A stretch of 64,000 bases of DNA, taken from the NCBI GenBank assembly GCA_025363655.1, contig JANYDK010000016.1, forward strand, positions 1 through 64,000, read 5' to 3'. Positions 1-64,000 of this stretch are shown here, in pieces. Below the pieces are notes generated by a model that was not told the origin of the DNA, did not search any database, and saw only the letters and a program-made list of their open reading frames with translations. Numbering within the stretch: position 1 is the stretch's first letter; each line of letters starts with the position of its first letter. The position numbers and the translations under genes were made by a program. This DNA is from Deltaproteobacteria bacterium (GTDB taxonomy: Bacteria; Myxococcota_A; Polyangia; Polyangiales; JADJMO01).

Positions 1-171
1 GAAGATCTCCGCCCCTACCTCTACGAACGGCGCGGCCGTCACGCCGTGCACCATCTCTGTCGCGTCGCCTCCTCGCTCGACTCGCTCGTCGTCGGAGAGC
101 CGCAAATTCTCGGACAAATGAAGGAAGCCTTCGAAGCCGCCACCGCCGCCGATTCGCTCGGTGCGGTCCTC
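1..171 (+). pseudogene. hemA: Displaced, inverted hemA fragment
   Basis: Frame 1 of the plus strand reads hemA codons continuous with the minus-strand gene: the arm up to SSLD, then [18 protein letters not shown], which is the most conserved block of glutamyl-tRNA reductases. The open frame continues past 171 only as antisense of the other arm. It is not a separate gene; it is the next part of hemA presented backwards by the fold-back. Confidence 0.75.
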
Positions 172-253
172 GGTCGAGCGAGGAGGCGACGCGAAAGAGA
201 TGGTGCACGGCGTGACGGCCGCGCCGTTCGTAGAGGTAGGGGCGGAGATCTTC
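1..253. repeat. 81-bp fold-back inverted repeat at the left edge
   Basis: Bases 1-81 are the reverse complement of 173-253 with a single mismatch (G at 59 where the other arm gives T), separated by a 91-base spacer at 82-172. Both arms encode the same hemA segment, and the spacer carries the next hemA codons in the opposite orientation to the main gene. The mismatch turns the usual Phe of HLFRVAS into Cys on the left arm. This is what a chimeric read or contig-end artefact looks like; a real inversion breakpoint is less likely. Confidence 0.85.
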
Positions 254-523
254 GCCGTGAGCACGCGACGTGAGGAGCGAGACGATGCGCTCGTGCGCCG
301 CGTCGAGCACGGGGCCCGCGCCGTAGACCTCGACGCGGTTGCAGGTGGAGACGATCATCGCCTCGCGGAGCGCGTCGCCCTCGCGAAGCCGCCTCAGCAC
401 GTCGGCGCGTTCGTCGGAGGCGATGGCCACGCGCTCACGAACCGCGACGCTCGCCGACCGATAAGAGACGCCGACGACGAGGACGGGGATGGTCTCGGGA
501 GCCTTGCCCGATGACTCGCTCAT
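173..523 (-). CDS. hemA: Glutamyl-tRNA reductase, N-terminal part (broken by fold-back)
   Basis: Glutamyl-tRNA reductase makes glutamate-1-semialdehyde from glutamyl-tRNA, the first step of C5 tetrapyrrole synthesis. The ATG at 523 overlaps the stop of the upstream ccsA/hemX-like gene (ATGA), as often seen in hemX-hemA pairs. About 117 codons are readable: the N-terminal [16 protein letters not shown] strand, the catalytic-Cys motif STCNRVE, and [11 protein letters not shown]. The frame then meets the fold-back junction. The following residues ([18 protein letters not shown]) are found on the opposite strand at 82-171. The NADPH-binding and dimerisation domains are outside the window. The family identity is certain; the break is probably an assembly artefact and not a pseudogene. 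Confidence 0.88.
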
Positions 524-1335
524 CCATGCGCTCCGAGTTGGGTGCGCACGAGATAGAAGACGAAGACGAGGCAGGCGCAGCCGAAGCCGAGGATGGTGCC
601 CCACGCCGCGCGACGACCACGCCAGCCGCCAGCGCTCCGCATGAAGAGGACGACCGCGAAGAGCACCCAGGCGGCGTAGGCGAGGATTTGTCGAAGGAGA
701 CCACCGCCCTCACCGATGCGACCGATCCAGACGAGGCCGGTGACGATACCGACCGTGAGGAGGGGAAAGCCCGCGAGGAGGAAGCGATGCGACGCCCGAT
801 CGAGCACGTCGAGCGGGGGCAGCCGTTGCAGGAGCCCGAGCCCCTTCTTCTGTTTGAGCTGTTTTTCCTGCAGCAAATACGTCGCGGCGAGCGCAGATGC
901 GATGGCGAAGAGCGCGCTCGAGAGAAGAATGGCGGTGACGTGCAGCGGCAAGACCGCGCTCTTCACCGGCGGCGTGACGTCGGGCAGACCGACGAAGCGC
1001 GCGGCGAGGATGGCGGCGAGGCAGACCGGCGCGACGAAGGCGCCGATGACCTCGACGCGGAAGAAGCCACTGGCGACCAAGTAGAGACAGACCGAAGCGA
1101 GCGCGGCGAGCGACGTCGCCTGATGGATGCCTTCGACGGGGCAGGCCTTCTGCACCATCGAGATGAGCAGGAAGTGCCCGAGGTGCGCGACGGCGGCGAG
1201 CCCGAGCACCGGCTTGGCCCATTTGACGCCACGCGGCGCGCGCCCCGCCAACTGCGTGAAATACAGGCCCGACGCGACGGCATACGACGCGGCCGTGCCC
1301 ACGAGGACGAGGTCGGAGACGTTGGCGAGGTTCAT
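520..1335 (-). CDS. CcsA/HemX-type cytochrome c assembly membrane protein
   Basis: A 271-residue, almost entirely hydrophobic protein with about eight predicted membrane segments, ending in a short basic tail. Size, hydropathy and position directly upstream of hemA (4-bp overlap at 520-523) match the HemX/CcsA family, which takes part in haem handling or cytochrome c maturation, or modulates glutamyl-tRNA reductase levels. The tryptophan-rich WWD haem loop typical of full CcsA is not clear, which favours HemX-like over a true haem lyase. It is divergent from astA, leaving 77 bp for promoters. Confidence 0.72.
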   Translation of the reverse strand: MNLANVSDLVLVGTAASYAVASGLYFTQLAGRAPRGVKWAKPVLGLAAVAHLGHFLLISMVQKACPVEGIHQATSLAALASVCLYLVASGFFRVEVIGAFVAPVCLAAILAARFVGLPDVTPPVKSAVLPLHVTAILLSSALFAIASALAATYLLQEKQLKQKKGLGLLQRLPPLDVLDRASHRFLLAGFPLLTVGIVTGLVWIGRIGEGGGLLRQILAYAAWVLFAVVLFMRSAGGWRGRRAAWGTILGFGCACLVFVFYLVRTQLGAHG

Positions 1336-1412
1336 CGCGACGAGGGTTCGGTGTAGGGTGGCGACCGCTCAAGAGTGTAGTCCCCTTCCCCTCGAAGTCG
1401 AAGAAGACGCGA

Positions 1413-2603
1413 ATGGCCCGCTTTCGGATCCGAGGAGTGATGCCCCAAGACCACGCGCAGCTCGTGGACGTGGCGCGGCACCTCAACTCGGTCAACCTCC
1501 CCGACTCCAGCGAGTCGGTGGCGCAGATCATCGAGCACTCGACGAAATCGTTCACCGGTGAAATCCGCGATCCGCGGCGGCGCGAGATGGTCTTCGTGCT
1601 CGAGGACATCGAGAAGAAGAGGGTCGTCGGCACCTCGATGATCATCGGCCAGCTCGGCCGTCGCGACGCGCCGTACATCTACTTCGACGTCCGCAGCGAG
1701 GAGAAATACAGCGCCTCGCTCGATCGCCACTTCCATCACACGGTGCTGCGCATCGGCTACTCGTACGACGGTCCGACCGAGATCGGCGGCATCGTCCTCA
1801 TCCCCGAGTACCGCCTGGTGCCCGAACGGCTCGGCCAGTTCCTCTCCTACGTCCGCTTCCTCTACATCGCGACGCACCGCGATCGCTTCCAGGACGAGAT
1901 CCTCGCCGAGCTTCTTCCGCCGCTGCAGCCCGACGGGACGAGCCTCCTCTGGGAGGCGCTCGGCCGTCACTTCACCGACATGACGTACATGGAGGCGGAC
2001 AAGCTCAGCAAACGCAACAAGGAGTTCATCAAGGCGCTCTTCCCCGAAGGCGACGTCTACGCGAGCCTCCTGCCGACCGAAGCGCAGAAGGTCATCGGCG
2101 AGGTCGGCCAGCAGACGAAGGGCGTCGAGAAGCTCCTCAAGCGCATCGGCTTCCGCTACTGCAACCGCATCGATCCGTTCGACGGCGGTCCGCACTTCCT
2201 CGCCAACACCGACGACATCACCTTGGTGCAGGCCTCGCAGCGGATGGAGCTGGTCGATCTCAAACGTCAGACGTCGATCCCCGGTCAGACCGAGCCTCCG
2301 CGCGAGAGGGCGCTGGTGGCGACCGAGTCGAAGGAGGCGCCGTTCTGGCGCAGCGTCCTCGTCCCTGCGGAAGAGCGCGACGGTGGCCTCGTCCTCGCGC
2401 CGGAAGACGCCGCGGCGATTGGTGCTGAGGTCGGGCAAGAAGTGATGTACCTGCCGATCCGCGTTCCGGCGGCGGTGCGTCCGAGCATGAGCAACATGAA
2501 GGCCGCGAAGGCCGCTGATTCCTCGCAAATCCCAGCATTTCCCACGAATCCCGAGTCTGGGTTGACAAGGTCAGTCCCGTCTTCTAAGGTTCCGCCCCCC
2601 TAA
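1413..2603 (+). CDS. astA: Arginine N-succinyltransferase family protein
   Basis: 396 residues. AstA transfers succinyl from succinyl-CoA to the alpha-amino group of arginine in the AST catabolic pathway. The protein begins with a GNAT-like strand ([14 protein letters not shown]) and carries the family blocks [53 protein letters not shown] and [15 protein letters not shown]. It is about 50 residues longer than enterobacterial AstA because of a low-complexity C-terminal tail. I keep the ATG at 1413 because the first beta strand starts there, although the ATG at 1440 has a better GAGGAG ribosome site. No other ast genes are adjacent, so substrate specificity in this clade is inferred. Confidence 0.85.
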
Positions 2604-2604
2604 A

Positions 2605-2683
2605 GGTTTCGGCAACCGAGCACAGCGAGATTGACCGAAACGGCCAAGGTCGCGACGCAATCCTTGGCGAAACGAAAAGTTTC
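2605..2683 (+). repeat. Structured dispersed repeat, copy 1 (astA-rplM gap)
   Basis: Begins just after the astA stop and fills most of the rplM leader. Hairpin 1: GTTTCGG (2607-2613) with CCGAAAC (2635-2641). Hairpin 2: GCCAAGG (2643-2649) with CCTTGGC (2662-2668). A small third hairpin is GAAAC (2669-2673) with GTTTC (2679-2683). About 85% identical by hand alignment over roughly 65 bases to a second copy at 40651-40729; stem differences between the copies are compensatory. The 5-base GTTTC at both ends could be a target duplication or part of the fold. Confidence 0.72.
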
Positions 2684-2698
2684 AGGAGCCACTGCCCG

Positions 2699-3145
2699 AT
2701 GTCCCAGACTTCGTTCGTCGCCACTCCCGCCTCGGCCCAAGCCCTTCGTGGCTGGTTCGTGGTCGACGCCACCGGTAAGCCCCTCGGCCGTCTCGCCAGC
2801 GAGATCGCCAAGATCCTGCGCGGCAAGCACAAGCCGACCTTCACCCCGCACGTCGACACCGGCGACTTCGTCGTCGTCGTCAACGCCGACAAGGTGAAGC
2901 TCACGGGCAACAAGCTCGACAAGAAATTCTACTACCGCCACTCGGCGATCCCCGGCGGCTTCAAGGCGGTCCCGTACCGCAAGCTGCTCGAGGACAAGCC
3001 CGAGTTCCCCATCGAGAAGGCGGTCAAGGGAATGCTCCCCCACAACGTCCTCGGGCGGCAGATGATCAAGAAGCTGCACGTCTACGCGACGCCCGATCAC
3101 CCGCACGCTGCGCAAAAACCGCAGCCGCTCACCGTGAACGTCTAA
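2699..3145 (+). CDS. rplM: 50S ribosomal protein L13
   Basis: 148 residues, the usual length for L13 plus a short N-terminal extension. Recognisable blocks are [51 protein letters not shown] and [20 protein letters not shown]13 is an early-assembling large-subunit protein that binds 23S rRNA. A ribosome site (AGGAG at 2684-2688) lies ten bases before the ATG. It is followed after nine bases by rpsI, the conserved rplM-rpsI operon. The leader contains the structured repeat, so either transcription starts upstream and reads through it or the repeat has displaced or become part of the promoter region. Confidence 0.98.
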
Positions 3146-3154
3146 GGAAAAGCC

Positions 3155-3550
3155 ATGGCGACCGACAACCGCACGTACGCGACGGGCAAGCGCAAGACCG
3201 CGAGCGCTCGTGTTTGGATCAAGCCGGGCACCGGCGTCATCACCGTCAACAAGCGGAAGATGGAGAACTACTTCCCCCGCGAGACGTCGCAGATGATCGT
3301 CAAGCAGGCCCTCGAGCTGCTCGAAGCGGTCGAGCAGTTCGACGTCACCGTCAACGTCGCCGGCGGCGGCAACAGCGCCCAGGCCGAGGCCGTTCGTCAC
3401 GGCATCTCGCGCGCGCTCTGCACGTCCGATCCCGAGCGTCGTCCCGCCCTCAAGCGCGCCGGCTTCCTCACCCGCGACAGCCGCAAGGTCGAGCGTAAGA
3501 AGTACGGCCAGCCGGGCGCCCGCAAGCGCTTCCAGTACAGCAAGCGCTGA
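3155..3550 (+). CDS. rpsI: 30S ribosomal protein S9
   Basis: 131 residues, normal for S9. The family signature is clear: [18 protein letters not shown] at the start, [13 protein letters not shown] in the middle, [19 protein letters not shown], and the basic tail ending [17 protein letters not shown], whose last Lys-Arg reaches the P-site tRNA in known ribosomes. Second gene of the rplM-rpsI operon and followed by an intrinsic terminator. Confidence 0.98.
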
Positions 3551-3576
3551 TCGTCACGCGGCTCCCAAGCCGAATC

Positions 3577-3616
3577 GAAGCCCGCACCTCGAAAGAGCGC
3601 GGGCTTCGGTGTTTTT
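3577..3616 (+). terminator. Rho-independent terminator after rpsI
   Basis: A perfect 9-bp stem, GAAGCCCGC (3577-3585) with GCGGGCTTC (3599-3607), 13-base loop, followed by GGTGTTTTTG. It lies 26 bases after the S9 stop and is the clearest intrinsic terminator in the window. Confidence 0.85.
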
Positions 3617-3643
3617 GTCGGTTCACGTCGGTATCCTCGGCGC

Positions 3644-4315
3644 ATGGCCCACTGGGAACACCGCGACGAGGCACGTTGGAAGGACTTCCGCTTCAACCAG
3701 CCGTACGCGAAGGGGCTCGCACGGCTCAAGGAAGACGTCCTCGGCAAGACCGACTTCGATCCGGCGACGCTCTGGCAGTGGGGCACCATGCAGGCGATGG
3801 CGGTGCTCGAGATCTTGAAGACCGTCGAGGCCGAGCTGGGTGAGAAGGGCCAGGCGCTGGTCCACAAGGCGCTGCGCAACATCGGGCTCGACATCGGTCG
3901 GCAGGTGCTCGCAGGGACGACCATCCCCGAGGGCATGACGCCAGGCGAGTTCTCGTCGTTCTACGCCACGGTGATCAACCGCATCGTCTACGCGTCGCTC
4001 GAGGAGGCGAAGATCGACGGGCCCGAGCAGGCCAGCTTCGACATCGTTTGGTGCCCCCACCAAGATCACTACGGCGCCTTCGATTGCCGCGTGCAGCGCT
4101 ATTTCGTCGAAGGAATGATCGAGGCCGGTCGTGAGGTGGCCGATCGCTTCGGCTTCGAGGTGCGCTTCGACTCGACGATCCCGGCCGGCGCGAAGACGTG
4201 TCACTTCACGATGTGGAAGCCGAACGTCGAAGAGAAGGCGACCTGGGACGGCTACACGCGGCTCCTCGAAGAGAAGGCGCTCGTCCGATCACGCAAGGAG
4301 AAGGCCGGCACGTGA
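3644..4315 (+). CDS. Uncharacterised protein, ATC-hydrolase-like
   Basis: 223-residue soluble protein without signal peptide. The central block SFDIVWCPHQDHYGAFDCRVQRYF and the late CHFTMWKP resemble the L-2-amino-thiazoline-4-carboxylate hydrolase-like family, where conserved Cys/His residues near the end are thought catalytic; this assignment is from memory of the motif pattern. It is the first gene of a coupled set: its TGA lies inside the GTGA that starts the pirin gene, and pirin in turn overlaps OsmC. The company of pirin and OsmC suggests a role in handling oxidised or thiol-containing metabolites. Confidence 0.5.
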   Translation: MAHWEHRDEARWKDFRFNQPYAKGLARLKEDVLGKTDFDPATLWQWGTMQAMAVLEILKTVEAELGEKGQALVHKALRNIGLDIGRQVLAGTTIPEGMTPGEFSSFYATVINRIVYASLEEAKIDGPEQASFDIVWCPHQDHYGAFDCRVQRYFVEGMIEAGREVADRFGFEVRFDSTIPAGAKTCHFTMWKPNVEEKATWDGYTRLLEEKALVRSRKEKAGT

Positions 4316-5214
4316 GCGGGATCGTGAACGCGAGCGTCGAGCTGGTCATCGAGGCGAAGCCGCGGCCGGTCGGCAACAGCACGGTGATGCGTGCGTTGCC
4401 GGTGATCGCGAGGCGGGCGATCGGCGCGTTCGTCTTCGTCGATCACTTTGGACCGCTCGAGGTGCCGCCTGGCGAGGGGTTCGACGTCGGACCGCATCCG
4501 CACATCGGCCTCTCGACGGTGACCTCGCTCTTCGCTGGGGAGATTCTCCACCGCGACAGCCTCGGCTCCGAGCAGCTCATCCATCCGGGCGATCTCAACT
4601 GGATGACCGCGGGGCGCGGCATCGTCCACTCCGAGCGCTCGACGCCGCGTCGCAAGGCGGAGGGCGGACCGATGCATGGGCTCCAGATCTGGGTGGCGCT
4701 GCCGCGTGATCGTGAAGAGATGGCGCCGGAGTTCCATCACGTCGATCAACACGATTTACCGACCATCGAAGGCCTCGGTGGGGTCGGCTCGACGGTTCGG
4801 CTGCTCGCGGGTTCGGCCTACGGCGCGCGGGCTCCGCTCGAGACCCATCATCCGCTCTTCTACCTCGATGCGATTCTCGCCGCCGGGGCGACGTTGCGAG
4901 CGCCCGACGAGCACCGTGAGCGCGGGGTCTACGTCGTCGAAGGCACGATCGCGATCGACGGCGAGACGTACGGCGCGCATCGATTGCTCGTGCTTCGTCC
5001 AGAGACGCAGGTGACGATCACGGCCAGCGAGCGATGTCGCCTCGCGCTCTTCGGAGGTGCGCCACTCGACGAGCCACGCCTGATGGATTGGAACTTCGTC
5101 TCGAGCTCGCGTGAGCGCATCGAAGCAGCCAAACGCGATTGGCGCGAAGGCCGATTTCCTACAGTTCCCAGTGACGACGGACCGCCCATCCCTTTGCCGG
5201 AGAGACACAAATGA
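4312..5214 (+). CDS. Pirin family bicupin protein
   Basis: 300 residues from the GTG at 4312, chosen because AAGGAG lies at 4295-4300 and the GTGA overlap couples it to the gene before. Pirins are two-cupin Fe(II) proteins; some act as quercetin dioxygenases, others as redox-sensing regulators. The N-terminal cupin shows the metal-ligand pattern PHPHIGLSTVT (two His) and GRGIVHSE (His and Glu), with VFVDHFGP before it. The C-terminal cupin lacks obvious metal ligands, as usual. Ends with an ATGA overlap onto OsmC. Confidence 0.93.
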   Translation: MSGIVNASVELVIEAKPRPVGNSTVMRALPVIARRAIGAFVFVDHFGPLEVPPGEGFDVGPHPHIGLSTVTSLFAGEILHRDSLGSEQLIHPGDLNWMTAGRGIVHSERSTPRRKAEGGPMHGLQIWVALPRDREEMAPEFHHVDQHDLPTIEGLGGVGSTVRLLAGSAYGARAPLETHHPLFYLDAILAAGATLRAPDEHRERGVYVVEGTIAIDGETYGAHRLLVLRPETQVTITASERCRLALFGGAPLDEPRLMDWNFVSSSRERIEAAKRDWREGRFPTVPSDDGPPIPLPERHK

Positions 5215-5609
5215 AGGTCGTGAGTCGCAGCGAGACCGCAGGAAAATTTCGTCAGGTCGTCACCGTCGGTGCGCATACGTTGCACGCCGACGTGATGCCG
5301 GCGATCGGCGGCGAAGACTCGGCGCCGGGACCGCACGACTACTTCGACGTGTCGCTCGCCACGTGCAAGGCGCTGACGGGCATGTGGTACGCAAAACGGC
5401 AGAAATTTGCGCTCGATCGCATCGAGGTGACGGTCGAACGGGACGATTCGAAAGAGCGTCAGGGCACCTACGTGCTCAAGGTGCAGCTCGCGTACTTCGG
5501 CGCGCTCACCGACGAGGAGAAGGCGAAGGTGCACGACGCCGTCAGCCGTTGCCCAGTGCACAAGCTGATGACGACGACCGAAGTTCAGATCGAGACGACG
5601 GCACTTTGA
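5211..5609 (+). CDS. OsmC family peroxidase-like protein
   Basis: 132 residues. OsmC/Ohr proteins reduce organic hydroperoxides with two cysteines. Both are present: the first in LATCKALTGMWYA and the second in SRCPVHKL. The HTLHADVMPAIGGEDSAPGPHDY segment gives the usual substrate-pocket beta strands. The start overlaps the pirin stop by 4 bp, so translation is probably coupled. This is a short YhfA-like OsmC; a second, Ohr/OsmC-like paralogue lies at 34694-35128. Confidence 0.9.
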   Translation: MKVVSRSETAGKFRQVVTVGAHTLHADVMPAIGGEDSAPGPHDYFDVSLATCKALTGMWYAKRQKFALDRIEVTVERDDSKERQGTYVLKVQLAYFGALTDEEKAKVHDAVSRCPVHKLMTTTEVQIETTAL

Positions 5610-5637
5610 GGCCACCTCGGTGACCGAGCGATGGAGA

Positions 5638-6690
5638 CTAGTACGTCGACGACGTGCGTGTGGCCGTGCGTGAGGTGCTGTTCGCGAGAGCGAAGGCGCT
5701 GACGACGAGGACGCACGCGAGCATGAGCATGACGACCGCCATCACTCGACGCATCGACGAGCGGCGAGCATCACGAGGAGCGCGGGCGACGCGGAGGGCA
5801 GCGACGTCGAGGAGGCCGAGCGCTTGGCGAGCGGTCTTCGGGCGACGCGCGGGCGTGAGCGCGACGAGCTGCTGCAGTAGCGCGCGCGTCGTCGGAGAGA
5901 GATCGGCGCCGCCGAGATCGATCTCCAGCCCTTCGCCGATTCGACCGAGTTTTTCCGGGGATTGTCCGGTGGCGGCGTAGACGACGGTGGCGCCGACGCC
6001 GAAGAGATCGGCGGCGATGGTCATCTCACCGGCGCGTTGCTCGGGCGCGGTGTAGCCCGGGGTCATCACCAGCGAGGCGAGCGCTTGCTCGTCGGCGCGG
6101 CAGAGGCCGTCGAAATCGACGAGCACCGGACGATCGTCGATGGCCGAGCGGAACATGACGTTGCGCGGGGTGACGTCGCCGTGGATGAGGGCGTTGGCGT
6201 GGAGATAGGCGACGGTCTCGAGGAGGCCGCGGAGGAGGCGATCGATTTCCGCGCTACGCAGCGGGCCGCCGCGCTTCACACGATCCCAGAGGGTGCTGCC
6301 GTGGAGACGCTCCATCACCAGGAACGAGCGTGCATCGCTGCGATCGAAGCCGAAGACCCGGGGCACGCCGTGATGAGACAAGGTGGAGAGGAGACGCGCG
6401 CTGCGCGCGAAGAGCTCGTGCACTTGCCACGGGTTCAGTGGAGTTCGCTCCATCACCTTGACGACGACTTCCACGCCCTCGGGCCCCTGGGCCTCGTGCA
6501 CCCGCGCCACGCCGCCGCGATCGAGCTCGCCGCCGAGCCGAAATTGCCCGGAGATCGTCAGCGCGCGGCCGCAGCTGGAGCAGGCAGTGCGACCGCGACC
6601 GGCGGTGCGGGCGTCGCAGTGGGGGCAGGTGGTAGAGCCGATCGCCGTGATGGGCGCGTCGGCGCGACGGATGGCTGCTTCACGCGGCAT
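5638..6690 (-). CDS. Ser/Thr protein kinase with N-terminal zinc ribbon and C-terminal membrane anchor
   Basis: About 350 residues from the ATG at 6690, preferred over earlier ATGs at 6717 and 6735 because AGGGAA precedes it. Four Cys in CPHCDA and CSSCGR form a zinc ribbon. A compact protein kinase domain follows: VVVKVME carries the ATP-binding Lys, LIHGDVTPRNVMF is the catalytic loop with Gly in place of Arg of HRD (a non-RD type), and VLVDFDG replaces DFG with DFD. TPGYTAPEQR marks the P+1 region. A single membrane span (VMAVVMLMLACVLVVSAF) near the end and a short Thr/Ser tail place the kinase in the cytoplasm, anchored by its C-terminus. Activity is likely but not certain given the DFD change. 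Confidence 0.85.
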   Translation of the reverse strand: MPREAAIRRADAPITAIGSTTCPHCDARTAGRGRTACSSCGRALTISGQFRLGGELDRGGVARVHEAQGPEGVEVVVKVMERTPLNPWQVHELFARSARLLSTLSHHGVPRVFGFDRSDARSFLVMERLHGSTLWDRVKRGGPLRSAEIDRLLRGLLETVAYLHANALIHGDVTPRNVMFRSAIDDRPVLVDFDGLCRADEQALASLVMTPGYTAPEQRAGEMTIAADLFGVGATVVYAATGQSPEKLGRIGEGLEIDLGGADLSPTTRALLQQLVALTPARRPKTARQALGLLDVAALRVARAPRDARRSSMRRVMAVVMLMLACVLVVSAFALANSTSRTATRTSSTY

Positions 6691-6817
6691 GTTTCCCTGT
6701 GACACCGGCCGACGCATCGAGGTTCCGAACCGCAACGCATGAGGGGCTTGGAATCATTCCGCGTCTTACGCGCGAGACAGTCGAAGGATCTGAAGAGCGG
6801 CGGAGAGTTTTACCGCG

Positions 6818-8260
6818 ATGTTACGCTCGGCCGCCGTGGCCAAGGACGAAGCGCCGGAGATCCTCACCATCGATGGACGCGAGGTACGCGTCACCCACCC
6901 GAGCAAGCCGTACTTCACGGCCGCGAAGGTGACGAAGCTCGATCTCGTGCGATACTTCCTCGCGGTCGGGGAAGGTGCGCTGCGCGGGATTCGCGATCGG
7001 CCGATCGTCCTCAAGCGCTTCGTCGACGGGGCGGAGAGCGAGGCCTTCTATCAAAAGCGTGCGCCGCCGGGCCGGCCGGAGTGGATTCGGACGACGACGC
7101 TGCGCTTTCCTTCGGGGCGAACCGCGGAAGAGGTGGTCGTCGACGACACGGCGGGCCTCGCGTGGATCGCCAACCTCGGATGCATCGAGCTCCATCCACA
7201 CGCGGTGCGCACCGGCGATCTCGATCGGCCCGACGAGCTGCGTGTCGATCTCGATCCAGGACCGGGCGTCGAATGGGAGGACGTGCGTCGCGTCGCCGAG
7301 GTCGCCCGCGCGGTGCTCGACGATCACGGTCTGCAAGGGTTTCCCAAGACGAGCGGCTCGCGCGGGATGCACATCATCGTCCGCATCGAGCCGCGTTGGG
7401 GCTTCGACGAGGTTCGTCGCGCGGCGCTGGCCCTCGCGCGTGAGGTCGAACGACGGGCGCCGACGCTGGCGACGAGCAAATGGTGGAAGGAAGAACGTCA
7501 CGGCGTCTTCCTCGACTACAACCAGAACGCGAAAGATCGCACCACCTGCTCGGCGTACTCGGTGCGACCTCTGCCCGATGCGCGCGTCTCGGCGCCGCTT
7601 CGTTGGGACGAGGTTGGAACGTGCAATCCGGCTGATTTCACGATGTTCACCGTGCCGAATCGATATCGCGAGCTAGGCGATCCGCACGCCGAGAGCGACG
7701 CGGTGGCGTACTCGCTCGAGAAGCTCCTCGAGCTCGCCGCGCGTGACGACGCAGCCGGGCTCGGCGATGCACCTTGGCCTCCGCACTACGAAAAGAAGGC
7801 CGGCGAGGCTCCGCGCGTGCAGCCGTCGCGCAAGAAGAAGGCGCCAGCCGGAGGAGATGCGACAGCGGGACTGGCGAGCGAGACGGGCGAGGCGGGCGAG
7901 GCGGGCGAGGTTGACGCGACGAAGGCGCCGAAGCCGCCGCGTGCACGCAAAACGCGCGAGTCGACGATGCCCCTGGTGATCGTCGCCAACGCGAAGAAGA
8001 AAGACGACGCGCTCGCGGGCCTCGAGCGATGGAAGACTCGACATCCGGCGGCGGCGGCGCTGCTCGCGATCGATGACGTCCTCGTCGACTCGATGCGCGG
8101 TCGATCGTCGAGCTGGACGCGCATCCGCGTGAACCTTCGCCACGTGCCCGAAGCCGAACGGCCGCCGCAGGAGACGCCCGATCCGGACTACGATCCGAAG
8201 GTCGAGTGGATGAAGCTCAGCCTGGCGTCACCGGACGATCCCTCGCGAAAATCTCGGTGA
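6818..8260 (+). CDS. LigD-type NHEJ polymerase/primase (AEP family)
   Basis: 480 residues. Residues 10-300 match the polymerase domain of bacterial LigD, an archaeo-eukaryotic primase that fills ends with ribonucleotides in non-homologous end joining. The catalytic DLD sits at residues 144-146 (RVDLDPG), the nucleotide-binding SGSRGMH at 179-185, and WIANLGCIELHPH is characteristic. Residues 300-480 form an extension with a Lys-rich stretch, a GEAGEAGE repeat and a basic domain of unknown role in place of the ligase domain. The ligase is encoded separately and convergently next door, overlapping by 44 bp. No Ku gene is in the window. Confidence 0.9.
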   Translation: MLRSAAVAKDEAPEILTIDGREVRVTHPSKPYFTAAKVTKLDLVRYFLAVGEGALRGIRDRPIVLKRFVDGAESEAFYQKRAPPGRPEWIRTTTLRFPSGRTAEEVVVDDTAGLAWIANLGCIELHPHAVRTGDLDRPDELRVDLDPGPGVEWEDVRRVAEVARAVLDDHGLQGFPKTSGSRGMHIIVRIEPRWGFDEVRRAALALAREVERRAPTLATSKWWKEERHGVFLDYNQNAKDRTTCSAYSVRPLPDARVSAPLRWDEVGTCNPADFTMFTVPNRYRELGDPHAESDAVAYSLEKLLELAARDDAAGLGDAPWPPHYEKKAGEAPRVQPSRKKKAPAGGDATAGLASETGEAGEAGEVDATKAPKPPRARKTRESTMPLVIVANAKKKDDALAGLERWKTRHPAAAALLAIDDVLVDSMRGRSSSWTRIRVNLRHVPEAERPPQETPDPDYDPKVEWMKLSLASPDDPSRKSR

Positions 8261-9269
8261 GCTCGAAGGGCGGCGTCGTCTCGAGTTGATCGTAGGTGCA
8301 GTCTTTCGTCGGCTTGTCGCTGCGCCATCGTCGAAATTGCGCGGTGTGACGGAAGCGCTCGCCTTGCATGTGATCGTAGGCCACCTCGACGACCAGCTCG
8401 ACGCGCAGCGGCTCCCAATTGAGCGATTTGCCGCGACTCCATCGGCTCTGCGCGCCCGGTTTTCGTGAGGTTTCTTCTTCACCGGCCCACTCGCGCCACG
8501 GATGGGCCTCGAGCGCGTTCTCGCGGTAGGGCGCGAGGAAGCTCGTCAGCTCGCGTCGCTTCTCGTCGGTGAAGCTGGCCGTGACCCCGACGTGTTGCAG
8601 ACGATCGCCGTGGAAGAGCCCCAGGAGCAGCGACCCCACGGCCGTATTTTCCCCGTTTTTGTGCCAGCGAAAGCCGCCGACGACGCACTCGCAGGTGCGC
8701 TCGTGCTTCACCTTGAGCATGGTGCGCTTGTTCGACTGATAGGTGCCATCGAGCGCCTTCGCCATCACGCCATCGAGCCCCGCGCCCTCGAAGCGACGAA
8801 ACCAATCTTCGGCGAGCGCGCGATCGGTCGTCGCCGGAGTGATGTGAATCGGCGGCTTGGCCGATCGCACGAGCGTCTCGAGCCGCGCGCGACGATCGCG
8901 AAAGGGAACGCCGCGGAGATCTTCGTCACCGACGCAGAGCACGTCCCAGAAGACGACCGACGTCGGCGACTCCTTCGCCAAGAGGTTCACGCGCGAAGCC
9001 GCTGGATGCAGCCGATTCTGCAGCGCCTCGAAATCGAGCCCGTTGTCACGCGCGAGGACGATCTCGCCGTCGAGCACGCACCTCTCGGGGAGCGCTTCGA
9101 GGAGCGGCGCGCGGAGCTCGGGGAAGTAGCGCAGGAGCGGCTTCTCGTCGCGGCTCTGCAGCTGCAACTCGTCACCGTCGCGGAAGACGAGCGTGCGAAA
9201 GCCATCCCATTTCGGCTCGAAGAGCCAGTTGTCACCGGTGGGGAGGGTGTCGACGCGTTTGGCGAGCAT
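8217..9269 (-). CDS. ATP-dependent DNA ligase (LigC/LigD ligase-domain type)
   Basis: About 350 residues from the ATG at 9269 (LPMLAKRV is the usual beginning of these ligases). An open frame with a proline-rich N-terminus extends to an ATG at 9359, but that codon would share bases with the next gene start. The adenylation motif EPKWDGFR contains the AMP-accepting Lys. Further motifs are CVLDGEIVL, FWDVLCVGD, GLDGVMAKALDGTY and KVKHERTCECVVGGF, then an OB fold. Seals nicks in NHEJ or related repair. Its last 44 bp run through the end of the polymerase gene, so the two are converging antisense neighbours, unlike the fused LigD of many bacteria. Confidence 0.93.
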   Translation of the reverse strand: MLAKRVDTLPTGDNWLFEPKWDGFRTLVFRDGDELQLQSRDEKPLLRYFPELRAPLLEALPERCVLDGEIVLARDNGLDFEALQNRLHPAASRVNLLAKESPTSVVFWDVLCVGDEDLRGVPFRDRRARLETLVRSAKPPIHITPATTDRALAEDWFRRFEGAGLDGVMAKALDGTYQSNKRTMLKVKHERTCECVVGGFRWHKNGENTAVGSLLLGLFHGDRLQHVGVTASFTDEKRRELTSFLAPYRENALEAHPWREWAGEEETSRKPGAQSRWSRGKSLNWEPLRVELVVEVAYDHMQGERFRHTAQFRRWRSDKPTKDCTYDQLETTPPFELTEIFARDRPVTPG

Positions 9270-9357
9270 GGGGAGGAGGGGGGAGGGGACGGGGAGCACG
9301 GGGGGATGGTAGCGCGTGGGCGCAGGCGCGGGCGCGTCGTGGCAAACTGTCGGGCTC

Positions 9358-9915
9358 ATGCTCGATCACTTCGAACAGATGCGCGCGACCATCACCGAAG
9401 GCGAGCACGCGCGGGGCAGCACCGGCGACAACCCTTGGGTCGGATGCCTCATCGTCGACGCCTCGGGCGTCGTTCTCGCGCGTGGTCACACGCAAGGGCC
9501 AGGCGAGGATCACGCGGAAATTGCGGCCGTTCGTGAGGCGAAGGCGGCGGGACGATCGGTCGTCGGCGCGACGCTCTATTCGACGCTCGAGCCTTGTTCG
9601 TTTCATGGGCGGACTCCCGCTTGTGCGCATGTGGTGGTGCGGGAGCAGATCGCGCGGGTGGTGATTGGGATGCGCGATCCGCATCCGCGGGTCGATGGGG
9701 CGGGGATTCGGATCTTGCGGGAAGCGGGGCTCGAGGTCGTCGAAGGGGTCTGCGAGGACGAGGTGCGGAGGCAGCTCGGGGCGTGGGTGCTGATGCATCA
9801 TCCGCACGACGTGCGACTGCGCGCGGCGACGTTTGCGGAGGACGAGCGCGCCGCGCGGGTGGCAGAGACGTATGGGGTGGCGGCCGAGCGGGTGCGGGCG
9901 ATCCTCGCGGGCTGA
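9358..9915 (+). CDS. RibD-like deaminase domain protein
   Basis: 185 residues from the ATG at 9358. It contains the zinc cytidine-deaminase signature of RibD: DHAEIAAV (HAE) and EPCSFHGRTPACAH (PCxxxxxxPxC), preceded by NPWVGCLIV and GHTQGPGEDHAE. RibD deaminates 2,5-diamino-6-ribosylamino-4(3H)-pyrimidinone 5'-phosphate in riboflavin synthesis. The reductase half of RibD is missing; the C-terminus is only a short helical tail. It could be a deaminase-only RibD or a relative acting on another pyrimidine. No other rib genes are near. Confidence 0.82.
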   Translation: MLDHFEQMRATITEGEHARGSTGDNPWVGCLIVDASGVVLARGHTQGPGEDHAEIAAVREAKAAGRSVVGATLYSTLEPCSFHGRTPACAHVVVREQIARVVIGMRDPHPRVDGAGIRILREAGLEVVEGVCEDEVRRQLGAWVLMHHPHDVRLRAATFAEDERAARVAETYGVAAERVRAILAG

Positions 9916-9933
9916 TTGTACGAGAAAATAAGG

Positions 9934-9959
9934 CGAAATTCGTTGTCGGACGAATTTCG
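9934..9959. promoter_or_regulatory. Perfect 10-bp palindrome between genes
   Basis: CGAAATTCGT (9934-9943), six-base loop, ACGAATTTCG (9950-9959). It is conspicuously AT-rich in a GC-rich region and lies 19 bases after the RibD-like stop and about 57 bases before the lipoprotein start. No T-run follows, so a regulator-binding site is at least as likely as a terminator. Confidence 0.45.
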
Positions 9960-10015
9960 TGAAGGGGAGCCGGGCGACCTCGCATGGAGGGGTATCTACG
10001 TTCACGGAGGTTCCC

Positions 10016-11350
10016 ATGCGTGCCCGCTCACTCTTTCTGCCCAGCTTCTTCTTCGTCGTTTCGGCCTGCTCGAGCAAGGACCCCGCGCCCGCGAGCACGG
10101 CGGGCGCTGCGGACGACACCGGCGTGACGCCAGCGATCGATTCGGCGGTGCCAGGAGTCGATGCGTCGAAAGACGACACGCGACCGGCGACGGACACCAC
10201 GCCACCGTCGTGCGTGGAGACGGGCTGCGATGGGCTCGTGGCGCAGGAATGGGGGACATACACCTCCGTGCAAGGGACCGACGGGAAGACGCTCGGCGGC
10301 GTGCATCACGTCGACGAAGCGCTGCCTTCGTGGGTGCATCGTCGCAACTTCACCAACCCGAGCGAGTACTTCTTCGAGAAGCTCCCCGAGGAGCCGTTGC
10401 AGCAGCTCGAGACGCCGGTCATCTATTTCTGGTCGAAGAAGCCGATCGACGTCGAGGTGCAGGTTCGCTTCCCGCAGGGCGTCGTCGGTGAGTGGTATCC
10501 GGATGCGAAGACGTTCGCGCCGGCGATCGACTCGCTCACCAACGTCGCCAACGGCTCGATGACCTGGGACCTGAAGGTCGATCCGGGGATCTCGCCGTCG
10601 TCGTTCGCGCCGGTCGATCCGACCGAGATTTGGGCCCCGTCGCGCCACGTCGCCTCGACGCCGGTGCTCCTTCCCAACCTGAGCGGCGGCGGCGAGAGCG
10701 AGCAGTTCATCTTCTACCGCGGGCTCGGCACCTACGATGCGCCGATCTCGGTGACGTCGGGCGCCGATGGCGTGCTCCACGTGAAGAACGCCTCGAGCGA
10801 CGAGGTGCCGGCCGCGTTCGTGCTTCAGGTGATCGCGGACAAGGCCAAAATCGTGCCGATTGGTGCGCTTCATGCGGGCGCGACGCTCGACGTGACGCCG
10901 CCGGCAGCGACGCAACCGCTCGATACCTACGTCGTCGATGCGCAGCGCACGTTGAAGACCGCCCTCGTCGCCACTGGCCTCTACGACGACGTCGCGCAGG
11001 CGATGGTCGAGACGTGGACGCGGAGCTGGTTCAAGAACATGGGCCTCCGCGTGCTCTATGTCGCGCCTCGGAAGTGGACCGATGCTTGGCTGCCGACGAC
11101 CATCACGCCGACGCCGATCTCGCTCACGCGCACGCTCGTCGGACGGCTGGAGGTGATCACGCAGGCGGAGGAGACCGAGCTCGTCGCCAAGATTCGCGAG
11201 GCCGCGAAGACGCACGCCACCTTCGACATCGCCTCGCTCGGACGCTTCGCCGAACCGCGTCTGCGTCGCGCGCTGACGCTCCTGACGGCGCCGACCGATG
11301 ACCTCGTCTACGCCAAGGGTCTCATCGAGCAATCGCACGAACGTCCTTGA
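10016..11350 (+). CDS. Conserved secreted lipoprotein of unknown function
   Basis: 444 residues from the ATG at 10016. A type II signal peptide (basic MRAR, hydrophobic LFLPSFFFVVSAC) is followed by an Asp/Thr/Ala-rich linker of about 50 residues. The folded part begins with AQEWGTYTSVQGTDG and contains HHVDEALPSWVHRR, motifs I associate with uncharacterised secreted proteins of myxobacteria and planctomycetes. It contains many beta-rich segments and ends with a helical domain (AEETELVAKIREAAKT, RFAEPRLRRALTLL). No catalytic motif is recognised. Probably transcribed with the following cytochrome. Confidence 0.72.
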   Translation: MRARSLFLPSFFFVVSACSSKDPAPASTAGAADDTGVTPAIDSAVPGVDASKDDTRPATDTTPPSCVETGCDGLVAQEWGTYTSVQGTDGKTLGGVHHVDEALPSWVHRRNFTNPSEYFFEKLPEEPLQQLETPVIYFWSKKPIDVEVQVRFPQGVVGEWYPDAKTFAPAIDSLTNVANGSMTWDLKVDPGISPSSFAPVDPTEIWAPSRHVASTPVLLPNLSGGGESEQFIFYRGLGTYDAPISVTSGADGVLHVKNASSDEVPAAFVLQVIADKAKIVPIGALHAGATLDVTPPAATQPLDTYVVDAQRTLKTALVATGLYDDVAQAMVETWTRSWFKNMGLRVLYVAPRKWTDAWLPTTITPTPISLTRTLVGRLEVITQAEETELVAKIREAAKTHATFDIASLGRFAEPRLRRALTLLTAPTDDLVYAKGLIEQSHERP

Positions 11351-11421
11351 TTTTCAGCCAATCTCGCGCTGGTCGCGCGGGGGTGGTTGCTCGTGAAAGA
11401 GGTCCGTGGGAACGTCGCTTC

Positions 11422-12489
11422 GTGCGCGTCTCACGGACCTCGTTGCTCGTCGCGTTCGCGCTTTGCGCCTGCTCGTCGCACGCAGCCGAGGTCGTCGACT
11501 CTTCGGTGACGGACGGCAAGAGCGACGTGGCCGACGCACCTCAAGGGCACGACACGCGTGACTCGGGCACGCTCGTCGATGCGCCGGCTTTCACCGGTCC
11601 GAAGACGCTCGCCGAGACGGGGCTCTACTCCGACTTCGCGTCACGGACGCTCGCCGAAGGCGTCATCGCCTACGACGTGCGCTACCCGCTCTGGTCCGAC
11701 GGCGCAGGGAAGAATCGTCACCTGCTCCTCCCCAAGGGCACCCAAATCGACACGCACGATCTCGACGATTGGCGATTTCCGGTCGGCACCAAGCTCTGGA
11801 AAGAGTTCGAGCAAGGCGGCGTGCTCCTCGAGACGCGCTACCTCGAGAAGAAATCGGCAGCTCCCGGCGCGGATTCGTGGCTGATGGTCTCGTATGCGTG
11901 GAACGCGGATCACAGCGCGGCTCTCGCGGTGCCTTCGGGCGTCACCGGCGCGCTCGGAACGAGCTGGGACATTCCCGATCAAGACGCCTGCGTGCAATGC
12001 CACGAGGGCGTGATCGACACGGTGATCGGCGTCAGCGCGATGCAACTCGGGCGCGCGAGCGGGAAGGGACCGCTGAGCGATCTGGTGGCGCGGGGGCTCC
12101 TCAGCGATCCGCCGAGCGCAGAGCCGCAGCCTCCCGGCACCGGCGTCGTGCAAGATGCGCTCGGGTACCTCCACGGCAACTGCGGCCACTGTCACAACGA
12201 CACGAGCCCGCTCGCCGGCGTGAGGAAGATGCGCTTGCGTCTGCGCGTCGCCGACACCACGCCCGAGAGCACGCCGACGTACACGACGGCGATCGACGCG
12301 CCGATGACGCATCAATGGGATGGCGGAGCGAACCTCGGCATCGTCCGTGGCGATCCAGACCATAGTCAGGTTTTTTATCGAATGAGCCATCGTGGCGATG
12401 GCTACGAGATGCCGCCGGTGGGCTCGAAGGTCGTCGACGCGTCGGCGGCCGAGGTGATACGCGCATGGATCACCGGCCTCGCACCGTGA
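11422..12489 (+). CDS. Dihaem c-type cytochrome lipoprotein
   Basis: About 355 residues from the GTG at 11422, giving a good lipoprotein signal (MRVSRTSLLVAFALCAC). A TTG at 11347 is a weaker alternative. Two haem c attachment sites are visible, CVQCHEG and CGHCHND, and a possible distal Met in YEMPPVGS. Upstream, PLWSDGAGKNRHLLLPKGT and WRFPVGTKLWKEF match a family of secreted proteins often annotated as SO2930-type dihaem cytochromes. Likely transfers electrons in the periplasm or outer membrane. The partner is unknown. Confidence 0.82.
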   Translation: MRVSRTSLLVAFALCACSSHAAEVVDSSVTDGKSDVADAPQGHDTRDSGTLVDAPAFTGPKTLAETGLYSDFASRTLAEGVIAYDVRYPLWSDGAGKNRHLLLPKGTQIDTHDLDDWRFPVGTKLWKEFEQGGVLLETRYLEKKSAAPGADSWLMVSYAWNADHSAALAVPSGVTGALGTSWDIPDQDACVQCHEGVIDTVIGVSAMQLGRASGKGPLSDLVARGLLSDPPSAEPQPPGTGVVQDALGYLHGNCGHCHNDTSPLAGVRKMRLRLRVADTTPESTPTYTTAIDAPMTHQWDGGANLGIVRGDPDHSQVFYRMSHRGDGYEMPPVGSKVVDASAAEVIRAWITGLAP

Positions 12490-12525
12490 ACGCAATATCT
12501 CGCTGACGCCGCGCGTTGCACGGGC

Positions 12526-13233
12526 ATGGACGAGGCCGCCCCGCGACCGCTGGTCGTCGTGTCGTGGAACATCCAGAAGGGCATCGGTGTCGACTTGCGG
12601 CGCGATCTCGGTCGCACTGCGTCGGTGCTCGCTCGACTCGATGCCGACGTGATCGGTTTGCAAGAAGTGCTGCGCCGCGCGGGCGACGATCACGCGGAAA
12701 AACTAGCCCATGCGCTCTCGATGCAGCTCGCGTGGGGGCGCGCACGCGACGTCAGCGATGGCGAATACGGCAACGCGCTCCTCGTCCGCGGGACGGCCTC
12801 GCCGGTGGCGGTGCACGACCTGGCGATCGGTCGGCGCGAACGTCGTGTCTGTCTGGAGGTGATGGCGACGCCGACAGGGCGTCCGGCGCTGCGCGTCTTC
12901 GTCTGCCACTTCGGGCTCGGGTTCTCCGAGCGTGCGCAACAAGCGACGCGACTCGAGGCCATTCTCGCGCCCTCGCGGCACGAGCACGGGCGCGTGGTGA
13001 TGGGTGACTTCAACGAGTGGCACGACGGACCGGTGCGAAAGCTCCTCGCCCGCACCTTCCCGCATTTGCCGCCGACGCGGCCGACGCACCCCTCGCCGCT
13101 CCCGATGTTCTCGCTCGATCGTCTGGCGTGGGACGAAACGCTCGAAGGCGAGGTGACCGTCGAGAAGGTCTCGGGCGCGTCCGATCACCGAGCGTTGCGC
13201 GCGCGACTCTCGCAGCGCGGTCGGGCTGCGTAG
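12526..13233 (+). CDS. Endonuclease/exonuclease/phosphatase family hydrolase
   Basis: 235 residues with the EEP fold signatures in order: VVSWNIQKGIG (Asn), GLQEVL (metal-binding Glu), VCHFGLGFSERAQQATRL (His), MGDFNEW (Asp-Asn) and GASDHRALRA (terminal Asp-His). Members cleave phosphodiesters in nucleic acids, sphingomyelin or phosphoinositides; the substrate cannot be told from sequence. There is no signal peptide, so it is cytoplasmic. Confidence 0.9.
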   Translation: MDEAAPRPLVVVSWNIQKGIGVDLRRDLGRTASVLARLDADVIGLQEVLRRAGDDHAEKLAHALSMQLAWGRARDVSDGEYGNALLVRGTASPVAVHDLAIGRRERRVCLEVMATPTGRPALRVFVCHFGLGFSERAQQATRLEAILAPSRHEHGRVVMGDFNEWHDGPVRKLLARTFPHLPPTRPTHPSPLPMFSLDRLAWDETLEGEVTVEKVSGASDHRALRARLSQRGRAA

Positions 13234-13244
13234 AAGACGCGTGA

Positions 13245-13655
13245 TCAGACCGCGAGGGCGGCCTTGGTCATCCAGCGACGCAGCTCGGCAGGGGGCATCA
13301 CGCCGCTGTGACGCGCCAGCTCGGCGCCGCCGGCGAAGAGCACGAAGGTGGGAATGCTCTGGATTTGCACGCGCGTGGCGAGCGCCTTGTCGGTGTCGAT
13401 GTCGAATTTGAGGACCACGAGGTGGCCCTTCATCCCCTTGGCGACTTGCTCGACGATCGGGCTCGCGGTCTTGCAGGGGCCGCACCACTCGGCCCAAAAG
13501 TCGACGAGGATGGGCACCGGAGATTCGCTGATGGCGCGGAGCAGACCGGCACCGTCGACGTCTTGCGGTGTGCCCGATTGATCGAGCGGATCGCCGCAGA
13601 CGATGCACTTGTCTTCGTCACCAAAGGCGCCACAGGTGCAGCGGAAGAAGCCCAT
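13245..13655 (-). CDS. Thioredoxin with N-terminal zinc-binding Cys motif
   Basis: 136 residues from the ATG at 13655 (ORF can extend to 13703 but the first 16 residues look non-coding). An N-terminal CTC...CIVC cluster resembles the zinc finger of thioredoxin 2. The thioredoxin fold follows with active site DFWAEWCGPCK, the cis-Pro in QSIPTFVLF, and FDIDTDKALA. General disulfide reductase, possibly stress-induced like TrxC. Convergent with the EEP gene (11 bp apart) and divergent from the VIT-VWA gene. Confidence 0.9.
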   Translation of the reverse strand: MGFFRCTCGAFGDEDKCIVCGDPLDQSGTPQDVDGAGLLRAISESPVPILVDFWAEWCGPCKTASPIVEQVAKGMKGHLVVLKFDIDTDKALATRVQIQSIPTFVLFAGGAELARHSGVMPPAELRRWMTKAALAV

Positions 13656-13801
13656 GGCGCTTCGTAGATGCGTGCTGTCACGACGACAAGCCGTTCGCAC
13701 CAAAGTGTGCCGACGGCGAAAAAAAGGGCGGAGTACGATTTCTTGTCACCAGCTTGGTCCCTCCCCCGTTGGCCCGGTGAACCCACTCGGAGGGACTCAC
13801 C

Positions 13802-16078
13802 ATGATGACCACGAACGCGACTTCTTCGATCTCCCCTGCTCCCGCGCACCTCAGCCAAGGGGGACGCCTCGTCTCGGCCGAGGGACAGACGCTCCCGCTC
13901 CTCGGCACGTCGATCGGGCTCGACGCCTTCGGCGGCATCGCCCGCGTCACGCTCGAACAACGTTTTCGCAACGTGCACGCCGAGCCCCTCGCGGTCACCT
14001 ACAGCTTGCCGCTCCCTGCCGACGGCGCCGTCAGCGGCTTCTCGTTCCGCATCGGCGCCGTTCGCACGGTCGGAGCGATCGACAAGCGCGCGAGCGCCCG
14101 CGAACGCTACGAAGCGGCGCTGATCGACGGCCGGAGCGCGGCGATCCTCGAGCAAGATCGCTCGAGCCTCTTCACGCAAGAAATCGGCAACATCCCGCCC
14201 GGTGAAGAGGTGATCGTCGAGGTGATGGTCGATCAGCGCCTTCGTTGGCTCGACGAGGGCGCGTGGGAGTGGCGCTTTCCCACCGTCGTCGCGCCCCGAT
14301 TTCTCGGCGAAGATGGGCGCGTGGCCGACGCCGCGCGGGTCACGCACGACGTCGCCGAGGGCGAGCTCGACGCGCGCTTCACCATCGGCTGCGCGATCCG
14401 CGACGGCCTCGCGCAAGATCGGTCGCCGGAGTCACCTTCGCACGCCTTGAAGACCAAGCTCGGCGAGGGGGCGACGCGTGTCGAGCTGCACGAAAAGGCC
14501 GGAGCGCGCCTCGATCGTGACGTGGTTGTGCGCTGGATGGTGGCGACGCCGAAGATCGGGCTCACGCTCGATACCGGACGCGCGTCCGACGATCGTGGCG
14601 TCCGCGCGGCGGGCAAGCACACGCATGGTCTGCTCACGGTGGTTCCTCCGGCGCCAAAGGCCGAGCGTCGCGCCGGCGTCGTTCCGCGCGATCTGATCGT
14701 GCTCCTCGACACCAGCGGCTCGATGTCCGGCGAGCCCATCGACCAGGCCGTGCGCGTGACGACCGCGCTCGTCGATACCCTCCGCGATCACGATCGACTG
14801 GAGCTCATCACCTTCGGCGACGCGCCGGAACGCTGGAAAAAAGAGGCGATCATCGCTTCGGCAGCGGCGCGCAAAGAGGCGGTCGCTTGGCTTCGCAGCC
14901 GTCGTGCGTCGGGAGGAACCGAGATGCGCGCCGGCATCATGGAGGCGCTCACCGGGCTTCGTGACGACGCGCAACGCCAAGTGGTGCTCATCACCGACGG
15001 CCTCATCGGCTTCGAGTCGCAGGTCGTGGCGGCGATCTGCGATCGGCTGCCGAAGGGTTCGCGCGTGCACACCGTCGGCGTCGGCTCTGCCGTCAATCGC
15101 TCGCTCACCGGACCGGCAGCGCGCGCGGGGCATGGGCTCGAGGTCATCGTCGGCATCGGCGAAGATCCGGAACGCGCTGCTTCGCGTCTGGTCGCGCGCA
15201 CGGCCGAGCCGATCGTCGTCGACCTGGTCGTCGAGGGCTCGGCGCTCGTCGAGCATGCGCCGGCGAAGCTGCCCGATCTCTTCGCGGGGGCTCCGGCGCT
15301 GATCGCGCTCGCGCTTCGCCCCGAGGGCGGCGATCTGTGCGTGCGGGGTCGAACGCGTGAAGGGACGTGGGAACGTCGGATGAAGGTGCCGGCGCGCGCC
15401 GCAGGAGAAGGAAACGCCGCGGTCGTCGCCCTCTTCGGTCGAGAAGCAGTGGAAGACCTCGAGACGCGACTCGCGGCGGGCAGCGACAAGCGCGAGATCG
15501 ATGCGACGATCGAACGCATCGGGCTCGAGCATCGAATCGCGACGCGGCTGACGTCGTGGATCGCGGTGACCGAAGAGCGCACGGTCGATCCGGACGACGC
15601 GCTCCGCCGCGAGCGCATGCCGCACGAGCTGCCGTACGGCATGTCTGCCGAGGGACTCGGGCTGCGCAGGCCGACGACGACGGCGCCGATGCACGCCGCG
15701 CCGATGACAGAGCTCGGCCTCCTCTCGCTCGGTGCGCCGGCCGGAATGCCGATGCCTGCTCCGATGGCGATGCCTGCTCCGATGGCGATGCGGCCCGCGT
15801 CACCGATGCGCGCGCACTCGGAACGCGCGAAGAGTGCGGCATACGCCGGGCCCCCGCCGCCAGCGCAGGGAGCAGCGCCGCCGGCACCCGCGACCTACTC
15901 GGCACCGTCGAACATCGCGAAACCGATGAGCGCTCCTTTGCCGCAGGCGCCGTCCGAGATGCGAGAGCAAGCGCTGCTCCCGCGGAAGAACCTCCGCTCG
16001 CGGATCCTCGGCTTCTTGGTGCTCTTGCTCCTCGCCCTCGCGCTGGTCGCGCTGATCGTGTTCCTCCTCCGACGCTGA
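13802..16078 (+). CDS. VIT and VWA domain membrane protein
   Basis: 758 residues, start supported by GGAGGG ten bases upstream. Residues about 20-150 form a vault protein inter-alpha-trypsin domain (GGIARVTLEQRFRN, DKRASARERYEAAL, SLFTQEIGNIPPGEEV). Residues about 295-470 are a von Willebrand A domain with intact MIDAS (DTSGSMSGE) and TDGLIGFE. A Pro/Ala/Met-rich linker with a 15-bp coding repeat (PMPAPMAMPAPMAM) precedes a C-terminal membrane span (ILGFLVLLLLALALVALIVF), so the domains are probably cytoplasmic and tail-anchored. Similar VIT-VWA proteins are common in myxobacteria; function unknown, probably protein-binding scaffold. Leads an operon with an ECF sigma factor. Confidence 0.88.
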   Translation: MMTTNATSSISPAPAHLSQGGRLVSAEGQTLPLLGTSIGLDAFGGIARVTLEQRFRNVHAEPLAVTYSLPLPADGAVSGFSFRIGAVRTVGAIDKRASARERYEAALIDGRSAAILEQDRSSLFTQEIGNIPPGEEVIVEVMVDQRLRWLDEGAWEWRFPTVVAPRFLGEDGRVADAARVTHDVAEGELDARFTIGCAIRDGLAQDRSPESPSHALKTKLGEGATRVELHEKAGARLDRDVVVRWMVATPKIGLTLDTGRASDDRGVRAAGKHTHGLLTVVPPAPKAERRAGVVPRDLIVLLDTSGSMSGEPIDQAVRVTTALVDTLRDHDRLELITFGDAPERWKKEAIIASAAARKEAVAWLRSRRASGGTEMRAGIMEALTGLRDDAQRQVVLITDGLIGFESQVVAAICDRLPKGSRVHTVGVGSAVNRSLTGPAARAGHGLEVIVGIGEDPERAASRLVARTAEPIVVDLVVEGSALVEHAPAKLPDLFAGAPALIALALRPEGGDLCVRGRTREGTWERRMKVPARAAGEGNAAVVALFGREAVEDLETRLAAGSDKREIDATIERIGLEHRIATRLTSWIAVTEERTVDPDDALRRERMPHELPYGMSAEGLGLRRPTTTAPMHAAPMTELGLLSLGAPAGMPMPAPMAMPAPMAMRPASPMRAHSERAKSAAYAGPPPPAQGAAPPAPATYSAPSNIAKPMSAPLPQAPSEMREQALLPRKNLRSRILGFLVLLLLALALVALIVFLLRR

Positions 16079-16113
16079 AGCGAAATGCGAAGCTGACTTC
16101 GAGAGAAGGGACG

Positions 16114-16686
16114 ATGGACGACCTCGACGTGCACCTCTCGGCGATCGTCGTCGGCGACGCCGCTGCCTTCGGGCGGTGGCTCGCCTGCGCCGAAGCGCCC
16201 GTCCGCGCGAGCCTGCGCTCGTTCGCCGCCAAGGTCGACGTCGAGGCGGTGCTCCAAGAAGCGCTCCTGCGCACGTGGCAGGTGGCGCCCAATCACAAGC
16301 CGGATGGCCGAGAAAATAGCCTTCTTCGCTTGTCGAAGCGCATCGCGAAGAACCACGCCATCGACGAGACGCGGCGCGCACGTTCGACGCCGATGGAAGA
16401 AGAGTCGCTCGAGCGCGCGGTGTCGGATGCCGACGTGGGGACGGCGGCGACGCCCGATCCGTTCTTGCGCCGGTGGATCGAACATTGCCGCGCGCTCCTC
16501 GCAGGCAAGCCCGCCGAGGCGCTGACGGCGCGTCTCGAGAACGCCGGAGCCGATGCCGACGAGACGCTCGCCGAGCATCTCGGAATGCGTCTCAATACTT
16601 TTCTCCAGAACGTCACCCGCGCGCGCAAGCAGCTCGCCGAGTGCCTGGCGAAGCGGAAGATCGATCTCGAGACGGAGATGCGGTGA
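16114..16686 (+). CDS. ECF-type RNA polymerase sigma factor
   Basis: 190 residues from the ATG at 16114 (GAGAGAAGG before it). Region 2 is visible in FGRWLACAEAPVRASLRSFAA and the acidic helix VEAVLQEALLRTWQVAP; LLRLSKRIAKNHAIDETRR continues it. Region 4 is the helix pair ADETLAEHLGMRLNTFLQ-NVTRARKQLAECL. Lies 35 bp after the VIT-VWA gene, and its TGA overlaps the start of the next small gene. No typical zinc anti-sigma gene is adjacent; the 80-residue protein that follows is the candidate partner. Confidence 0.82.
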   Translation: MDDLDVHLSAIVVGDAAAFGRWLACAEAPVRASLRSFAAKVDVEAVLQEALLRTWQVAPNHKPDGRENSLLRLSKRIAKNHAIDETRRARSTPMEEESLERAVSDADVGTAATPDPFLRRWIEHCRALLAGKPAEALTARLENAGADADETLAEHLGMRLNTFLQNVTRARKQLAECLAKRKIDLETEMR

Positions 16687-16928
16687 TGGGCGATCCGGGC
16701 AAAGACCGCGAGACCTTGATCGAGCGCGTGGTGAGCGCATTTCGCGCGCGCGACCCGCACGGCGCGGTGAGGACCAGCCCCGCGTGGCACGATCTCGACG
16801 AGAGCGGTCGCGTCGAGGCCTTCGACCTTGCCGAGAAAATGCGAATGATGGAGGCGGCGATCGATGGCGAAGGCCTCTCGACCACGGCGCGCGCCGTGCT
16901 CCGACGAATCAGCTCGAGCTCGAGTTAG
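16686..16928 (+). CDS. Small conserved-looking protein coupled to the sigma factor
   Basis: 80 residues starting at the ATG inside the TGATG overlap with the sigma gene. Mostly helical and charged (DRETLIERVVSAFRARD, EAFDLAEKMRMMEAAIDGE) and ends in a run of serines. No membrane span and no Cys/His zinc motif, so not a classical anti-sigma domain. Tight coupling suggests a role in controlling or assisting the sigma factor. Could belong to a myxobacterial-specific family. Confidence 0.65.
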   Translation: MGDPGKDRETLIERVVSAFRARDPHGAVRTSPAWHDLDESGRVEAFDLAEKMRMMEAAIDGEGLSTTARAVLRRISSSSS

Positions 16929-16989
16929 AGCATGATGCGCACCGACGTCGCACGCGCCCGCTTCGCTTCGTACCTCTGGCGATCGCTCG

Positions 16990-17285
16990 CGCGTGGTCGT
17001 CACCAGCTTGCAGAACGAATGCGTGAGCGGCGTCTCGCGACGTGATGCCCACGGCTCGGCGAGCCCGAGCGCGCTCTTGAAGAACTGACGATGCTCGTCG
17101 ACGAGACTGACGAGCGCGACCGGCGCACCGAGCAAGTGCTTCGCCAGCCGCGTCAGCCGATCGAAAGCGGCCTCTGGCAACGTGTCGAGGAGCTGGTCTT
17201 CCTCAACGCCTCCAGCCGCGATGCTTCGGAGTGGTCGGGCATCGGAGGGGCGATGATAGCTCCACTCGGCTATCGTGCTCGCCAT
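16990..17285 (-). pseudogene. Truncated GAF-domain sensor gene
   Basis: The minus strand between the small protein and the signal peptidase gene reads a clear N-terminal GAF segment: EDQLLDTLPEAAFDRLTRLA, LGAPVALVSLVDEHRQFFKS, LGLAEPWASRRETPLTHSFC. Homology then stops after about 95 residues, where the frame turns into antisense of the neighbouring gene. The rest of the GAF fold and any kinase or PAS domains are missing. A possible ATG at 17285 shares bases with the start of the plus-strand gene. I read this as a deletion remnant. Confidence 0.65.
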
Positions 17286-17961
17286 GCGCGTGCGAGAGAT
17301 CCGCGACCGGCACCGCTTCCGCTGCCTCATCGCACGCTCGATGCTCTCGCTCTCGACGCTCGCGCTGTGCACATGTCACTCGGCGCCACCGGCGATCTAC
17401 GCGGTGGGCGACACGATGCTCCCGTCCTTCGCCGTCGGTGAGAACATCGCGGTCGGCGCCACCGACGCGACGTGGCGCCGCGGAGACATCGCCGTCTTCG
17501 CCTGGGCAGGAGACCGCGATCGCATGTATGTGAAGCGAATCATCGGCGTCGCCGGCGACGCAGTCGCAGTGAAGGGCACCGAGGTGTCCATCAACGGAAC
17601 GCCGATCGCCCGTTGTCACGTCGGACACTGGTCCTTCCAACTCGCGGACCAGAGCGCGCACGAAGGCGAGCTCTGGCTCGAGGCCTTCGGCGCGAATCGA
17701 TGGCTCGTCGTGCATGATCCCGCGGGAATTCACGCGCCACCCGGAGGACCTTGGACGGTGAGCCCGGGTGAAGTCTTCGTGATCGGCGACAATCGAGAGA
17801 ACAGCTTCGATACGCGGGTGTGGTTCGAGCAGACGAAACGCGCGCTGCCGATCGAGTGGATCGTCGGGGTCGCTCGGAGTGAAGCACCTCCGCATCTTCC
17901 GGCGGGAGCGGAGGCGCTGCGCGGGAAGTTGGAGGAGTGCGTTGCGAGGCTGAGCGGATGA
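17284..17961 (+). CDS. Signal peptidase I homologue with Thr replacing the catalytic Ser
   Basis: About 225 residues from the ATG at 17284. It shows the S26 peptidase boxes: VGDTMLPSFAVGENIAVG (box B), YVKRIIGVAGDAV with the general-base Lys (box D) and GDNRENSFDTRVW (box E). In box B the nucleophile Ser of the usual SMxPT is Thr. The N-terminus is a single hydrophobic stretch ending LALCTCHS instead of the usual membrane anchor pair, so it may be a lipoprotein or a single-span protein. Could be a Thr-nucleophile peptidase or an inactive relative. Ends 54 bp before the Clp-like operon on the same strand and may be co-transcribed. Confidence 0.8.
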   Translation: MRVREIRDRHRFRCLIARSMLSLSTLALCTCHSAPPAIYAVGDTMLPSFAVGENIAVGATDATWRRGDIAVFAWAGDRDRMYVKRIIGVAGDAVAVKGTEVSINGTPIARCHVGHWSFQLADQSAHEGELWLEAFGANRWLVVHDPAGIHAPPGGPWTVSPGEVFVIGDNRENSFDTRVWFEQTKRALPIEWIVGVARSEAPPHLPAGAEALRGKLEECVARLSG

Positions 17962-18015
17962 GCGCGGGGCAGGCGCCGGGGCGGGCGCGGGCGTCTTCGC
18001 TTCTCATCTTCCTCC

Positions 18016-21000
18016 GTGTTTGCGATTCTCTCTTTCTTGCCCGGGGACTCTGCCTTCCGAACGCTGATCGTGGTGCGTGAGCTCGCCGGGGGCGAGGTCG
18101 TGGCGTATCCCGCAGCTGAGCCGCAGTGGGCGAGCTTCGGAGAAGAAGAAGAGGTGCTGCTCGAACAGCGCGTCTTTCTCACCTCGTATCTTTCACGGGT
18201 GCCGCCAGACGTGGTGGCGCGGCATGCGTTGCCGGCGCGGACGCGACTGCACGTTTCGAGCGTGGTGGTGCCGCGCGACGATCTTCCGCGGCGCATCGCG
18301 CTCGAAGAGCCGCTCGACATTCCTTGTCTGGTCTTGCCCGCGAAGCATCCGGAGGAGAACGCGCGGCCGGAGTCGTGGGTGTGCGTGCTGCCTCTCGCGC
18401 ACACGTTTCACCTTGCTGCGGCCGAGAGTCGCGCCCTCGACGAGCGTGACGAGCGCGAACGACTCGACGAGGCGATCGAGCACGAGGTGAAGCGGATGGT
18501 GAGCGCCGAGGAGCGCACGCCGTTGCAGTGGCTCGATCTGGTGCCCGATGGCGAGTCGCGCCTCGTCACCCTCGATCTCTTCCTCGATCGCGGCGAGACA
18601 GGGCCGGCAGGGCGAGCGGCGTCGCTCGCGAAGGCCCTCGCAGAGCGGGAAAAGAAGCGTGCGGCGCTCGCGGTCCTGGAGTCGATCGGGACGCCGCTCC
18701 ACCTCGCGGACGGCTCCCATCCTCGGCCGCTCGTCGGACGTGACGACGAGCTCGAGCTCCTTCGCTCGCTTCTCGGCGGCGAGACCCGCGGCAGCGTGCT
18801 CATCGTCGGCGGCGATCGCGTCGGCAAGACCGCCCTCTTCCAAGCGTGGGTCCACCGCGAGCGCGCGGCCGAGAAGGCGCGACCGATCTTCGCCACCTCG
18901 GGCGCGCAGCTGATCGCCGGCATGAGCGGTCTCGGCCAATGGCAAGAGCGCGTGCGGCGCGTGATGCAAGCGGCCGCCGAGCTCGACGCGGTGCTCTACT
19001 TCGACGACCTCGGCGACCTCTTCGCCGACCGGCCGACGGGCAACGTCGATTTGGCGGGCGCGATGAAGCCATGGCTCGACGACGCGAAAGTGCGAGTGGT
19101 CGGAGAGCTGCGCGAGTCGCGGGTCGATCTCGCCGAGTCGCGACACGTCGGGTTTTTCTCGCTCCTCGCGCGCCTGCGCGTGCCACCGATGAAGACCCGC
19201 GAGGCCGAGGCGGTGCTCCGCGCGCTGATCGCCCACGACGGCCAGCACGCGCCGCACAAGCCGCAGCTCGATCCGATCGCGGCGGTGCCGATGATCGATC
19301 TCGCCGAGCGCTATCTCCCCTACGAGCAATTTCCCGGCAAGGCGGTGCGGCTCTACGACGAGCTGCGCGGCGCACACGAGATGTCGTCGGCGCGCCGAGG
19401 TGACCCTGACGAGGCAGCACCGAAGCTGGGGCTCACCGAGCTCTACGAAGGCTTCAGCTTGCGTAGCGGCGTGCCGGTCTTTCTCCTTCGCGAAGATCGC
19501 GTGCTCCTCCAGGTCGAGGTCGAGGCGCAGCTTCGCGCACGGGTGGTCGGCCAGGAAGACGCCGTGCGCCGCGTCGCCGAGACGGTCTGCATGGTGAAAG
19601 CCGGGCTCCAGCCGCCGGGGAAACCGCTCTCGACGTTCCTCTTCGTCGGACCCACCGGCATCGGAAAGACCGAGCTGGCGCGTGCGCTCGCCGAGCTCCT
19701 CTTCGGCTCCGAGGCGCGGCTGGTGCGCTTCGACATGAGCGAATTCATGGATCCGCTCGCCGCCGATCGCCTGATCCGCGGCAACGAACGCGGCGAAGGA
19801 CTGCTCACCCGGCGCGTGCGCGAACAGCCATTTTGCGTGATTTTGCTCGATGAAATCGAGAAGGCGCACGCGGCCGTCTTCGACTTGCTCCTCCAAGTCG
19901 CCGGCGAAGGACGTCTGACCGACGCGCGTGGGCGCACGGCGCACTTCCAGAACGCGATCCTCATCCTCACGAGCAACCTCGGCGCGACGCACGGGCGCAG
20001 CGAGATGGGCTTCGCGCGCGAGGGAAAAGCGAGCGACGAGACGCAATACCTCCGCGTCGTCCACGAGACGTTCCGCCCCGAGATGGTCAACCGTCTCGAT
20101 CGCATCGTCGTCTTCCGCAGCCTCCAGCGCTCCGAGCTCGCACGCATAACAACGCTATCTATCGCCAAGATCTGCACGCGACGTGGGCTCGCAGCGGCCA
20201 GCGGCGATCTCGAGGTGAGCGAGGCGGCGAGCACTCGACTCGCCGACGACGGGTTCTCCGCGGCCTATGGTGCGCGCTCGCTGCGCAGGCACCTCGAGGT
20301 GCACCTCGTCGATCGGATGGCGTCGCTCATCTCCGGGTTCGGCGGCATCGACGGACATCGCGTCGCGGTCACCGCCGAGGGCGAGCCCGAGCCGATCGGC
20401 CAAGTGGCGAGCGAACTCGAAGACGGCGTTCGCATCTCGATGATTCGCGCGGAGAAGCGCGCCATCACCCGGGCCAGCCGCGGCATGGGCGCGATCTCCT
20501 CGATTCGTCGGGAAATGCAGCGCCTCTTGCGTCTGCCGCCGATCGAGCAGCTGCGCGATCAGGTCGAGTATCTGATCACCGAGCTCAACTACGGCAGCGG
20601 CAACAAGCGGGCGAAGAAGCTCTCCGGCGCGGCGCTCTCGCTCTCGCAGGCCGAGCACCATCGGCTCTCGACCATCCACGCCGCCCTCGATCTCGGCTTC
20701 CGCGACGTCTGCACGCTCGAAGAGCTGGCGCTCGCCGGCTACTTCGAAGGGCACCCTCTCGACGAGCTGAGCGACGAGGCGCACCGCACGCGAGGAAGCT
20801 TCCGCACCGCGATGGCGAGGGCGCTCGTCGCGCAGGAGACGCGGCGAGACTCGATCGCGCTGCTCCTCCAAGAGCTCGACGACGGGCGAGCGTTCAACTT
20901 CTATCTCGCACCGCTCCTCGCCGACGCCGCGCGAAGGCGCTTCATCACCACGGTGCACTTCGAGGCCGAGGGCGGCACCGGTCCCTACGGTCGTTTCGCC

Positions 21001-21591
21001 GCGGCGATGAGCGGCGAGGACGCGCTCGTGCACCTGCAGACGTCGAAGGCACGATGCGCGGTGGTCTTCGTGCAGGGCGAGATGTGTGCGCCGTTCCTCG
21101 CGCTCGAAGGCGGCATCCATCGGTTCGACGGGCTCCACGCCGAGTACCCAGAGGTCATCCTCTCGGTGCAGAGGCTGGCCTTTCGTCCGTCGCTCTCCAC
21201 CGCCGAATGGCGCGGAAAAAAGGTGGTTCCGGCGCTCCCCAACGTCGTCGCCGAGCTGCGTCGTGTGACGCCGACTCGGCACTTCGACGCACGCGAAGGC
21301 CGACTGACGTTGCTGAAGAAGGTGCGTATGGCGATGACGCACGAGGAGTACTTCCCGCGCCTCGAAGAGATCGCGCTCGAGCACCTCCTCCTCTTCGAGA
21401 AAGACGAAGACCTCGAGCGCGAAGACTCCTTCACCGTCGTCCTCGACGGCCTCGACGACATCTACGAGATCGCCAAAACCAACAAAATCATGGCGATCAA
21501 GGAGTACCGCGAGCGCTTCGGCGTCGGCCTCAAGGAGGCGAAGGACGCCGTCGAGCTCTTGGTCAAACGCCGCACGGACGAGGGCGCATGA
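18016..21591 (+). CDS. ClpB-like double AAA+ protein with release-factor-like region and L7/L12-like C-terminus
   Basis: 1191 residues (GTG start; no clear ribosome site). Residues 1-230: a beta-rich N-domain unrelated to the Clp N-repeat but recognisable in the next two proteins. AAA+ 1: Walker A GGDRVGKT near 266, pore region AGMSGLGQW near 301, Walker B VLYFDDLGD (Glu replaced by Asp). AAA+ 2: GPTGIGKT near 545, FDMSEF, Walker B VILLDEIEKA, TSNLG, arginine finger PEMVNRLDR and sensor 2 GARSLRR; the GYVG pore loop is missing (RLIRGNERGEG). Residues about 950-1110 resemble a PCRF domain (AEGGTGPYGRF, MSGEDALVHLQ, ALEGGIHRF). The last 43 residues match L7/L12 CTD (IMAIKEYRERFGVGLKEAKDAVELL). 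Overlaps the next gene by ATGA. Inferred role: ribosome-linked remodelling. Confidence 0.82.
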   Translation: MFAILSFLPGDSAFRTLIVVRELAGGEVVAYPAAEPQWASFGEEEEVLLEQRVFLTSYLSRVPPDVVARHALPARTRLHVSSVVVPRDDLPRRIALEEPLDIPCLVLPAKHPEENARPESWVCVLPLAHTFHLAAAESRALDERDERERLDEAIEHEVKRMVSAEERTPLQWLDLVPDGESRLVTLDLFLDRGETGPAGRAASLAKALAEREKKRAALAVLESIGTPLHLADGSHPRPLVGRDDELELLRSLLGGETRGSVLIVGGDRVGKTALFQAWVHRERAAEKARPIFATSGAQLIAGMSGLGQWQERVRRVMQAAAELDAVLYFDDLGDLFADRPTGNVDLAGAMKPWLDDAKVRVVGELRESRVDLAESRHVGFFSLLARLRVPPMKTREAEAVLRALIAHDGQHAPHKPQLDPIAAVPMIDLAERYLPYEQFPGKAVRLYDELRGAHEMSSARRGDPDEAAPKLGLTELYEGFSLRSGVPVFLLREDRVLLQVEVEAQLRARVVGQEDAVRRVAETVCMVKAGLQPPGKPLSTFLFVGPTGIGKTELARALAELLFGSEARLVRFDMSEFMDPLAADRLIRGNERGEGLLTRRVREQPFCVILLDEIEKAHAAVFDLLLQVAGEGRLTDARGRTAHFQNAILILTSNLGATHGRSEMGFAREGKASDETQYLRVVHETFRPEMVNRLDRIVVFRSLQRSELARITTLSIAKICTRRGLAAASGDLEVSEAASTRLADDGFSAAYGARSLRRHLEVHLVDRMASLISGFGGIDGHRVAVTAEGEPEPIGQVASELEDGVRISMIRAEKRAITRASRGMGAISSIRREMQRLLRLPPIEQLRDQVEYLITELNYGSGNKRAKKLSGAALSLSQAEHHRLSTIHAALDLGFRDVCTLEELALAGYFEGHPLDELSDEAHRTRGSFRTAMARALVAQETRRDSIALLLQELDDGRAFNFYLAPLLADAARRRFITTVHFEAEGGTGPYGRFAAAMSGEDALVHLQTSKARCAVVFVQGEMCAPFLALEGGIHRFDGLHAEYPEVILSVQRLAFRPSLSTAEWRGKKVVPALPNVVAELRRVTPTRHFDAREGRLTLLKKVRMAMTHEEYFPRLEEIALEHLLLFEKDEDLEREDSFTVVLDGLDDIYEIAKTNKIMAIKEYRERFGVGLKEAKDAVELLVKRRTDEGA

Positions 21592-24500
21592 ACGTCACCG
21601 TCCCCGTCTACCAGCGCAGGCGCGGCGCGTTCTTCCACTGGACGACCGTCGGTCTAGGCGAGCACACCGAACGGCGCGTGGGGGTCAACGCGCACAAGGT
21701 CGAGCAGCAGCTGGTGGAGGCGATTCGCACCAAGGTCGAGCGGGTCTCTCCGCGCGAGCTCGTCGCCTTCGCCCTCAAACGCGGGACTCGCCTCGCGCGC
21801 GTGCGAATCGAGCTCACGCTTCGTGGCGAGGGCGGCAGGCGCAAGGTCTCTGGTCTCTGTCCCATCGTCCTCGAGCCGCATTTCATCGGCGAAGGTCGCG
21901 AGCTCGTCATCGGTTATCACCCGGAGCGACCCTTCGAGTGGTTCCCGGTGCGCGGCGACGACGATCTCGCCGAGCAAGCGACCTCGTACCTGCAGAAGGT
22001 CTGGTCGGCGGTATCCGAAGACCTCGTCGAGCTGCTCTTCACCGACGGCAAGGACACGCTCAAGCTCGTCTCCTTCAGCGCGCGACCGAAGTCCCTGCTC
22101 GACGAGCTCCCCGAGAAGCAGAAAGGCGTCTGGGACGATCTGCGCGCCGATCCGCTCCGCGGCGAGAAGCAGAAGTCGCATGGATTCAAGGTGCTCCCGA
22201 CGCTGGCGACCGACCTCACGGCGCGGCTCGCCGGCGATGGAAGCGCGCGCGCAGCGATCGGAATGCCGCGCTCACCCTATCGCGAGCAGCTGCAGATGCT
22301 CCTCGCCGGCAAGCAGAAGCAGCCGGTGATCGTCGTCGGCGCGCACGGCGTGGGGAAGTCGACGGTGCTCGCGCAGTGGGTGGCCGACTTGCTCGTCGCC
22401 GAAGATTTCGACTCGCACAAGAACCTCGACAAGGTGCACCACGTCGTCCAGCTCGGCGGCAAACGAATCATCGCCGGCATGTCGTACGTCGGTGACTGGG
22501 AGAAGCGCTGCGTCGAGCTCGCCGACGATCTGACCGGAAAAAAGCGCATCGCCTGGATCGACGACCTCCACCTCTTCGGACAGATCGGGCGCGCCCGCGA
22601 CAGCGATCGATGCCTCGCCGACTTCTTCCGCGGGCCGCTCGCCCGTGGAGAGATCGTCCTCGTCGGCGAGTGCACCGAAGAACAACTGCGACGTCTGGAA
22701 GAGGACGCGCCCGCGTTCGCCGCGCTCTTCACCCGCGTCTTCGTCGGTCCGACGACGCCCGCCGAGACGATGCGCATCCTCGTGCACGAGGCGCGTGAGT
22801 TGGAGATTGCGCGCGACGTCGAGATCGAACCGTCCGCCTTTCGCACCATTCTCGAGCTCGGTCCCGCGCTGACGCCCGGTCAGGCCCTCCCTGGCCTGGC
22901 GCTCGATCTGCTCCGCGCGCTCGCCCGCGAGTTCGAGGGCAAGCCAGACGAGTCGAACGAGATCGGCGTCGATCAAGTGATCGCGCACCTCTCGTCGCGC
23001 ACCGGTTTACCGTGGATTCTCCTCGCGAACGAGAAGCCGCTCCTCCGCGACGAGCTCCTCGGCGACCTCTCCGGTCGCGTGCTCGGGCAAGACGTGGCGG
23101 TGAACGCCGCCGCCGATCTGGTGATGCGCATCAAGGCCGGGCTCGTCGATCCGAAGCGGCCGTACGGCGTCTATCTCTTCACCGGACCGACCGGCACCGG
23201 CAAGACCGAGCTGGCGAAGACGCTCGCCGAATATCTCTACGGCGGAGCCTCGCGGCTCGTTCGCTTCGACATGAGCGAGTACGGGACGCCCGACGCCGCC
23301 GGTCGATTGATCGGCGACGCGTGGACCCCCGAGGGCGCCCTCACCCGTGCAGCGCAAGAGCAGCCGTTCTGCGTCGTCCTGCTCGACGAGATCGAGAAGG
23401 CGCACCCCTCGGTGCTCAACCTGCTCTTGCAACTGTTCGACGAGGGACGCCTCACCGACGCGCGTGGCGAGACCGCGAGCTTCACCCAAGCCGTCATCGT
23501 CATGACCTCCAACCTCGGCGCCAAGCCGCAAAATCCGCTCGGATTCGGCGCTGGATTCGACGCCGTGATGCAGGACGTGGCACGGGCGGTCCGCGAGTTC
23601 TTCCCGCCCGAGCTCTTCAACCGCATCGATCGCATCGTCCCCTTCCGGCCGCTCGATGCGACGGTGGCGATCGAGGTGGCGCAGAAAGAGCTGAGCAAGC
23701 TCTTGGCACGGCGCGGCCTCGTCGATCGCAACGTCTTCGCGAGCAGCAGTCGTTCGGTCGTCGAGCGCGTCGCGCGCGAAGCGTTCGAGCAACGCGACGG
23801 CGCGCGCTCGCTCAAGCGCTTCCTCGAAGATCGCATCGCCGGAAGGCTCGCCGAAGAGATCTCGGCGAGCCCGGGCGCGTCGATGCAGCTCGTCCGCATC
23901 GAGGACGCGGGAGATGGCGAGCCCTTCGTCATCACGCGTGAGCCGCTCGTCGAGGCGACGCCGCTCACCGAGGCCTCGTTCGCGCTCGAACCGCTCCTCG
24001 AGCTGCCGCTGCCCGAGCTCTTGAACGAACTGGCACGCGCGATCGCGCCGCTCGGTGAGGACGGCACGCTGACGCCGACGTTGAGCCGTATTTCCGAGGA
24101 GATTCGCTTCCACCTCGGCGAGCACAACCGCGGCCTCCGCGATCACGGCGAGCTCCTCTACAACCTCGATCACATGCGGCACTCGCTCGACGCCTTCCGC
24201 GATCGGGCCTCGCGCGTGCTCACCACCTCGCGTGAAGTGCGCGAGGAGGGATATGAAGATCTCGAGCTGGCGCGGTTCGCCTGGGACACGGTCGACATCG
24301 GCACCGGTCCTTCGCACACGCGTTGGCGCTACCGGGTGCTCTCGCGTTCGGCGTTCACCCGTGGGGTCGCCGCCGCGACCCGTCACGAGGCGCTGGCGTG
24401 CATCGCCGAAGCCCATTTTCTCAAGCGATCGCTCTTTCGCGCGCACGATCCGAGTCGTCATGCGGTGGTGCTCGAGCTCGCGCGGCTCGGTGAGGTGCGC

Positions 24501-25142
24501 GGTCAGTCGCGGCTCGTCACCTCCGAAGGCGGCGACAAGGGGCGCGGCGGGTTCCTCTCGCTTCTCGCGAGAGCCTATGCGGCGCGACGAGGTGAGCTCG
24601 ACGACTTCGCGACGGTGCGCGACGGCGTCGCGATCGGCGGAGCCGGGGGCCCACTCGAAGTCTCGGACTCCAACGTCTTCGCGCTCAAGCTCGTCGGCCT
24701 CTGCGTTCGCGACGTCTTCGAGCTCGAAGAGGGGACGCACGTCGTCGAGCCCTTGAGCGGACCGCCCGAGCTGGTGCGGGTTCGCATCGTCGATGGCGCG
24801 CCCCCGCTCGAGGTCGTCTCGACACTGCTCGCAGCTAGGCAAGAGCGCGAACGCGCGCGCGCGATCGCGAGCGAACGCCCCTCGCCCGACGCGCTCACCC
24901 CGATGGTGCGCCGCGTACGCCTCGGTGCTTCGTCCCGTGCAGGAAAACCGGCCCCATTCGGCGTCGAAGACTTTCGCATGAGCTTCGTCGACACCGTCTA
25001 CGCACGCAGCGTCGCCGAAGCGCTCGAACCTCTCTGGCTCCTTCAACTCTCCCGTGTCGACGACGAGAAGGACGCTGAGCGCAGGAAGACCGAAACGACC
25101 GAGAAAACCGAGCAGACCGAGACGAAGGGAGGCGACTCGTGA
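21588..25142 (+). CDS. Second ClpB-like double AAA+ protein with release-factor-like region
   Basis: 1184 residues from the ATG in the ATGA overlap at 21588. N-domain: VTVPVYQRRRGAFFHWTTVGLG onward, about 230 residues. AAA+ 1: GAHGVGKS near 251, pore region AGMSYVGDW with a Tyr, Walker B IAWIDDLHLF (second acidic residue Asp). AAA+ 2: GPTGTGKT near 533, FDMSEYGTPDAAGRLI, Walker B VVLLDEIEKAHPS, PPELFNRIDRIV and GARSLKRFLE. The loop after RLIG lacks GYVG. Residues about 930-1085 again look PCRF-like (LARLGEVRGQSRL, FELEEGTHVVEPL) without a GGQ motif. A Glu/Lys/Thr-rich tail ends in a GTGA overlap with the third gene. Probably assembles with its neighbours. Confidence 0.82.
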   Translation: MNVTVPVYQRRRGAFFHWTTVGLGEHTERRVGVNAHKVEQQLVEAIRTKVERVSPRELVAFALKRGTRLARVRIELTLRGEGGRRKVSGLCPIVLEPHFIGEGRELVIGYHPERPFEWFPVRGDDDLAEQATSYLQKVWSAVSEDLVELLFTDGKDTLKLVSFSARPKSLLDELPEKQKGVWDDLRADPLRGEKQKSHGFKVLPTLATDLTARLAGDGSARAAIGMPRSPYREQLQMLLAGKQKQPVIVVGAHGVGKSTVLAQWVADLLVAEDFDSHKNLDKVHHVVQLGGKRIIAGMSYVGDWEKRCVELADDLTGKKRIAWIDDLHLFGQIGRARDSDRCLADFFRGPLARGEIVLVGECTEEQLRRLEEDAPAFAALFTRVFVGPTTPAETMRILVHEARELEIARDVEIEPSAFRTILELGPALTPGQALPGLALDLLRALAREFEGKPDESNEIGVDQVIAHLSSRTGLPWILLANEKPLLRDELLGDLSGRVLGQDVAVNAAADLVMRIKAGLVDPKRPYGVYLFTGPTGTGKTELAKTLAEYLYGGASRLVRFDMSEYGTPDAAGRLIGDAWTPEGALTRAAQEQPFCVVLLDEIEKAHPSVLNLLLQLFDEGRLTDARGETASFTQAVIVMTSNLGAKPQNPLGFGAGFDAVMQDVARAVREFFPPELFNRIDRIVPFRPLDATVAIEVAQKELSKLLARRGLVDRNVFASSSRSVVERVAREAFEQRDGARSLKRFLEDRIAGRLAEEISASPGASMQLVRIEDAGDGEPFVITREPLVEATPLTEASFALEPLLELPLPELLNELARAIAPLGEDGTLTPTLSRISEEIRFHLGEHNRGLRDHGELLYNLDHMRHSLDAFRDRASRVLTTSREVREEGYEDLELARFAWDTVDIGTGPSHTRWRYRVLSRSAFTRGVAAATRHEALACIAEAHFLKRSLFRAHDPSRHAVVLELARLGEVRGQSRLVTSEGGDKGRGGFLSLLARAYAARRGELDDFATVRDGVAIGGAGGPLEVSDSNVFALKLVGLCVRDVFELEEGTHVVEPLSGPPELVRVRIVDGAPPLEVVSTLLAARQERERARAIASERPSPDALTPMVRRVRLGASSRAGKPAPFGVEDFRMSFVDTVYARSVAEALEPLWLLQLSRVDDEKDAERRKTETTEKTEQTETKGGDS

Positions 25143-27526
25143 GCAAGCCGAGCCTCCGCGTCTATTTCGTCACCCACTCGATCCCGGCCGTTCCTCCGGA
25201 AGAGCGCGCGAGCGACGAGACGTTGGAGAAAGCGACGAACGCGCGCGCGATTGGCGCTGCGGGTGAAGTCGCCGAGGAGACACGGGTCACCGGACGGCTG
25301 ATGCGCGCGTGGGACGAGCTCTTCGACAAGCCGGCCCCGGCGGCCTTCGGCGTCAGCGAATCCGACGTCCTCGAACAGCTCGAGAGACAGCTCGTCGGCC
25401 TCACCGCGACCGGCGAATCCTTGACTCGTTATCTCTGGACCGAAGAATTCCAGACCCGCCGCGTTCGCGTCGACGTGCACCCACTCTCGTCGGTGAAGAA
25501 GCGCCCCGTGATCGGCAAGGAGCTGATCCCCCTGCAGCTCACGTACGCGTGGAGCAAGATGAGCGGCGGCGCCTATCGCGTGATGGTGCCGCGCTTCGGC
25601 GGTTGGTTCATCCTCGAAGATCTCGCCCTCGCGCCCGATGTGCTGCGACACGCGGTGAGCAGTTGGCTCCTCGGGAGCAACCCCCGTTGGGTCTATGATT
25701 TCCGCTGGGAAGGCGAAGAGTGGGTGCGCGAGTGGTCGCCCGCGCTGCTCACGCGCACCGACGTCGCCGAGGAGAAGGAAGACGACGCGAAGAAGCACCC
25801 GGTGCTCGCGCAAATCGGCGAAGAGCTCGTCGAGCTGGCGGCGCGCGGAAAATTGCCCGCCACCGTCGGCGACTCGAGCGAGCTCGTCGCCCTCGAAGAG
25901 CGTCTGCGCAAGCGGCCATTCCCTTCGCTCCTCGTCGTCGGCCCGCCCGGCGTCGGCAAGACGACGTTCGTGCGCCGGCTCGCGCGTCACTTCGCGCAGA
26001 AGCGTAGCGACGCGAAGAAGAAGGGCGGCCTCGCACCGCCGCGCATCTGGTCGACCTCGGGCGAGAAGATCATCGCCGGCATGGTCTACCTCGGCATGTG
26101 GCAAGAGCGCTGCCTCCGCATCGTCGCCGAGCTCGCCGAAGACTCCGACTATCTCTACGTCGACCGGCTGACGTCGATCCTCCGCGCGCAGCCCGACGGT
26201 GGCACCATCGCCGACGCCCTGACGCCCTCGGTGGTCTCCGAAGAGATCTCGCTCATCGCCGAGTGCACCGAGTCCGAGCTCGAATGGGCGAAGAGGCGCG
26301 CGCCGGCGCTCCTTCGGCGCTTCACGATCGTCCGCCTCAGCGAGACGGTGCCGACCGCGACGATCGAGCTCCTCCATCTCCATGCGGCGAAGAAGGGCGC
26401 GGCGATTCACCCCGCCGGCCTCCATCGTCTGGTGCAACACCTCGCCGCCTTCGCGCGCGATTCAGCCTTTCCTGGCAAGGGATTTCGCTTCATCGATTGG
26501 CTGACGAGACAACGCAAAGCCGATCGCGAAGGCGCTCCGCGGCTCTACCCACGCGACGTCTCCGAGGCGTTCGCGCGCTACTCGGGCGTCTCCCTCGATC
26601 TCGTCGCCGACGAGCGCCCCGCCTCGGCAGCTCACTTCGCTACGCGCCTGCGCGACGGCGTCGTCGGACAGGATCACGCATGCTCGGCCTGTGCGCGTGC
26701 GCTCGCTCGCCTCAAGGCCGGCCTCGACGATCCCGAGCGCCCGTGCGGCACGTTCCTCTTCGTCGGCCCCACCGGCGTCGGCAAGACCGAGCTCGCCAAA
26801 CAATTCGCGCGCGTCGCCTTCGGAGAAGATCGTTTGATTCGCTTCGACATGAGCGAATACGGCCTCCGCGGCTCGGGTCAGCGCCTCCTCGACTCTTCCC
26901 CCGGCGTGACCTCACTCGCGCAGCTCGTCCGTCAACAGCCGCTCTCGCTCGTCCTCTTCGACGAGGTCGAAAAGGCCAGCCCCGACGTCTTCGATCTCCT
27001 CCTCTCGGTCCTCGGCGAAGGCCGTCTCACCGACAGCTCGGGCCGCATCGTCGACTTCCGCGGCACCTTCATCGTCATGACGTCCAACCTCGGCGTCAGT
27101 AGTCGTGCGCCCGTCGGCTTCGGCGACGCCCCTGCCCCCGACTTCGCCCGCGCCGTGCGCGCGCACTTCCGACCGGAGCTCTTCAACCGCATCGACGACG
27201 TCCTCTCGTTCCGGGCGCTCACCCGCGAAGACGTCATCGCCATCGTCGACCTCGAGCTCGCGAAGCTCGCGCAACGCACCGGCCTCCTCCGCCGCGGTCT
27301 GCGCCTACGCGTGTCGAGCGAAGCGAAGTCACTGCTGGCGGAGCTTGGCTATCACCCGACGTTCGGCGCGCGGCCGCTGAAGAGGCTGCTCGAAGAGCGG
27401 ATCATGACCCGGCTCGCCGCGGAGATGGCAGCAGACGCGAAATTTCGCGAGCGCGAGGTGAAGGTGGTGGCGGAGGGCGAAGAAGCGGGCAGCGGGTTCG
27501 TGGTGAGAATCACCCGCCCGGAGTGA
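25139..27526 (+). CDS. Third ClpB-like double AAA+ protein
   Basis: 795 residues from the GTG in the GTGA overlap at 25139. N-domain residues 1-230, related to those of the other two. AAA+ 1: GPPGVGKT near 267, pore region AGMVYLGMW, Walker B YLYVDRLTS, where the glutamate is Arg, so hydrolysis by this ring is doubtful. AAA+ 2: GPTGVGKT near 543, FDMSEYGLRGSGQRLL, Walker B LVLFDEVEKASPD, PELFNRIDDVLSF and GARPLKRLLEERI; again no GYVG pore loop. It ends at the ClpB D2 C-terminus with no release-factor-like extension. No ClpP-docking loop (IGF/L) is seen. Its last 17 bases overlap the convergent lipoprotein gene. Confidence 0.85.
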   Translation: MSKPSLRVYFVTHSIPAVPPEERASDETLEKATNARAIGAAGEVAEETRVTGRLMRAWDELFDKPAPAAFGVSESDVLEQLERQLVGLTATGESLTRYLWTEEFQTRRVRVDVHPLSSVKKRPVIGKELIPLQLTYAWSKMSGGAYRVMVPRFGGWFILEDLALAPDVLRHAVSSWLLGSNPRWVYDFRWEGEEWVREWSPALLTRTDVAEEKEDDAKKHPVLAQIGEELVELAARGKLPATVGDSSELVALEERLRKRPFPSLLVVGPPGVGKTTFVRRLARHFAQKRSDAKKKGGLAPPRIWSTSGEKIIAGMVYLGMWQERCLRIVAELAEDSDYLYVDRLTSILRAQPDGGTIADALTPSVVSEEISLIAECTESELEWAKRRAPALLRRFTIVRLSETVPTATIELLHLHAAKKGAAIHPAGLHRLVQHLAAFARDSAFPGKGFRFIDWLTRQRKADREGAPRLYPRDVSEAFARYSGVSLDLVADERPASAAHFATRLRDGVVGQDHACSACARALARLKAGLDDPERPCGTFLFVGPTGVGKTELAKQFARVAFGEDRLIRFDMSEYGLRGSGQRLLDSSPGVTSLAQLVRQQPLSLVLFDEVEKASPDVFDLLLSVLGEGRLTDSSGRIVDFRGTFIVMTSNLGVSSRAPVGFGDAPAPDFARAVRAHFRPELFNRIDDVLSFRALTREDVIAIVDLELAKLAQRTGLLRRGLRLRVSSEAKSLLAELGYHPTFGARPLKRLLEERIMTRLAAEMAADAKFREREVKVVAEGEEAGSGFVVRITRPE

Positions 27527-28133
27527 TGAACTTCTTCGTGTACGTGGTCACCGTCTTCGTCGTGTCTTCGTAGACGTCGAGCGAGCTGTCGCCGACCGCG
27601 TACCCGTAGGTGATGCCGACCGCGCCGTCGGGACAGGTCTGCTTCCACTTCAAGGTGGCGAGGCTGGTGACGATGGTGGCGTTGAAGGCGTATCCAGCTG
27701 CGGCGTCGGCCTGGCGAACGCCGAGGACGCTGTTGCCGGCGACCTTCAACGTCTCGACCAACTTCTTCGTGCCTGCCCCCGTTCTTCCACCCGCTCCGGT
27801 GTAGTGGGTGACGGCCGTGACGACATAGACGCCATCGGCGATGGGACCTCCCGTCGCGCCCGGGTACGGAGAAGCGACGTATTGATCGACGACCTCGAGA
27901 GCGATGTTGGCGATGCCGTTGCAACCGCCGTCGGAGGGAGCGTCGGGAGTGACCGTCGTGTCGGCGGACGTGGCGTCGCTCGGGACGTGCGTATCGGCAG
28001 CCGTTTCGCTGGCGGCGTCGGAGCTGGTGCCGTCGGTCGCGCCGTCGGTCGGCGAGTCGGTGGAAGACGACGAGCTGCAGGCCGTCGCGAAGAAGACGAC
28101 GGCGAGGCCAGCTGCGCGGAGAAGCAAGCTCAT
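27510..28133 (-). CDS. Secreted lipoprotein of unknown function
   Basis: 207 residues from the ATG at 28133. Lipoprotein signal MSLLLRAAGLAVVFFATAC, then about 60 residues rich in Ser, Thr, Asp and Ala, then a globular part beginning GGCNGIANIALEVVDQYVAS. The latter has beta-strand pattern (GVYVVTAVTHYTGAGG, WKQTCPDGAVGITYGYAV) with two Cys. No recognised domain. Same strand as RNase E/G, 64 bp downstream of it, and convergent with the Clp-like operon. Confidence 0.7.
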   Translation of the reverse strand: MSLLLRAAGLAVVFFATACSSSSSTDSPTDGATDGTSSDAASETAADTHVPSDATSADTTVTPDAPSDGGCNGIANIALEVVDQYVASPYPGATGGPIADGVYVVTAVTHYTGAGGRTGAGTKKLVETLKVAGNSVLGVRQADAAAGYAFNATIVTSLATLKWKQTCPDGAVGITYGYAVGDSSLDVYEDTTKTVTTYTKKFITPGG

Positions 28134-28197
28134 GGGCGCGCAGTCTAGCGCACGCCCGTGAGTGGTCGAATTCTCGGACGAATGCCGCGCGCCCACG

Positions 28198-30630
28198 TCA
28201 GCTCCCCGCGAGGTCGAACTGTTCGAGGTGATACTCGCGGTGCGGCACGAGCATCAGCTGACGCTGGTAGCGACGCTCGGCCTCTTTGGTGACGTCGCGC
28301 GCCTCCGATTGGAGGAAGTCGATGACGGAGGGGTGCGCGTTGACCACCACTTTGTAGCCTGGCAACGACTGCTTTTCGCGCCTGATTTGCCGGAGAATCT
28401 CGAAGGCGATGGTCTGCCGTGACTGCAGCTGTCCGGTGCCGTCGCAGTAGAAGCAGGGCTCGTGCAAAGTGCGGCCGAGCGACTCACGCGTGCGCTTGCG
28501 GGTCATCTCGACGAGGCCGAGCTCGCTGATGCGATTGATCGACGTCTTCGCCTTGTCGACGAGGAGCGCCTGCTCGAGCGCGCGATAGACCTTCTCGCGA
28601 TTGCTGTGCCGCTCCATGTCGATGAGATCGAGCACGATCAAACCGCCGATGTTACGGAAGCGTAACTGGTAGGCGATCTCGGTGACGGCTTCGAGGTTGG
28701 TCTGGAGAATCGTGTCTTCGGGATCTTTGTTGCCCTTGCCGACGAAGCGACCGCTGTTGACGTCGATGGCGGTGAGCGCCTCGGCTTGATCGATGATCAG
28801 GTGACCGCCGCTCGGCAGCGGAACTTTGCGCGAGAGCGCGCGGGCGATTTCGTCCTCGAGACCGTAGGCGTCGAAGATCGGCTCGCCGCCGCTGTAGAGC
28901 TCGAGGGCGCCGGCGCGCTCGGGCATGAACATCTCGAGGAAGCGCTGCAGACGCTGGAACTGCTCTTTGTCGTCGATGACGATCTTCTCGACGTCGTCGG
29001 TGAACATGTCGCGCGCGGTGCGCAAGACGACGTCCAGCTCTTGGAAGAGGAGCGACGGCGCCTTCACGCCCACTTCCTTCTTCTTGGCGATTTCGCCCCA
29101 CAAACGCACGAGATAACCGACGTCCGCCTTGAGCTGCTTCTTCGTCAGGCCCTCGGCGACGGTGCGGACGATGAGCCCACCTTGCGGCGGCTTCATCGCT
29201 TCGATGGCCTCGCGCAGACGCTTGCGCTCGAGGTCGGAGCCGATGCGGCGCGAGACGCCTACGTGCTCGACGGTCGGCATGTAGACGACGTAGCGACCGG
29301 GCAGCGAGACGTGGCTGGAGACGCGCGCGCCCTTGGTGCTGATCGGGTCCTTCGTCACCTGGACGACGACCTCCTGACCCTCTTTCACGACCTCGTTGAT
29401 CGGCGTCGAGCGACCGAGGCGGAGACCGCCTTCGCGCGGCTCGCGACGTCCGCCGTCGCGTCCGCCGTCGCGTCCGGCGTCACGTCCGGCGTCACGTCCG
29501 CCTTCACGGTTACCTTCGCGTCCGCCTTCACGTCCGCCGCTGTCGCGTCCGCGATCGCCACCACGACCGCGATCACCGCCGCCGCTCGTACCGCTGCTGC
29601 TGCTGCTGCTGCCGCTGCGCGCGCGATCACCGCCGCGACCGCCGCTGCGTCCGCGACCACCACGTCGTTCGTTGGCCGGAGACGGCTTGATGTCGCGCGC
29701 GAGTCCAATCGAACCGGTCGCGGCCGGCGCCGGTGCGGCTGCTTCATCGCGGGGCTCGCGGGGCTCGCGGGCTTCGCGGGGCGCTCGAGCTTCGCGCGGT
29801 TCGCGGGGCTCACGTGCTTCACGCGGGACCGCCGGCGCGGCCGGAACTTCGACCGACTCGCTGCCCTCGGCGGCGACGGCAGGCGGGAACGAGGACGAGG
29901 TCCCCTCCGCGGCGGCGGGCGCGGCACCTTCGGCCGGGGCTTCGCCTTCCTCTGCTTTGACGTCGGTCTCGATCTCGTCGCGCTTGGCGCCGCTGCGCCC
30001 GCCACGACGACGACGACCACGACGCGCGGCCATGTCGGCGGTGTCGGTTCGCTTGCGCACGACGACGTCACCATCGGCGAGCTCGCGCGTCTCACGGAGC
30101 ACCGGCGCGTCGGGCTCTTCGAGAATGACCCCGGGGTCGATCGGCCTATGGGAGCTGGCCTCGGCGAGCGCGTCACCGATGGGATCTCCGTCGTCGCCCT
30201 CGACTTCGTCACCGTCGTCGTCGCCCTCGACCGCGTCGTCGACCTCGTCGCCCTCGATGGGCAGCGATGCGGCGCTCGTCGCGGCTGCAATTTCGCCCTC
30301 GGGCGCGTCGACGTCGATTTCGATCTCTTCGTCGGCCGCCTTCGCGCGCTGCCGTGGCTCGCGCTGCTTGCTGCCGGCGAGGTAGGCCTCGAAGTCGGCG
30401 GGGCGGATCAGATCTTCGACGTGGAGGAACGCCGCGCGCTCCTCGCCGATGTCGATGAAGGCCGCCTGCATGCCGGGAAGCACGCGCGAGACCTTGCCGA
30501 GATAGATGTTGCCGACGAGCCCCTTCTGCCCGCGTCGCTCGACGTGGAGCTCGCTGAGGATGCCGTTCTCGATGAGCGCGACACGTGTCTCGCCGATGTC
30601 GCAGTTGATGACCAGAGTGTTCTTCGCCAC
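28198..30630 (-). CDS. Ribonuclease E/G family endoribonuclease with large low-complexity insertion in the S1 domain
   Basis: 810 residues, GTG start at 30630. RNase E/G cuts single-stranded RNA in mRNA decay and rRNA maturation. The start LVINCDIGETRVALIENG and the S1 strand NIYLGKVSRVLPGMQAAFID are typical. The S1 domain is then split by about 320 residues of acidic, Pro/Arg and Gly/Arg/Asp repeats before EVVVQVTKDPISTKGARVSS resumes it. The catalytic part follows (DLIDMERHSNREKVYRALE, DVNSGRF) and the zinc-link motif CFYCDGTGQ. The RG-rich insert probably binds RNA or proteins. Downstream of dtd by 27 bp. Confidence 0.95.
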   Translation of the reverse strand: MAKNTLVINCDIGETRVALIENGILSELHVERRGQKGLVGNIYLGKVSRVLPGMQAAFIDIGEERAAFLHVEDLIRPADFEAYLAGSKQREPRQRAKAADEEIEIDVDAPEGEIAAATSAASLPIEGDEVDDAVEGDDDGDEVEGDDGDPIGDALAEASSHRPIDPGVILEEPDAPVLRETRELADGDVVVRKRTDTADMAARRGRRRRGGRSGAKRDEIETDVKAEEGEAPAEGAAPAAAEGTSSSFPPAVAAEGSESVEVPAAPAVPREAREPREPREARAPREAREPREPRDEAAAPAPAATGSIGLARDIKPSPANERRGGRGRSGGRGGDRARSGSSSSSSGTSGGGDRGRGGDRGRDSGGREGGREGNREGGRDAGRDAGRDGGRDGGRREPREGGLRLGRSTPINEVVKEGQEVVVQVTKDPISTKGARVSSHVSLPGRYVVYMPTVEHVGVSRRIGSDLERKRLREAIEAMKPPQGGLIVRTVAEGLTKKQLKADVGYLVRLWGEIAKKKEVGVKAPSLLFQELDVVLRTARDMFTDDVEKIVIDDKEQFQRLQRFLEMFMPERAGALELYSGGEPIFDAYGLEDEIARALSRKVPLPSGGHLIIDQAEALTAIDVNSGRFVGKGNKDPEDTILQTNLEAVTEIAYQLRFRNIGGLIVLDLIDMERHSNREKVYRALEQALLVDKAKTSINRISELGLVEMTRKRTRESLGRTLHEPCFYCDGTGQLQSRQTIAFEILRQIRREKQSLPGYKVVVNAHPSVIDFLQSEARDVTKEAERRYQRQLMLVPHREYHLEQFDLAGS
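29440..29830 (-). repeat. Tandem coding repeats in the RNase E/G insertion
   Basis: Two blocks of imperfect short tandem repeats. Around 29440-29560 a roughly 12-bp unit (CGTCCGCCGTCG-like) encodes (GRDGGRDA)-type repeats. Around 29745-29830 a 9-15-bp unit encodes (EAREPREPR)-type repeats. Such blocks vary in copy number between strains, and their reading frame is kept. Confidence 0.7.
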
Positions 30631-30657
30631 GTTGCCGTCACTGTCTCCCGGCTTGTC

Positions 30658-31158
30658 TCAGTCTTGGCCTGCGGTCGGGACGAGAGGCGGCGCGCCCGGG
30701 TTGCGCGCGTCCCCTTCCCGCGGCGAGTCGATCAGCAATGTGACCGGCCCGTCGTTGAGGCTCGAAACCTTCATGTCCGCGCGGAACTTGCCGGTCTCGA
30801 CCGACACGCCGCGCGCGCGAACTGCTTCGACGAACGCTTCGTAAAAGCGCTCGGCGGGCTCGGGAGCCATCGCCCCCGAAAAGCTCGGCCGGCGCCCCTT
30901 GCGCACGTCTCCGAGCAGAGTGAACTGACTGATGGCGAGGACCTTGCCGCCGACGTCCTTCACGTCGCGCGACATCTTTCCTTCGTCGTCGGGGAACACA
31001 CGCAGCCCCGCGACCTTCTCGGCCATCCACTCGACGTCCAACGAAGTGTCACCCGCGGCGACGCCGACGTAGACGAGCAGGCCGCGCTCGATGGCGCCGA
31101 TGACCTGCCCTTCGACCTCGACGCACGCGCGTGCGCAACGCTGGACGACCGTCTTCAT
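30658..31158 (-). CDS. dtd: D-aminoacyl-tRNA deacylase
   Basis: 166 residues; the family is about 145, with the difference in a Pro-rich C-terminal tail. Dtd hydrolyses D-aminoacyl-tRNAs and Gly-tRNA-Ala, protecting translation. Diagnostic motifs are VVQRCARACVEV at the start, ISQFTLLGD (SQFTL) and SLNDGPVTLLID (the cross-subunit GP motif, here with Asn-Asp before). The start ATG overlaps the stop of the Cys-rich gene by 4 bp, suggesting coupled translation. Confidence 0.95.
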   Translation of the reverse strand: MKTVVQRCARACVEVEGQVIGAIERGLLVYVGVAAGDTSLDVEWMAEKVAGLRVFPDDEGKMSRDVKDVGGKVLAISQFTLLGDVRKGRRPSFSGAMAPEPAERFYEAFVEAVRARGVSVETGKFRADMKVSSLNDGPVTLLIDSPREGDARNPGAPPLVPTAGQD

Positions 31159-31604
31159 GCGTTCGTCCTCGAACTACTCGAATTCATCGAAGAGCTCCCG
31201 AGCTCACGCTCGAGCTTCTTCACCATCGCGAAGTATTCGGTGCGGCCGTAGCGCTCGTTGAGGATGTGAAAATCCTTGCCGACCAGGCCGACGCATCCAA
31301 AGCAATAGGTGCAGTCGCTGCAGCCGCTGCATCGCGCGAGATAGGCGCCGCGGAGGCAGCGCGTGCTCGCCGTGCAGTGCTGACAATCGGTGCACTGCGT
31401 GCAGCTCGCGCATTGCGTGCAACCGACGCAATCTTCACAGCGGGTGCAATGACTGGAGCGACGGAGGCCGCGGCAGTCGGTGCAGAACGTGCAATCGCTG
31501 CAGCGCTCGCACCGGGTGCACTGCACGCAGCCGACGTTGTCCCGTGCCGCGTCGCTTTCACGCGTCAGCTCGGCGAGACGCCGCTCGAAGGTCGCGCGAT
31601 CCAT
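31155..31604 (-). CDS. Cysteine-rich CxxC-repeat protein coupled to dtd
   Basis: 149 residues from the ATG at 31604. After a short charged helix, about 80 residues carry a Cys at every third position in long runs (CVQCTRCERCSDCTFC, then CEDCVGCTQCASCTQC). The end reads CFGCVGLVGKDFHILNERYG and a helix RTEYFAMVKKLEREL. This last part resembles the conserved end of uncharacterised Cys-repeat proteins in other bacterial phyla (pattern CFG-GLR-K-Y-ILN-Y-EEY). There is no signal peptide. Possible metal or Fe-S binding, or a Cys-laddered helix; function unknown. Overlaps dtd by ATGA, so it probably belongs with tRNA/RNA quality control. Confidence 0.78.
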   Translation of the reverse strand: MDRATFERRLAELTRESDAARDNVGCVQCTRCERCSDCTFCTDCRGLRRSSHCTRCEDCVGCTQCASCTQCTDCQHCTASTRCLRGAYLARCSGCSDCTYCFGCVGLVGKDFHILNERYGRTEYFAMVKKLERELGSSSMNSSSSRTNA

Positions 31605-31620
31605 TGTGATCCTATGGATC

Positions 31621-32094
31621 TCAGTGGAGGGAGCGACGGAGAGCCTTCGCCGCGTCGCGCGTGACCACTTCTTCGGCCGTCGCTTCGATGCGCGTGATGC
31701 GCTGCTCGAGGACGGGGCGATGACGGGCCGGCTCGCGGCAGAGGATGTCGGTGAGCACGACGAGGGCGTCACGGACGCGCCCTTCGTCCGCATGCTCGAG
31801 GAGCTGCAGGTGCGGCGCCTGATCGGAGAGATCGAGCGCGTGCCCGGCGGCGAAGTACGCATCGGCGGCGCGCGTCACCTCGATACGCCCCTTGGCCACG
31901 AGGAGCCCGGCGAGGAGACGGACCCGATCGAGCGCCTTGGCGTCGGTCGGCGGCGGCTTTGGGGTGACGATTTTCGGGGCGGCGAGCCGGGTCAGCTTCG
32001 GCGTCACCAGCTCGACGTCGGCGCGCGTTGCGCCTTGCTCACGCCCCGCTGGCCGACGCGTCGGCGCCTGCGGGGTCCATTGCTCTTGCTTCAT
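31621..32094 (-). CDS. Hypothetical protein at head of the dtd-RNase E/G operon
   Basis: 157 residues; AAGGA lies nine bases before the ATG. The first 50 residues are basic and Pro-rich; residues 55-155 are predicted helical (ALDRVRLLAGLLVAKG, LQLLEHADEGRVRDALVVLT, EATAEEVVTRDAAKALRR). I recognise no family. It lies 16 bp upstream of the Cys-rich gene on the same strand, so a four-gene operon (this gene, Cys-rich, dtd, RNase E/G) is likely. Confidence 0.6.
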   Translation of the reverse strand: MKQEQWTPQAPTRRPAGREQGATRADVELVTPKLTRLAAPKIVTPKPPPTDAKALDRVRLLAGLLVAKGRIEVTRAADAYFAAGHALDLSDQAPHLQLLEHADEGRVRDALVVLTDILCREPARHRPVLEQRITRIEATAEEVVTRDAAKALRRSLH

Positions 32095-32429
32095 GCACTT
32101 GATCCTTGGACGTCGCGCCTGTTCGTCGGGCCCGTCTGGGCGTGACGCACGCGGCGACGCACGGCAGTTCGATTCGAGTCGAAGCGCCCGCGGCTAGGTT
32201 GAGCTAGCGCGCGAACACGCTGAAAACCTGTCTCGCGGCGAGGGTGACGGCAGAGCCGCGCCCGCGCACCTCCGGAGAGGGACGACGCGCCGAGGAGGCG
32301 GCCGTGGCGTCACCGCGAGTCCGGGAGGCGGAGAGCCACCCAGGGCGACGTTGGAGGGGCAGTAGCACGATTCGGGGGGGGAGGCTTGGAAACGTTCTTT
32401 TGCTGCGGAACGGTCGGGCGCGGGTGAGG
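32095..32429. other. 335-bp intergenic region, no supported gene
   Basis: Upstream of the 31621-32094 gene and downstream of the 32430-33896 gene, so it must hold the operon promoter, though I cannot point to boxes. An 80-codon minus frame (32204-32446) is rich in Arg, Ser and Pro and looks like translated repeat DNA, not a protein. The stretch 32225-32340 has several imperfect GC-rich inverted segments, and there is an 8-G run near 32374. It may be a copy of a dispersed intergenic repeat; that needs a genome search. Confidence 0.4.
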
Positions 32430-33896
32430 CTACAGCCCACCCTCATCCCTTCGAATGCTCCCCAAGTGGCGCCGAAACGCGGCCATCACCCACGCGTGAA
32501 ACAGCGCTTGGCTCATTCGATATACCCACCACGGCAGGCTCGGACGAAAGTCGTGGATCGCGGTCAGCAGCGTCTCTCCGTCGAGCGCTTGCCGTAGCTC
32601 GAAGCGGGCCTGGGGACCGCTCGACGAGTTCGACGCGAGGAGACCACCGGTGACGAAGAAGAGCTGCCGATCGGCTCGACTGCGTTCGGCAGCGTAGGTG
32701 AGCACGAGGAGCGGCCATGGCACGAGGTGGAAGTAGAAGCGACAATTGCGCTGCTCTTCGGTCTCGACGCGGATGAAGAGCCAGAGCGCGTTCGGGAGCC
32801 AACGGACGTATTCGCGCGCAGCCCACTCGGCGTCGCGTCCGGCGGGCAACGTCATGCGTTGGACGGAGCGGACGGTCGGCTCGGGTTTCACGCGCGCCTT
32901 GGGTCGACGCACGGCCTTGGGCGCTGCCGGGGTCTCCGTCCCTTGCAACGCCCGCGTCAGCGCAACGCGCGTAGTCTCGGGAGGCAATTCGGCGAGCTCG
33001 GCGAGGCGCAGGTCGCGGGCGATCATCTCGTGTCGCAAGCTCTCGATCAGCGGCCCCACCAGCTCGCGCGAGGCGCCGGTGACGACCGAGACCCAGAGTC
33101 GCGAGAGCGCAGGGGTCACGAAGGGAACGTCGAGCATCGGCCGACGACGATTCATCAGCGAGGCCGTGAGGATCATGAGCTCGCGGTAGGTCATCACCTC
33201 GGGCGCGCCGACGTCGTAGACTTGATCGAAGCACTCGGAGCGGCCGACGGTGAACGCCAAGAGCGCGACGACGTCGTCGAGCGAGACGGGCTGCGTGCGC
33301 GTACGCGTCCAACTCGGGAGGATCATCACCGGCAGTCGATGGACCAGCTTCGTGACGATGTCGAAGGACGAGCCGCCGCCGCCGATCACCAGACCGGCAC
33401 GGAGAACCGTCAGCGGGACGCCTTGCCCACCCAACGTGAGCTCGACCTCGCGTCGACTCTGCAAGTGGGGAGACAACACCCCTTCGGGCAGGAGACCGCC
33501 GAGGTAGACGATTTGCTTCACGCCCTGGTGCTTGGCGGCGCGCGCGAAGTTGTCGGCGCAGATCAGATCGAAATCGGCGAAATTGCCCTGCGCCAGCCGC
33601 GCCGACGGCATCATGCTGTGCACGAGGTAGACCGCGAGGTCGGCACCGGCGAGGGCCTGCTCGGCGTCGCGGAGACTGAACAGATCGGCCGGACGCCACG
33701 AGGTGAACGCGCCGAGATCGGCCGGTGCGCTGCGTGAGAGACCGATGACGTCGAACCGCGGAGCAAGCACGTCGGCGAGTGCCTGGCCGATGAAGCCACT
33801 GCCACCGGCGACGACGACGCTGGGCTTGGTGATGGGCGACACCGGGCTAGGATGTGCTCCAAGACGCGACGGTCTCCCGAGAATCGTTTGCGACAT
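32430..33896 (-). CDS. NAD(P)-binding epimerase-like protein with DUF2867-type C-terminal domain
   Basis: About 488 residues from the ATG at 33896. N-terminal Rossmann fold: VVVAGGSGFIGQALADVL, then YLVHSMMPSARLAQG and KQIVYLGGLLP in the pattern of atypical short-chain dehydrogenases. Residues about 330-480 (PAGRDAEWAAREYVRWLP, FYFHLVPWPLLVLTY, ALDGETLLTAIHDFRPSLPW) match the arrangement of YbjT-like proteins fused to a DUF2867 domain. Likely binds NAD(P)H; the substrate is unknown. Possible membrane association through the Trp-rich C-terminal helices. Confidence 0.75.
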   Translation of the reverse strand: MSQTILGRPSRLGAHPSPVSPITKPSVVVAGGSGFIGQALADVLAPRFDVIGLSRSAPADLGAFTSWRPADLFSLRDAEQALAGADLAVYLVHSMMPSARLAQGNFADFDLICADNFARAAKHQGVKQIVYLGGLLPEGVLSPHLQSRREVELTLGGQGVPLTVLRAGLVIGGGGSSFDIVTKLVHRLPVMILPSWTRTRTQPVSLDDVVALLAFTVGRSECFDQVYDVGAPEVMTYRELMILTASLMNRRRPMLDVPFVTPALSRLWVSVVTGASRELVGPLIESLRHEMIARDLRLAELAELPPETTRVALTRALQGTETPAAPKAVRRPKARVKPEPTVRSVQRMTLPAGRDAEWAAREYVRWLPNALWLFIRVETEEQRNCRFYFHLVPWPLLVLTYAAERSRADRQLFFVTGGLLASNSSSGPQARFELRQALDGETLLTAIHDFRPSLPWWVYRMSQALFHAWVMAAFRRHLGSIRRDEGGL

Positions 33897-34049
33897 CACA
33901 TGTCGGAGAGACCGCCAAGACCGCCCAGCGACGGTGCCAAGCGTCGACACCTGTGACCGCTCTGCGCCAGCGATCAGGGGGCCATTGCGAAATCATCGAG
34001 AAATCGAGCCGATCCGATCTCGGCCCAGCTTCTGCAGAGGCGCAGGCCC

Positions 34050-34697
34050 ATGATCTCGCGCGCCCATCTCGCCCTCACGCTCGTCGCGGCTCTCACTGGA
34101 TCGTCGTTCAGCTCGGCGGCGCTCGCCGACGAGGTCGAGGTCGCACAAGCAGCGCCGCCTCCGACCTACGCGCCAGCGCCGCCGCCGCCGACGTACGCGC
34201 CCGGCCCGCCCCCGCCGGTCGTCTATGCGCCGGGGGGAGCGGCACCCCCGCCGGGATATGCGCCGTACCCCTACCCGCCGCCGCACTTCGAATATCCGGC
34301 GAAGCTCGACTACGAAGAGGGCCGACCGATTCCGCCGTACTACCACGCCGAATCGCACGCGCGGCGCGGGCTGGTGATCGGCGGGGCAGTCACCTTCGGC
34401 GTCCTCTATCTCTTGTCGTTCACGGTCGCCAACGCGACGAGCAAGGACGGGAGGAGCCACGAGCTCGACGGCCTCTACGTGCCGGGCATCGGGCCCTTCA
34501 TCGCCGCAGCCAACGTGCACGACAGCTCGGGGATCCTCCTCATCGACGGCTTCGGCCAGATCGCCGGCTTGGCGATGTTCATCAGCGGCTTCGCTTTTCC
34601 GAAGACGGAGCTGGTGCGCAACGACCTGGCCACGGTGCGGATCATCCCGCGGGTCTCGAAGGACTCGAGCGGAATTTCGTTGATGGGGACTTTCTAG
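34050..34697 (+). CDS. Secreted or membrane protein with Pro/Tyr/Ala-rich linker
   Basis: 215 residues. Cleavable signal peptide MISRAHLALTLVAALTGSSF...ALADE, then about 60 residues of PPP-TYAP repeats, then two hydrophobic segments (GLVIGGAVTFGVLYLLSFTV and IDGFGQIAGLAMFISGF) flanking a short loop. This architecture, proline-rich spacer plus paired membrane segments, recurs in myxobacterial envelope proteins of unknown function. Its stop codon shares the CTAG bases at 34694-34697 with the convergent OsmC gene. Confidence 0.7.
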   Translation: MISRAHLALTLVAALTGSSFSSAALADEVEVAQAAPPPTYAPAPPPPTYAPGPPPPVVYAPGGAAPPPGYAPYPYPPPHFEYPAKLDYEEGRPIPPYYHAESHARRGLVIGGAVTFGVLYLLSFTVANATSKDGRSHELDGLYVPGIGPFIAAANVHDSSGILLIDGFGQIAGLAMFISGFAFPKTELVRNDLATVRIIPRVSKDSSGISLMGTF

Positions 34698-35128
34698 ACC
34701 AGCTTCGCGCTCAGCGAGATGGGCGTCGCCGCGAGCGCCTTGGAGATGGGGCAGTTCTTCTTCGCCGCCTCGGCGATGGTCGCGAACTTGGTGGCGTCGA
34801 TGCCGCTCACCTTCGCCTCGAGCTCGAGCGTGATGTGCGCGATCGCGAAGCCGCCTTCGACTTTTTGCAAATCGACCTTGGCGTCGACGCGCAGCTCTTC
34901 GGGCGCGTGGCCGGCGTCGGTGAGCGCGAACGACAGCGCCATCGCGTAGCAACCCGCGTGCGCCGCGCCGATCAGCTCTTCGGGGTTGGTGCCGGCGCGT
35001 CCGTCTTCGCTCTGGAAGCGGGTGTTGAACGAATAGGGCTGCTTGTCGAAGACGCCACTCTGCGTCGTCAGCGAACCCTTGCCGTGAAGCCCGTCGCCCT
35101 GCCAAACCGCGCTGCTCTTGCGAATCAT
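34694..35128 (-). CDS. OsmC/Ohr family organic hydroperoxide resistance protein
   Basis: 144 residues from the ATG at 35128; AGGAGGAA lies just upstream on this strand and fixes the start. Classic OsmC: RKSSAVWQGDGLHGKGSL, YSFNTRF, GTNPEELIGAAHAGCYAMAL with the peroxidatic Cys and KKNCPISKAL with the second Cys. Reduces organic peroxides in the cytoplasm with thiol or lipoyl donors. Same strand as, and 62 bp after, the hotdog thioesterase. Confidence 0.95.
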   Translation of the reverse strand: MIRKSSAVWQGDGLHGKGSLTTQSGVFDKQPYSFNTRFQSEDGRAGTNPEELIGAAHAGCYAMALSFALTDAGHAPEELRVDAKVDLQKVEGGFAIAHITLELEAKVSGIDATKFATIAEAAKKNCPISKALAATPISLSAKLV

Positions 35129-35190
35129 GATGTTCCTCCTCGTATCGGTGAATAGCCATCGATGAAGATGTCGATGAGAGATGCACTCCG

Positions 35191-35688
35191 TCACTTCTTC
35201 GTCGCGCGCGCCTCGCTCAGCCACTGCTCCCAGGCCGCAAAATCGCCTCCCAGCCGCCGCGCCAGCTCGTCGCGCATCAGGTCGGGCACCCGCACGAAGG
35301 TGCCCTCTGCGTTCGCCAACACCTCGCCGCTCTCGCCGTCGACGAGCGTCCCGCGCATCTCCATCAGCCTCTTCGCGTCTCGCACGAGCTCGCCCGTCGC
35401 GCGCAGCGTTCTCCCGAGCGGCGCCGGCTTGACGAACCGAACCTGGAGCTTCGCGGTCTGCACCCAACGATCGTGGAGAAAGGCGACACGCCCAATCGTC
35501 TCGTCGAGCAGCGCGGTGACGATGCCGCCATGAAGGACGCCTGGCCATCCCTGCTGCCACTCGGCCGCGCGCAAATCGGCGAAGACGCGCACCCCGTCGT
35601 CGAAGAACTCGACGCCGAGGCCGTGTGGATTTTCAGTCCCGCAGACGAAGCAAAGCGCGGAGCCGGGCTGACGGCGGAGCGTGGACAT
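35191..35688 (-). CDS. PaaI-like hotdog thioesterase
   Basis: 165 residues. The hotdog helix HGGIVTALLDETIGRVA and strands KLQVRFVKPAPLGRTLRATG mark the PaaI/YbgC-like acyl-CoA thioesterase family; CFVCGTENPHGLGVEF at the start is common in this subfamily and carries two Cys. Lies 5 bp after the WS/DGAT-like gene on the same strand, so both are probably co-expressed in acyl-CoA or lipid metabolism. Confidence 0.88.
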   Translation of the reverse strand: MSTLRRQPGSALCFVCGTENPHGLGVEFFDDGVRVFADLRAAEWQQGWPGVLHGGIVTALLDETIGRVAFLHDRWVQTAKLQVRFVKPAPLGRTLRATGELVRDAKRLMEMRGTLVDGESGEVLANAEGTFVRVPDLMRDELARRLGGDFAAWEQWLSEARATKK

Positions 35689-35693
35689 CGGCG

Positions 35694-37055
35694 CTAAATT
35701 CTCGCTTCCAGGGCGCCGAACGCGGCTTCGGTGAAATCGAGCAGCCGCTGCATGCTCGGCACCGATCGGCGACACGCGGTGAAGCCGAAGGCCATCTGAT
35801 CGCAATAGCTCGTCAAGGTGATGTTGAGCGCCTGCCCATCGATGGGAATCGACACCGGGTACGACTCGTCGAGCCGGGCGCCGTTCCAGTAAAGGGGTTT
35901 GGTGGGGCCGGGGACGTTGGAGATGACGAGGTTGAAGACCGGACGCACGCGATCGAAGCCGAGCGTGGTCGCGAGGGCCATCGGGCTCAAGGCGGCCGCG
36001 GCATAGGCCATTTGTTCGAGGCTGCTCATCTTCGCGATGCGCTCTTTGGCGCGGTGGGTGGAGGCGGTGATGATCGCCAGTCGATCGACCGGGTCTTCGA
36101 TTTGAGTGGCGAGGTTGGCCATGATGAAGGCCACTTGGTTGCCGCCTTCGGGGCTGTCGGCCGAGCGGACCGAGACGGGGACCATGGCGATGAGCGGCTC
36201 GGCGGGGAGCGCGTCGTGCGCCAAGAGATATTCGCGCAACGCACCAGCACAGATGGCGAGGACGGTGTCGTTGACGGTGGCGCCGAACGCTTTGCCGATG
36301 CGCTTGATGCGTGCGAGCGAATACGACTGCGCGGCGAAGCGACGCGAGCTGCTGATGGGAACGTTGAACATCGACGGCGGCGCCTGGAATGGAGTGGCGG
36401 CCGCGCGATCGTGGCGACTCTTGCGGAAGAGATCGAGGTAACCCTTGTACGCGCCGGGGAAGATGCGGGCGTTCATGCGCAGTGATTTGAGGAGTGCGTT
36501 GAGAGGGCTCACCGGTTGCGCGAGCGCGGTGGCCTCGTCGCTTCGTCGTCCGCGAGGGCGCGCCCACGGAGGCGGCATGTCGCGGCGATCGGGATCTTCA
36601 CTGAGGCTCTTCTGCGCCTCTCGCGTCGCCGAGACTCCGTCGAACATGGCGTGATGCACCTTCGAGAAGATGGCGAAGCGTCCGTCCTGGAGACCTTCGA
36701 TCACGCTCATTTCCCAGAGCGGGCGGCTACGATCCATGAGGGTGCCGTGCAAGCGCGACGACATCGCGAGGAGCTCGCGAATGCGGCCGGGGCGAGGGAG
36801 CGCGAGGTGACGGAAGTGGTGATCGACGTCGAAATGCTCGTCCTTCTGCCAGAACCACATCCCACGGAAGATCGCCCGTTGATCGTAGGGCGCGCGTGCC
36901 TCGCGGTGGGCGCGCATGCTCTCGACCACCGACGCGACGAAGTCGGGGGAAGCGCCTTCGGGCGGCGTGAAGAGTTGGAGCCCGGCGACGTGCATCGGTT
37001 GGCGACGGTGCTCGAGGAGGAGGAACATCGCGTCGAGCGGCGAGAGGGCTTTCAT
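35694..37055 (-). CDS. Wax ester synthase/diacylglycerol acyltransferase (WS/DGAT)
   Basis: 453 residues, usual length for bacterial WS/DGAT enzymes that esterify fatty alcohols or diacylglycerol with acyl-CoA to make storage lipid. It begins LSPLDAMFLLLEH, and has the active-site motif KVHHAMFDGVS (HHxxxDG), RSRPLWEM (PLW), ATVNDTVLAICAGALR (ND motif) and NLVISNVPGP. All key residues are present. Followed directly by a thioesterase; divergent from the FHA regulator with only 29 bp between starts, so their promoters must overlap one of the genes. Confidence 0.95.
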   Translation of the reverse strand: MKALSPLDAMFLLLEHRRQPMHVAGLQLFTPPEGASPDFVASVVESMRAHREARAPYDQRAIFRGMWFWQKDEHFDVDHHFRHLALPRPGRIRELLAMSSRLHGTLMDRSRPLWEMSVIEGLQDGRFAIFSKVHHAMFDGVSATREAQKSLSEDPDRRDMPPPWARPRGRRSDEATALAQPVSPLNALLKSLRMNARIFPGAYKGYLDLFRKSRHDRAAATPFQAPPSMFNVPISSSRRFAAQSYSLARIKRIGKAFGATVNDTVLAICAGALREYLLAHDALPAEPLIAMVPVSVRSADSPEGGNQVAFIMANLATQIEDPVDRLAIITASTHRAKERIAKMSSLEQMAYAAAALSPMALATTLGFDRVRPVFNLVISNVPGPTKPLYWNGARLDESYPVSIPIDGQALNITLTSYCDQMAFGFTACRRSVPSMQRLLDFTEAAFGALEARI

Positions 37056-37084
37056 GTTCGACCTCGCAGTGTACGCTTCGAGGC

Positions 37085-38491
37085 GTGGCTGGTGACGACT
37101 ACGACGTCGATCAAATCAAGACCGTGCGCACCGGCGCCGAGGCGAAGGCGGTCTCGCATGGTCTCCGCGTCGAGATCGTCAAAGGCGCCGGCGCAGGGAA
37201 AAAAGGGCTCCTCGCGCGTCGAACGTCGATCGTCGGTCGATCCGACGCGGCCGAATTCGTCCTCGCCGATCCGACGGTCTCGTCGTTCCACGTCGAGCTC
37301 TCCGCGTCTCCGCATCTCGGCGGCGCCGGGGTGCAGGTGGTCGATTTGGCGAGCGCCAACGGCACGCTCTACGCAGGCGCCCGCCTCGAGCGCGCCGTCA
37401 TTCCCTCGGGCGCGATGCTCAACCTCGGGCGCACCGTGCTCCGCGTCGACGTCGACGTCCCGTTCGCCGCCGAAGCGTCCACGCTTCCCGTCTTCGGCGA
37501 GCTCCGCGGCGCCAGCGTCGCCATGCGCGAGCTCTTCTCGCTCCTCGAACGGCTCGCCCGCACGGAGCTCTCGCTCCTCGTCGAAGGCCCGACGGGCACG
37601 GGAAAAGAGCTGATCGCGCGCGCGGTGCACGACGCCAGCCCGCGCGCGTCGGGGCCGTTCGTGGTCCTCGACTGCACCGCGATCCCGGCCAGCCTCGCCG
37701 AGTCGACCCTCTTCGGTCACGAGAAGGCCGCGTTCACGGGGGCCACCGAGCGCCGCCTCGGCGTCTTCGAAGCAGCCGACAAGGGCACTATTTTTCTCGA
37801 TGAAATCGGCGAGCTGCCGCTCGAACTGCAACCGAAGTTGTTGCGCGTCCTCGAGCGTCGCGAGGTCGTGCGCGTCGGCAGCACCAAGCCGCATCCCATC
37901 GACGTGCGCGTCCTCGGGGCCACCTGGCGCGATCTGCGCGCGATGATCAACCAAGAGAAATTCCGCGAAGACCTCTACTACCGCCTCGCGCAGGCGCGCG
38001 TCACCGTTCCTCCGCTACGCGAGCGACTCGACGACGTGCCGCTCTTGGTGAAGCACTTCCTCGCGCGTCTCCCCCGCGATCTCGTCTGCGCGCGCTCGTT
38101 TTCGCCCGAGGCCCTCGAAGAGCTGCTGCGTCGCGAGTTCGCCGGCAACGTTCGCGAGCTCAAGAGTACCGTGGAACGCGCGGCGATGACCGCTGCCGGC
38201 GACGTCGTCACACCTGCCGATCTGTCGTTCGAGCGGCTCCTCTGCGGACATCACCCCGCGCCGCCAACCCCGCCCTCCCTGCCGCCGAAATCGGGCGTGC
38301 CCGGGGCCGAGCTCGCGCGTTTCAAGGAAGCGAAGCGCACGCTCATCGACGAGTTCGAACGCGACTATCTCCAGCGCCTCCTCGCGCGCACCGGCAACAA
38401 TCTGTCGCGGGCTTCGGCGCTCGCGGGGGTCGAGCGTCATCACCTGCGTGATCTTTTCCGCAAGCACGGCTTACGCAACGACGAGGGTTGA
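37085..38491 (+). CDS. FHA-domain sigma-54-dependent activator (bEBP)
   Basis: 468 residues, GTG start. N-terminal FHA domain, about 40-125 (IVGRSDAAEFVLADPTVSSFH, SANGTLYAG), which binds phosphothreonine. AAA+ sigma-54 activation domain 140-380: Walker A GPTGTGKE near 168, the sigma-54 loop reads EKAAFTGA where GAFTGA has its first Gly changed to Ala, Walker B GTIFLDEIGEL, REDLYYRLAQARV and FAGNVRELKS. A Fis-type helix-turn-helix (ASALAGVERHHLRDLFRKHG) ends the protein. Such kinase-linked activators are typical of myxobacteria. The altered loop may change sigma-54 contact. Confidence 0.93.
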   Translation: MAGDDYDVDQIKTVRTGAEAKAVSHGLRVEIVKGAGAGKKGLLARRTSIVGRSDAAEFVLADPTVSSFHVELSASPHLGGAGVQVVDLASANGTLYAGARLERAVIPSGAMLNLGRTVLRVDVDVPFAAEASTLPVFGELRGASVAMRELFSLLERLARTELSLLVEGPTGTGKELIARAVHDASPRASGPFVVLDCTAIPASLAESTLFGHEKAAFTGATERRLGVFEAADKGTIFLDEIGELPLELQPKLLRVLERREVVRVGSTKPHPIDVRVLGATWRDLRAMINQEKFREDLYYRLAQARVTVPPLRERLDDVPLLVKHFLARLPRDLVCARSFSPEALEELLRREFAGNVRELKSTVERAAMTAAGDVVTPADLSFERLLCGHHPAPPTPPSLPPKSGVPGAELARFKEAKRTLIDEFERDYLQRLLARTGNNLSRASALAGVERHHLRDLFRKHGLRNDEG

Positions 38492-38530
38492 CGCTGAAAG
38501 ATCGCGCGGTCGCCACCTCGCCGAACGTCG

Positions 38531-38974
38531 TCACACCGCGGAAAATCCCACCCGGTTCTTCTTCTGCCAGGCGCTGATTTCCAGCAACGCTGCGTCGTTG
38601 CCGCGCGCATACCAGCGTCGGTTGATGGTCTCGCTGTCCTCGTTCTCGGACGCTTCGTGGAACGCCCTCAGCGGGATGCGCCAGAACTGCCAGCAGGAGA
38701 AGAAGCGCTTCTTCTCGCGCCATCGGGCGTGGGCGCCTCCCTTCTTCTGCTCCTCGAGGAGGTGGTTGCCCGTGACCCAGTGCGCGAAGAGGGGAACCGT
38801 GGTGACGAGGGTGCCGTCGCTCGAGAGCACGAGGAAGAACTGCGCGCCGACCACTGCGCGATCTTGCGGCGTGCGCACGGCGTTGGTCTCGCAACCGCCG
38901 AGGGCGCGGAGCTTCTCGGTGTCGAGCTGGACCACGAGCCCCGGAGCCACTTCATGCGTATCGACGGCCGCCAT
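38531..38974 (-). CDS. Hypothetical protein
   Basis: 147 residues, no signal peptide or membrane span. Contains VAPGLVVQLDTEKLRALGG, FFLVLSSDGTLVTTVPLFAH and an aromatic/basic segment WREKKRFFSCWQFWRIP. Codon use is like the neighbours, so it is probably real. No family recognised; no clue from context, as it lies between the sigma-54 activator (convergent) and the helicase-associated protein (divergent). Confidence 0.6.
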   Translation of the reverse strand: MAAVDTHEVAPGLVVQLDTEKLRALGGCETNAVRTPQDRAVVGAQFFLVLSSDGTLVTTVPLFAHWVTGNHLLEEQKKGGAHARWREKKRFFSCWQFWRIPLRAFHEASENEDSETINRRWYARGNDAALLEISAWQKKNRVGFSAV

Positions 38975-39053
38975 CTGCCGACCCTAACACAGGGCTTCGG
39001 GCGCACGGCGTGCGGGATGTGCAGGCTGCAGCGTAGGATATGGGCGGCAAAAC

Positions 39054-40817
39054 GTGATCGACACCTCGAAGACCGAGCGCACCGATGCGGGGCGCGTGCT
39101 GCAACACGATCTCGAAGAGGCGCTGCGGCCGCACCAAGCACCCATGCGCATCCATCTCGAGCGGCTGGTCGGCGCGCCCTGTCCCGACCTCGATCGAGGC
39201 TTCGAGCAGGCCGCGGTGTTGCTCGCCGACGAGCACGGCTTCGACGAGAGAATCGCCAAGCTGCAGCCAGTCGCGCGGACGGCGTTGCGCATGCTCGCAG
39301 CGCGCAGTTGGACGCGTGAGGAGCTGCTACGCGGCCTCTCGCTGTGTCATCCGGGCGAGCTCGCGCTGGAGCCGCACGTGGTCGAGATCAGCACCCGATG
39401 GCCGGTCCTCTGGGCGCAGGCGCACTACCGGGAAATCGGCTCCGTCGTCGTCGTCGCGCGAAAGGCCCTGGCCCGCGCGCTCGGTCCCCTGCCCGTCGCT
39501 TGGTCGATGCCGACGACGCCGATCGCGCCGTTCGGTTACGACGCGCTTCGGCTCGCGATGTTGCTGGCTCCAGGGCTGGTGGCGCAGCGAAGGCCGAAGC
39601 TCACGGTGCAGCAGAAGCTGCATGCACCCGCGGCGGCGAAGCTGCAGGCGCAGCTCTCGAGCCTCCTCGTGATTCATGCGTGGATGGGCCTCGCCTCGTC
39701 GCGGTCGTCCGAGGGCGAGCTGCAGATTCCCCTCGAGTCGGCGCGTCGCGCGGCGGACGACGAGTCGCTCTTGGCGATGGCCTTGGTCCACGAGCTGAGC
39801 GGGCACCTCGGCGTACATGCTTGCTTCGTCGAGCTGGCGCGACATGCACCCGAAGGCGCGTGCATCGAGCTCGGGGCAGCGCTGGTGGCGATGAGCATGT
39901 TGCGCGACGTCGGTCATGTCGATCTCCGCGCTTCGACGCTCCACCTCGGCGGTGATCCCTCCCGCCCCGGCTTCCTCCACATCGACGTGGCGAAGAATGT
40001 GTTTTCCATCGCCCCCGATCTCCATCGCGGCCTGCACCGCGGTCGTCATCACGGTCTCCAGAGCGGTCACGCGGCCCCTCCCCCGGCGAGAGCCACGACG
40101 AGCGCCGTCGGTGCCGATTTCGAGGTGATTCTTTCGCCCGACGTGCCTTCCGAGACGGCGATGATCCTCGGCTACTGCGCCGAGCTGCTGCACCTCGATC
40201 GGGTCGCGAGACTTCGCCTCACGCGCGAAACCGTCGGCGTGGCGCGTCGTGCCGGGATCAGCGCGGCCGAGATGCTGGCGGCGATCACCACGGTAGCTTC
40301 CCCTCGTCCCGTTCCTTCGTCGGTGAAGACGGCGGTGACCGAATGGGCCGACGCGCTCGCCGTGGGCACGATGCGGGCGGCGATCTTCGTCGAGCTCTCG
40401 GGCCCACTTCTGGCGCTCGATCGCGCCGAGAAGCTCCTCGCCTCCCTCGTCTTCAAGCGCTTCGAGGCCGGCCACGATCGGCGCCTGTTCCTTCTGCGCA
40501 AAGCCCCGACGGGCGCGCTGCAGACGAAGCTGCGCGCGATTCCCGTCTTTCTCGAGACGATCGCGCCGTCCGAAGACGAGAAGCGTGGTGCTGCAAGTGA
40601 CGATGACGCCGCCGCGTACTACGAAGAGGGCGTTTCCACGTACCTGGAACGACTGTCCGGCGACCGAGCAAGGCGAGATCGACCGGACGGCCAAAGTTGC
40701 GAAGCAATCTTTGGCGAAACGAGACTGTCGTCGGGCTCCGGGGAGCAGACGGTTTATCGCTTCGTCGGCGAAGAGAAGGTCATCGCGAAGCAGACCAAGC
40801 CCGCGAAGAAGAAGTAA
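39054..40817 (+). CDS. Helicase-associated-domain protein carrying an in-frame repeat insertion
   Basis: 587 residues, GTG start. N-terminal 330 residues are helical with repeated winged-helix-like patterns and no known motif. Residues about 350-440 (ADFEVILSPDVPSETAMIL, LRLTRETVGVARRAGISAAEML, PVPSSVKTAVTEWADAL) match the helicase C3/XPB-associated domain found beside DNA helicases, but there is no helicase motor here. Near the end, about residues 534-559 are the translation of the structured repeat seen upstream of rplM (GDRARRDRPDGQSCEA), inserted without breaking the frame; the native tail continues to a Lys-rich end. Possible DNA-binding regulator or helicase cofactor. Confidence 0.72.
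   Translation: MIDTSKTERTDAGRVLQHDLEEALRPHQAPMRIHLERLVGAPCPDLDRGFEQAAVLLADEHGFDERIAKLQPVARTALRMLAARSWTREELLRGLSLCHPGELALEPHVVEISTRWPVLWAQAHYREIGSVVVVARKALARALGPLPVAWSMPTTPIAPFGYDALRLAMLLAPGLVAQRRPKLTVQQKLHAPAAAKLQAQLSSLLVIHAWMGLASSRSSEGELQIPLESARRAADDESLLAMALVHELSGHLGVHACFVELARHAPEGACIELGAALVAMSMLRDVGHVDLRASTLHLGGDPSRPGFLHIDVAKNVFSIAPDLHRGLHRGRHHGLQSGHAAPPPARATTSAVGADFEVILSPDVPSETAMILGYCAELLHLDRVARLRLTRETVGVARRAGISAAEMLAAITTVASPRPVPSSVKTAVTEWADALAVGTMRAAIFVELSGPLLALDRAEKLLASLVFKRFEAGHDRRLFLLRKAPTGALQTKLRAIPVFLETIAPSEDEKRGAASDDDAAAYYEEGVSTYLERLSGDRARRDRPDGQSCEAIFGETRLSSGSGEQTVYRFVGEEKVIAKQTKPAKKK
40651..40729 (+). repeat. Structured dispersed repeat, copy 2 (inside a coding region)
   Basis: Hairpin 1: GTCCGG (40655-40660) with CCGGAC (40683-40688). 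Hairpin 2: GCCAAAG with CTTTGGC (within 40690-40714), inner stem TTGC/GCAA. Against copy 1 at 2605-2683, stem bases change on both sides together (GTTTCGG/CCGAAAC to GTCCGG/CCGGAC; CCAAGG/CCTTGG to CCAAAG/CTTTGG). GACTGTC occurs at both ends (40651-40657 and 40723-40729), possibly a target duplication. Confidence 0.72.
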
Positions 40818-40832
40818 TCGCGCCAACGACTC

Positions 40833-41741
40833 TCACGGACAAGAGCCCCACATCGCATCGGTGAGCACGCCTCGAGTCGGCGTCGCTGGCGTGTCGCAAT
40901 ACGTCTTGGCGGCACCGGCGCAGTCGGCGGTGGCGGCGACGTAGTGATACTCCGAGCGATTCTTGCAGAGCGCGCAACACTCTTTGCACGTGCTGCCGAT
41001 GCAGGTGCTGCCACCCGTGCAACCGCCGCCGGGACAACACGGTTGGAGGACGCCGCCACATGGAATGCAGCTTGGTCCGTTGCAGATGAGCCCACCGCCG
41101 CACGCGCCGCCGCAGCACGGCTGACCGCTGCCGCCGCAAGGAATGCACGACGTGCCGTTGCAGACGACGCCGCCGGCGTGACATCCGTCGGCGCAACACG
41201 GTTGTGCGTTGGCGCCGCAGACGACGCACTGTGCGCCATTGCAGACGAGCGAGCCATCGAGGCAAGCCGCGCCGCTGCCGCAACAAGGCTCTCCGCTGTG
41301 ACCACAAATGGGCGGCGGATCAGGCGATTTCTGACAGGTCTTGCCGTCGCGGCAATCGAAGCCGGAGCGACAACTTCCTCCGGTGCAGCACTTCTGACCA
41401 TCATCGCCGCAGGGGTCGGGGGGCAGGCAGGCGTCGGCGCGACACTCCATGCCGGGTGCGCAGAGCGGACCGACGCAACACGGCTGTCCGTCTTGTCCAC
41501 AAGGCACCGAACCGTCGTCGAGTGGGAAGAGCGCATCGAGACTGACGGAGGCGTCGCGCAAGTGCACGTCGCTCGCCGAGCCGGTGTCGGGATCGTCGGG
41601 CGGCAAGTCGGAGACGCCCTCGAGGGAGTTCGTGAGGAGGCAGGAAACGCCGCCGCACGAGAGCGCCAACGCCGTCAGCGCGAGCGCGATCGTCACCCCG
41701 AGGTGACGGCGATCGCTCCCAGAGGCGGCAGGTCGACGCAC
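40833..41741 (-). CDS. Cysteine-rich secreted lipoprotein with repeated CxxC-CC modules
   Basis: About 302 residues from the GTG at 41741, chosen to give a basic start (MRRPAASGSDRRH) before the hydrophobic stretch VTIALALTALALSC. After an Asp/Ser-rich linker come about nine repeats of the form CG-xxGQPCC-xx-C-xG-xxC-xxxxC, for example CGGSGQPCCGGACGGG and CGANAQPCCADGCHAG. This disulfide-rich repeat is frequent in myxobacterial surface lipoproteins, function unknown. Convergent with the helicase-associated gene, 15 bp away. Confidence 0.8.
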   Translation of the reverse strand: MRRPAASGSDRRHLGVTIALALTALALSCGGVSCLLTNSLEGVSDLPPDDPDTGSASDVHLRDASVSLDALFPLDDGSVPCGQDGQPCCVGPLCAPGMECRADACLPPDPCGDDGQKCCTGGSCRSGFDCRDGKTCQKSPDPPPICGHSGEPCCGSGAACLDGSLVCNGAQCVVCGANAQPCCADGCHAGGVVCNGTSCIPCGGSGQPCCGGACGGGLICNGPSCIPCGGVLQPCCPGGGCTGGSTCIGSTCKECCALCKNRSEYHYVAATADCAGAAKTYCDTPATPTRGVLTDAMWGSCP

Positions 41742-41819
41742 CCCCCGATCGTGCGCGGCCTCGGGAAAATCGCAAGGGTGACCGTGCGGCGGCGGCTTCT
41801 CGGCTATTCTCGAGAGCCC

Positions 41820-43331
41820 ATGGCGGGCTCCGCCGCACCGCGCGTCCTCGGGCGCTACGTCCTGCACGACGAGATCGCCGCCGGTGGCATGGCGTCCGTT
41901 CATCTCGGGCGGCTGCGTGGATCGGTCGGATTTTCCCGGACCGTCGCCATCAAGCGGCTGCACCCGCAGTTCGCCAAGGATCCCGAGTTCGTCGCCATGT
42001 TCCTCGACGAGGCCCGCATCGCCGCGCGCATTCGTCATCCCAACGTGGTGCCCACGCTCGACGTCGTCGACGCGGACGGTGAGCTCTTCCTCGTGATGGA
42101 CTACGTCGAGGGCGAGTCGCTCGCGCGGCTCGTGCGCGCTTGCCAAAGGGGAGGTGCGCCGCCCCCCGTCCGACTCGTCTCGGCGATCGTCATCGGCACG
42201 CTGCACGGGCTTCATGCCGCGCATGAAGCAAAAGGCGAGCTTGGCGAAGCGCTCGGCATCGTCCATCGCGACGTCTCGCCGCAGAACGTCCTCGTCGGCC
42301 TCGACGGGGTCGCGCGCGTGCTCGACTTCGGTGTCGCCAAAGCGCTCGGACGCTCGCAAGTCACGCGCGAGGGGCAGCTCAAGGGGAAGCTCCCGTACAT
42401 GGCGCCCGAGCAAATCCGGCGCGGCGGGAGCGTCTCGCGGCGCACCGACGTCTACGCGGCCGCCGTCGTGCTCTGGGAGGCCCTGACCGCGCGTCGTCTC
42501 TTTCAAGGCGACGATGAAGCGCAAATTCTCGCGGCGGTGCTCGATGGGCACGTCGATCCGCCGAGTCATTTCACCCCGGGAATTTCCCCGCAGCTCGACG
42601 CGCTGGTCCTTCGTGGGCTCGCCGCCGATCCGATGCAGCGCTTCGAGAGCGCCCGAGAAATGGCATCGGCGCTCGAGCGAATCGTGCCGCCGGCGACGGG
42701 CGCGGAGGTGTCGTCGTGGGTCGAGCGTCTGGCGGGCGAAGCTCTGGCAAAGCGCAGCGCACGGGTCGCGGCCATCGAAGCCGGCGTCAGCTCGACATCT
42801 GCCGACGTCGTTCAACCCGAAGAGGAAGCGACCCTCGACGCCACCACTCGGCTCGCGGCGGTGGCTTCGCAAGCCTCGACGGTCTCCTTGGCGACCCCGA
42901 CGGGACCGACGAGCCCCACCGTCACGACAGGCACGCGTCGTGCTCGGCTCGCGATCATGGCAGCGCTCGCGCTCTTCGTCTCCGTGGCAGCCGTCGTCGG
43001 CATCGGTCGTTTCACGCGTGAATCGCCGGACATTCCCGATCGATCGACGAGCATGCCGAAAGACTCTGCCGCGACGCCCACCGCAAGCACGGTTTCGACG
43101 ACGATAGACACGATCCCGACGACGACCGCGACGACCGCGACGGAGATCGTGACGACGGCTTCCGTGCTGAGCCCAGCGAAGAGCGCGACCCCGTCGGCGT
43201 CGCTGGCGCCGCATCCCACCTCGACCCTCAAGAAGCCGTTGCCACCGGCGCCACCGCCTGCTGCAGGCGCGTGCAATCCGCCGTTCTATTACGATCAGGG
43301 CATCAAGAAGTTCAAGACGGAGTGCCTATGA
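41820..43331 (+). CDS. Transmembrane Ser/Thr protein kinase (PknB-like)
   Basis: 503 residues. Kinase domain about 10-290 with all key residues: GGMASVHLGR glycine loop, VAIKRLHPQ Lys, FLDEARIAARI helix-C Glu, IVHRDVSPQNVLV catalytic loop, VLDFGVAK, and LPYMAPEQIR. A Ser/Thr/Ala-rich segment leads to one membrane span (LAIMAALALFVSVAAVVGIG), then an exported Thr-rich stalk and a short Cys-containing end (CNPPFYYDQGIKKFKTECL), a tail common in myxobacterial kinases. Its stop overlaps the next gene by ATGA, so the two proteins are made together. Confidence 0.95.
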   Translation: MAGSAAPRVLGRYVLHDEIAAGGMASVHLGRLRGSVGFSRTVAIKRLHPQFAKDPEFVAMFLDEARIAARIRHPNVVPTLDVVDADGELFLVMDYVEGESLARLVRACQRGGAPPPVRLVSAIVIGTLHGLHAAHEAKGELGEALGIVHRDVSPQNVLVGLDGVARVLDFGVAKALGRSQVTREGQLKGKLPYMAPEQIRRGGSVSRRTDVYAAAVVLWEALTARRLFQGDDEAQILAAVLDGHVDPPSHFTPGISPQLDALVLRGLAADPMQRFESAREMASALERIVPPATGAEVSSWVERLAGEALAKRSARVAAIEAGVSSTSADVVQPEEEATLDATTRLAAVASQASTVSLATPTGPTSPTVTTGTRRARLAIMAALALFVSVAAVVGIGRFTRESPDIPDRSTSMPKDSAATPTASTVSTTIDTIPTTTATTATEIVTTASVLSPAKSATPSASLAPHPTSTLKKPLPPAPPPAAGACNPPFYYDQGIKKFKTECL

Positions 43332-44164
43332 AAAAGGCTCATTTCGTCTTCTTCGCGAGGCCGACCGCGGCGCTCGTGCTCGTCGCGCTGATCGGCGGCG
43401 TCGCTCGTCCGGCGCGGGCCGAGGTCGACAAGGCTGCGTGCATCGCCGCGCACACGGAGGCGCAGGCCCTTCGAAGCCAAGGAAAGCTCCGCGCGGCCCA
43501 CGACGCGCTTCTCACCTGCGCCGCCAACGCGTGTCCAAACCTCGTGAAGGTCGATTGCACGCGTTGGATCCCCGAGGTCGACGCCGAGCAACCGACGGTG
43601 GTCGCGAAGGCGATCGGCGAAGAGGGCGGCGACTTGATCGAGGTGCGCCTCCTCGTCGACGGCGAGGTGGTCCTCGAGAAGCTCGACGGACAAGCGTTGG
43701 AGCTCGATCCGGGCCCGCATCATCTCCGTTGGGAGCGCGTCGGCAGCGATCCCGTCGAAGAGGATGTGGTCATCGCCGCGCGAGAAAAAGGCCGCGTTCT
43801 CTCGGTCACCTATCACCCGCCGGAGACCGCCGAGCCGAAGCCGAAGCCGCGTGGGCCTCTTCCGTTCCTGGTCGGCGGCCTCGGCGTCGTCGCGCTCGGC
43901 ACCTTCGTCGGATTCGCCGTCTCCGGGAAAAACCAGCTCGACGATCTCCGCAGCAACTGCGCACCTCGCTGCGATCCGAGCGAACGCGACGCCGTCCACG
44001 ACAAGTTCCTCGTCGCCGACCTCGCGCTCGGCGTCGCCGTCGTCTCTTTCGGCGTCTCGGCCTGGCTCTTCTTGCGCAAGCAGCCCCTCGAGACGCCGAG
44101 CTCGACGGTCGGCTTCGTTCCCCTCAGCGGGGGAGGCATCGCAGTCGCGGGGACGAGTTTTTAG
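43328..44164 (+). CDS. Secreted TPR/PEGA-like membrane protein paired with the kinase
   Basis: 278 residues from the ATG at 43328. Signal peptide (TAALVLVALIGGVARPARA), helical repeat part (AACIAAHTEAQALRSQGKLRAAHDALLTC), a beta region with PEGA flavour (VRLLVDGEVVLEKLDG, LDPGPHHLRWERV), then two membrane segments (LPFLVGGLGVVALGTFVGFAV and VADLALGVAVVSFGVSAWLFL). The gene at 61913-62962 has the same plan and also sits beside a kinase. Likely an envelope sensor or partner of the kinase. Confidence 0.78.
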   Translation: MKKAHFVFFARPTAALVLVALIGGVARPARAEVDKAACIAAHTEAQALRSQGKLRAAHDALLTCAANACPNLVKVDCTRWIPEVDAEQPTVVAKAIGEEGGDLIEVRLLVDGEVVLEKLDGQALELDPGPHHLRWERVGSDPVEEDVVIAAREKGRVLSVTYHPPETAEPKPKPRGPLPFLVGGLGVVALGTFVGFAVSGKNQLDDLRSNCAPRCDPSERDAVHDKFLVADLALGVAVVSFGVSAWLFLRKQPLETPSSTVGFVPLSGGGIAVAGTSF

Positions 44165-44175
44165 GGGCCCTCGCG

Positions 44176-45129
44176 CTACGGGCAACCCGACGAACCGGCG
44201 AGCGCGTCGTAGGCGACCCAACCGGCGCGAAGCGTGCCCGTTTTCGCGACGACATATCCATAGACGAACTTCATCGCGCCGCTCTTCTTGCGATAACGAC
44301 CACTGCCATCTTGCACCCAGAGCGGCACGTCGACCGACGGCGCGCCACTGCTCGTCGGCACGTCGAGCCGCTGAAACTTGGTCCCTGCGGGGAAGTGATC
44401 GATCGCCACGCCCCCGAGCCCGAAGCCCGGCGTGTTGAACGCGAGGTTGACCGAGTGCTGCCCGTTCGCGCGCACCAGAGGGAGATAGTCGCCAGCACGC
44501 TCATGCCCATCGGGGCCGACTTGGCTGTCGTAGACCACCTTCTTGAGCTCGTAGCTGGTGTCGTAGCTGCTACGGATTTCGTAGCACGCCATCTTCCCCA
44601 GCCCCGCCGCGTGCGCCGAGACGTGCCCGACCTTGGCCATGAACGAGTCGCGCCCGAGGATCGCCGAGACCGGCATCCATCCCGAGCTCCCATTGGAAGT
44701 CGACATCGCGAACGCGTAGGTCTCGCCGGCGAACGTGCGCAATTGCCCATAATTGAACTCGATCGCCGTCTTCGTCGACGTCGCGACGATGTCCCCATCC
44801 CCATTGCGCACCGGCACCCCGGTGACGACGTGCCAACCGTTGTTGTCGCTCGGGTCATTGGTCTCGATGCGATTGCCCCCGACGACGCGCAGCTTGCAGT
44901 TGTACGAGCTCGCCGCGCACGCCCCGCCATTCACTCCCGCCGTCAGCGGCACCGACTCCGACTCACGCTCGCCTTCCGCGTCGACACCTTCACCCGAGGC
45001 TTGCGCGATGCAGCCAGCGGAGGAGAAGGAGAGCGCGATGGTGAAGCCGAGGGCGGCGAGAGGAGCGAGAGTGTGCGAGAGCGAGTGCGAGAGGGAGTGC
45101 GAGAGGGAGAGCGAGAGAGCGCGGTGCAT
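44176..45129 (-). CDS. Secreted lipoprotein with repeat-expanded signal peptide
   Basis: 317 residues. The N-terminus begins with SLS-H repeats encoded by a 12-bp microsatellite-like tract (about 45065-45125), then LAPLAALGFTIALSFSSAGC as the signal core and lipobox. The mature part (GVNGGACAASSYNCKLRVVG, GWHVVTGVPVRNGDGDIVA, GHVSAHAAGLGKMACYEI, FVYGYVVAKTGTLRAGWVA) is beta-rich with Cys; the ends resemble SH3-type repeats, a guess. The real start may be inside the repeat tract. Confidence 0.68.
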   Translation of the reverse strand: MHRALSLSLSHSLSHSLSHTLAPLAALGFTIALSFSSAGCIAQASGEGVDAEGERESESVPLTAGVNGGACAASSYNCKLRVVGGNRIETNDPSDNNGWHVVTGVPVRNGDGDIVATSTKTAIEFNYGQLRTFAGETYAFAMSTSNGSSGWMPVSAILGRDSFMAKVGHVSAHAAGLGKMACYEIRSSYDTSYELKKVVYDSQVGPDGHERAGDYLPLVRANGQHSVNLAFNTPGFGLGGVAIDHFPAGTKFQRLDVPTSSGAPSVDVPLWVQDGSGRYRKKSGAMKFVYGYVVAKTGTLRAGWVAYDALAGSSGCP

Positions 45130-45260
45130 GAAGGCCTCCTTGCGGCGGTGGGGACGAGGGAGCCTTCAGCAGGACTGGTGCCATCACGGGAACGCGGGAT
45201 TGGCGGTGTTTTTTGGAGATTTTTCGGTGTCTCGGGGCGGAGACGGTCATTGGGGAACCC

Positions 45261-45298
45261 TGGTCAGTCGAGCCCCAGGTGGTCAGTGGAGCCCCAGG
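45261..45298. repeat. Two tandem 19-bp direct repeats
   Basis: TGGTCAGTCGAGCCCCAGG (45261-45279) is repeated as TGGTCAGTGGAGCCCCAGG (45280-45298), one mismatch. Located between the starts and ends of two minus-strand lipoprotein genes, upstream of the 44176-45129 gene; could be a regulator-binding pair. Confidence 0.6.
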
Positions 45299-45316
45299 GG
45301 CGCGGGCGCGGGCTGA

Positions 45317-45739
45317 TCACTTCCCCGGCGGATGCTCCGCCTCTCGGCATGCAATCACCTGCGACTGATTCGAGCCTTCGGCGATGAAACACGAATAGAA
45401 AACATGGTGATCGCAGCCTTTGGCTTCCATCACCTTCGCGTTGTTGTAACCGGCTTCGAGCTCGTCCTGCTTCTCGCGCCAGACCTTCAGGCGGCCTGGA
45501 TCGGCGGCGACCTCGGCGGGGGGTTTTCCCGGTTCCATCATCAAGTCGAACGCCTTCAGGTCTGGGCGGGGCGAGACGGTGACGCGGTCTTTGGGGCAGC
45601 TGTAGCGGCTCGTCAGCTCTTCTTGCGCGGCGCGGCCGTAGTTGAAGTGGTCGTTGTCGCAGCCGCTGACGGTGCCGACGACGGCAGTGAGCGCGAGGAT
45701 CGCGACGACGACGGTGGAGCTGCGATGGCCGAGACGCAT
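45317..45739 (-). CDS. Small secreted lipoprotein
   Basis: 140 residues. Signal peptide MRLGHRSSTVVVAILALTAVVGTVSGC with the lipobox Cys at 27. The mature part has five further Cys (SRYSCPKDRVTV, AKGCDHHVFYSCFIAEG, VIACREAE) and the segment YGRAAQEELTSRYSC, which recurs in small myxobacterial lipoproteins of unknown role. Divergent from the next lipoprotein gene with 65 bp between starts. Confidence 0.78.
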   Translation of the reverse strand: MRLGHRSSTVVVAILALTAVVGTVSGCDNDHFNYGRAAQEELTSRYSCPKDRVTVSPRPDLKAFDLMMEPGKPPAEVAADPGRLKVWREKQDELEAGYNNAKVMEAKGCDHHVFYSCFIAEGSNQSQVIACREAEHPPGK

Positions 45740-45804
45740 CGGCGCATCGTAGCCTGCTAACGTTCTGTCGCCGACACTCGGCAGAGGGAGCGTGTTTCCG
45801 ACTC

Positions 45805-46581
45805 ATGAACCTCGATCGATCGAAATTCCTCCAGCTCGTCACCGTTCTCGCCGCAGGTGCATGTGGTCCTGCAGCAGCTCCCCCGGCGACGAGTGGAAGT
45901 CCGACGACCAACGCGACCAACGAGACGACGACGGCAGCGACGTCGGCACCCACGACGACCACCACGGAAGGCGCCACATCCGGTCCCAGCGCGGAAGGCA
46001 TCGGCGCGGGGCTCGGCGGGTCGGGGTGTGACTACGGTGCGATTGGGCCTTGTTCGGAAGGGGGTTCGTCGGCCGATGCGTGTCATGGGATTGCCGACGC
46101 GCTCGATCCGGCGCGTCGCGCTGCCTTCTTCGCGTGCACGAAGAAGAAGCTCGGCGACGTCTCGGACAAGGCATGCGCCGTACGTGCCCACAAGTGCGGC
46201 GCCACCAGCGCTCGCTGTCGGGACACGAGCAAGGCCGTCGACGCTTGCCAACAGAAGATTCAAAAGACGTGCGCCGAGGCGCCGGAGACCAAGAAGGAAA
46301 CTGCCTGTTTCGAGAAGTGCTTCGGCGCGGCGAAGAGCGCGAAGAATCCGAGCAAGGCCATCATGGCGTGTGCCACCAGTTGCGGGGGTGAGCCCGGAAC
46401 AGCCGAGAAAACGTGCGTCTCCAACACCACTGCCAAGGAGTGCAGGTCGGCGAACGACGACAACTCGGCCTGCGCTGCGACGATGAACACCGATTGTGCA
46501 ATTGGGCCCGGGTGCGTCGTGTCGCTGAATGCCGCATGCAAGGCCGCTTCTGCGACGTTCGCGACTTGTGGCGCGAGCTGA
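45805..46581 (+). CDS. Cysteine-rich lipoprotein
   Basis: 258 residues. Short signal MNLDRSKFLQLVTVLAAGAC, a Thr/Ala/Ser/Gly linker to about residue 75, then a globular part with about 20 Cys in helical CxxxC patterns (DACHGIADALDPARRAAFFAC, KACAVRAHKCGATSARC, ACQQKIQKTCAEAPE, ACFEKCFGAAKSAKN). Probably a disulfide-rich helical domain on the cell surface. No family name recognised. Confidence 0.75.
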   Translation: MNLDRSKFLQLVTVLAAGACGPAAAPPATSGSPTTNATNETTTAATSAPTTTTTEGATSGPSAEGIGAGLGGSGCDYGAIGPCSEGGSSADACHGIADALDPARRAAFFACTKKKLGDVSDKACAVRAHKCGATSARCRDTSKAVDACQQKIQKTCAEAPETKKETACFEKCFGAAKSAKNPSKAIMACATSCGGEPGTAEKTCVSNTTAKECRSANDDNSACAATMNTDCAIGPGCVVSLNAACKAASATFATCGAS

Positions 46582-46624
46582 TCGACGAGTGGAAGCGCTC
46601 CCCTTCCCCGCTCGTTCTCCGCGC

Positions 46625-48553
46625 ATGGGGAGTCGTCGCCCGATCGGTTCGTTCGCGTCCGTGCTCGGTCTCGCGTCCCTCGGATCCCTGGTCGCGTGCG
46701 GTCGCGATCGAAAAGTCGATCCGGCCGCTGGGCAGTCGCCCGATGGAGGCGTGGAAGACGTCGCCGACGTTGCACTCCCGCCGCAGGCCGCAGCCCTTCC
46801 CACGCCGACGTGTGACGAGGCTCCCGCCGTGAACGTCTTCGTCGGACCTGGTGCGCCGTGGACCGGTGCGCCGTTGCGTGTGATGGCGGTCAGCGACAAG
46901 CCGCTCGTCGGCGCGCTCTCTGTCGCACGCGAGGGAGCGACGACCTCGACGTCGAGCGCGCGACATGATGGACCGCCCTATTTCTGGACGGCCGAAGTGA
47001 GCACTCCGAGCGCCGGCGCGTTCACCGCCAGCTTTCGTCAGGATGCGTGCGAGGCCGGGCACGGAGAGACGACGCTCGCGATCAACGTCGGGACGACGCA
47101 GCCGTTCGCGCCGTGGATTCCCCCGCACGGCGTGTGGGTGACCAAGGCCTCGTGGAATCACGCCTACGAGAACCTCTATTCGGCGTGGATTCAGCTGCTC
47201 TTCGACGCGGCCGACGGCGAAGAGCCGAGTTGGTCGGCGCTGCACGAGATCATTCGCGATCCGAAGCGCAATTGGCTCTTCGATCATCTCGGGGTCGCCG
47301 AGGACAGTGGCTATCGCGCGCCGACGATGAAGCCCGACTGCGCGGATTTGCCCTATTTTCTCCGCGCGTATTTCGCGTTCAAGATGGGGCTCCCGTTCGG
47401 CATCGCGGAGTGCGATCGCGGTGGGGATGGCGCGCCGCCCTCGTGCAAGAACCTCGTCACCAACGAGGACGACGACGAGCGCGCGAGTGACAAGCGCAAA
47501 GACGGCGCGGTGGCGATGTTCGGCGCGTTCCTCACCGTCAAGGTCGCCGACCTCGCGCACTCTGGGTCGGCGCGCGCGCCCTTCGCCGAGCAAGACGCCG
47601 ACTACTACCCGGTGCCGATCGACTGGGCGAACCTCCGCGTCGGCACCGTCTACGCCGATCCGTATGGACACACGCTGATGATCGCGAAGAAGGTGCCGCA
47701 AGACGAGACGCACGGAGGCGTGCTCTATGCGGTCGACGGGCAACCCGATGGCACCGTCGCGCGCAAGCGTTTCTGGCGCGGCAACTTCCTCTATGCGATC
47801 GATCCGGCGCTGGGCGGGCCTGGATTCAAGCGCTTTCGTCCGATCGGCCGCAGCGGCGGCGTGCTCACGCGATGGAAGGACGAGAAGATCACCGCCAGCG
47901 CCGAGTACGGCGATCTCTCGCGCGAGACCGAGAAGCTCGACGTCGAGGCCTTCTACGATCGCATCGAGGACGTGCTCTCGCCGAAGCCGCTCGATGCCGA
48001 GCGCGCGCTGATGGAGTCGATCGTCGCGCTCGAAGAGCAGGTGAAGACGCGGGTGAAGTCGGTGGAGAACGGGCGCAAGTGGCTTGCGAAGCACGAGAAG
48101 CCGGCGACGATGCCGGAGGGCTCGGAGATCTTCGAGACCAGCGGCGCCTGGGAAGATTTTTCGACGCCGTCACGTGATTTGCGAATTCTCATCGCGCTCG
48201 ACGTCGTCTCCGGATTCCCCGCGCGCGCGGTGCGTCGCAAAGATCGTTACGCGACGGCTCCCGTGGAGGCAGATCTGCAGAAAATCCTCGACCGCGAGCT
48301 GGCCGCGCGAACCATCGTCTATACGCGCAGCGACGCCTCGAGCTTCACGCTCTCGCTCCTCGAAGTGCTCGGCCGTGCGCTCTCGCTCGAGGTCGCGTAC
48401 GACCCCAATGATTGCGTCGAAGTGCGCTGGGGAGCGCCCGAGGGAAGCGAAGAGCTCTCGACGTGCAACACCCATGCACCAGCCGACCAGCGCGCGCGGA
48501 TGGCGACGTATCGAGTTTGGTTCCACGAGCGCAAGCGGCCCGCGCGCAAGTAG
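46625..48553 (+). CDS. Secreted lipoprotein, possible NlpC/transglutaminase-like fold
   Basis: 642 residues from the ATG at 46625. Signal MGSRRPIGSFASVLGLASLGSLVAC, then a long N-terminal beta region. The central region has MKPDCADLPYFLRAYFAFKMG (Cys at a helix start) and later VGTVYADPYGHTLMIAK (His after DPYG), a Cys/His pair spaced and placed as in NlpC/P60 or transglutaminase-like peptidases. The C-terminal 250 residues are helical with coiled-coil tendency. The catalytic assignment is inference from motif layout. Lies 43 bp after the Cys-rich lipoprotein, same strand. Confidence 0.7.
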   Translation: MGSRRPIGSFASVLGLASLGSLVACGRDRKVDPAAGQSPDGGVEDVADVALPPQAAALPTPTCDEAPAVNVFVGPGAPWTGAPLRVMAVSDKPLVGALSVAREGATTSTSSARHDGPPYFWTAEVSTPSAGAFTASFRQDACEAGHGETTLAINVGTTQPFAPWIPPHGVWVTKASWNHAYENLYSAWIQLLFDAADGEEPSWSALHEIIRDPKRNWLFDHLGVAEDSGYRAPTMKPDCADLPYFLRAYFAFKMGLPFGIAECDRGGDGAPPSCKNLVTNEDDDERASDKRKDGAVAMFGAFLTVKVADLAHSGSARAPFAEQDADYYPVPIDWANLRVGTVYADPYGHTLMIAKKVPQDETHGGVLYAVDGQPDGTVARKRFWRGNFLYAIDPALGGPGFKRFRPIGRSGGVLTRWKDEKITASAEYGDLSRETEKLDVEAFYDRIEDVLSPKPLDAERALMESIVALEEQVKTRVKSVENGRKWLAKHEKPATMPEGSEIFETSGAWEDFSTPSRDLRILIALDVVSGFPARAVRRKDRYATAPVEADLQKILDRELAARTIVYTRSDASSFTLSLLEVLGRALSLEVAYDPNDCVEVRWGAPEGSEELSTCNTHAPADQRARMATYRVWFHERKRPARK

Positions 48554-48576
48554 CGGCGCGGCAGTATGATCGGCCG

Positions 48577-49311
48577 ATGCGCTGCGCTGCTTGCAACGTC
48601 ATGCTCGATCTCGGTCGCGTCGCCGCCAACGAATCGCGCTGCGAATGTGGCGCCGAGCTCGATCTCCCTGGGGTGACGCCACGCCTCGCCGAGGAGAGCC
48701 CGACACGTTTGCCCGACGTCGAGCTGCTCACCTATCGCGAGGCGCCATCCGCTTCGAGGGAGCTGCCCCTCGAGCTCGCCGGTGTCGGCCGCGATCTCGA
48801 ATGCCCGCGTTGCCGCGTCCCCTTGGAGAATGCCTTCCATGGAAGCGGCGACGTCTCGGAGTGCACCACTTGCTTTGGCGCCTTCGTCGACGTGGAGGTG
48901 CTGACGGTCTTCGTCGACGAGGCGCGCGAGACGAAGAGCGTCGCCATCGCTGCGTCCCTGCAATCGCCTGCGAAGCCCACGGTCTCGACCGAAGGCTTGG
49001 CCAAGTGCCCTTGCTGTCGGGAGTGGATGGGGCGCAAGGTCTTCGGCAAACGGTCGGGCGTGCTCGTCGACGTCTGCGAGACGCACGGCACCTGGTTCGA
49101 TGGCGGCGAGCTCACGCGCGCCCTGCAATTTTCGGCCTCCGGTGGTGACGAGCGCGTGGCCAACGCCGAGCGCATCGAACGGCGCATGCACCAAGATCCG
49201 CTCGTGGCGGTCGATCGTGGGGCGGAGGCGACCGTCCGGCAACAAGACGCGAGGGCCGCTGCGCGCCAAGAGTTCATGCGACGACTCGCAGCGTACGAGC
49301 GGCTCCGGTGA
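48577..49311 (+). CDS. Zinc-ribbon protein (TFIIB-type Zn finger family)
   Basis: 244 residues from the ATG at 48577. Three Cys pairs form zinc ribbons: MRCAACNVMLDL with RCECGAE; ECPRCRVPLEN with ECTTCFGAFVD; and KCPCCREWMGRK with VCETHGTWFDGGEL. The last two copies match the zf-TFIIB family whose function is unknown in bacteria. The rest is charged and helical. Cytoplasmic. Confidence 0.85.
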   Translation: MRCAACNVMLDLGRVAANESRCECGAELDLPGVTPRLAEESPTRLPDVELLTYREAPSASRELPLELAGVGRDLECPRCRVPLENAFHGSGDVSECTTCFGAFVDVEVLTVFVDEARETKSVAIAASLQSPAKPTVSTEGLAKCPCCREWMGRKVFGKRSGVLVDVCETHGTWFDGGELTRALQFSASGGDERVANAERIERRMHQDPLVAVDRGAEATVRQQDARAAARQEFMRRLAAYERLR

Positions 49312-49351
49312 CCGAGGTGATGGCGAGCGGGGCCCGGCGTATCATCGGCCG

Positions 49352-50353
49352 ATGCGCGGCCTCGCCTTCGTCGCCTTCACGCTCACGGCCACGCTCGTTG
49401 GTTGTCCGAGCCCCGAGCCACCGCGTCCGCCGTTGACGACAGCGGCGACGGCGACGGCGACGGCGACGACCGAGCCCACGCCTTCCGCGAGCGCCACCAC
49501 GGTGAGTGACGTCGCCGACGCGAGTCCTTCGCCCGATGCAGCCATCGTCGTGCCGATCGTCGCAGCCCCGACCTTCGACACCGCCCTCGCCGCGCTCGAC
49601 CTTGGACCGAAGGCGCAAAAAGCCCCGATCGCCCTGAAAAATACGGCCGTTGCCTGCGGCATCACCTTCACGCTCACCGTCGAGAGTCACAAGCAGTACG
49701 CCGATCCGACGGAAGGTTCGGTCGGCATCTGGGAGTTCACACTGGCGAAGAACGGCAAGGTCGTCGAGCTGCGGCAGACGGCGAAGACGCTCTACCTCGA
49801 GGGCTCGGCGTTCGGTTGTCTCTACGTCCTCGAAGGCGACTACGCGACCGAGCACATCGTCGCCGTGCCGGGCGCGCCGAAGCCCTTCACCGAAGACGAG
49901 GCCCTCGCCTTCGCCAAAGCCGAGGCGAGCAAACGTGGGTTGCCGATGGGCAGCGCTTCGAGCACCGAGAACGAAGGCGGCGTGCTCGACGTCGTGCTCT
50001 CGGCGGCGAGCGGCGGAGGGCACACGCGCATGCGCATCGGCTTGTACACGCGCCGCGTGATCTCGATCGAGGTCAAAGGCGCGAAGACCGCGAAGCCGAA
50101 TCCGCCTCCGAAATACGCCGATCCGTGCAAAGTCGACGCCGAATGCGAGATGGGCACGTCGATGGGTTGTTGCGATTGTTGCGGCTACGACGCGCCCTAC
50201 GCGATCTCCAAATCGCACGCGGCGAAAGAGCGGGCCCCGTGCGCGGCCGTCGATTGCGCGCCGTGCAACGAAGCGAAGTGTCCGCAGAAGCCGCCGCTGC
50301 CGAAGACGAATTACGTCGCGATCTGCACCAAGGGCATCTGCGCGCTGAAGTAG
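49352..50353 (+). CDS. Secreted lipoprotein with Cys-rich C-terminus
   Basis: 333 residues from the ATG at 49352. Signal MRGLAFVAFTLTATLVGC, a Thr/Ala/Pro linker, a domain of about 180 residues of alternating beta strands (FTLTVESHKQYADPTEGSVG, MRIGLYTRRVISIEVKG), then a C-terminal cluster with DPCKVDAECEMGTSMGCCDC and CAPCNEAKC. The Cys cluster is probably disulfide bonded. Function unknown. Confidence 0.75.
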   Translation: MRGLAFVAFTLTATLVGCPSPEPPRPPLTTAATATATATTEPTPSASATTVSDVADASPSPDAAIVVPIVAAPTFDTALAALDLGPKAQKAPIALKNTAVACGITFTLTVESHKQYADPTEGSVGIWEFTLAKNGKVVELRQTAKTLYLEGSAFGCLYVLEGDYATEHIVAVPGAPKPFTEDEALAFAKAEASKRGLPMGSASSTENEGGVLDVVLSAASGGGHTRMRIGLYTRRVISIEVKGAKTAKPNPPPKYADPCKVDAECEMGTSMGCCDCCGYDAPYAISKSHAAKERAPCAAVDCAPCNEAKCPQKPPLPKTNYVAICTKGICALK

Positions 50354-50366
50354 CGCTCGCAAAGGC

Positions 50367-51302
50367 ATGTATCGCGATCCACGCGCCGAAGCCCAAGCTC
50401 GCATCGATGCGGCCGTGAACGCGCGCACCGGGACGAAGGAAGAGCTCGAGGAGCTGCGCGATGCGCTCGAGGTGCTTCGCGAGCAGTTGAAAGAGAAGGG
50501 CATCGCGACGCCGCCGTCGAAGGTGCTCGCGCCGTCGTCGCACGTGTTCGAGATGCCGACGCAATGCCGCCTCTCGCTCGCCGACACGCTGCGCGCCGCC
50601 GATGAAATCGAGCACGACGAAGCACGTCTGCGCGCCGAGGTGGTCGAGCTGACGCAGCTGGTGACGCTCTACGGCGATCGTCTCAGCGGCAAGGTGACCG
50701 ACTTGCCCCTCGGTGCGCCTCCGCGATCGGTGCCCATCGTCTATCTCCTCGCCGAAGCTCTTCCGGCGTGGCTGATTTTGATCCTCCCCGCCGCGGCCAT
50801 CATCGGCGAGATGTCGGCGGCGGGATCGTCGGTGAGTTACGCGAGGTTCACGCGCATCGCGGTGCTCCTTCTGCCGCTCGTGCCGCTGGGGATTCGCGCC
50901 TACCGACGAATGTGGTTCCTCGGTCGATGTCGCGTCGCGCACGTCGCGCTGGAGAGCGAGACGCAGACGGCGACCAAGAACACCAACGTGCCGATGCGCT
51001 TCGCGCGTGGATGGAAGATCTCGCGCGAGGCTTTCACCGGCTACACCGTGCGCAGCGTGCTCCATTGGCACGGCGACGACGGCAGCAGCGGCAAGCTCAC
51101 CTTGCGCGGAACACCCTATGAAAAGGGCATCGTTCTCCACGACGAGAACGTGGCGCTCTCCGTCGTCGAGCTCGCGTGTGCGCCTCGTCCGGACGTTCGC
51201 GGTGAATGGGAGCGTCGCTTGCCATGGCCGGTGTGGCTGCGGCTCGCCGTCGTCGTGGCGATCGTCTGCGGCCTCGTCGCCTTCGCGCTGCGCGGGGTCT
51301 AG
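50367..51302 (+). CDS. Membrane protein with coiled-coil N-terminus
   Basis: 311 residues. Residues 15-50 form a short coiled coil (GTKEELEELRDALEVLREQL) and about 75-105 another helix. Two membrane spans (VYLLAEALPAWLILILPAAAI and RIAVLLLPLVPLGIRAY) are followed by a soluble beta domain (SVLHWHGDDGSSGKLTLRG, GIVLHDENVALSVVEL) and a last span (LRLAVVVAIVCGLVAFAL). Family unknown. Starts 13 bp after the previous lipoprotein stop. Confidence 0.72.
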   Translation: MYRDPRAEAQARIDAAVNARTGTKEELEELRDALEVLREQLKEKGIATPPSKVLAPSSHVFEMPTQCRLSLADTLRAADEIEHDEARLRAEVVELTQLVTLYGDRLSGKVTDLPLGAPPRSVPIVYLLAEALPAWLILILPAAAIIGEMSAAGSSVSYARFTRIAVLLLPLVPLGIRAYRRMWFLGRCRVAHVALESETQTATKNTNVPMRFARGWKISREAFTGYTVRSVLHWHGDDGSSGKLTLRGTPYEKGIVLHDENVALSVVELACAPRPDVRGEWERRLPWPVWLRLAVVVAIVCGLVAFALRGV

Positions 51303-51327
51303 CGGGCCCCAGCGCGACTCGAGGCGA

Positions 51328-51948
51328 CTACTTCATCGCGCGTTGGTAAATCGACTGCTTCGGACCCGACATCACCTTGCGCAGCATCGGCTCGAAGAAG
51401 GCGAGCGCCAGCGCCTCGACCTTGGGATCGAACGCTGGGCCGTCGTAGCGCGCGCAGAACTCTTCGGTGCGCGCGAAGTTCGGATCGTCGCGAAAGACGT
51501 CGCGCATGTCGCGATCGAGCCCGAGGCGATGGAAGAAGTAATAGCCCTGGAAAATGGCATGTTTCGCCACCATCCAATGATTCTCCGGCGAGACGAACGG
51601 TTGGAGAATCGAGGCCGCGATGTCGGCGTGGTTGTAGGTGCCGAGCGTGTCGCCGATGTCGTGGAGGAGCGCGCAGACCACGTACTCTTCGTCGCGCCCA
51701 TCGCGATGCGCCAGCGTCGCCGTCTGTAGACAGTGCGTCAGACGATCGACGGGGAAGCCGCCGAAGTCGCCGTCGAGGAGGCGCAGATGCGCGAGCACGC
51801 GGTCGGGGAGCTTCTGCGCGAACGGCATGAGGTTGCCGAGGATGATGTTCCAATCTTCCTGCGTGCTCGCCTCGATGCTGGTGAAGGTCGCGCGCTTCTC
51901 GTTCGCGTCATTCCCGTCACTACCGTGACTGCCATGATCGGTCGACAT
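51328..51948 (-). CDS. HD-domain metalloprotein (possibly mixed-valence di-iron type)
   Basis: 206 residues. Metal ligands of the HD superfamily are clear: HCLQTATLAHRDG (His), ALLHDIGDTLG (HD at 96-97), TYNHADIAASIL (His) and ENHWMVAKHAIFQGYYF (His pair). The HNHAD/ENHW arrangement and the ending FDPKVEALALAFFEPML resemble the PhnZ-like group of HD oxygenases more than nucleotide phosphohydrolases, but this is from motif memory. Convergent with the membrane protein gene. Confidence 0.8.
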   Translation of the reverse strand: MSTDHGSHGSDGNDANEKRATFTSIEASTQEDWNIILGNLMPFAQKLPDRVLAHLRLLDGDFGGFPVDRLTHCLQTATLAHRDGRDEEYVVCALLHDIGDTLGTYNHADIAASILQPFVSPENHWMVAKHAIFQGYYFFHRLGLDRDMRDVFRDDPNFARTEEFCARYDGPAFDPKVEALALAFFEPMLRKVMSGPKQSIYQRAMK

Positions 51949-51973
51949 CGTCCGAGAATATCGGCGCCCCGCC

Positions 51974-52903
51974 TCAAAGAGAAATCGTCACGAAATGCTG
52001 GGGAACGGTGACCTGCGTCGCGGGCGCACAGGCGTGGACCTCCTCGGCGAAGGCGGCGAGGCTCGCGCGCCCCGCGTCACCGATGTCCATCTGCTTTTCC
52101 CCCAGCGGCTCCCAATGCGCGTCGAAGTGGTTCGTCAAGACCAGCGGCGGCTTGCCGAGCACGCGCATCAGTCGACAGGTGTAGTCGGGAATCTTCGCGC
52201 GAAGGCCGGTGGCGACGATCGCCACGTCGGGACGAAGTCCTTCGAGCTCCGCTTCGATGAAGTTGGCGGTGCCGATGAAGAGCACCTTGCGGCCACCCGT
52301 CGTGACGAAGAACTGGAGCGTGCCTCCTTCACCGTACCCGTCGGCGGTCATCGGCAGCTTCACGCCTTCGGGAATGTCGACCGAGGGCACGCCAATCGAC
52401 GAATGGAGCCCATGAATCACGCGAATCGCGAACGGCCCGCTCGCGAACGTGTCCCCGCCATGCACGACGTGCAGCTGACTCGCAGGAATTCCGGCTGCGC
52501 GCGCGACCCGCATCGTGCTCTCGCTGCCGACGACGAGCGCACCCGTCTTCGACGCAATCGTCGGAACGTCGAGGAGATGATCGTAGTGAGAGTGCCCCAC
52601 CAGCACCACTTCGACTTCCCTCGGCGTGTGCGCAGCGATGGCCACCAGATCGGGCACCAGCGGTTTCACGTCATCGACCTCGCGCCGCGAAAAATACGGA
52701 TCGTGGAGGAGCACGTGCGAGCCCGAGGTGAGCTGCCAACCGGCCACGCCGAGATACGTCAACGTCACGGTCTCGGGCACCGGCGCAGTCACCGGCGTGA
52801 TGGCAGGCGCCTTCGTCCCTCCACCACATCCGATCACGACGAACCCAAGGGTGCTCACGACACCGATGCAACCAGCAACTCGAACCAGCTCACGAAGCGA
52901 CAT
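51974..52903 (-). CDS. Lipoprotein with metallo-beta-lactamase fold
   Basis: 309 residues. Lipoprotein signal (VRVAGCIGVVSTLGFVVIGC). The MBL core has LVGHSHYDHLLDVP (HxHxDH), GLHSSIGVPS, FIGTANF and TNHFDAHWEP, in line with UlaG-like/phosphodiesterase-type MBL proteins. The third metal-ligand positions differ (TANF in place of the usual Asp), so catalytic class is unsure. Periplasmic or outer-membrane location. Confidence 0.88.
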   Translation of the reverse strand: MSLRELVRVAGCIGVVSTLGFVVIGCGGGTKAPAITPVTAPVPETVTLTYLGVAGWQLTSGSHVLLHDPYFSRREVDDVKPLVPDLVAIAAHTPREVEVVLVGHSHYDHLLDVPTIASKTGALVVGSESTMRVARAAGIPASQLHVVHGGDTFASGPFAIRVIHGLHSSIGVPSVDIPEGVKLPMTADGYGEGGTLQFFVTTGGRKVLFIGTANFIEAELEGLRPDVAIVATGLRAKIPDYTCRLMRVLGKPPLVLTNHFDAHWEPLGEKQMDIGDAGRASLAAFAEEVHACAPATQVTVPQHFVTISL

Positions 52904-52933
52904 GGTCGGCAGGAACGACCGCTGGGGGCGGCG

Positions 52934-54907
52934 TCATTCCCCGTCGGCGACGAACCCCACGCGTTCGTGACTGCCGTCACAAAACGGTTTGTTCTGCGAA
53001 TGCCCACAACGACATAGCCGCGCGCGCGTCACCCGATCGACCGTGCGCCCGGTGCCCGCGCAAATCTCGAGGTTCCCCTTCACGACGAGGCACCCATTGC
53101 GCTGCGGCCGCACGTCGAGCACCCCATCGCGCACCTCGAGCGGCTCCGAAGTCCGGGTCACCGGCTCACCGCTGGCGACGAACCCAATGCCAATGCCATT
53201 GTGCGTCCCATCGCAATAGGGCTTGTTCTTCGACCCACCACAACGACATAGCGTCGCCCGAAACCCGGCGTCACCGCCCAATATTCGCAACTGTGCCCGC
53301 ACGCCGAGAGGCCCATTTTCTCGCAGTTGGACGAGATTCACCGCTGGCGCGCGCTCGTCGGGCCCACCGTCTTTGCGTCGCAATTGAATGGCGCCGGAGG
53401 GACAGAGGTGAGCGACGGTGACGAGAGATTCGGTGCTGCAGGCGTCGGGGTCGAGCCAAGGGCCGACGACGTTGGCTTTGAAGACGGTGGGTTGGCCCAA
53501 TACACAGTGACGGGAGTGGATGCAGCGTTTGGAGTCGAAGAGGAGGGTGAGAGATTTTCCTTCGACGACTTCGACTTCAGGCGCGGGCGCAGGCGCGAGT
53601 GTGGGCGCGGGTGCAGGTGCGGGCGTAGGCGCGGGCACGGGCGCGAGCGCGGGCGCATTCCTCACCAACCCCTTTTCCAACTCCTCCGCCAACTCCATCA
53701 ACTGCCCCGGCACTCCCTTCAACCTCTCGATCCCCTCACAAACCTTCTCCGCCCCATGCGACAAATCTCTCAAGCGCTCTACCAACACCGCGTCCCCCGA
53801 GCGGCCTTCCGTCAACGCGTACAAGCTTCGCAGCGTCGCGAAGCTCATGCCCGCCGTGCATTCGCGTTGCGTCGCGTTCGCCGAGTGTCTCGTCAGCACG
53901 CTGGCGATCGGGGAGATGACGCGCATCATGTCGACGGCGGCTTGGATCATCGCCCGTTGGGCGCGGAGACCGCGGAGCTCGACGTAGCTCTGGATGAGCA
54001 GGCGCAGCATGTGGTTGTAAGCGGCGTTGGCGAGATCGACGAGGGAGGCTGCCGGTTCGTCTTCGATCCAGACGCGGCCGTCGGGGACGACGGGGCGGCG
54101 CATCACCGGGTTGTGTGCGGCGGGGCGCGCGGGATGGAAGGACGAGCGAGCGGCGACGAGCGCGTCGTATTCGTCGCGAATGGTGGAGAAGCGCGCGAAG
54201 TGGGAGTCGACTGCGCCTTGGCTGCCTTCGCCTTGGACGACGATCGCTTCGATGCCGGCGAGGGCAGTTTTCAAGCAGCGCACCCGCGATACGTTCTTCA
54301 ACGCGACGACGTCGAGGCCGAGTTGGCGCGCGGGCTCGCCGACGAAGACGACGTCTTCGCCGTGACGTTCGACGAGGAAACGAAGGCCGTCGGCGATGGC
54401 GGCGTAGAGCTGACCGACCGTCTCGTAGTCTTGCGAGCTCGGCATCAAGCGGCCGGGCGCGGTGCCACGCGAGTAGCGAAATTCAGCCTCGAAACCGCGG
54501 CCATCGCTCACCGGGGCGTCTTCGGGGCGTTCGAGGTAGATGAAGTGATCGAGCGTGTCGCGGTTGAACGGCGCGAGCTGGACGACGATGCCGGCGGGAA
54601 GCGAGCCGGGGCCGATGGGGAAGTTGAGCCGACCGAAGTGCGGGCTGGCACCGAGCGCGCACTGCAAGTTGGCGACGATGGCGAGGTGGGCCATCTCTTC
54701 GACGGCGATGTCGATGATGACGCGACGCCAACGACGAACGGCGGTGAGCTCGTCGTCGCGCAAGTCTTCGTCGAGGCCCTCTTTGAGGCTGAAGGCCGCG
54801 TAGAGGTAGCAGCACATCAAGTTGTGCTCGACCTCGGCCGCTTCGCTGAGCAGGCCGAGGACGTATTCGCGGGAGTCGAGGGGGACGATGGAGCGGCTGC
54901 GCGTCAT
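52934..54907 (-). CDS. Ferritin-like / ferredoxin / double CDGSH iron-sulfur fusion protein
   Basis: 657 residues from the ATG at 54907 (longer upstream frames are not coding-like). Residues 10-240: a ferritin-like domain (SEAAEVEHNLMCCYLYAAFS, AVEEMAHLAIVANLQ) with Glu/His di-iron ligand candidates E27, E70 or E71, and H74. After a helical middle and an Ala/Pro linker of about 30 residues, a divergent mono-cluster ferredoxin-type domain (RCIHSRHCVLGQP, VAHLCPSGAIQL). Then two CDGSH 2Fe-2S motifs: CRCGGSKNKPYCDGTH and CRCGHSQNKPFCDGSH. Three redox iron modules in one cytoplasmic chain suggest an electron-transfer oxidase or iron/redox sensor; the substrate is unknown. Confidence 0.88.
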   Translation of the reverse strand: MTRSRSIVPLDSREYVLGLLSEAAEVEHNLMCCYLYAAFSLKEGLDEDLRDDELTAVRRWRRVIIDIAVEEMAHLAIVANLQCALGASPHFGRLNFPIGPGSLPAGIVVQLAPFNRDTLDHFIYLERPEDAPVSDGRGFEAEFRYSRGTAPGRLMPSSQDYETVGQLYAAIADGLRFLVERHGEDVVFVGEPARQLGLDVVALKNVSRVRCLKTALAGIEAIVVQGEGSQGAVDSHFARFSTIRDEYDALVAARSSFHPARPAAHNPVMRRPVVPDGRVWIEDEPAASLVDLANAAYNHMLRLLIQSYVELRGLRAQRAMIQAAVDMMRVISPIASVLTRHSANATQRECTAGMSFATLRSLYALTEGRSGDAVLVERLRDLSHGAEKVCEGIERLKGVPGQLMELAEELEKGLVRNAPALAPVPAPTPAPAPAPTLAPAPAPEVEVVEGKSLTLLFDSKRCIHSRHCVLGQPTVFKANVVGPWLDPDACSTESLVTVAHLCPSGAIQLRRKDGGPDERAPAVNLVQLRENGPLGVRAQLRILGGDAGFRATLCRCGGSKNKPYCDGTHNGIGIGFVASGEPVTRTSEPLEVRDGVLDVRPQRNGCLVVKGNLEICAGTGRTVDRVTRARLCRCGHSQNKPFCDGSHERVGFVADGE

Positions 54908-54980
54908 GGCTGGGGTCTCCGCAATCGAGCTGAGATGCGTGGCTGGCGAGGTTGGTTGCTGGGCAGAGAGCGGCGTGGGC

Positions 54981-56189
54981 TCACCAGAGGAATCCTTGGG
55001 GCGTGCCTTCGCCGAGCCCGCGGCAGAGCTTGCCGTCGGCGCTGCAGACGATCGTGTGCTCGTCTTTGACGTCTTTCCCACCGCGGAAAACGAGCCATTC
55101 GCCGTCGGGGCTGAAGGCGTGATTGGTGAGGATGGAGACGCCCGCGAGGACCACGCGATCGAACTTGCGCGTCGTGAAGTCGCCGACGAAGAGCGAGTTG
55201 GTGAAGCAAGGCAGCTTCGAGCATTTCGATTCGGGCTCGTCGAGCGTGAGGAATGCCAGACGATCGCCGCCCGGCGCGAAGGTGGCGCCGAAGCCGCCCT
55301 TGCGCACGATTTCGGGAGTCGCCGTCGCATCGCCGCCGGGGAGATAGACGATGTCGTGTCGACAGGTGTTGAGGTTGGCGAGGCAGTCGGGCGACGTGTC
55401 GTTCGCCGTCGTCTGATAGACGATGCCGCCATCTCCACCGAGCACGCCGTGCCCACGGTAGAAGCGCGGTTGGTAGTACGCCCCGGGAATTCCAGCGCGA
55501 ATCGGATCGAGCTTGGCGTCTTCGGCGCCTTCGCCGAGCGTCGCTCGCCACAGCTCCATCGGGCAGGCGGCGAGCCCCGTCGCCGTGCACGAAGTCGGAG
55601 TGCCGGAGATGAGCGAGCTCCGGCCGTCGCCTGCGAGCTCGCCGCCGCCGAAGTAGCGGAAGGTCATCAGCTTGACGGGTTTGGCGCCGGGAGAGAGGCG
55701 CAACATCATCAGCGTGTCGGTCTTGGTGGTGGAGTCGTTCACCGAGAGGAGGGCCATGCCGCCGTCTTCGCTGACCGACATGAGCCCCCCGACGACGTCG
55801 GTGGCGACGACGACCGGCGGCGAATGAGTGGTCACGCGCGAGAGCGTCCCCTTCGTGCCGGTCTCGCTGTCGCTCAACACCAGGAGCGCGTGTCCGCCGT
55901 CGATGGTGCGCGCGGCGCGGGGAATTCCGGGCAAGTCGGCGAAGGCAGGCGACGCCTCGCCGTCGACCGTGGGCGAGACGAGGAAGAGCTTCGGCTTCTT
56001 CTTCCCATCGTCGGCACCCGTCGCGACCGTGCGGAGGATGACCACGCTCGGCGTCGACTGCGCGCTCTTCTTCGGGCGCGGCTTCGACTCGTCGTCGCTC
56101 TTGGCCTCGCTGCTGCTGGAAGAAGAGCGTTTGCACGCGAGACTCGCCGCTGCGAGCAGAGCCAAGAGCAGGAGAACCTTCCTCGTCAT
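54981..56189 (-). CDS. WD40/TolB-like beta-propeller lipoprotein
   Basis: 402 residues from the ATG at 56189. Signal MTRKVLLLLALLAAASLAC with lipobox Cys, a Lys/Ser/Asp linker, then propeller blades, with PD40-type motifs GGFGATFAPGGDRLAFLTLDE and LTNHAFSPDGEWLVFRGG. Six Cys in the second half probably pair. Likely a periplasmic protein-binding propeller. Same strand as the iron-sulfur fusion, 73 bp upstream of it. Confidence 0.8.
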   Translation of the reverse strand: MTRKVLLLLALLAAASLACKRSSSSSSEAKSDDESKPRPKKSAQSTPSVVILRTVATGADDGKKKPKLFLVSPTVDGEASPAFADLPGIPRAARTIDGGHALLVLSDSETGTKGTLSRVTTHSPPVVVATDVVGGLMSVSEDGGMALLSVNDSTTKTDTLMMLRLSPGAKPVKLMTFRYFGGGELAGDGRSSLISGTPTSCTATGLAACPMELWRATLGEGAEDAKLDPIRAGIPGAYYQPRFYRGHGVLGGDGGIVYQTTANDTSPDCLANLNTCRHDIVYLPGGDATATPEIVRKGGFGATFAPGGDRLAFLTLDEPESKCSKLPCFTNSLFVGDFTTRKFDRVVLAGVSILTNHAFSPDGEWLVFRGGKDVKDEHTIVCSADGKLCRGLGEGTPQGFLW

Positions 56190-56278
56190 GCGCGCTTCCT
56201 CGCTTCCGAACGGACCCACTCGACGAACGTCGCCACCGGCAACGGTCAGCAGTGGCCGAACCGTCGCTGCGTCGTCCT

Positions 56279-56596
56279 TCACGACGATCGTCGGACAGCT
56301 TGTAGCTGACGAGGATGGCGCGCGCGCAGCTTGCGACACGCCTCGCGAAGACGCGCGAAGACCTCGCGGAGCTCACGTGCCCACGCCTGTCCGTCGCCGG
56401 GGAGCGCGAGCCTCCTGGGCAGGCGCTGGAAGAGCGAGACGCCGAGGTGCCCTTCGAGCTGCTTCACCTGATGGCTGACTGCCGTTTGGGTGACGCCGAG
56501 CTCGACGGCTGCGCGCGTGAAGCTGAGCAGACGCGCTGCGACCTCGAACGTCCGCAGCGCGGTCAGCGGCGGGAGAGAGACGTCACGCGGGGCCAC
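56279..56596 (-). pseudogene. LysR-type regulator truncated after the DNA-binding domain
   Basis: About 105 residues from the GTG at 56596. The N-terminal HTH of a GcvA-type LysR regulator is intact (LPPLTALRTFEVAARLLSFT, RAAVELGVTQTAVSHQVKQL, EGHLGVSLFQRLPRRLAL), followed by the linker helix (LREVFARLREACRKLRA). The frame then ends after a few residues. The effector-binding domain, about 200 residues, is absent and not found in other frames nearby. Could still bind DNA as a dimer, but I read it as a remnant. Confidence 0.78.
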
Positions 56597-56618
56597 GTCG
56601 CGAGGATAGCCGGATACG

Positions 56619-56635
56619 CATGAAAATTCGTCATG
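56619..56635. promoter_or_regulatory. LysR-type operator (T-N11-A palindrome)
   Basis: CATGA-N7-TCATG, 17 bases with perfect arms, containing T-N11-A. Located 23-39 bases upstream of the truncated LysR start, the usual place for an autoregulatory and divergent-target box. The plus-strand frame leaving this site runs only into antisense of the kinase gene, so no divergent target is left. Confidence 0.6.
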
Positions 56636-56780
56636 TACCCATGCGCCGAATGCATTGGCGAGCGGGAGGCGCGCCGGGTAGCGCCTGTCCACGAAGCTCT
56701 ACCGATTCCGCTACAGGCCCTTCGCCCGCAAGGTTCGATCGGGCGATGGCCGAGGTCGCCAAGGCTCCCGCGGCGAGTCG

Positions 56781-59543
56781 TCACTCGATCTGCACGGTCG
56801 ACGTCGGTGCCGCCGTCGCGGTCGGAGCGGCGGTCGTCGTACCCGCCGCGGTCGGTGCGATGGCGATCGCCGCAGGCAGGAGCAGCGGCTTCTTCAGGAG
56901 CTCGCGGCAGGCTTTGCTGTCGTTGACCGCGTCGGTCAGCTCCTTCAGCACCTGCTCGACCTTCTCGGCGTTCTGCTTCACCTTGACCTTCTCTTCTTCG
57001 GTCTTGGCGCGCGCCTCTTCTTCCTTCTTCTTGGCGTCGATCGCCTCGCGCTCGTTGTCTTGCGCGATGCGCTCGTTGCGTCGCGAGGTCTCGGCGCTGC
57101 CTTCCGCGGCGCGCTGCGCAGCACGTATTTTCCCGACGTAGACGACGCCGAGGACGACGCCGATGGCGATGACGACGGCGCCCACAGTGCCCGCGATGAG
57201 CCGACCTTTGCGCTCTTCGCTGCGAGAGGCGGCGACGAACTCGCTCGCGCGCACCGAGAGCCGCACGGTTCCCTTCTTGCGCGTCTCTTCGGCGACGAGG
57301 AGGCGACGTTTTCGCCAGAGGAGCGTCGGATCGGACGAGGCGGAGAAGCGCGCGGCGTCGCCCTCGAGCTCGGAGGCGATGAGACGATCTTCGCGCGCCT
57401 CGGCGAGCCACGAGCGCAGCCTTTCCCAGTGACCGAGGAGCGATTCGTGCGCCAGCGTGTAGCCGCCTGTCAGCCGGACGATGAGGCGCGCATCCTCGAA
57501 CGTATCGACGATCGCGGCCGAGCCGACCTCCTCGAGGAGCTGCTCGCGCGTGCGTGAGGCGCGCGTACCCTCGGCGGTGGTGAGCGCCAACATCAGGCTG
57601 CGCGTGGCTGCGAGCGCCGCGAATTGATCGCCAGGCAGACGCGCGACGGTCGCCTCGGCGTGTCGGTCGAGCGCGCCGGCGATGCCGCCGATGGCGCGAA
57701 AACCCTTGCGGGTGATGCGCTTCTCGCGCTCGTCACGCTGGCGCCAGAGCTGCGTCAGCGCGAACTGCACGAGCGGCATCGCGGCGGTGGTGTCCTCCAA
57801 ACTGGCGAGAATTTCCCCGCGCAGCGCGTCGTCCTCGAACGAATAGCCATAGGCGGCGATCGCTTGATCGAGCACCTCTGCCCAGGCCGCCTCGCCCATC
57901 GGGCTCACGAGCATCATCCCACGCGTGAGCACGCGGCCGAAGTCGTTGCCGAGAGCGAGGAGTGGATCGAGCAAGTCCCGGCGAGCGGCGACGACGGTGC
58001 GCACGCCCGGGAGCATCACCTCGCCGAGCCTCTGCAAGAGCTGCGCGGCCGCGGCGCGGGCTTCGCCGTGGGCGATGGTGGTCAGCTCTTCGAGTTGATC
58101 GACGAGGACGATGAGCCCGCGCCCCGAGCTCTGGACGTGTTCGGCGATCGCCGAGACGACGTCCTCGGGGCGCGCGTCGGCGACCGCGGGCACCACGCGC
58201 GCGATGCCGTCGACGATCGCGCGGTAGGGCGCGGGACCGGGCGAGACGACGACGCGATCCCACTTCGCCGGCCAGCGACCGAGCGCGCCGTCGAGCACCG
58301 CCGGGAGGACGCCGGCGCGGGCGAGGCTGCTTTTTCCGCTGCCGGAAGAGCCGACGAGGGCGACGAGGCCGTGGCCGCGGAGGAGCTCGACCGCAGCCGC
58401 GACCTCGGCGCGTCGTCCGAAGTAGACGTCGCGATCAGACTCTTCGAAGCGTCCGAGGCCACGAAACGGACCGACGTCTTCCGGCGGCAATGGACGACTC
58501 TTGCCGGCGATCTCTGCGCGGACCCGTTCGAGCTCACGGGCGACGGCTTCGGCCGACGAAGGACGTTTCTCGCGCGTCGGATCGAGGAGCGCATCGACTA
58601 GTCGCACCAGCGCCTCGGGCAGTCCGGCGTGCGCGCTTCCGAGCGAAGGTGCGCGTTCGGTCCCGTAGAGCACGTCGGTGCGCGGCCCCGGTTCACTCCG
58701 CGACTTGTTGGCGACGACGCTGGGAACGAATCCGGCGAGGCACTCGAAGACGAGGACGCCGAGGCCGTAGAGATCGCTCGAGGAGACGGCGACGGCGGTC
58801 GTCGACATGCATACTGGATCTATGTATCCGATGGTGCCGCTGATCATCGGCGCCGAGGGCTCGGGCTCCGAGTGCTCTTGGAGGAGGCTGGCCTTGCTCC
58901 CGACCGCTTCGACGAGGAAGTGATCGACCAGCACCTCGCGCGGCGCCTCGATTTCTGGCTCTTTCTGTCGCTTCTTCGGCGCACGTTCGGCGGCGGCGAT
59001 GCCGAAGTCGATGAGCTTGTAGCCGCCCGGCGTGCGCACCACGTTGGCCGGTTTGACGTCGCGATGGACGAGGCCCGTCTGGTGCACGACCGAGAGCGCC
59101 GAGGCGATGGCGACGCCGACCTCGAGCGCGTCGAGGACGCCGAGCTGACCGCTGCGCGCGAGGATGGCATCGAGCGGATCGCCGTCGACGTGCTCCATCG
59201 CGAGGCCGACGACGCCGCGCTCGTCGTCGGTGGCGAGGGCGTAGAAGCGCACCACGTTGGGGTGCTCGACCCGACAGAGCGCGCGCGCCTCTTCGACGAT
59301 GCGTTCGCGTTCACGATCGGTCGCACCGGGAGTGCCGCTCGTGCGCTTGCCGTCGCGCTCGCCATCGAGGGCGAAGAGCTTCACCGCGGCGCTGCGCAGT
59401 CGCGTCTCGCCGTAGACCTCCTCCGCCAGCCACACCGGCGCGAAGCCGCCCTTCCCGAGCGGGCGCAGGAGATGAAACGCGCCGATGTGCCGCTGATGAT
59501 CGGGCAGCTCGAGAAATTTACGCAAGGACGGCGCGGCGGCCAT
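56781..59543 (-). CDS. Ser/Thr kinase fused to a STAND-type NTPase and membrane anchor
   Basis: 920 residues from the ATG at 59543. Kinase domain 20-360: GKGGFAPVWLAE, AAVKLFAL, LVHRDVKPANVV, KLIDFGIA; the activation segment carries a long insert (about 60 residues). Next a STAND NTPase of the novel-STAND type, about 370-720: GPFRGLGRFEESDRDVYFGR leading in, Walker A ALVGSSGSGKSSLARAG, Walker B LIVLVDQLEELTT, and the PLVQFALTQLWRQRD segment common in this family. A membrane span (RLIAGTVGAVVIAIGVVLGVV) follows, then a charged coiled coil and an Ala/Pro tail outside. Probably couples NTP-dependent oligomerisation to phosphorylation. Lies 11 bp after the VWA-like lipoprotein gene. Confidence 0.92.
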   Translation of the reverse strand: MAAAPSLRKFLELPDHQRHIGAFHLLRPLGKGGFAPVWLAEEVYGETRLRSAAVKLFALDGERDGKRTSGTPGATDRERERIVEEARALCRVEHPNVVRFYALATDDERGVVGLAMEHVDGDPLDAILARSGQLGVLDALEVGVAIASALSVVHQTGLVHRDVKPANVVRTPGGYKLIDFGIAAAERAPKKRQKEPEIEAPREVLVDHFLVEAVGSKASLLQEHSEPEPSAPMISGTIGYIDPVCMSTTAVAVSSSDLYGLGVLVFECLAGFVPSVVANKSRSEPGPRTDVLYGTERAPSLGSAHAGLPEALVRLVDALLDPTREKRPSSAEAVARELERVRAEIAGKSRPLPPEDVGPFRGLGRFEESDRDVYFGRRAEVAAAVELLRGHGLVALVGSSGSGKSSLARAGVLPAVLDGALGRWPAKWDRVVVSPGPAPYRAIVDGIARVVPAVADARPEDVVSAIAEHVQSSGRGLIVLVDQLEELTTIAHGEARAAAAQLLQRLGEVMLPGVRTVVAARRDLLDPLLALGNDFGRVLTRGMMLVSPMGEAAWAEVLDQAIAAYGYSFEDDALRGEILASLEDTTAAMPLVQFALTQLWRQRDEREKRITRKGFRAIGGIAGALDRHAEATVARLPGDQFAALAATRSLMLALTTAEGTRASRTREQLLEEVGSAAIVDTFEDARLIVRLTGGYTLAHESLLGHWERLRSWLAEAREDRLIASELEGDAARFSASSDPTLLWRKRRLLVAEETRKKGTVRLSVRASEFVAASRSEERKGRLIAGTVGAVVIAIGVVLGVVYVGKIRAAQRAAEGSAETSRRNERIAQDNEREAIDAKKKEEEARAKTEEEKVKVKQNAEKVEQVLKELTDAVNDSKACRELLKKPLLLPAAIAIAPTAAGTTTAAPTATAAPTSTVQIE

Positions 59544-59554
59544 GGCCCTCGATA

Positions 59555-61873
59555 CTAGCGCCGAAGGGAGATGAACACGTCCGAACCAACTTGCGTCTTC
59601 GCATTGCCGACGAAGCGCAAAGATCCCGTCGCCGACGCGCAGCCGGCGGCGAAGAGAGAAGGATTCGTCGTGTAACAGAAGCCTCCACCGGCGACCGCGC
59701 TCGGCGAGTAGTCGAGCGCGTTGGCGCACGCCGTCGCTTGCGCGGGCGGCACGCGTTCGCCGGCGAGTTGCTTCACCTCGCAGACGAGTCGCCGGTGACC
59801 GGCGCCGTCTTTGACGTAGACACTTCCGTTCTCGACGAGGGCGCGGGCCGTGCTTTCGCCGACGTGACCCTCGGCGTCGACGTAGGGGAGAAGAAACTCC
59901 ATCGTCGACGTCGCAGCGGCCGGCGTCGCGGGCGGCGCGCCAGGTCCCGAGGGGCGACGACACGGCTCACCTCCCGGCGTGCAGTACCCGTTGGAGATGA
60001 AGTCACATCGGCTGAGCCCGTCGACGGTCTCGTCCTTGAACACCTCGTAGACGACCGCGTCGAGGTTGCCGGTGGAGTCGACCGAGAGCGGGACGCGGAA
60101 GCAGCGCGCTTGCAACGTCTCGGCGACGCGCGCGCCGATGGCAGAGACGATGGGCCCGAAGTCGGGCGCGCAGATCGACGAGACGACGCCGATCGCGCCT
60201 AAATCGTGGAGAATTCGCAGGTGACGCAGCCCCGGGTAGGCGCCGTAATGCGTTTGGATCGCGTCCGCGCAGAGAGGGTTCGAGGCCGACGCCGCGACGT
60301 CGGCGCAGGCGAACGACGCCGCCGGATCGAGGCGTGGCGCGATGCAGGCGAACTGCAGATCGGGCGTGGTGAGCAGCCGATCGCCGCCGTTGACCAGGTC
60401 TCGCGTGCGATCGCCTGCGTAGACGACGAGGCCCTTGCGCGGCACGATCGACTCGATCATGTGCGGATCGCGGATCGCGTGATCGGGCGAGATGAGCTTC
60501 GCCCACCCGTTCTCGTCGAGCACCTTGGGCGCGCCGCTGCTCGTCTGCACGAGCCCTGGCGGCACGCCGACGATGCCGGCGACGACGACGAGCTCGGCCG
60601 ATCGCAAGCCACCGGCGTAGATCGGGTTGGTCATCGGGTAGGTCACGCCGCCTGCGTCTCGGCCGGGAACTTCGGGCGAGAGAAAGCCGTCGACGTAGCG
60701 CTGACGTGACCAGAGAAAATTGTAGCCGAAGCGCTGGGTCATCGCGAACGCGCGGAGCGATCGGTCGTCGTGATCGTCCCCGCTCCAGTCTTTCGCGCAG
60801 TTCGAATCGCTCGAGTCCTCGAAGCACGAGCGGCAGCCGAAGACGTCGTGCAGCTTCGTGTACTCGCTCGCGGTCTCGGGCTCGAAGTCGTCGGGCACGC
60901 CGGCACACGCGGCAAAGCCGTGCAGCATGCCTTGCGCGCGCATCGCCCACGGAAGCCAGTTCTTGCTCGCGGGCTTGAGCGAGGCGTCGTTCTCGTCGGA
61001 GAGGACGACCACCGCGAGGAGCGAATCGGGGCGGAGGAAGCTCTTTCGCTGCGCCAGGAGCTCGTCATCGACGCCGCTGACCTCGATGCTGCTGCTGCCG
61101 CAATCGTCCCCCGCGGCGCCGGCGGTGCACGTCGCCGACGCCTTGGCATATGGAGTCGGGTCGATGAGGAAGTGGTAGAGCGCCTCCCACGTCTCTTCGT
61201 AGCCGCAGCCCGTTTCGCGCGCGGAGAGGACGATGCACGAGGCCGCGATCTCGAGCGGGGCCGCCATGTTCGCGCCGACGTATCCCGCGGCGGGATCGCG
61301 ATCGTTGGTGAAGACCCAACCGAGCGCGCTCGCGGCGACGGCCGTCTGGCAGGCTCCATAGGAGGGAACCTTGCTCCCGTGCTCGAGGTAGTAGCCCACG
61401 CCGCTCGCCGTCGCCGATCGCGGCAAGAGGTGACCTCGATCGTCGTTCTCGGGAGTGCTGAGCGCCGGGTCGCAGGCGCTGGTGCCGTGCGAGCCGAGCG
61501 AGGTCGTGATGACCCCGACGTGGAGATCGAGCACCGGCTGCGGCGATGCCCCGCCGGTGTCGGTGGGATCGACGAGGCCGCGGACGAGCGCAGGAATGCC
61601 GCGCGCGAGCTCGAGTTGCTTGTCGACCATCGAGCTCGAGTTGTCGACGACGAAGAGCAGGTCGACCTTGTCGATGCCGTGCGCGTAGATCGGCACGGGT
61701 TTCTGGAGGACGAGGGTGCTGCCCGCGTCGCAGTCGCCGACGCAGGTGACGACGTGCAGGTCGCCGGTCCCGGCGATGGCGTTGCATCCTTCGCTGACGG
61801 CGCCGAGCGCGACGCTGAGGCCGAGCCCGAAGACGCCGGTGACGACGGTCGATCGCGAACGCCACGGCGACAT
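59555..61873 (-). CDS. Secreted VWA-like lipoprotein
   Basis: 772 residues from the ATG at 61873. Signal with lipobox near GAVSEGC. The VWA-like domain starts at about residue 60: VDLLFVVDNSSSMVDKQ contains the DxSxS MIDAS motif, and later LLAVVVLSDENDAS. It has about 20 Cys, probably disulfide bonded, and a long C-terminal region (FVYEVFKDETVDGLSRCDF, LVCEVKQLAGERVPPAQATA). Such large VWA lipoproteins are common in myxobacteria with roles in surface adhesion or complexes suspected. First gene of a likely pair with the kinase-STAND protein. Confidence 0.82.
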   Translation of the reverse strand: MSPWRSRSTVVTGVFGLGLSVALGAVSEGCNAIAGTGDLHVVTCVGDCDAGSTLVLQKPVPIYAHGIDKVDLLFVVDNSSSMVDKQLELARGIPALVRGLVDPTDTGGASPQPVLDLHVGVITTSLGSHGTSACDPALSTPENDDRGHLLPRSATASGVGYYLEHGSKVPSYGACQTAVAASALGWVFTNDRDPAAGYVGANMAAPLEIAASCIVLSARETGCGYEETWEALYHFLIDPTPYAKASATCTAGAAGDDCGSSSIEVSGVDDELLAQRKSFLRPDSLLAVVVLSDENDASLKPASKNWLPWAMRAQGMLHGFAACAGVPDDFEPETASEYTKLHDVFGCRSCFEDSSDSNCAKDWSGDDHDDRSLRAFAMTQRFGYNFLWSRQRYVDGFLSPEVPGRDAGGVTYPMTNPIYAGGLRSAELVVVAGIVGVPPGLVQTSSGAPKVLDENGWAKLISPDHAIRDPHMIESIVPRKGLVVYAGDRTRDLVNGGDRLLTTPDLQFACIAPRLDPAASFACADVAASASNPLCADAIQTHYGAYPGLRHLRILHDLGAIGVVSSICAPDFGPIVSAIGARVAETLQARCFRVPLSVDSTGNLDAVVYEVFKDETVDGLSRCDFISNGYCTPGGEPCRRPSGPGAPPATPAAATSTMEFLLPYVDAEGHVGESTARALVENGSVYVKDGAGHRRLVCEVKQLAGERVPPAQATACANALDYSPSAVAGGGFCYTTNPSLFAAGCASATGSLRFVGNAKTQVGSDVFISLRR

Positions 61874-61912
61874 CTGCGCACGATAGCAGCCGCGCCGGTG
61901 TCGTGTTTCGAT

Positions 61913-62962
61913 GTGCGCGTGCATGGGTTCGTCAGTCGTTCGGCCGCGGGGTGGCTCGCCCTCGCGACCATCCTCGCTCCCCTCCTCGCTCCCCTCGTGA
62001 GCGTCACCTGCGCGCGCACGGCACGCGCCACCGAAGGCCCTGCGGAGCCCTCGGCCGAAGACAAGGAGTCTGCGCGCGTCGTCTTCGGCCTCGCGCTCGG
62101 CCTCCGCGAACAAGGCAAGTTGCACGAAGCGCTCGAGAAATTCTTGCTCGCCAACAGCCTCTACAGCACGCCGATCACCGCGCTCGAGCTGGGAAAGACG
62201 CATTTCGCGCTCGGCCAGTGGGTGGCCGCGAGCGCTGCGTTCGAGTCGGTGGCGAAGATTCCGGTGCGTTCGAGCGAGTCCGAGAAATCGGCGAGCGCGC
62301 GCGCGGAGGCCGAGAAAAACGCCACCGAATTGCGCCCGCGCATCCCCGAGCTGACGGTCAACGTCGTCGGCCTCGCAAAGTACGAGGCGGTGGTGATCTC
62401 GATCGATGGCGTCGTCGTTCCAAAGGCCGGTACCACCACCGTGCAGCTCGTCGACCCTGGCAAGCACGTCGTCGCGCTCCGCCTCGCCGGCTCCAAGAGT
62501 CCGACGGCCGAGGTCACGCTCGTCGAAGGCGATCGCAAGCAGGTCACCCTCGTCGTCCCCGCCGCCGAATCGGTGCCCATTCTCGACGTGCCCAGGCCGC
62601 GGTCGAACACCCCGAAGACCAGCCCGCTCGTCTACGTCGGCTTCGGCATCGGCGTCACCGGCGTCCTCGTCGGCGCGGTCACCGGCACCGTCGCGCTCAC
62701 CAAGGCCTCGTCGGTGAAGGGCCAATGCGTCGGCTCCGCGTGTCCCCCCGAGGTCGCCGACGATCTCGATCTCTCGCGCAAGATGGGCAACGTCTCCACC
62801 GTCTCGTTCGTCGTCGGTGGGCTCGGCGCGGTCATAGGCGTCGTCGGTCTCCTCGCCTCCGACGGAGGAGCGAAGAACGAAAGCGCGAAATCGCCGTCGA
62901 TCCAACCTTCGATTCAACCTTCCATCGGGCTCGGTACCGTCGGGGTCGTCGGAGCCTTCTGA
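61913..62962 (+). CDS. Secreted TPR/PEGA-like membrane protein paired with a kinase
   Basis: 349 residues, GTG at 61913. Signal peptide (GWLALATILAPLLAPLVSVTCA...ATE), helical TPR-like part (ARVVFGLALGLREQGKLHEAL, TPITALELGKTHFALGQW), a PEGA-like beta segment (VVISIDGVVVPKAGTTTVQL, DPGKHVVALRL) and two membrane segments (VYVGFGIGVTGVLVGAVTG and TVSFVVGGLGAVIGVVGLLA). Same plan as the protein at 43328-44164. Its stop overlaps the kinase start (TGATG). Ends with a short repeat (PSIQPSIQPSI). Confidence 0.78.
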   Translation: MRVHGFVSRSAAGWLALATILAPLLAPLVSVTCARTARATEGPAEPSAEDKESARVVFGLALGLREQGKLHEALEKFLLANSLYSTPITALELGKTHFALGQWVAASAAFESVAKIPVRSSESEKSASARAEAEKNATELRPRIPELTVNVVGLAKYEAVVISIDGVVVPKAGTTTVQLVDPGKHVVALRLAGSKSPTAEVTLVEGDRKQVTLVVPAAESVPILDVPRPRSNTPKTSPLVYVGFGIGVTGVLVGAVTGTVALTKASSVKGQCVGSACPPEVADDLDLSRKMGNVSTVSFVVGGLGAVIGVVGLLASDGGAKNESAKSPSIQPSIQPSIGLGTVGVVGAF

Positions 62963-64000
62963 TGGGACCGACGAGCCTGGAGGACGCACGCGCACGCATC
63001 GGTTGCGTGCTTCGTCAGCGGTGGGAGCTCGAGGCCGTGCTCGGCATCGGCGGCGCCGCCGTCGTCTATCGCGGCAAGCACCGCAACGGCGTGCGCGCGG
63101 CGATCAAGGTGCTGCACACGCCGCTGGTGCGCGACCCGATCACACGCCAACGTTTTCTCCGTGAGGCGTACCTCGCCAACAGCATCGTCCACCACGGCGT
63201 CGTCAAAGTGCTCGACGACGACGAAGATCCGAGAATCGGCCCTTACATCGTGATGGAGCTGCTCGACGGCGAGTCGATCCTCGACCTCCTCGATCGCGGC
63301 GCGACGATGACGCCGGAGCGTGCGCTCGAGGTCGTCGATCAGACGCTCGACGTGCTGACGGTGGCGCACGAGCGGGGCATCGTCCATCGCGATCTCAAGC
63401 CGGGCAATCTCTTCCTCTGCCGCGACGGCTCGGTGAAAGTGCTCGATTTCGGCATCGCGCGCCTGCAGCCGATCGCCGGTGAGTCGCGGCTCACGCGCGT
63501 CGGACAGCAGCTGGGGACTCCAGCGTACATGGCGCCCGAGCAGGCCCTCGGCTTCGGTCGCGAGGTCGATGGACGCGCCGACATCTATGCGCTCGGCGCC
63601 ACCATCTTCCGTATCCTCACCGGTCGCCACGTGCACGTCGGCGATCGCGACGATCCGAAGGTGCCGCCGCGCATCTCGGCGATCGTCGAGCGCGCGCTCC
63701 AGCCCGATCCCGACGCACGCTACGCCGATGCCGCCGAGATGCAGCTCGACGTGCGCCGCGTGCGTTCGGGGGCTGAGCCCGACGCGCGCGTGGCAGGCGT
63801 GCCGACGACGCGCGCGCTCTCCACGCGGACGACCGCACACGACGAGCTGGCCGACGCCCTCCGCGCCGAAGCGCACGCGCGCGCCGGGCAAATCGACGCC
63901 TTCAGCACGCCGACGTCGGTGGCGAATCCCGAGCCCACGCCGCAGCTCCGCACGTCCTACGACGACGTCCACGATCTCGTCGCCAGCAGCGCCGAGCTCG
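62962..64000 (+). CDS. Ser/Thr protein kinase, C-terminus cut by the window edge
   Basis: Starts at the ATG in the TGATG overlap and stays open to the window end (346 codons). Kinase core complete: GIGGAAVVYRGKH glycine loop, AAIKVLHTP, FLREAYLAN, IVHRDLKPGNLFL, VLDFGIARL, TPAYMAPEQALG and DIYALGATIFRIL. After about residue 275 a Thr/Ser/Ala-rich linker begins, as in other myxobacterial kinases before a membrane span or regulatory domain, which would lie beyond the window. Confidence 0.93.
   Translation, partial: MGPTSLEDARARIGCVLRQRWELEAVLGIGGAAVVYRGKHRNGVRAAIKVLHTPLVRDPITRQRFLREAYLANSIVHHGVVKVLDDDEDPRIGPYIVMELLDGESILDLLDRGATMTPERALEVVDQTLDVLTVAHERGIVHRDLKPGNLFLCRDGSVKVLDFGIARLQPIAGESRLTRVGQQLGTPAYMAPEQALGFGREVDGRADIYALGATIFRILTGRHVHVGDRDDPKVPPRISAIVERALQPDPDARYADAAEMQLDVRRVRSGAEPDARVAGVPTTRALSTRTTAHDELADALRAEAHARAGQIDAFSTPTSVANPEPTPQLRTSYDDVHDLVASSAEL

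Follow-up and report, generated by a model that had tools for sequence, protein, structure and literature searches.

A three-gene bacterial cassette predicted to encode a hetero-oligomeric Hsp100/Clp-class AAA+ machine with release factor 2-like domains

Three overlapping genes in the window (the whole 64,000-nucleotide stretch of DNA analysed here) encode related AAA+ proteins, P1, P2 and P3, and on balance their sequences favour a single hetero-oligomeric, two-tier machine of the Hsp100/Clp class that probably docks on the ribosome through domains resembling release factor 2 (RF2). All three genes lie on the forward strand. Subunit 1 (P1; 18016..21591, GTG start, 1191 aa) consists of a probable HicB-like N-domain, two AAA+ modules (D1 and D2), an RF2-like C-extension and a tail resembling the C-terminal domain (CTD) of L12. 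Subunit 2 (P2; 21588..25142, ATG start, 1184 aa) has the P1 layout without the L12 tail, and subunit 3 (P3; 25139..27526, GTG start, 795 aa) ends after N-domain, D1 and D2. Direct reading of the sequence places stop/start overlaps on the same strand at the P1-P2 junction (ATGA, 21588..21591) and at the P2-P3 junction (GTGA, 25139..25142). An earlier note on this DNA had described three adjacent genes of these lengths joined by ATGA and GTGA, and their coordinates, common strand and overlaps were all verified; equal dosage of the three proteins is only suggested by the 4-nt overlaps. Its domain layout, an N-domain of about 230 residues (here ~215-240 aa) followed by two AAA+ modules, was found in all three proteins but had overlooked the C-terminal extensions of ~400 aa behind D2 in P1 and P2, and with the RF2-like domains a likely link to translation.

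The cassette belongs to the Hsp100/Clp class, as judged by its tandem AAA+ modules with ClpB_D2-small, and is neither ClpB, ClpA or ClpC nor a release factor. In Pfam, the D2 of each subunit matches AAA_2 together with ClpB_D2-small, and both modules are covered by the ClpA model of NCBIfam, but NCBIfam scores are 214-328 bits against equivalog cut-offs of 885-1417 for ClpB, ClpA and ClpV, including 304-328 bits for the ClpB model TIGR03346, below its cut-off of 1232. Motifs were counted in aligned orthologues (29 P1, 28 P2 and 31 P3) and 43 other members of the family, 131 in total. The Walker A and B, sensor 1, Arg finger and sensor 2 of D2 are kept in 131/131; D2 is catalytically intact in the window P1 (19456..20385, forward strand; no catalytic motif missing, GYVG pore loop gone) and P2 (22959..23912, forward strand). 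D1 retains Walker A, but the Walker B Glu persists in only one of the 29 P1, none of the 28 P2 and one of the 31 P3 sequences, being replaced by Asp in the D1 of the window P1 (18721..19455, forward strand; pore Tyr lost) and mostly by Arg in P3, and the D1 Arg fingers are lost or replaced in most P1, P2 and P3 proteins. The D1 pore Tyr differs by subunit, being invariant in P3 (31/31), present in 19/28 P2 and absent from P1 (0/29). The D2 pore loop GYVG occurs in 0/131 members as against four of the five canonical Clp proteins of the genome, which argues against a ClpB-like substrate grip in D2. The M-domain is likewise absent, the median D1-to-D2 spacing being 143-152 residues in the family and 250 in the canonical Clp proteins of the genome. 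Some members have a tripeptide of LGF/IGF type in the loop region of D2, at a place comparable to that of the ClpP-binding loop. Complementation of Arg fingers in trans was considered and dropped, as the 'RRF' Arg finger of the window P3 D1 is not kept in orthologues. ClpB is reported to need D1 arginines for oligomerisation (PMC4239642); with the corresponding arginines lost here, D1 assembly would have to differ. The description 'ClpB-like' in the earlier note thus holds for D2 only, there being no Clp_N match, no M-domain and a catalytically degenerate D1. Canonical ClpB, ClpA and ClpV are encoded by separate genes of the window genome, which also encodes a 932-aa diverged ClpB-like protein (locus L030, G000:C22, 5061-7859) with an odd N-terminal region that scores far under the ClpB cut-off.

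The C-extension of P1 (20386..21588, forward strand) is derived from RF2, a strongly supported origin on which profile searches, HMM-HMM comparison and fold search concur, and it retains domains 1, 2 and 4 but not domain 3, which bears GGQ. In hhalign it matched RF2 at 93.7% (E 1.9e-7), with a score of 61.6 as against ~21 at most when RF2 was reversed or column-shuffled. Single-gene homologues with the P1/P2 layout were identified in Chloroflexota (loci L034 and L035) and Armatimonadota (L033), and HMM-HMM comparison matched single-gene C-extensions to RF2 at 99.5% (E 4.8e-23) over domains 1, 2 and 4, with domain 3 appearing as an alignment gap. Pfam PCRF, a release-factor domain, scored above cut-off in the C-extensions of L033, L034, L035 and gene 1 of a diverged cassette (L032), and phmmer linked L035 to RF2 structures at 1e-6. 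A C-extension profile free of release factors reached RF2 in the PDB at 4.7e-6, and in genomes it recovered open frames of 354-380 aa, release-factor-sized and apparently RF1/RF2. For the P1 extension AlphaFold2 gave a model of low confidence (pLDDT 51), whose input alignment took in the RF2-like relatives; all Foldseek matches of this model with E <0.001 were RF1/RF2 (best 5.8e-6), and VIA-align superposed the same low-confidence model on RF2 1gqe with Z 8.7. The P2 extension (23913..25139, forward strand) matched RF2 at only 5% when compared directly but the C-extensions of L033-L035 at 93.5% (E 2.3e-7, hhalign), pointing indirectly, via these intermediates, to a probable RF2 origin at one remove.

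Domain 3 with its GGQ motif is the catalytic part of RF2 and the SPF motif is its stop-codon reader. The sequence GxGGQ was found in 0/86 C-extensions and 26/26 RF2 sequences, and SPF in 0/86 and 25/26, respectively, indicating an RF2-derived module that has lost the stop-codon motif and would not release peptides by the known mechanism. What remains follows RF2 (prfB) in unchanged order, namely domain 1 (PCRF), domain 2 with E-x-G-x-H and the C-terminal stretch of domain 4, but is fused behind an AAA+ D2 module; this backbone can still be recognised in several phyla, among both single-gene and first-subunit members. The RF2 gene of the window genome itself (L113, about 1475-1492) apparently keeps the classical programmed frameshift signal (AGGGGG...CTTTGAC), as judged by eye.

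At the end of P1 a stretch resembling the ribosomal L7/L12 C-terminal domain (21472..21558, forward strand) matched PF00542 at 26.4 bits with the C-extension alone and 24.6 bits with the whole protein, on either side of the 25.9-bit cut-off. This tail was seen only in the window genome and in one relative of the same family (L014), and a whole-genome search for the L7/L12 CTD returned the P1 tail, true L12 and one other protein above cut-off. A 41-bit match to the same domain lies in a 771-aa open frame on the P1 contig, 7 kb past the window (G000:C113:70979-71164, locus L026).

The N-domains of the three subunits are homologous to one another, that of P1 (aa 1-230; 18016..18705, forward strand) matching that of P2 (21588..22238, forward strand) at 92-94% and that of P3 at 38-43% (hhalign), and no Clp_N match was found in P1, P2 or P3. 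An AlphaFold2 model of the P2 N-domain (pLDDT 69) aligned with the antitoxin HicB 6g1n (VIA-align Z 7.9), and an N-domain profile reached the same protein with E 0.0015. Foldseek by itself gave nothing significant for the N-domain, and on this moderate evidence a HicB/UPF0150-like fold is regarded as probable only.

Among 379 genomes of the same phylum P3 was found in 31, and in 27 of these a linked P1 or P2 partner is present on the P3 contig; most of these 27 loci were read, and two of the 27 rest on less, G253 lying outside the loci read, with its P2 unseen, and G020 being interrupted by contig ends. Most linked loci, as read, have the order P1-P2-P3, with 4-nt ATGA or GTGA overlaps at 24/27 P2-P3 junctions and 4-nt overlaps at 19/27 P1-P2 junctions, where a further two are one-base overlaps of TGATG type. 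In the remaining four genomes (G047, G310, G280 and G358) P3 is unlinked and P1-P2 are still adjacent elsewhere. A phylogenetic tree resolved P1, P2 and P3 each as one clade with 100% SH-aLRT support. The three paralogues thus behave as a conserved unit, and the scattered, unordered genes that the earlier note had named as evidence against its proposal were not what relatives within the phylum showed. Co-inheritance even where the genes are unlinked fits an obligate complex rather than three independent chaperones. Distribution is nonetheless patchy, the P1 C-extension being matched in 13 of 57 near relatives, which indicates that the system is not essential housekeeping.

The long-long-short order recurs in a second cassette type (L145-L149, L152 and L182) and a third (L161), both more diverged. 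The three kinds of gene are unlinked in a Saprospiraceae genome (1102, 1102 and 785 aa), where each pairs with one L161 gene at 99-100%, and the second-position genes of all three cassette types cluster at 98%. A P3 search of genome contigs gave mostly ordinary ClpC/ClpB/ClpX-type matches, family members being only L032-L035 and L049; additional Chloroflexota AAA matches (L187-L190) clustered outside the family and were rejected. A homo-oligomer encoded by one gene is the probable starting point of the family, followed by triplication. Two genomes (G310 and G280) each carry a P1/P2/P3 set and, in addition, one of the second cassette type, with the genes mostly unlinked on different contigs. 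At L020 with L163 (G055), about 9 kb separates P1 and P2, and this stretch includes the gene of a Ser/Thr-kinase-like protein of 1751 aa that has an ATPase segment (L020, 14090-19345). Between genes 1 and 2 of the diverged cassette at L032 lies a 484-aa protein (7880-9334) with a signal-peptide-like start, outer-membrane-like by eye.

No neighbouring gene was common to most loci, weak partial matches being confined to 2-4 loci and some flanks being common to one close pair. In the window a signal-peptidase-like S26 gene (17275-17961, forward strand) lies 54 bases upstream of P1, and downstream an RNase E/G gene with a thioredoxin-like domain lies on the reverse strand (28198-30630); neither is conserved beside the cassette in relatives. 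Further upstream are a VIT and VWA domain protein (13802-16078) and a weak planctomycete-type cytochrome c match, under cut-off (11347-12489). A defence-system library gave only generic AAA matches to the cassette, tRNA and Rfam searches had no match within the window, and a promoter scan of the window was at chance level. Terminator-like sites in the window were somewhat more frequent than in shuffles but were mostly inside genes.

In the machine that we favour, the D1 tier would bind nucleotide and hold P1, P2 and P3 in one mixed ring, perhaps with two copies of each, and D2 would supply the force, much as in the analogous Pex1/Pex6. In that peroxisomal heterohexamer D1 binds nucleotide without hydrolysing it and presumably aids assembly, the force coming from D2 (PMC9265785). 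The likeness, two tiers built of distinct subunits with a hydrolysing D2 and a non-hydrolysing D1, is one of analogy with a ring composition that we infer here, since Pex1/Pex6 belongs to the eukaryotic classical AAA family, has two subunits, aromatic D2 pore loops and no release-factor domain, and is no relative. The RF2-like domains would sit on the D2 face, given their position behind D2, and would attach the machine to the ribosome, at the release-factor/GTPase-centre site or close to it, neither reading stop codons nor hydrolysing peptides; with the SPF motif lost, such a domain could be reused as a mere scaffold. The motor would then remodel or clear something at the ribosome, for which a stalled nascent chain, a factor or mRNA are guesses. 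A more specific and more tentative version, to which we would give rather less than even weight, is an obligate three-subunit Hsp100 docked through decommissioned RF2 domains and pulling a ribosome-bound client, in effect a bacterial counterpart of Vms1-Cdc48 made from unrelated parts. Vms1-Cdc48 of eukaryotic ribosome quality control likewise joins a release-factor-like protein to an AAA+ motor, but its components are separate proteins from another release-factor superfamily and another AAA+ family, and the comparison is again analogy only (PMC6514570).

The retained portion of RF2 might alternatively serve as a structural or substrate-adaptor module within a three-subunit AAA+ complex that has no role at the ribosome, a reading that we consider less probable and yet a serious competitor. 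It agrees with the loss of SPF and GGQ motifs from all 86 C-extensions, and the strong divergence of the extension in P2 and its absence from P3 mean that ribosome-specific surfaces may be free of constraint. Persistence of a recognisable RF2 backbone across several phyla speaks against it, as does the addition in one lineage of an L12-like tail, itself a translation-linked module.

That P1, P2 and P3 are instead three independent homohexameric chaperones, merely co-transcribed and each with its own substrates, appears unlikely. To our knowledge, the known bacterial Clp/Hsp100 motors (ClpA, ClpB and ClpC) are indeed homohexamers, acting in general protein quality control, and the D2 of every subunit here is complete, Arg finger and sensors among its features, so that each subunit could in principle build an active D2 ring. 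Such independence sits poorly, however, with the co-occurrence of P3 with P1-P2 even when unlinked, the long-long-short order kept in several cassette types and matched by the three kinds of gene in the Saprospiraceae genome, the widely kept 4-nt overlaps and the subunit-specific D1 signatures. Far less probable still, and already contradicted, is the reading of the genes as a usual ClpB/ClpA/ClpC cassette, set apart by divergence only, that acts as a ClpP partner or DnaK-dependent disaggregase. The Pfam and NCBIfam assignments of D2 to ClpB/ClpA and the LGF/IGF-like tripeptide of some members would agree with it, but scores far below the equivalog cut-offs, the missing M-domain, GYVG and Clp_N, the lost D1 catalytic residues and the separate canonical Clp genes of the genome do not.

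The cassette shares with ClpB/Hsp104, ClpA and ClpC the tandem AAA+ arrangement and a D2 of ClpB type, in which the small subdomain, sensor 2 and Arg finger are present, but differs from them in comprising three co-inherited paralogues, in lacking the D1 Walker B Glu and Arg fingers, GYVG and the M-domain, and in having a probable HicB-like N-domain in place of Clp_N and an RF2-like C-extension. ClpI of Actinomycetota is also a divergent double-AAA+ Clp class recognised by bioinformatics, but its ATPase modules are intact, and it retains translocation motifs as well as an M-domain (PMC10149685). A review of release-factor evolution makes no mention of Clp proteins (PMC6514570), and no description of an RF2-Hsp100 fusion or of the three-gene cassette was found in a search confined to open-access papers. 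An obligate three-subunit hetero-oligomeric Hsp100 would be, as far as we found, the first in bacteria.

If this interpretation is correct, a co-inherited three-subunit Hsp100 with a degenerate tier would provide a bacterial test case for specialised subunits in AAA+ rings, in which the single-gene relatives of Chloroflexota and Armatimonadota and the three-gene sets found elsewhere mark the states before and after. The cassette suggests a ribosome-acting motor with a piece of RF2 on two of its subunits, and the fusion of an ATP-driven motor with a release factor that lacks its catalytic domain may point to an unrecognised bacterial route for applying force to ribosomes.

What the first reader, a model, noticed from the sequence alone, without database searches (positions are those of the whole stretch)
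20860..21591. ClpB-like protein ends in release-factor-like and L7/L12-like domains
Seen: after the second AAA+ module, residues about 950-1110 of the first protein show the order AEGGTGPYGRF, MSGEDALVHLQ, ALEGGIHRF, which parallels the PCRF domain of peptide-chain release factors (KISGDGVYGRL, FESGGHRV). The last 43 residues (IMAIKEYRERFGVGLKEAKDAVELL) parallel the L7/L12 CTD core IKEVR-GLGLKEAKD-VE. No GGQ peptide-release motif is present. Known: L7/L12 CTD recruits translational GTPases; PCRF contacts the ribosome. Inference: the machine docks on ribosomes or mimics stalk contacts during rescue, disassembly or proteotoxic stress.
Basis: partly seen in the sequence, partly recalled or inferred. 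Interest (0 to 1): 0.82.

Follow-up and report, generated by a model that had tools for sequence, protein, structure and literature searches.

The report
Clp unfoldase fused to RF2-like module
A myxobacterial three-gene set of Clp-type protein-unfolding motors carries, on two of its three proteins, a module descended from translation release factor 2 that has lost its catalytic GGQ part, which suggests a protein-unfolding machine aimed at the ribosome.

Summary
The protein (A, 18016-21591) is the first of three overlapping Clp/AAA+ genes (A; B 21585-25142; C 25139-27526). Nearly everything after its second AAA+ module is a release-factor module: its AlphaFold model (pLDDT 86.6, no release factor in the alignment) has only RF1/RF2 among its first 45 PDB hits. 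B's C-terminus behaves the same. Chloroflexi and some Myxococcota relatives fuse a ClpA-like motor to an unmistakable RF2: PCRF above the Pfam cut-off, RF2's own C-terminus, sister to RF2 in a tree (support 100). The GGQ domain and SPF codon motif are gone; normal RF1 and RF2 are encoded separately.

Corrections: GTGPYGRF is not the PCRF strand; GEMCAPFLALEGGIHRF is. The L7/L12 similarity covers only the alpha1-alpha2 hairpin, but it is real and recurs independently in B proteins of other myxobacteria.

Most likely, not shown: the dead RF2 module docks the motor at the ribosomal A site so that nascent chains or ribosomal proteins are pulled out, perhaps into ClpP (B and C keep a phi-G-F loop). 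No description was found in the papers held. Domain identity is near certain; ribosome docking is about even odds.

The parts
18016..21591 (+). Gene A: double AAA+ (Clp/Hsp100-type) protein, 1191 aa, with RF2-derived module and L12-like hairpin at its C-terminus
18727..19410 (+). A, first AAA+ module (D1): Walker A GGDRVGKT, pore loop AGMSGLGQWQER (18916-18951), Walker B with DD instead of DE
19525..20385 (+). A, second AAA+ module (D2) with intact Walker A/B and Arg finger; MGF tripeptide at 20005-20013 in the LGF-loop position
20452..20838 (+). A, helical part equivalent to RF domain 1 (model residues 19-147)
20839..21411 (+). A, RF domain 2/4 (PCRF-type) equivalent, GGQ domain missing (model residues 148-338)
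20965..20997 (+). AEGGTGPYGRF: position of the A-family-specific insert (WPxxRRWGPPR in orthologs), not the PCRF strand
21076..21126 (+). GEMCAPFLALEGGIHRF, counterpart of RF GxxxYGxLKxExGVHR
21472..21558 (+). L12-type alpha1-alpha2 hairpin at the end of A (PF00542 positions 8-36 of 67)
21585..25142 (+). Gene B: double AAA+ protein, start ATG overlaps the end of A; LGF tripeptide at 23538-23549
24009..25049 (+). B, RF-derived C-terminal module (model residues 50-396); GLCVRDVFELEEGTHV segment within 24681-24743
25139..27526 (+). Gene C: double AAA+ protein without the RF module; VGF tripeptide at 27113-27124

Best explanation
Shown by sequence and structure comparison: A and B are Clp/Hsp100-type double AAA+ motors whose C-termini descend from release factor 2; they keep the RF fold of domains 1, 2 and 4 and have lost the peptidyl-hydrolase (GGQ) domain and the stop-codon tripeptide. 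C is a partner motor without the module. Inferred: the module is a catalytically dead RF2 used as a targeting device that seats the AAA+ ring in or next to the A site of stalled or damaged ribosomes, helped in some lineages by L12-type hairpins. The motor then pulls and unfolds the nascent chain or a ribosomal protein; B and C (phi-G-F loops) may pass it to ClpP. A, B and C may form a mixed ring in which D2 hydrolyses ATP and D1, whose Walker B lacks the catalytic Glu in all three, mainly grips substrate. The confidence given is for the whole mechanism; for the domain identity alone it is about 0.95.
For: AF model of A 795-1191: first 45 Foldseek hits are RF1/RF2; VIA Z 14.2 over 270 residues, domain 2/4 alone rmsd 3.3 over 153. 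B the same. Chloroflexi, Actinomycetota-labelled and Myxococcota L055 relatives have PF03462 over the cut-off, RF2's C-terminus, profile match to RF prob 99.4, RF2 as sister with support 100. A and B link to them with prob 96.7 and 97.3. RF2 signature residues are invariant in the Chloroflexi modules, so more than the bare fold is being kept. Separate normal RF1 and RF2 genes exist. L12 hairpin gained separately in A and in B of other genomes. Conserved D2 motifs and phi-G-F loops, ClpP present (LGF loop as ClpP-docking marker: PMC10149685).
Against: No binding to ribosomes or ClpP is shown. SPF and GGQ are lost, so nothing guarantees that the A site is still recognised. In A and B the module has diverged so far that Pfam no longer sees it. 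The phi-G-F loop is weak in A (F in 34%). The module sits C-terminal to D2, on the side where ClpP would dock. The L12 hairpin is not a full CTD.
Confidence: 0.5

Rival explanations
1. The RF2 fold was exapted as a structural or oligomerisation domain (ring assembly between A, B and C, or a platform for substrates or adaptors) and no longer touches ribosomes.
For: Codon-reading and catalytic parts are both gone; strong divergence in A and B (17-35% identity within A); the three-subunit arrangement makes inter-subunit contacts plausible.
Against: RF2 signature residues remain invariant in the Chloroflexi modules; L12-type hairpins, another translation-related element, were gained twice in the same operon.
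Confidence: 0.3
2. The module is a decoy for RF2 partners (RF3, PrmC, ArfA-like factors or the translational GTPases): it recruits or removes such factors for unfolding rather than binding ribosomes itself.
For: Domain 1 of RFs is described as the GTPase-interacting domain (PMC6514570); the L12 hairpin belongs to the element that contacts GTPases (general knowledge).
Against: No neighbouring gene for such a partner is conserved.
Confidence: 0.12
3. The resemblances are chance: short motifs in an unrelated C-terminal extension.
For: A direct Pfam scan of A finds no PCRF; direct profile-to-PDB E-values are only 0.03; helical bundles give middling structural Z by chance (note).
Against: Unrelated helical proteins rank below the RFs and align only to model residues up to about 148, while RF hits cover the alpha/beta domain too. 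The seven best profile-to-PDB hits are all release factors. No shuffle reaches the observed A or B score against RF. The Chloroflexi and L055 intermediates are RF2-like by Pfam.
Confidence: 0.03

Closest known systems
Bacterial class-I release factor RF2 (prfB)
   Same: Fold of domains 1, 2 and 4, sequence signature in Chloroflexi relatives, sister group in the tree
   Different: No GGQ domain, no SPF tripeptide, fused to a double AAA+ motor; the cells have a separate normal RF2
ClpA/ClpC-type Hsp100 unfoldases
   Same: Two AAA+ modules with ClpA-like spacing, intact D2, phi-G-F loop in the position of the ClpP-docking loop in B, C and Chloroflexi proteins
   Different: Far below the ClpA, ClpB and ClpV model cut-offs; D1 Walker B lacks Glu; about 400-residue RF-derived C-terminal extension in A and B
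ClpI of Actinomycetota (PMC10149685)
   Same: A further class of Clp unfoldases between ClpB and ClpC, with and without LGF loops
   Different: Text search of that paper for release factor found nothing; no sequence comparison with ClpI was made here
Eukaryotic Vms1/ANKZF1 with Cdc48 in ribosome quality control
   Same: Release-factor-type protein working with an AAA+ motor (PMC6514570)
   Different: Vms1 is of the unrelated aeRF-1 superfamily, a separate protein and a peptidyl-tRNA hydrolase; analogy only
PrfH
   Same: Divergent bacterial RF paralog; appears in the structural hit list (7sa4, Z 9.2)
   Different: Described as a peptidyl hydrolase linked to the RtcB ligase (PMC6514570); the module here has no hydrolase domain
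Ribosomal protein bL12, C-terminal domain
   Same: alpha1-alpha2 hairpin sequence at the end of A
   Different: Remaining strands and helix of the CTD and the N-terminal domain are absent

Membership tests
Class-I release factor RF2 | Fold of RF domains 1, 2 and 4 | tested here: met
   Foldseek first 45 (A) and 46 (B) hits RF1/RF2; VIA Z 14.2
Class-I release factor RF2 | PF03462 (PCRF) over the curated cut-off | tested here: inconclusive
   Not met for A and B; met in all seven Chloroflexi/Actinomycetota-type fusions scanned and in L055 of the same order
Class-I release factor RF2 | GGQ peptidyl-hydrolase domain | tested here: not met
   About 40 residues in its place in the Chloroflexi fusions; no GGQ in A or B of the window, and the few GGQ strings elsewhere lie at other positions
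Class-I release factor RF2 | SPF (or PxT) stop-codon tripeptide after GVHR | tested here: not met
   Replaced in all 13 fusions; absent in the A and B alignments
Class-I release factor RF2 | Binding to ribosomes | not testable with these tools
   Needs co-sedimentation or cryo-EM
Clp/Hsp100 unfoldase | Two AAA+ modules with ClpB_D2-small | tested here: met
Clp/Hsp100 unfoldase | Over the cut-off of a named ClpA, ClpB or ClpV model | tested here: not met
   ClpB 319.5 against 1232.1, ClpA 297.7 against 993.15 for A
ClpB disaggregase | Long M-domain in D1 | tested here: not met
   Walker A to Walker A spacing 275-282 residues, no room for a roughly 90-aa M-domain (length from PMC10149685)
ClpP-partner unfoldase (ClpA/ClpC type) | LGF/IGF-type ClpP-docking loop in D2 | tested here: inconclusive
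   phi-G-F in the matching place, F kept in 96% of B, 84% of C, 34% of A; docking not tested
bL12 C-terminal domain | Sequence match of the alpha1-alpha2 hairpin | tested here: met
   24.6 bits, 28.6 bits in the genome scan, cut-off 25.9
bL12 C-terminal domain | Complete CTD (three strands, three helices) | tested here: not met
   Match stops at profile position 36 of 67 and the protein ends 11 residues later

The most novel reading that the evidence does not exclude
A bacterial ribosome-docked Clp machine: a dead RF2 module plugs the A site of stalled ribosomes and a covalently joined AAA+ ring extracts and (with ClpP) destroys the stuck chain, a one-polypeptide bacterial counterpart of eukaryotic Vms1/Cdc48 ribosome quality control, later split into a three-subunit A/B/C ring in myxobacteria.
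Probability: 0.35. Interest if true: 0.93.

Novelty: new variant of a known kind. Interest (0 to 1): 0.8.

Why it matters
No AAA+ unfoldase covalently joined to a release-factor module was found in the literature searched here. If the module binds ribosomes, bacteria have a direct mechanical link between ribosome stalling and protein unfolding or degradation that needs neither tmRNA tagging nor RqcH tailing. Because the family includes sequenced named bacteria (Sorangium cellulosum, Minicystis rosea, Herpetosiphon aurantiacus), the idea is directly testable. The release-factor survey consulted (PMC6514570) centres on the hydrolase domain, and searching it for ClpB, ClpA and PCRF found nothing, so GGQ-less fusions could have been overlooked.

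Tried and rejected
(1) Direct Pfam scan of A and B for PCRF: no hit at E 10; resolved through ortholog profiles and Chloroflexi intermediates. (3) Gene neighbourhood as functional clue: window neighbours (VIT/VWA protein, S26 signal peptidase, RNase E/G, D-Tyr-tRNA deacylase) have no counterpart near other A-B-C operons (its other clusters were mostly shadow ORFs); Chloroflexi neighbours are housekeeping genes and a globin. (4) Anti-phage defence: PADLOC hits (DolB, PDC-M37B) cover only the AAA+ part; no support. (5) Block-shuffle control of hhalign against the Chloroflexi profile gave a few scores near 135 (3/100 for A and 2/100 for B; 4/200 for A). The four are short matches (11-58 columns) near the gapped end of the template, an aligner artefact; the other A shuffles stayed at 31 or less, against 80.8 observed over 250 columns. 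The two B outliers were not inspected. (6) The first tree contained a wrongly extracted ORF (L163); rerun without it. (7) Paper searches for PCRF domain with AAA+, release factor with ClpB, AAA+ unfoldase with stalled ribosome found nothing relevant. (8) Pairwise hhalign E-values are not calibrated to a database and are used only beside the shuffle controls. (9) Searching Chloroflexota by phylum failed for a technical reason, so the share of Chloroflexota genomes with the fusion is unknown. (10) A source for the factor-binding residues of bL12 was looked for and not found.

Full report
What is in the window. A 9.0-Mb genome whose nearest named relatives are Myxococcota carries three overlapping genes on the + strand: A (18016-21591), B (21585-25142) and C (25139-27526). 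All three are double-AAA+ proteins of the Clp/Hsp100 type, far below the cut-offs of the named ClpA, ClpB and ClpV models. The spacing between the two Walker A motifs is 275-282 residues, which leaves no room for a long ClpB M-domain. D2 motifs are close to invariant over 39 A, 27 B and 19 C sequences, while the D1 Walker B lacks the catalytic glutamate in all three (DD or DR). A phi-G-F tripeptide follows TSNLG, where ClpC carries its ClpP-docking LGF loop (PMC10149685); it is strongly kept in B (F 96%) and C (F 84%) and weak in A (F 34%). Two clear ClpP genes exist in the genome.

Distribution. The A-B-C order recurs in many other myxobacteria, including Minicystis rosea; in Sorangium cellulosum So ce26 A and B were seen in the same order. 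In an even sample of 188 Myxococcota genomes only 11 have A at E 1e-60. Genes around the window's operon have no counterpart at the other loci.

The finding itself. Aligning orthologs shows that GTGPYGRF falls in a segment reading WPxxRRWGPPR elsewhere, while the nearby segment GxxAGxLLALEAGLHR is kept; the latter corresponds to GxxxYGxLKFExGVHR of RF1/RF2.

Tests of the release-factor identity. (i) Profile against profile: A residues 795-1191 against RF1/RF2 of relatives, probability 67, score 40.8, collinear over RF domains 1 and 2; 100 block shuffles reach at most 29.9. (ii) Structure: AlphaFold on A 795-1191 with 12 relatives and no release factor, pLDDT 86.6. Foldseek's first 45 PDB hits are RF1 or RF2, best E 3.9e-6, probability 1.00. 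VIA-align gives Z 14.2 over 270 residues to RF2, Z 13.5 with rmsd 4.6 over 227 residues to RF1 (1rq0), and rmsd 3.3 over 153 residues for domain 2/4 alone. The rmsd to full ribosome-bound RFs is large (about 8), probably because domains are arranged differently; unrelated helical proteins match only model residues up to about 148. (iii) B residues 760-1165: pLDDT 80.1, first 46 hits RF1/RF2. (iv) Profile of A against all PDB sequences: weak (E 0.03), but the seven best hits are all release factors.

The intermediates that settle it. The A N-terminal and D1 alignment against 84,980 species genomes gave 58 loci: 39 (L090-L128) mostly labelled Myxococcota or Deltaproteobacteria, and 19 (L129-L147) mostly Chloroflexota, one labelled Actinomycetota. 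Most of the latter are single ClpA-like proteins of about 1000-1190 aa that end in an obvious RF2: PxFW of domain 1, WxxxLAxMYLxWAERKGY, GxNVFGFLKGERGxHK/R, then RF2's own C-terminus VIRxYxL...RDxRTxVR...GxLDxFILAYL. PF03462 is above cut-off in all seven scanned (best E 2e-18) and in L055 from the window's own order (E 4.2e-12). phmmer's best PDB hits are RF2. Chloroflexi module against the RF profile: probability 99.4, E 2e-21, reaching the RF C-terminus; A against Chloroflexi 96.7, B against Chloroflexi 97.3 (for the shuffle artefact see Tried and rejected). A maximum-likelihood tree on 275 shared columns places 13 fusions as one clade (support 99) beside RF2 (RF2 plus fusions 100). Only about 40 residues lie between the PCRF part and the RF2 C-terminus, so the GGQ domain is missing, and SPF is replaced in every fusion. 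All eight genomes checked have two normal-length, high-scoring RF genes; in the six with single fusions the fusion is a third, weaker hit. The window's genome also has two. The fusion is therefore not the cell's RF2.

The L12 part. PF00542 matches A residues 1153-1180 (24.6 bits in the protein scan, 28.6 in the genome scan; cut-off 25.9). It covers the alpha1-alpha2 hairpin only; the model puts helices there. Among 39 A sequences only the window, L090 and L091 have it. B proteins of L102, L107, L108 and L111 carry the same hairpin between D1 and D2. In the window's genome PF00542 hits only five stretches, one of them bL12 itself (which counts four above E 1e-3 and lists a further one near the limit), so separate insertions into two genes of the same operon are unlikely to be chance. 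The hairpin lines up without gaps with E. coli bL12 residues 64-88 and keeps the lysines, isoleucine and arginine that, from general knowledge, contact the translational GTPases; a source for this was not found here.

How it probably works. Shown: Clp-type motor, RF2-derived module, loss of GGQ and SPF, repeated L12 hairpins, LGF-type loops in B and C, separate normal RFs. Inferred: a dead RF2 on a motor is most simply a targeting device for the ribosomal A site or factor-binding centre; the motor would extract or unfold a nascent chain or a ribosomal protein. Unknown: stoichiometry, ClpP use, trigger. Rivals are exaptation as a scaffold and capture of RF partners. Text searches found no report of such a fusion, with the limit that only open-licence papers are held. 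It is filed as a new variant of the Clp/Hsp100 kind; it is not a release factor, because two defining features were tested and not met.

Noticed in passing
G000:C113:70979-71164 (about 7 kb past the window end; L151 4873-7185): A long ORF with a radical-SAM-like middle part ends in a nearly complete L12 C-terminal domain (PF00542, 41 bits).
   Followed up: partly
G000:C113:83429-83944 (-): A second ClpP paralog lies on the same contig, about 56 kb downstream of the A-B-C operon.
   Followed up: no
L050, L052, L053, L054 (other Polyangiales genomes): Further Clp-like paralogs, some in multi-gene rows, carry more or less eroded RF-like C-termini (for example L053 11252-15730 with FW and RDLR motifs), so the family is larger than the A-B-C operon.
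   Followed up: partly
window 18727-19410 and the matching parts of B and C: D1 Walker B lacks the catalytic Glu in A, B and C (DD, DD, DR), while the D2 pore-loop region has lost the GYVG-type aromatic motif: gripping and hydrolysis may be split between the two rings.
   Followed up: partly
G000:C55:63140-63235 (L152): A small ORF (191 aa stop to stop) ends in an L12-like hairpin, NSIGAIKLYRELTGVDLKTAKEVVDSLR, suggesting that the hairpin is a reusable C-terminal add-on.
   Followed up: no
window 28198-30630 (-) and 30658-31158 (-): RNase E/G with a long N-terminal part and a D-Tyr-tRNA deacylase lie convergent to the operon; not found near it in other genomes.
   Followed up: partly
window 13802-16078 (+): VIT plus von Willebrand A domain protein upstream of the operon.
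   Followed up: no
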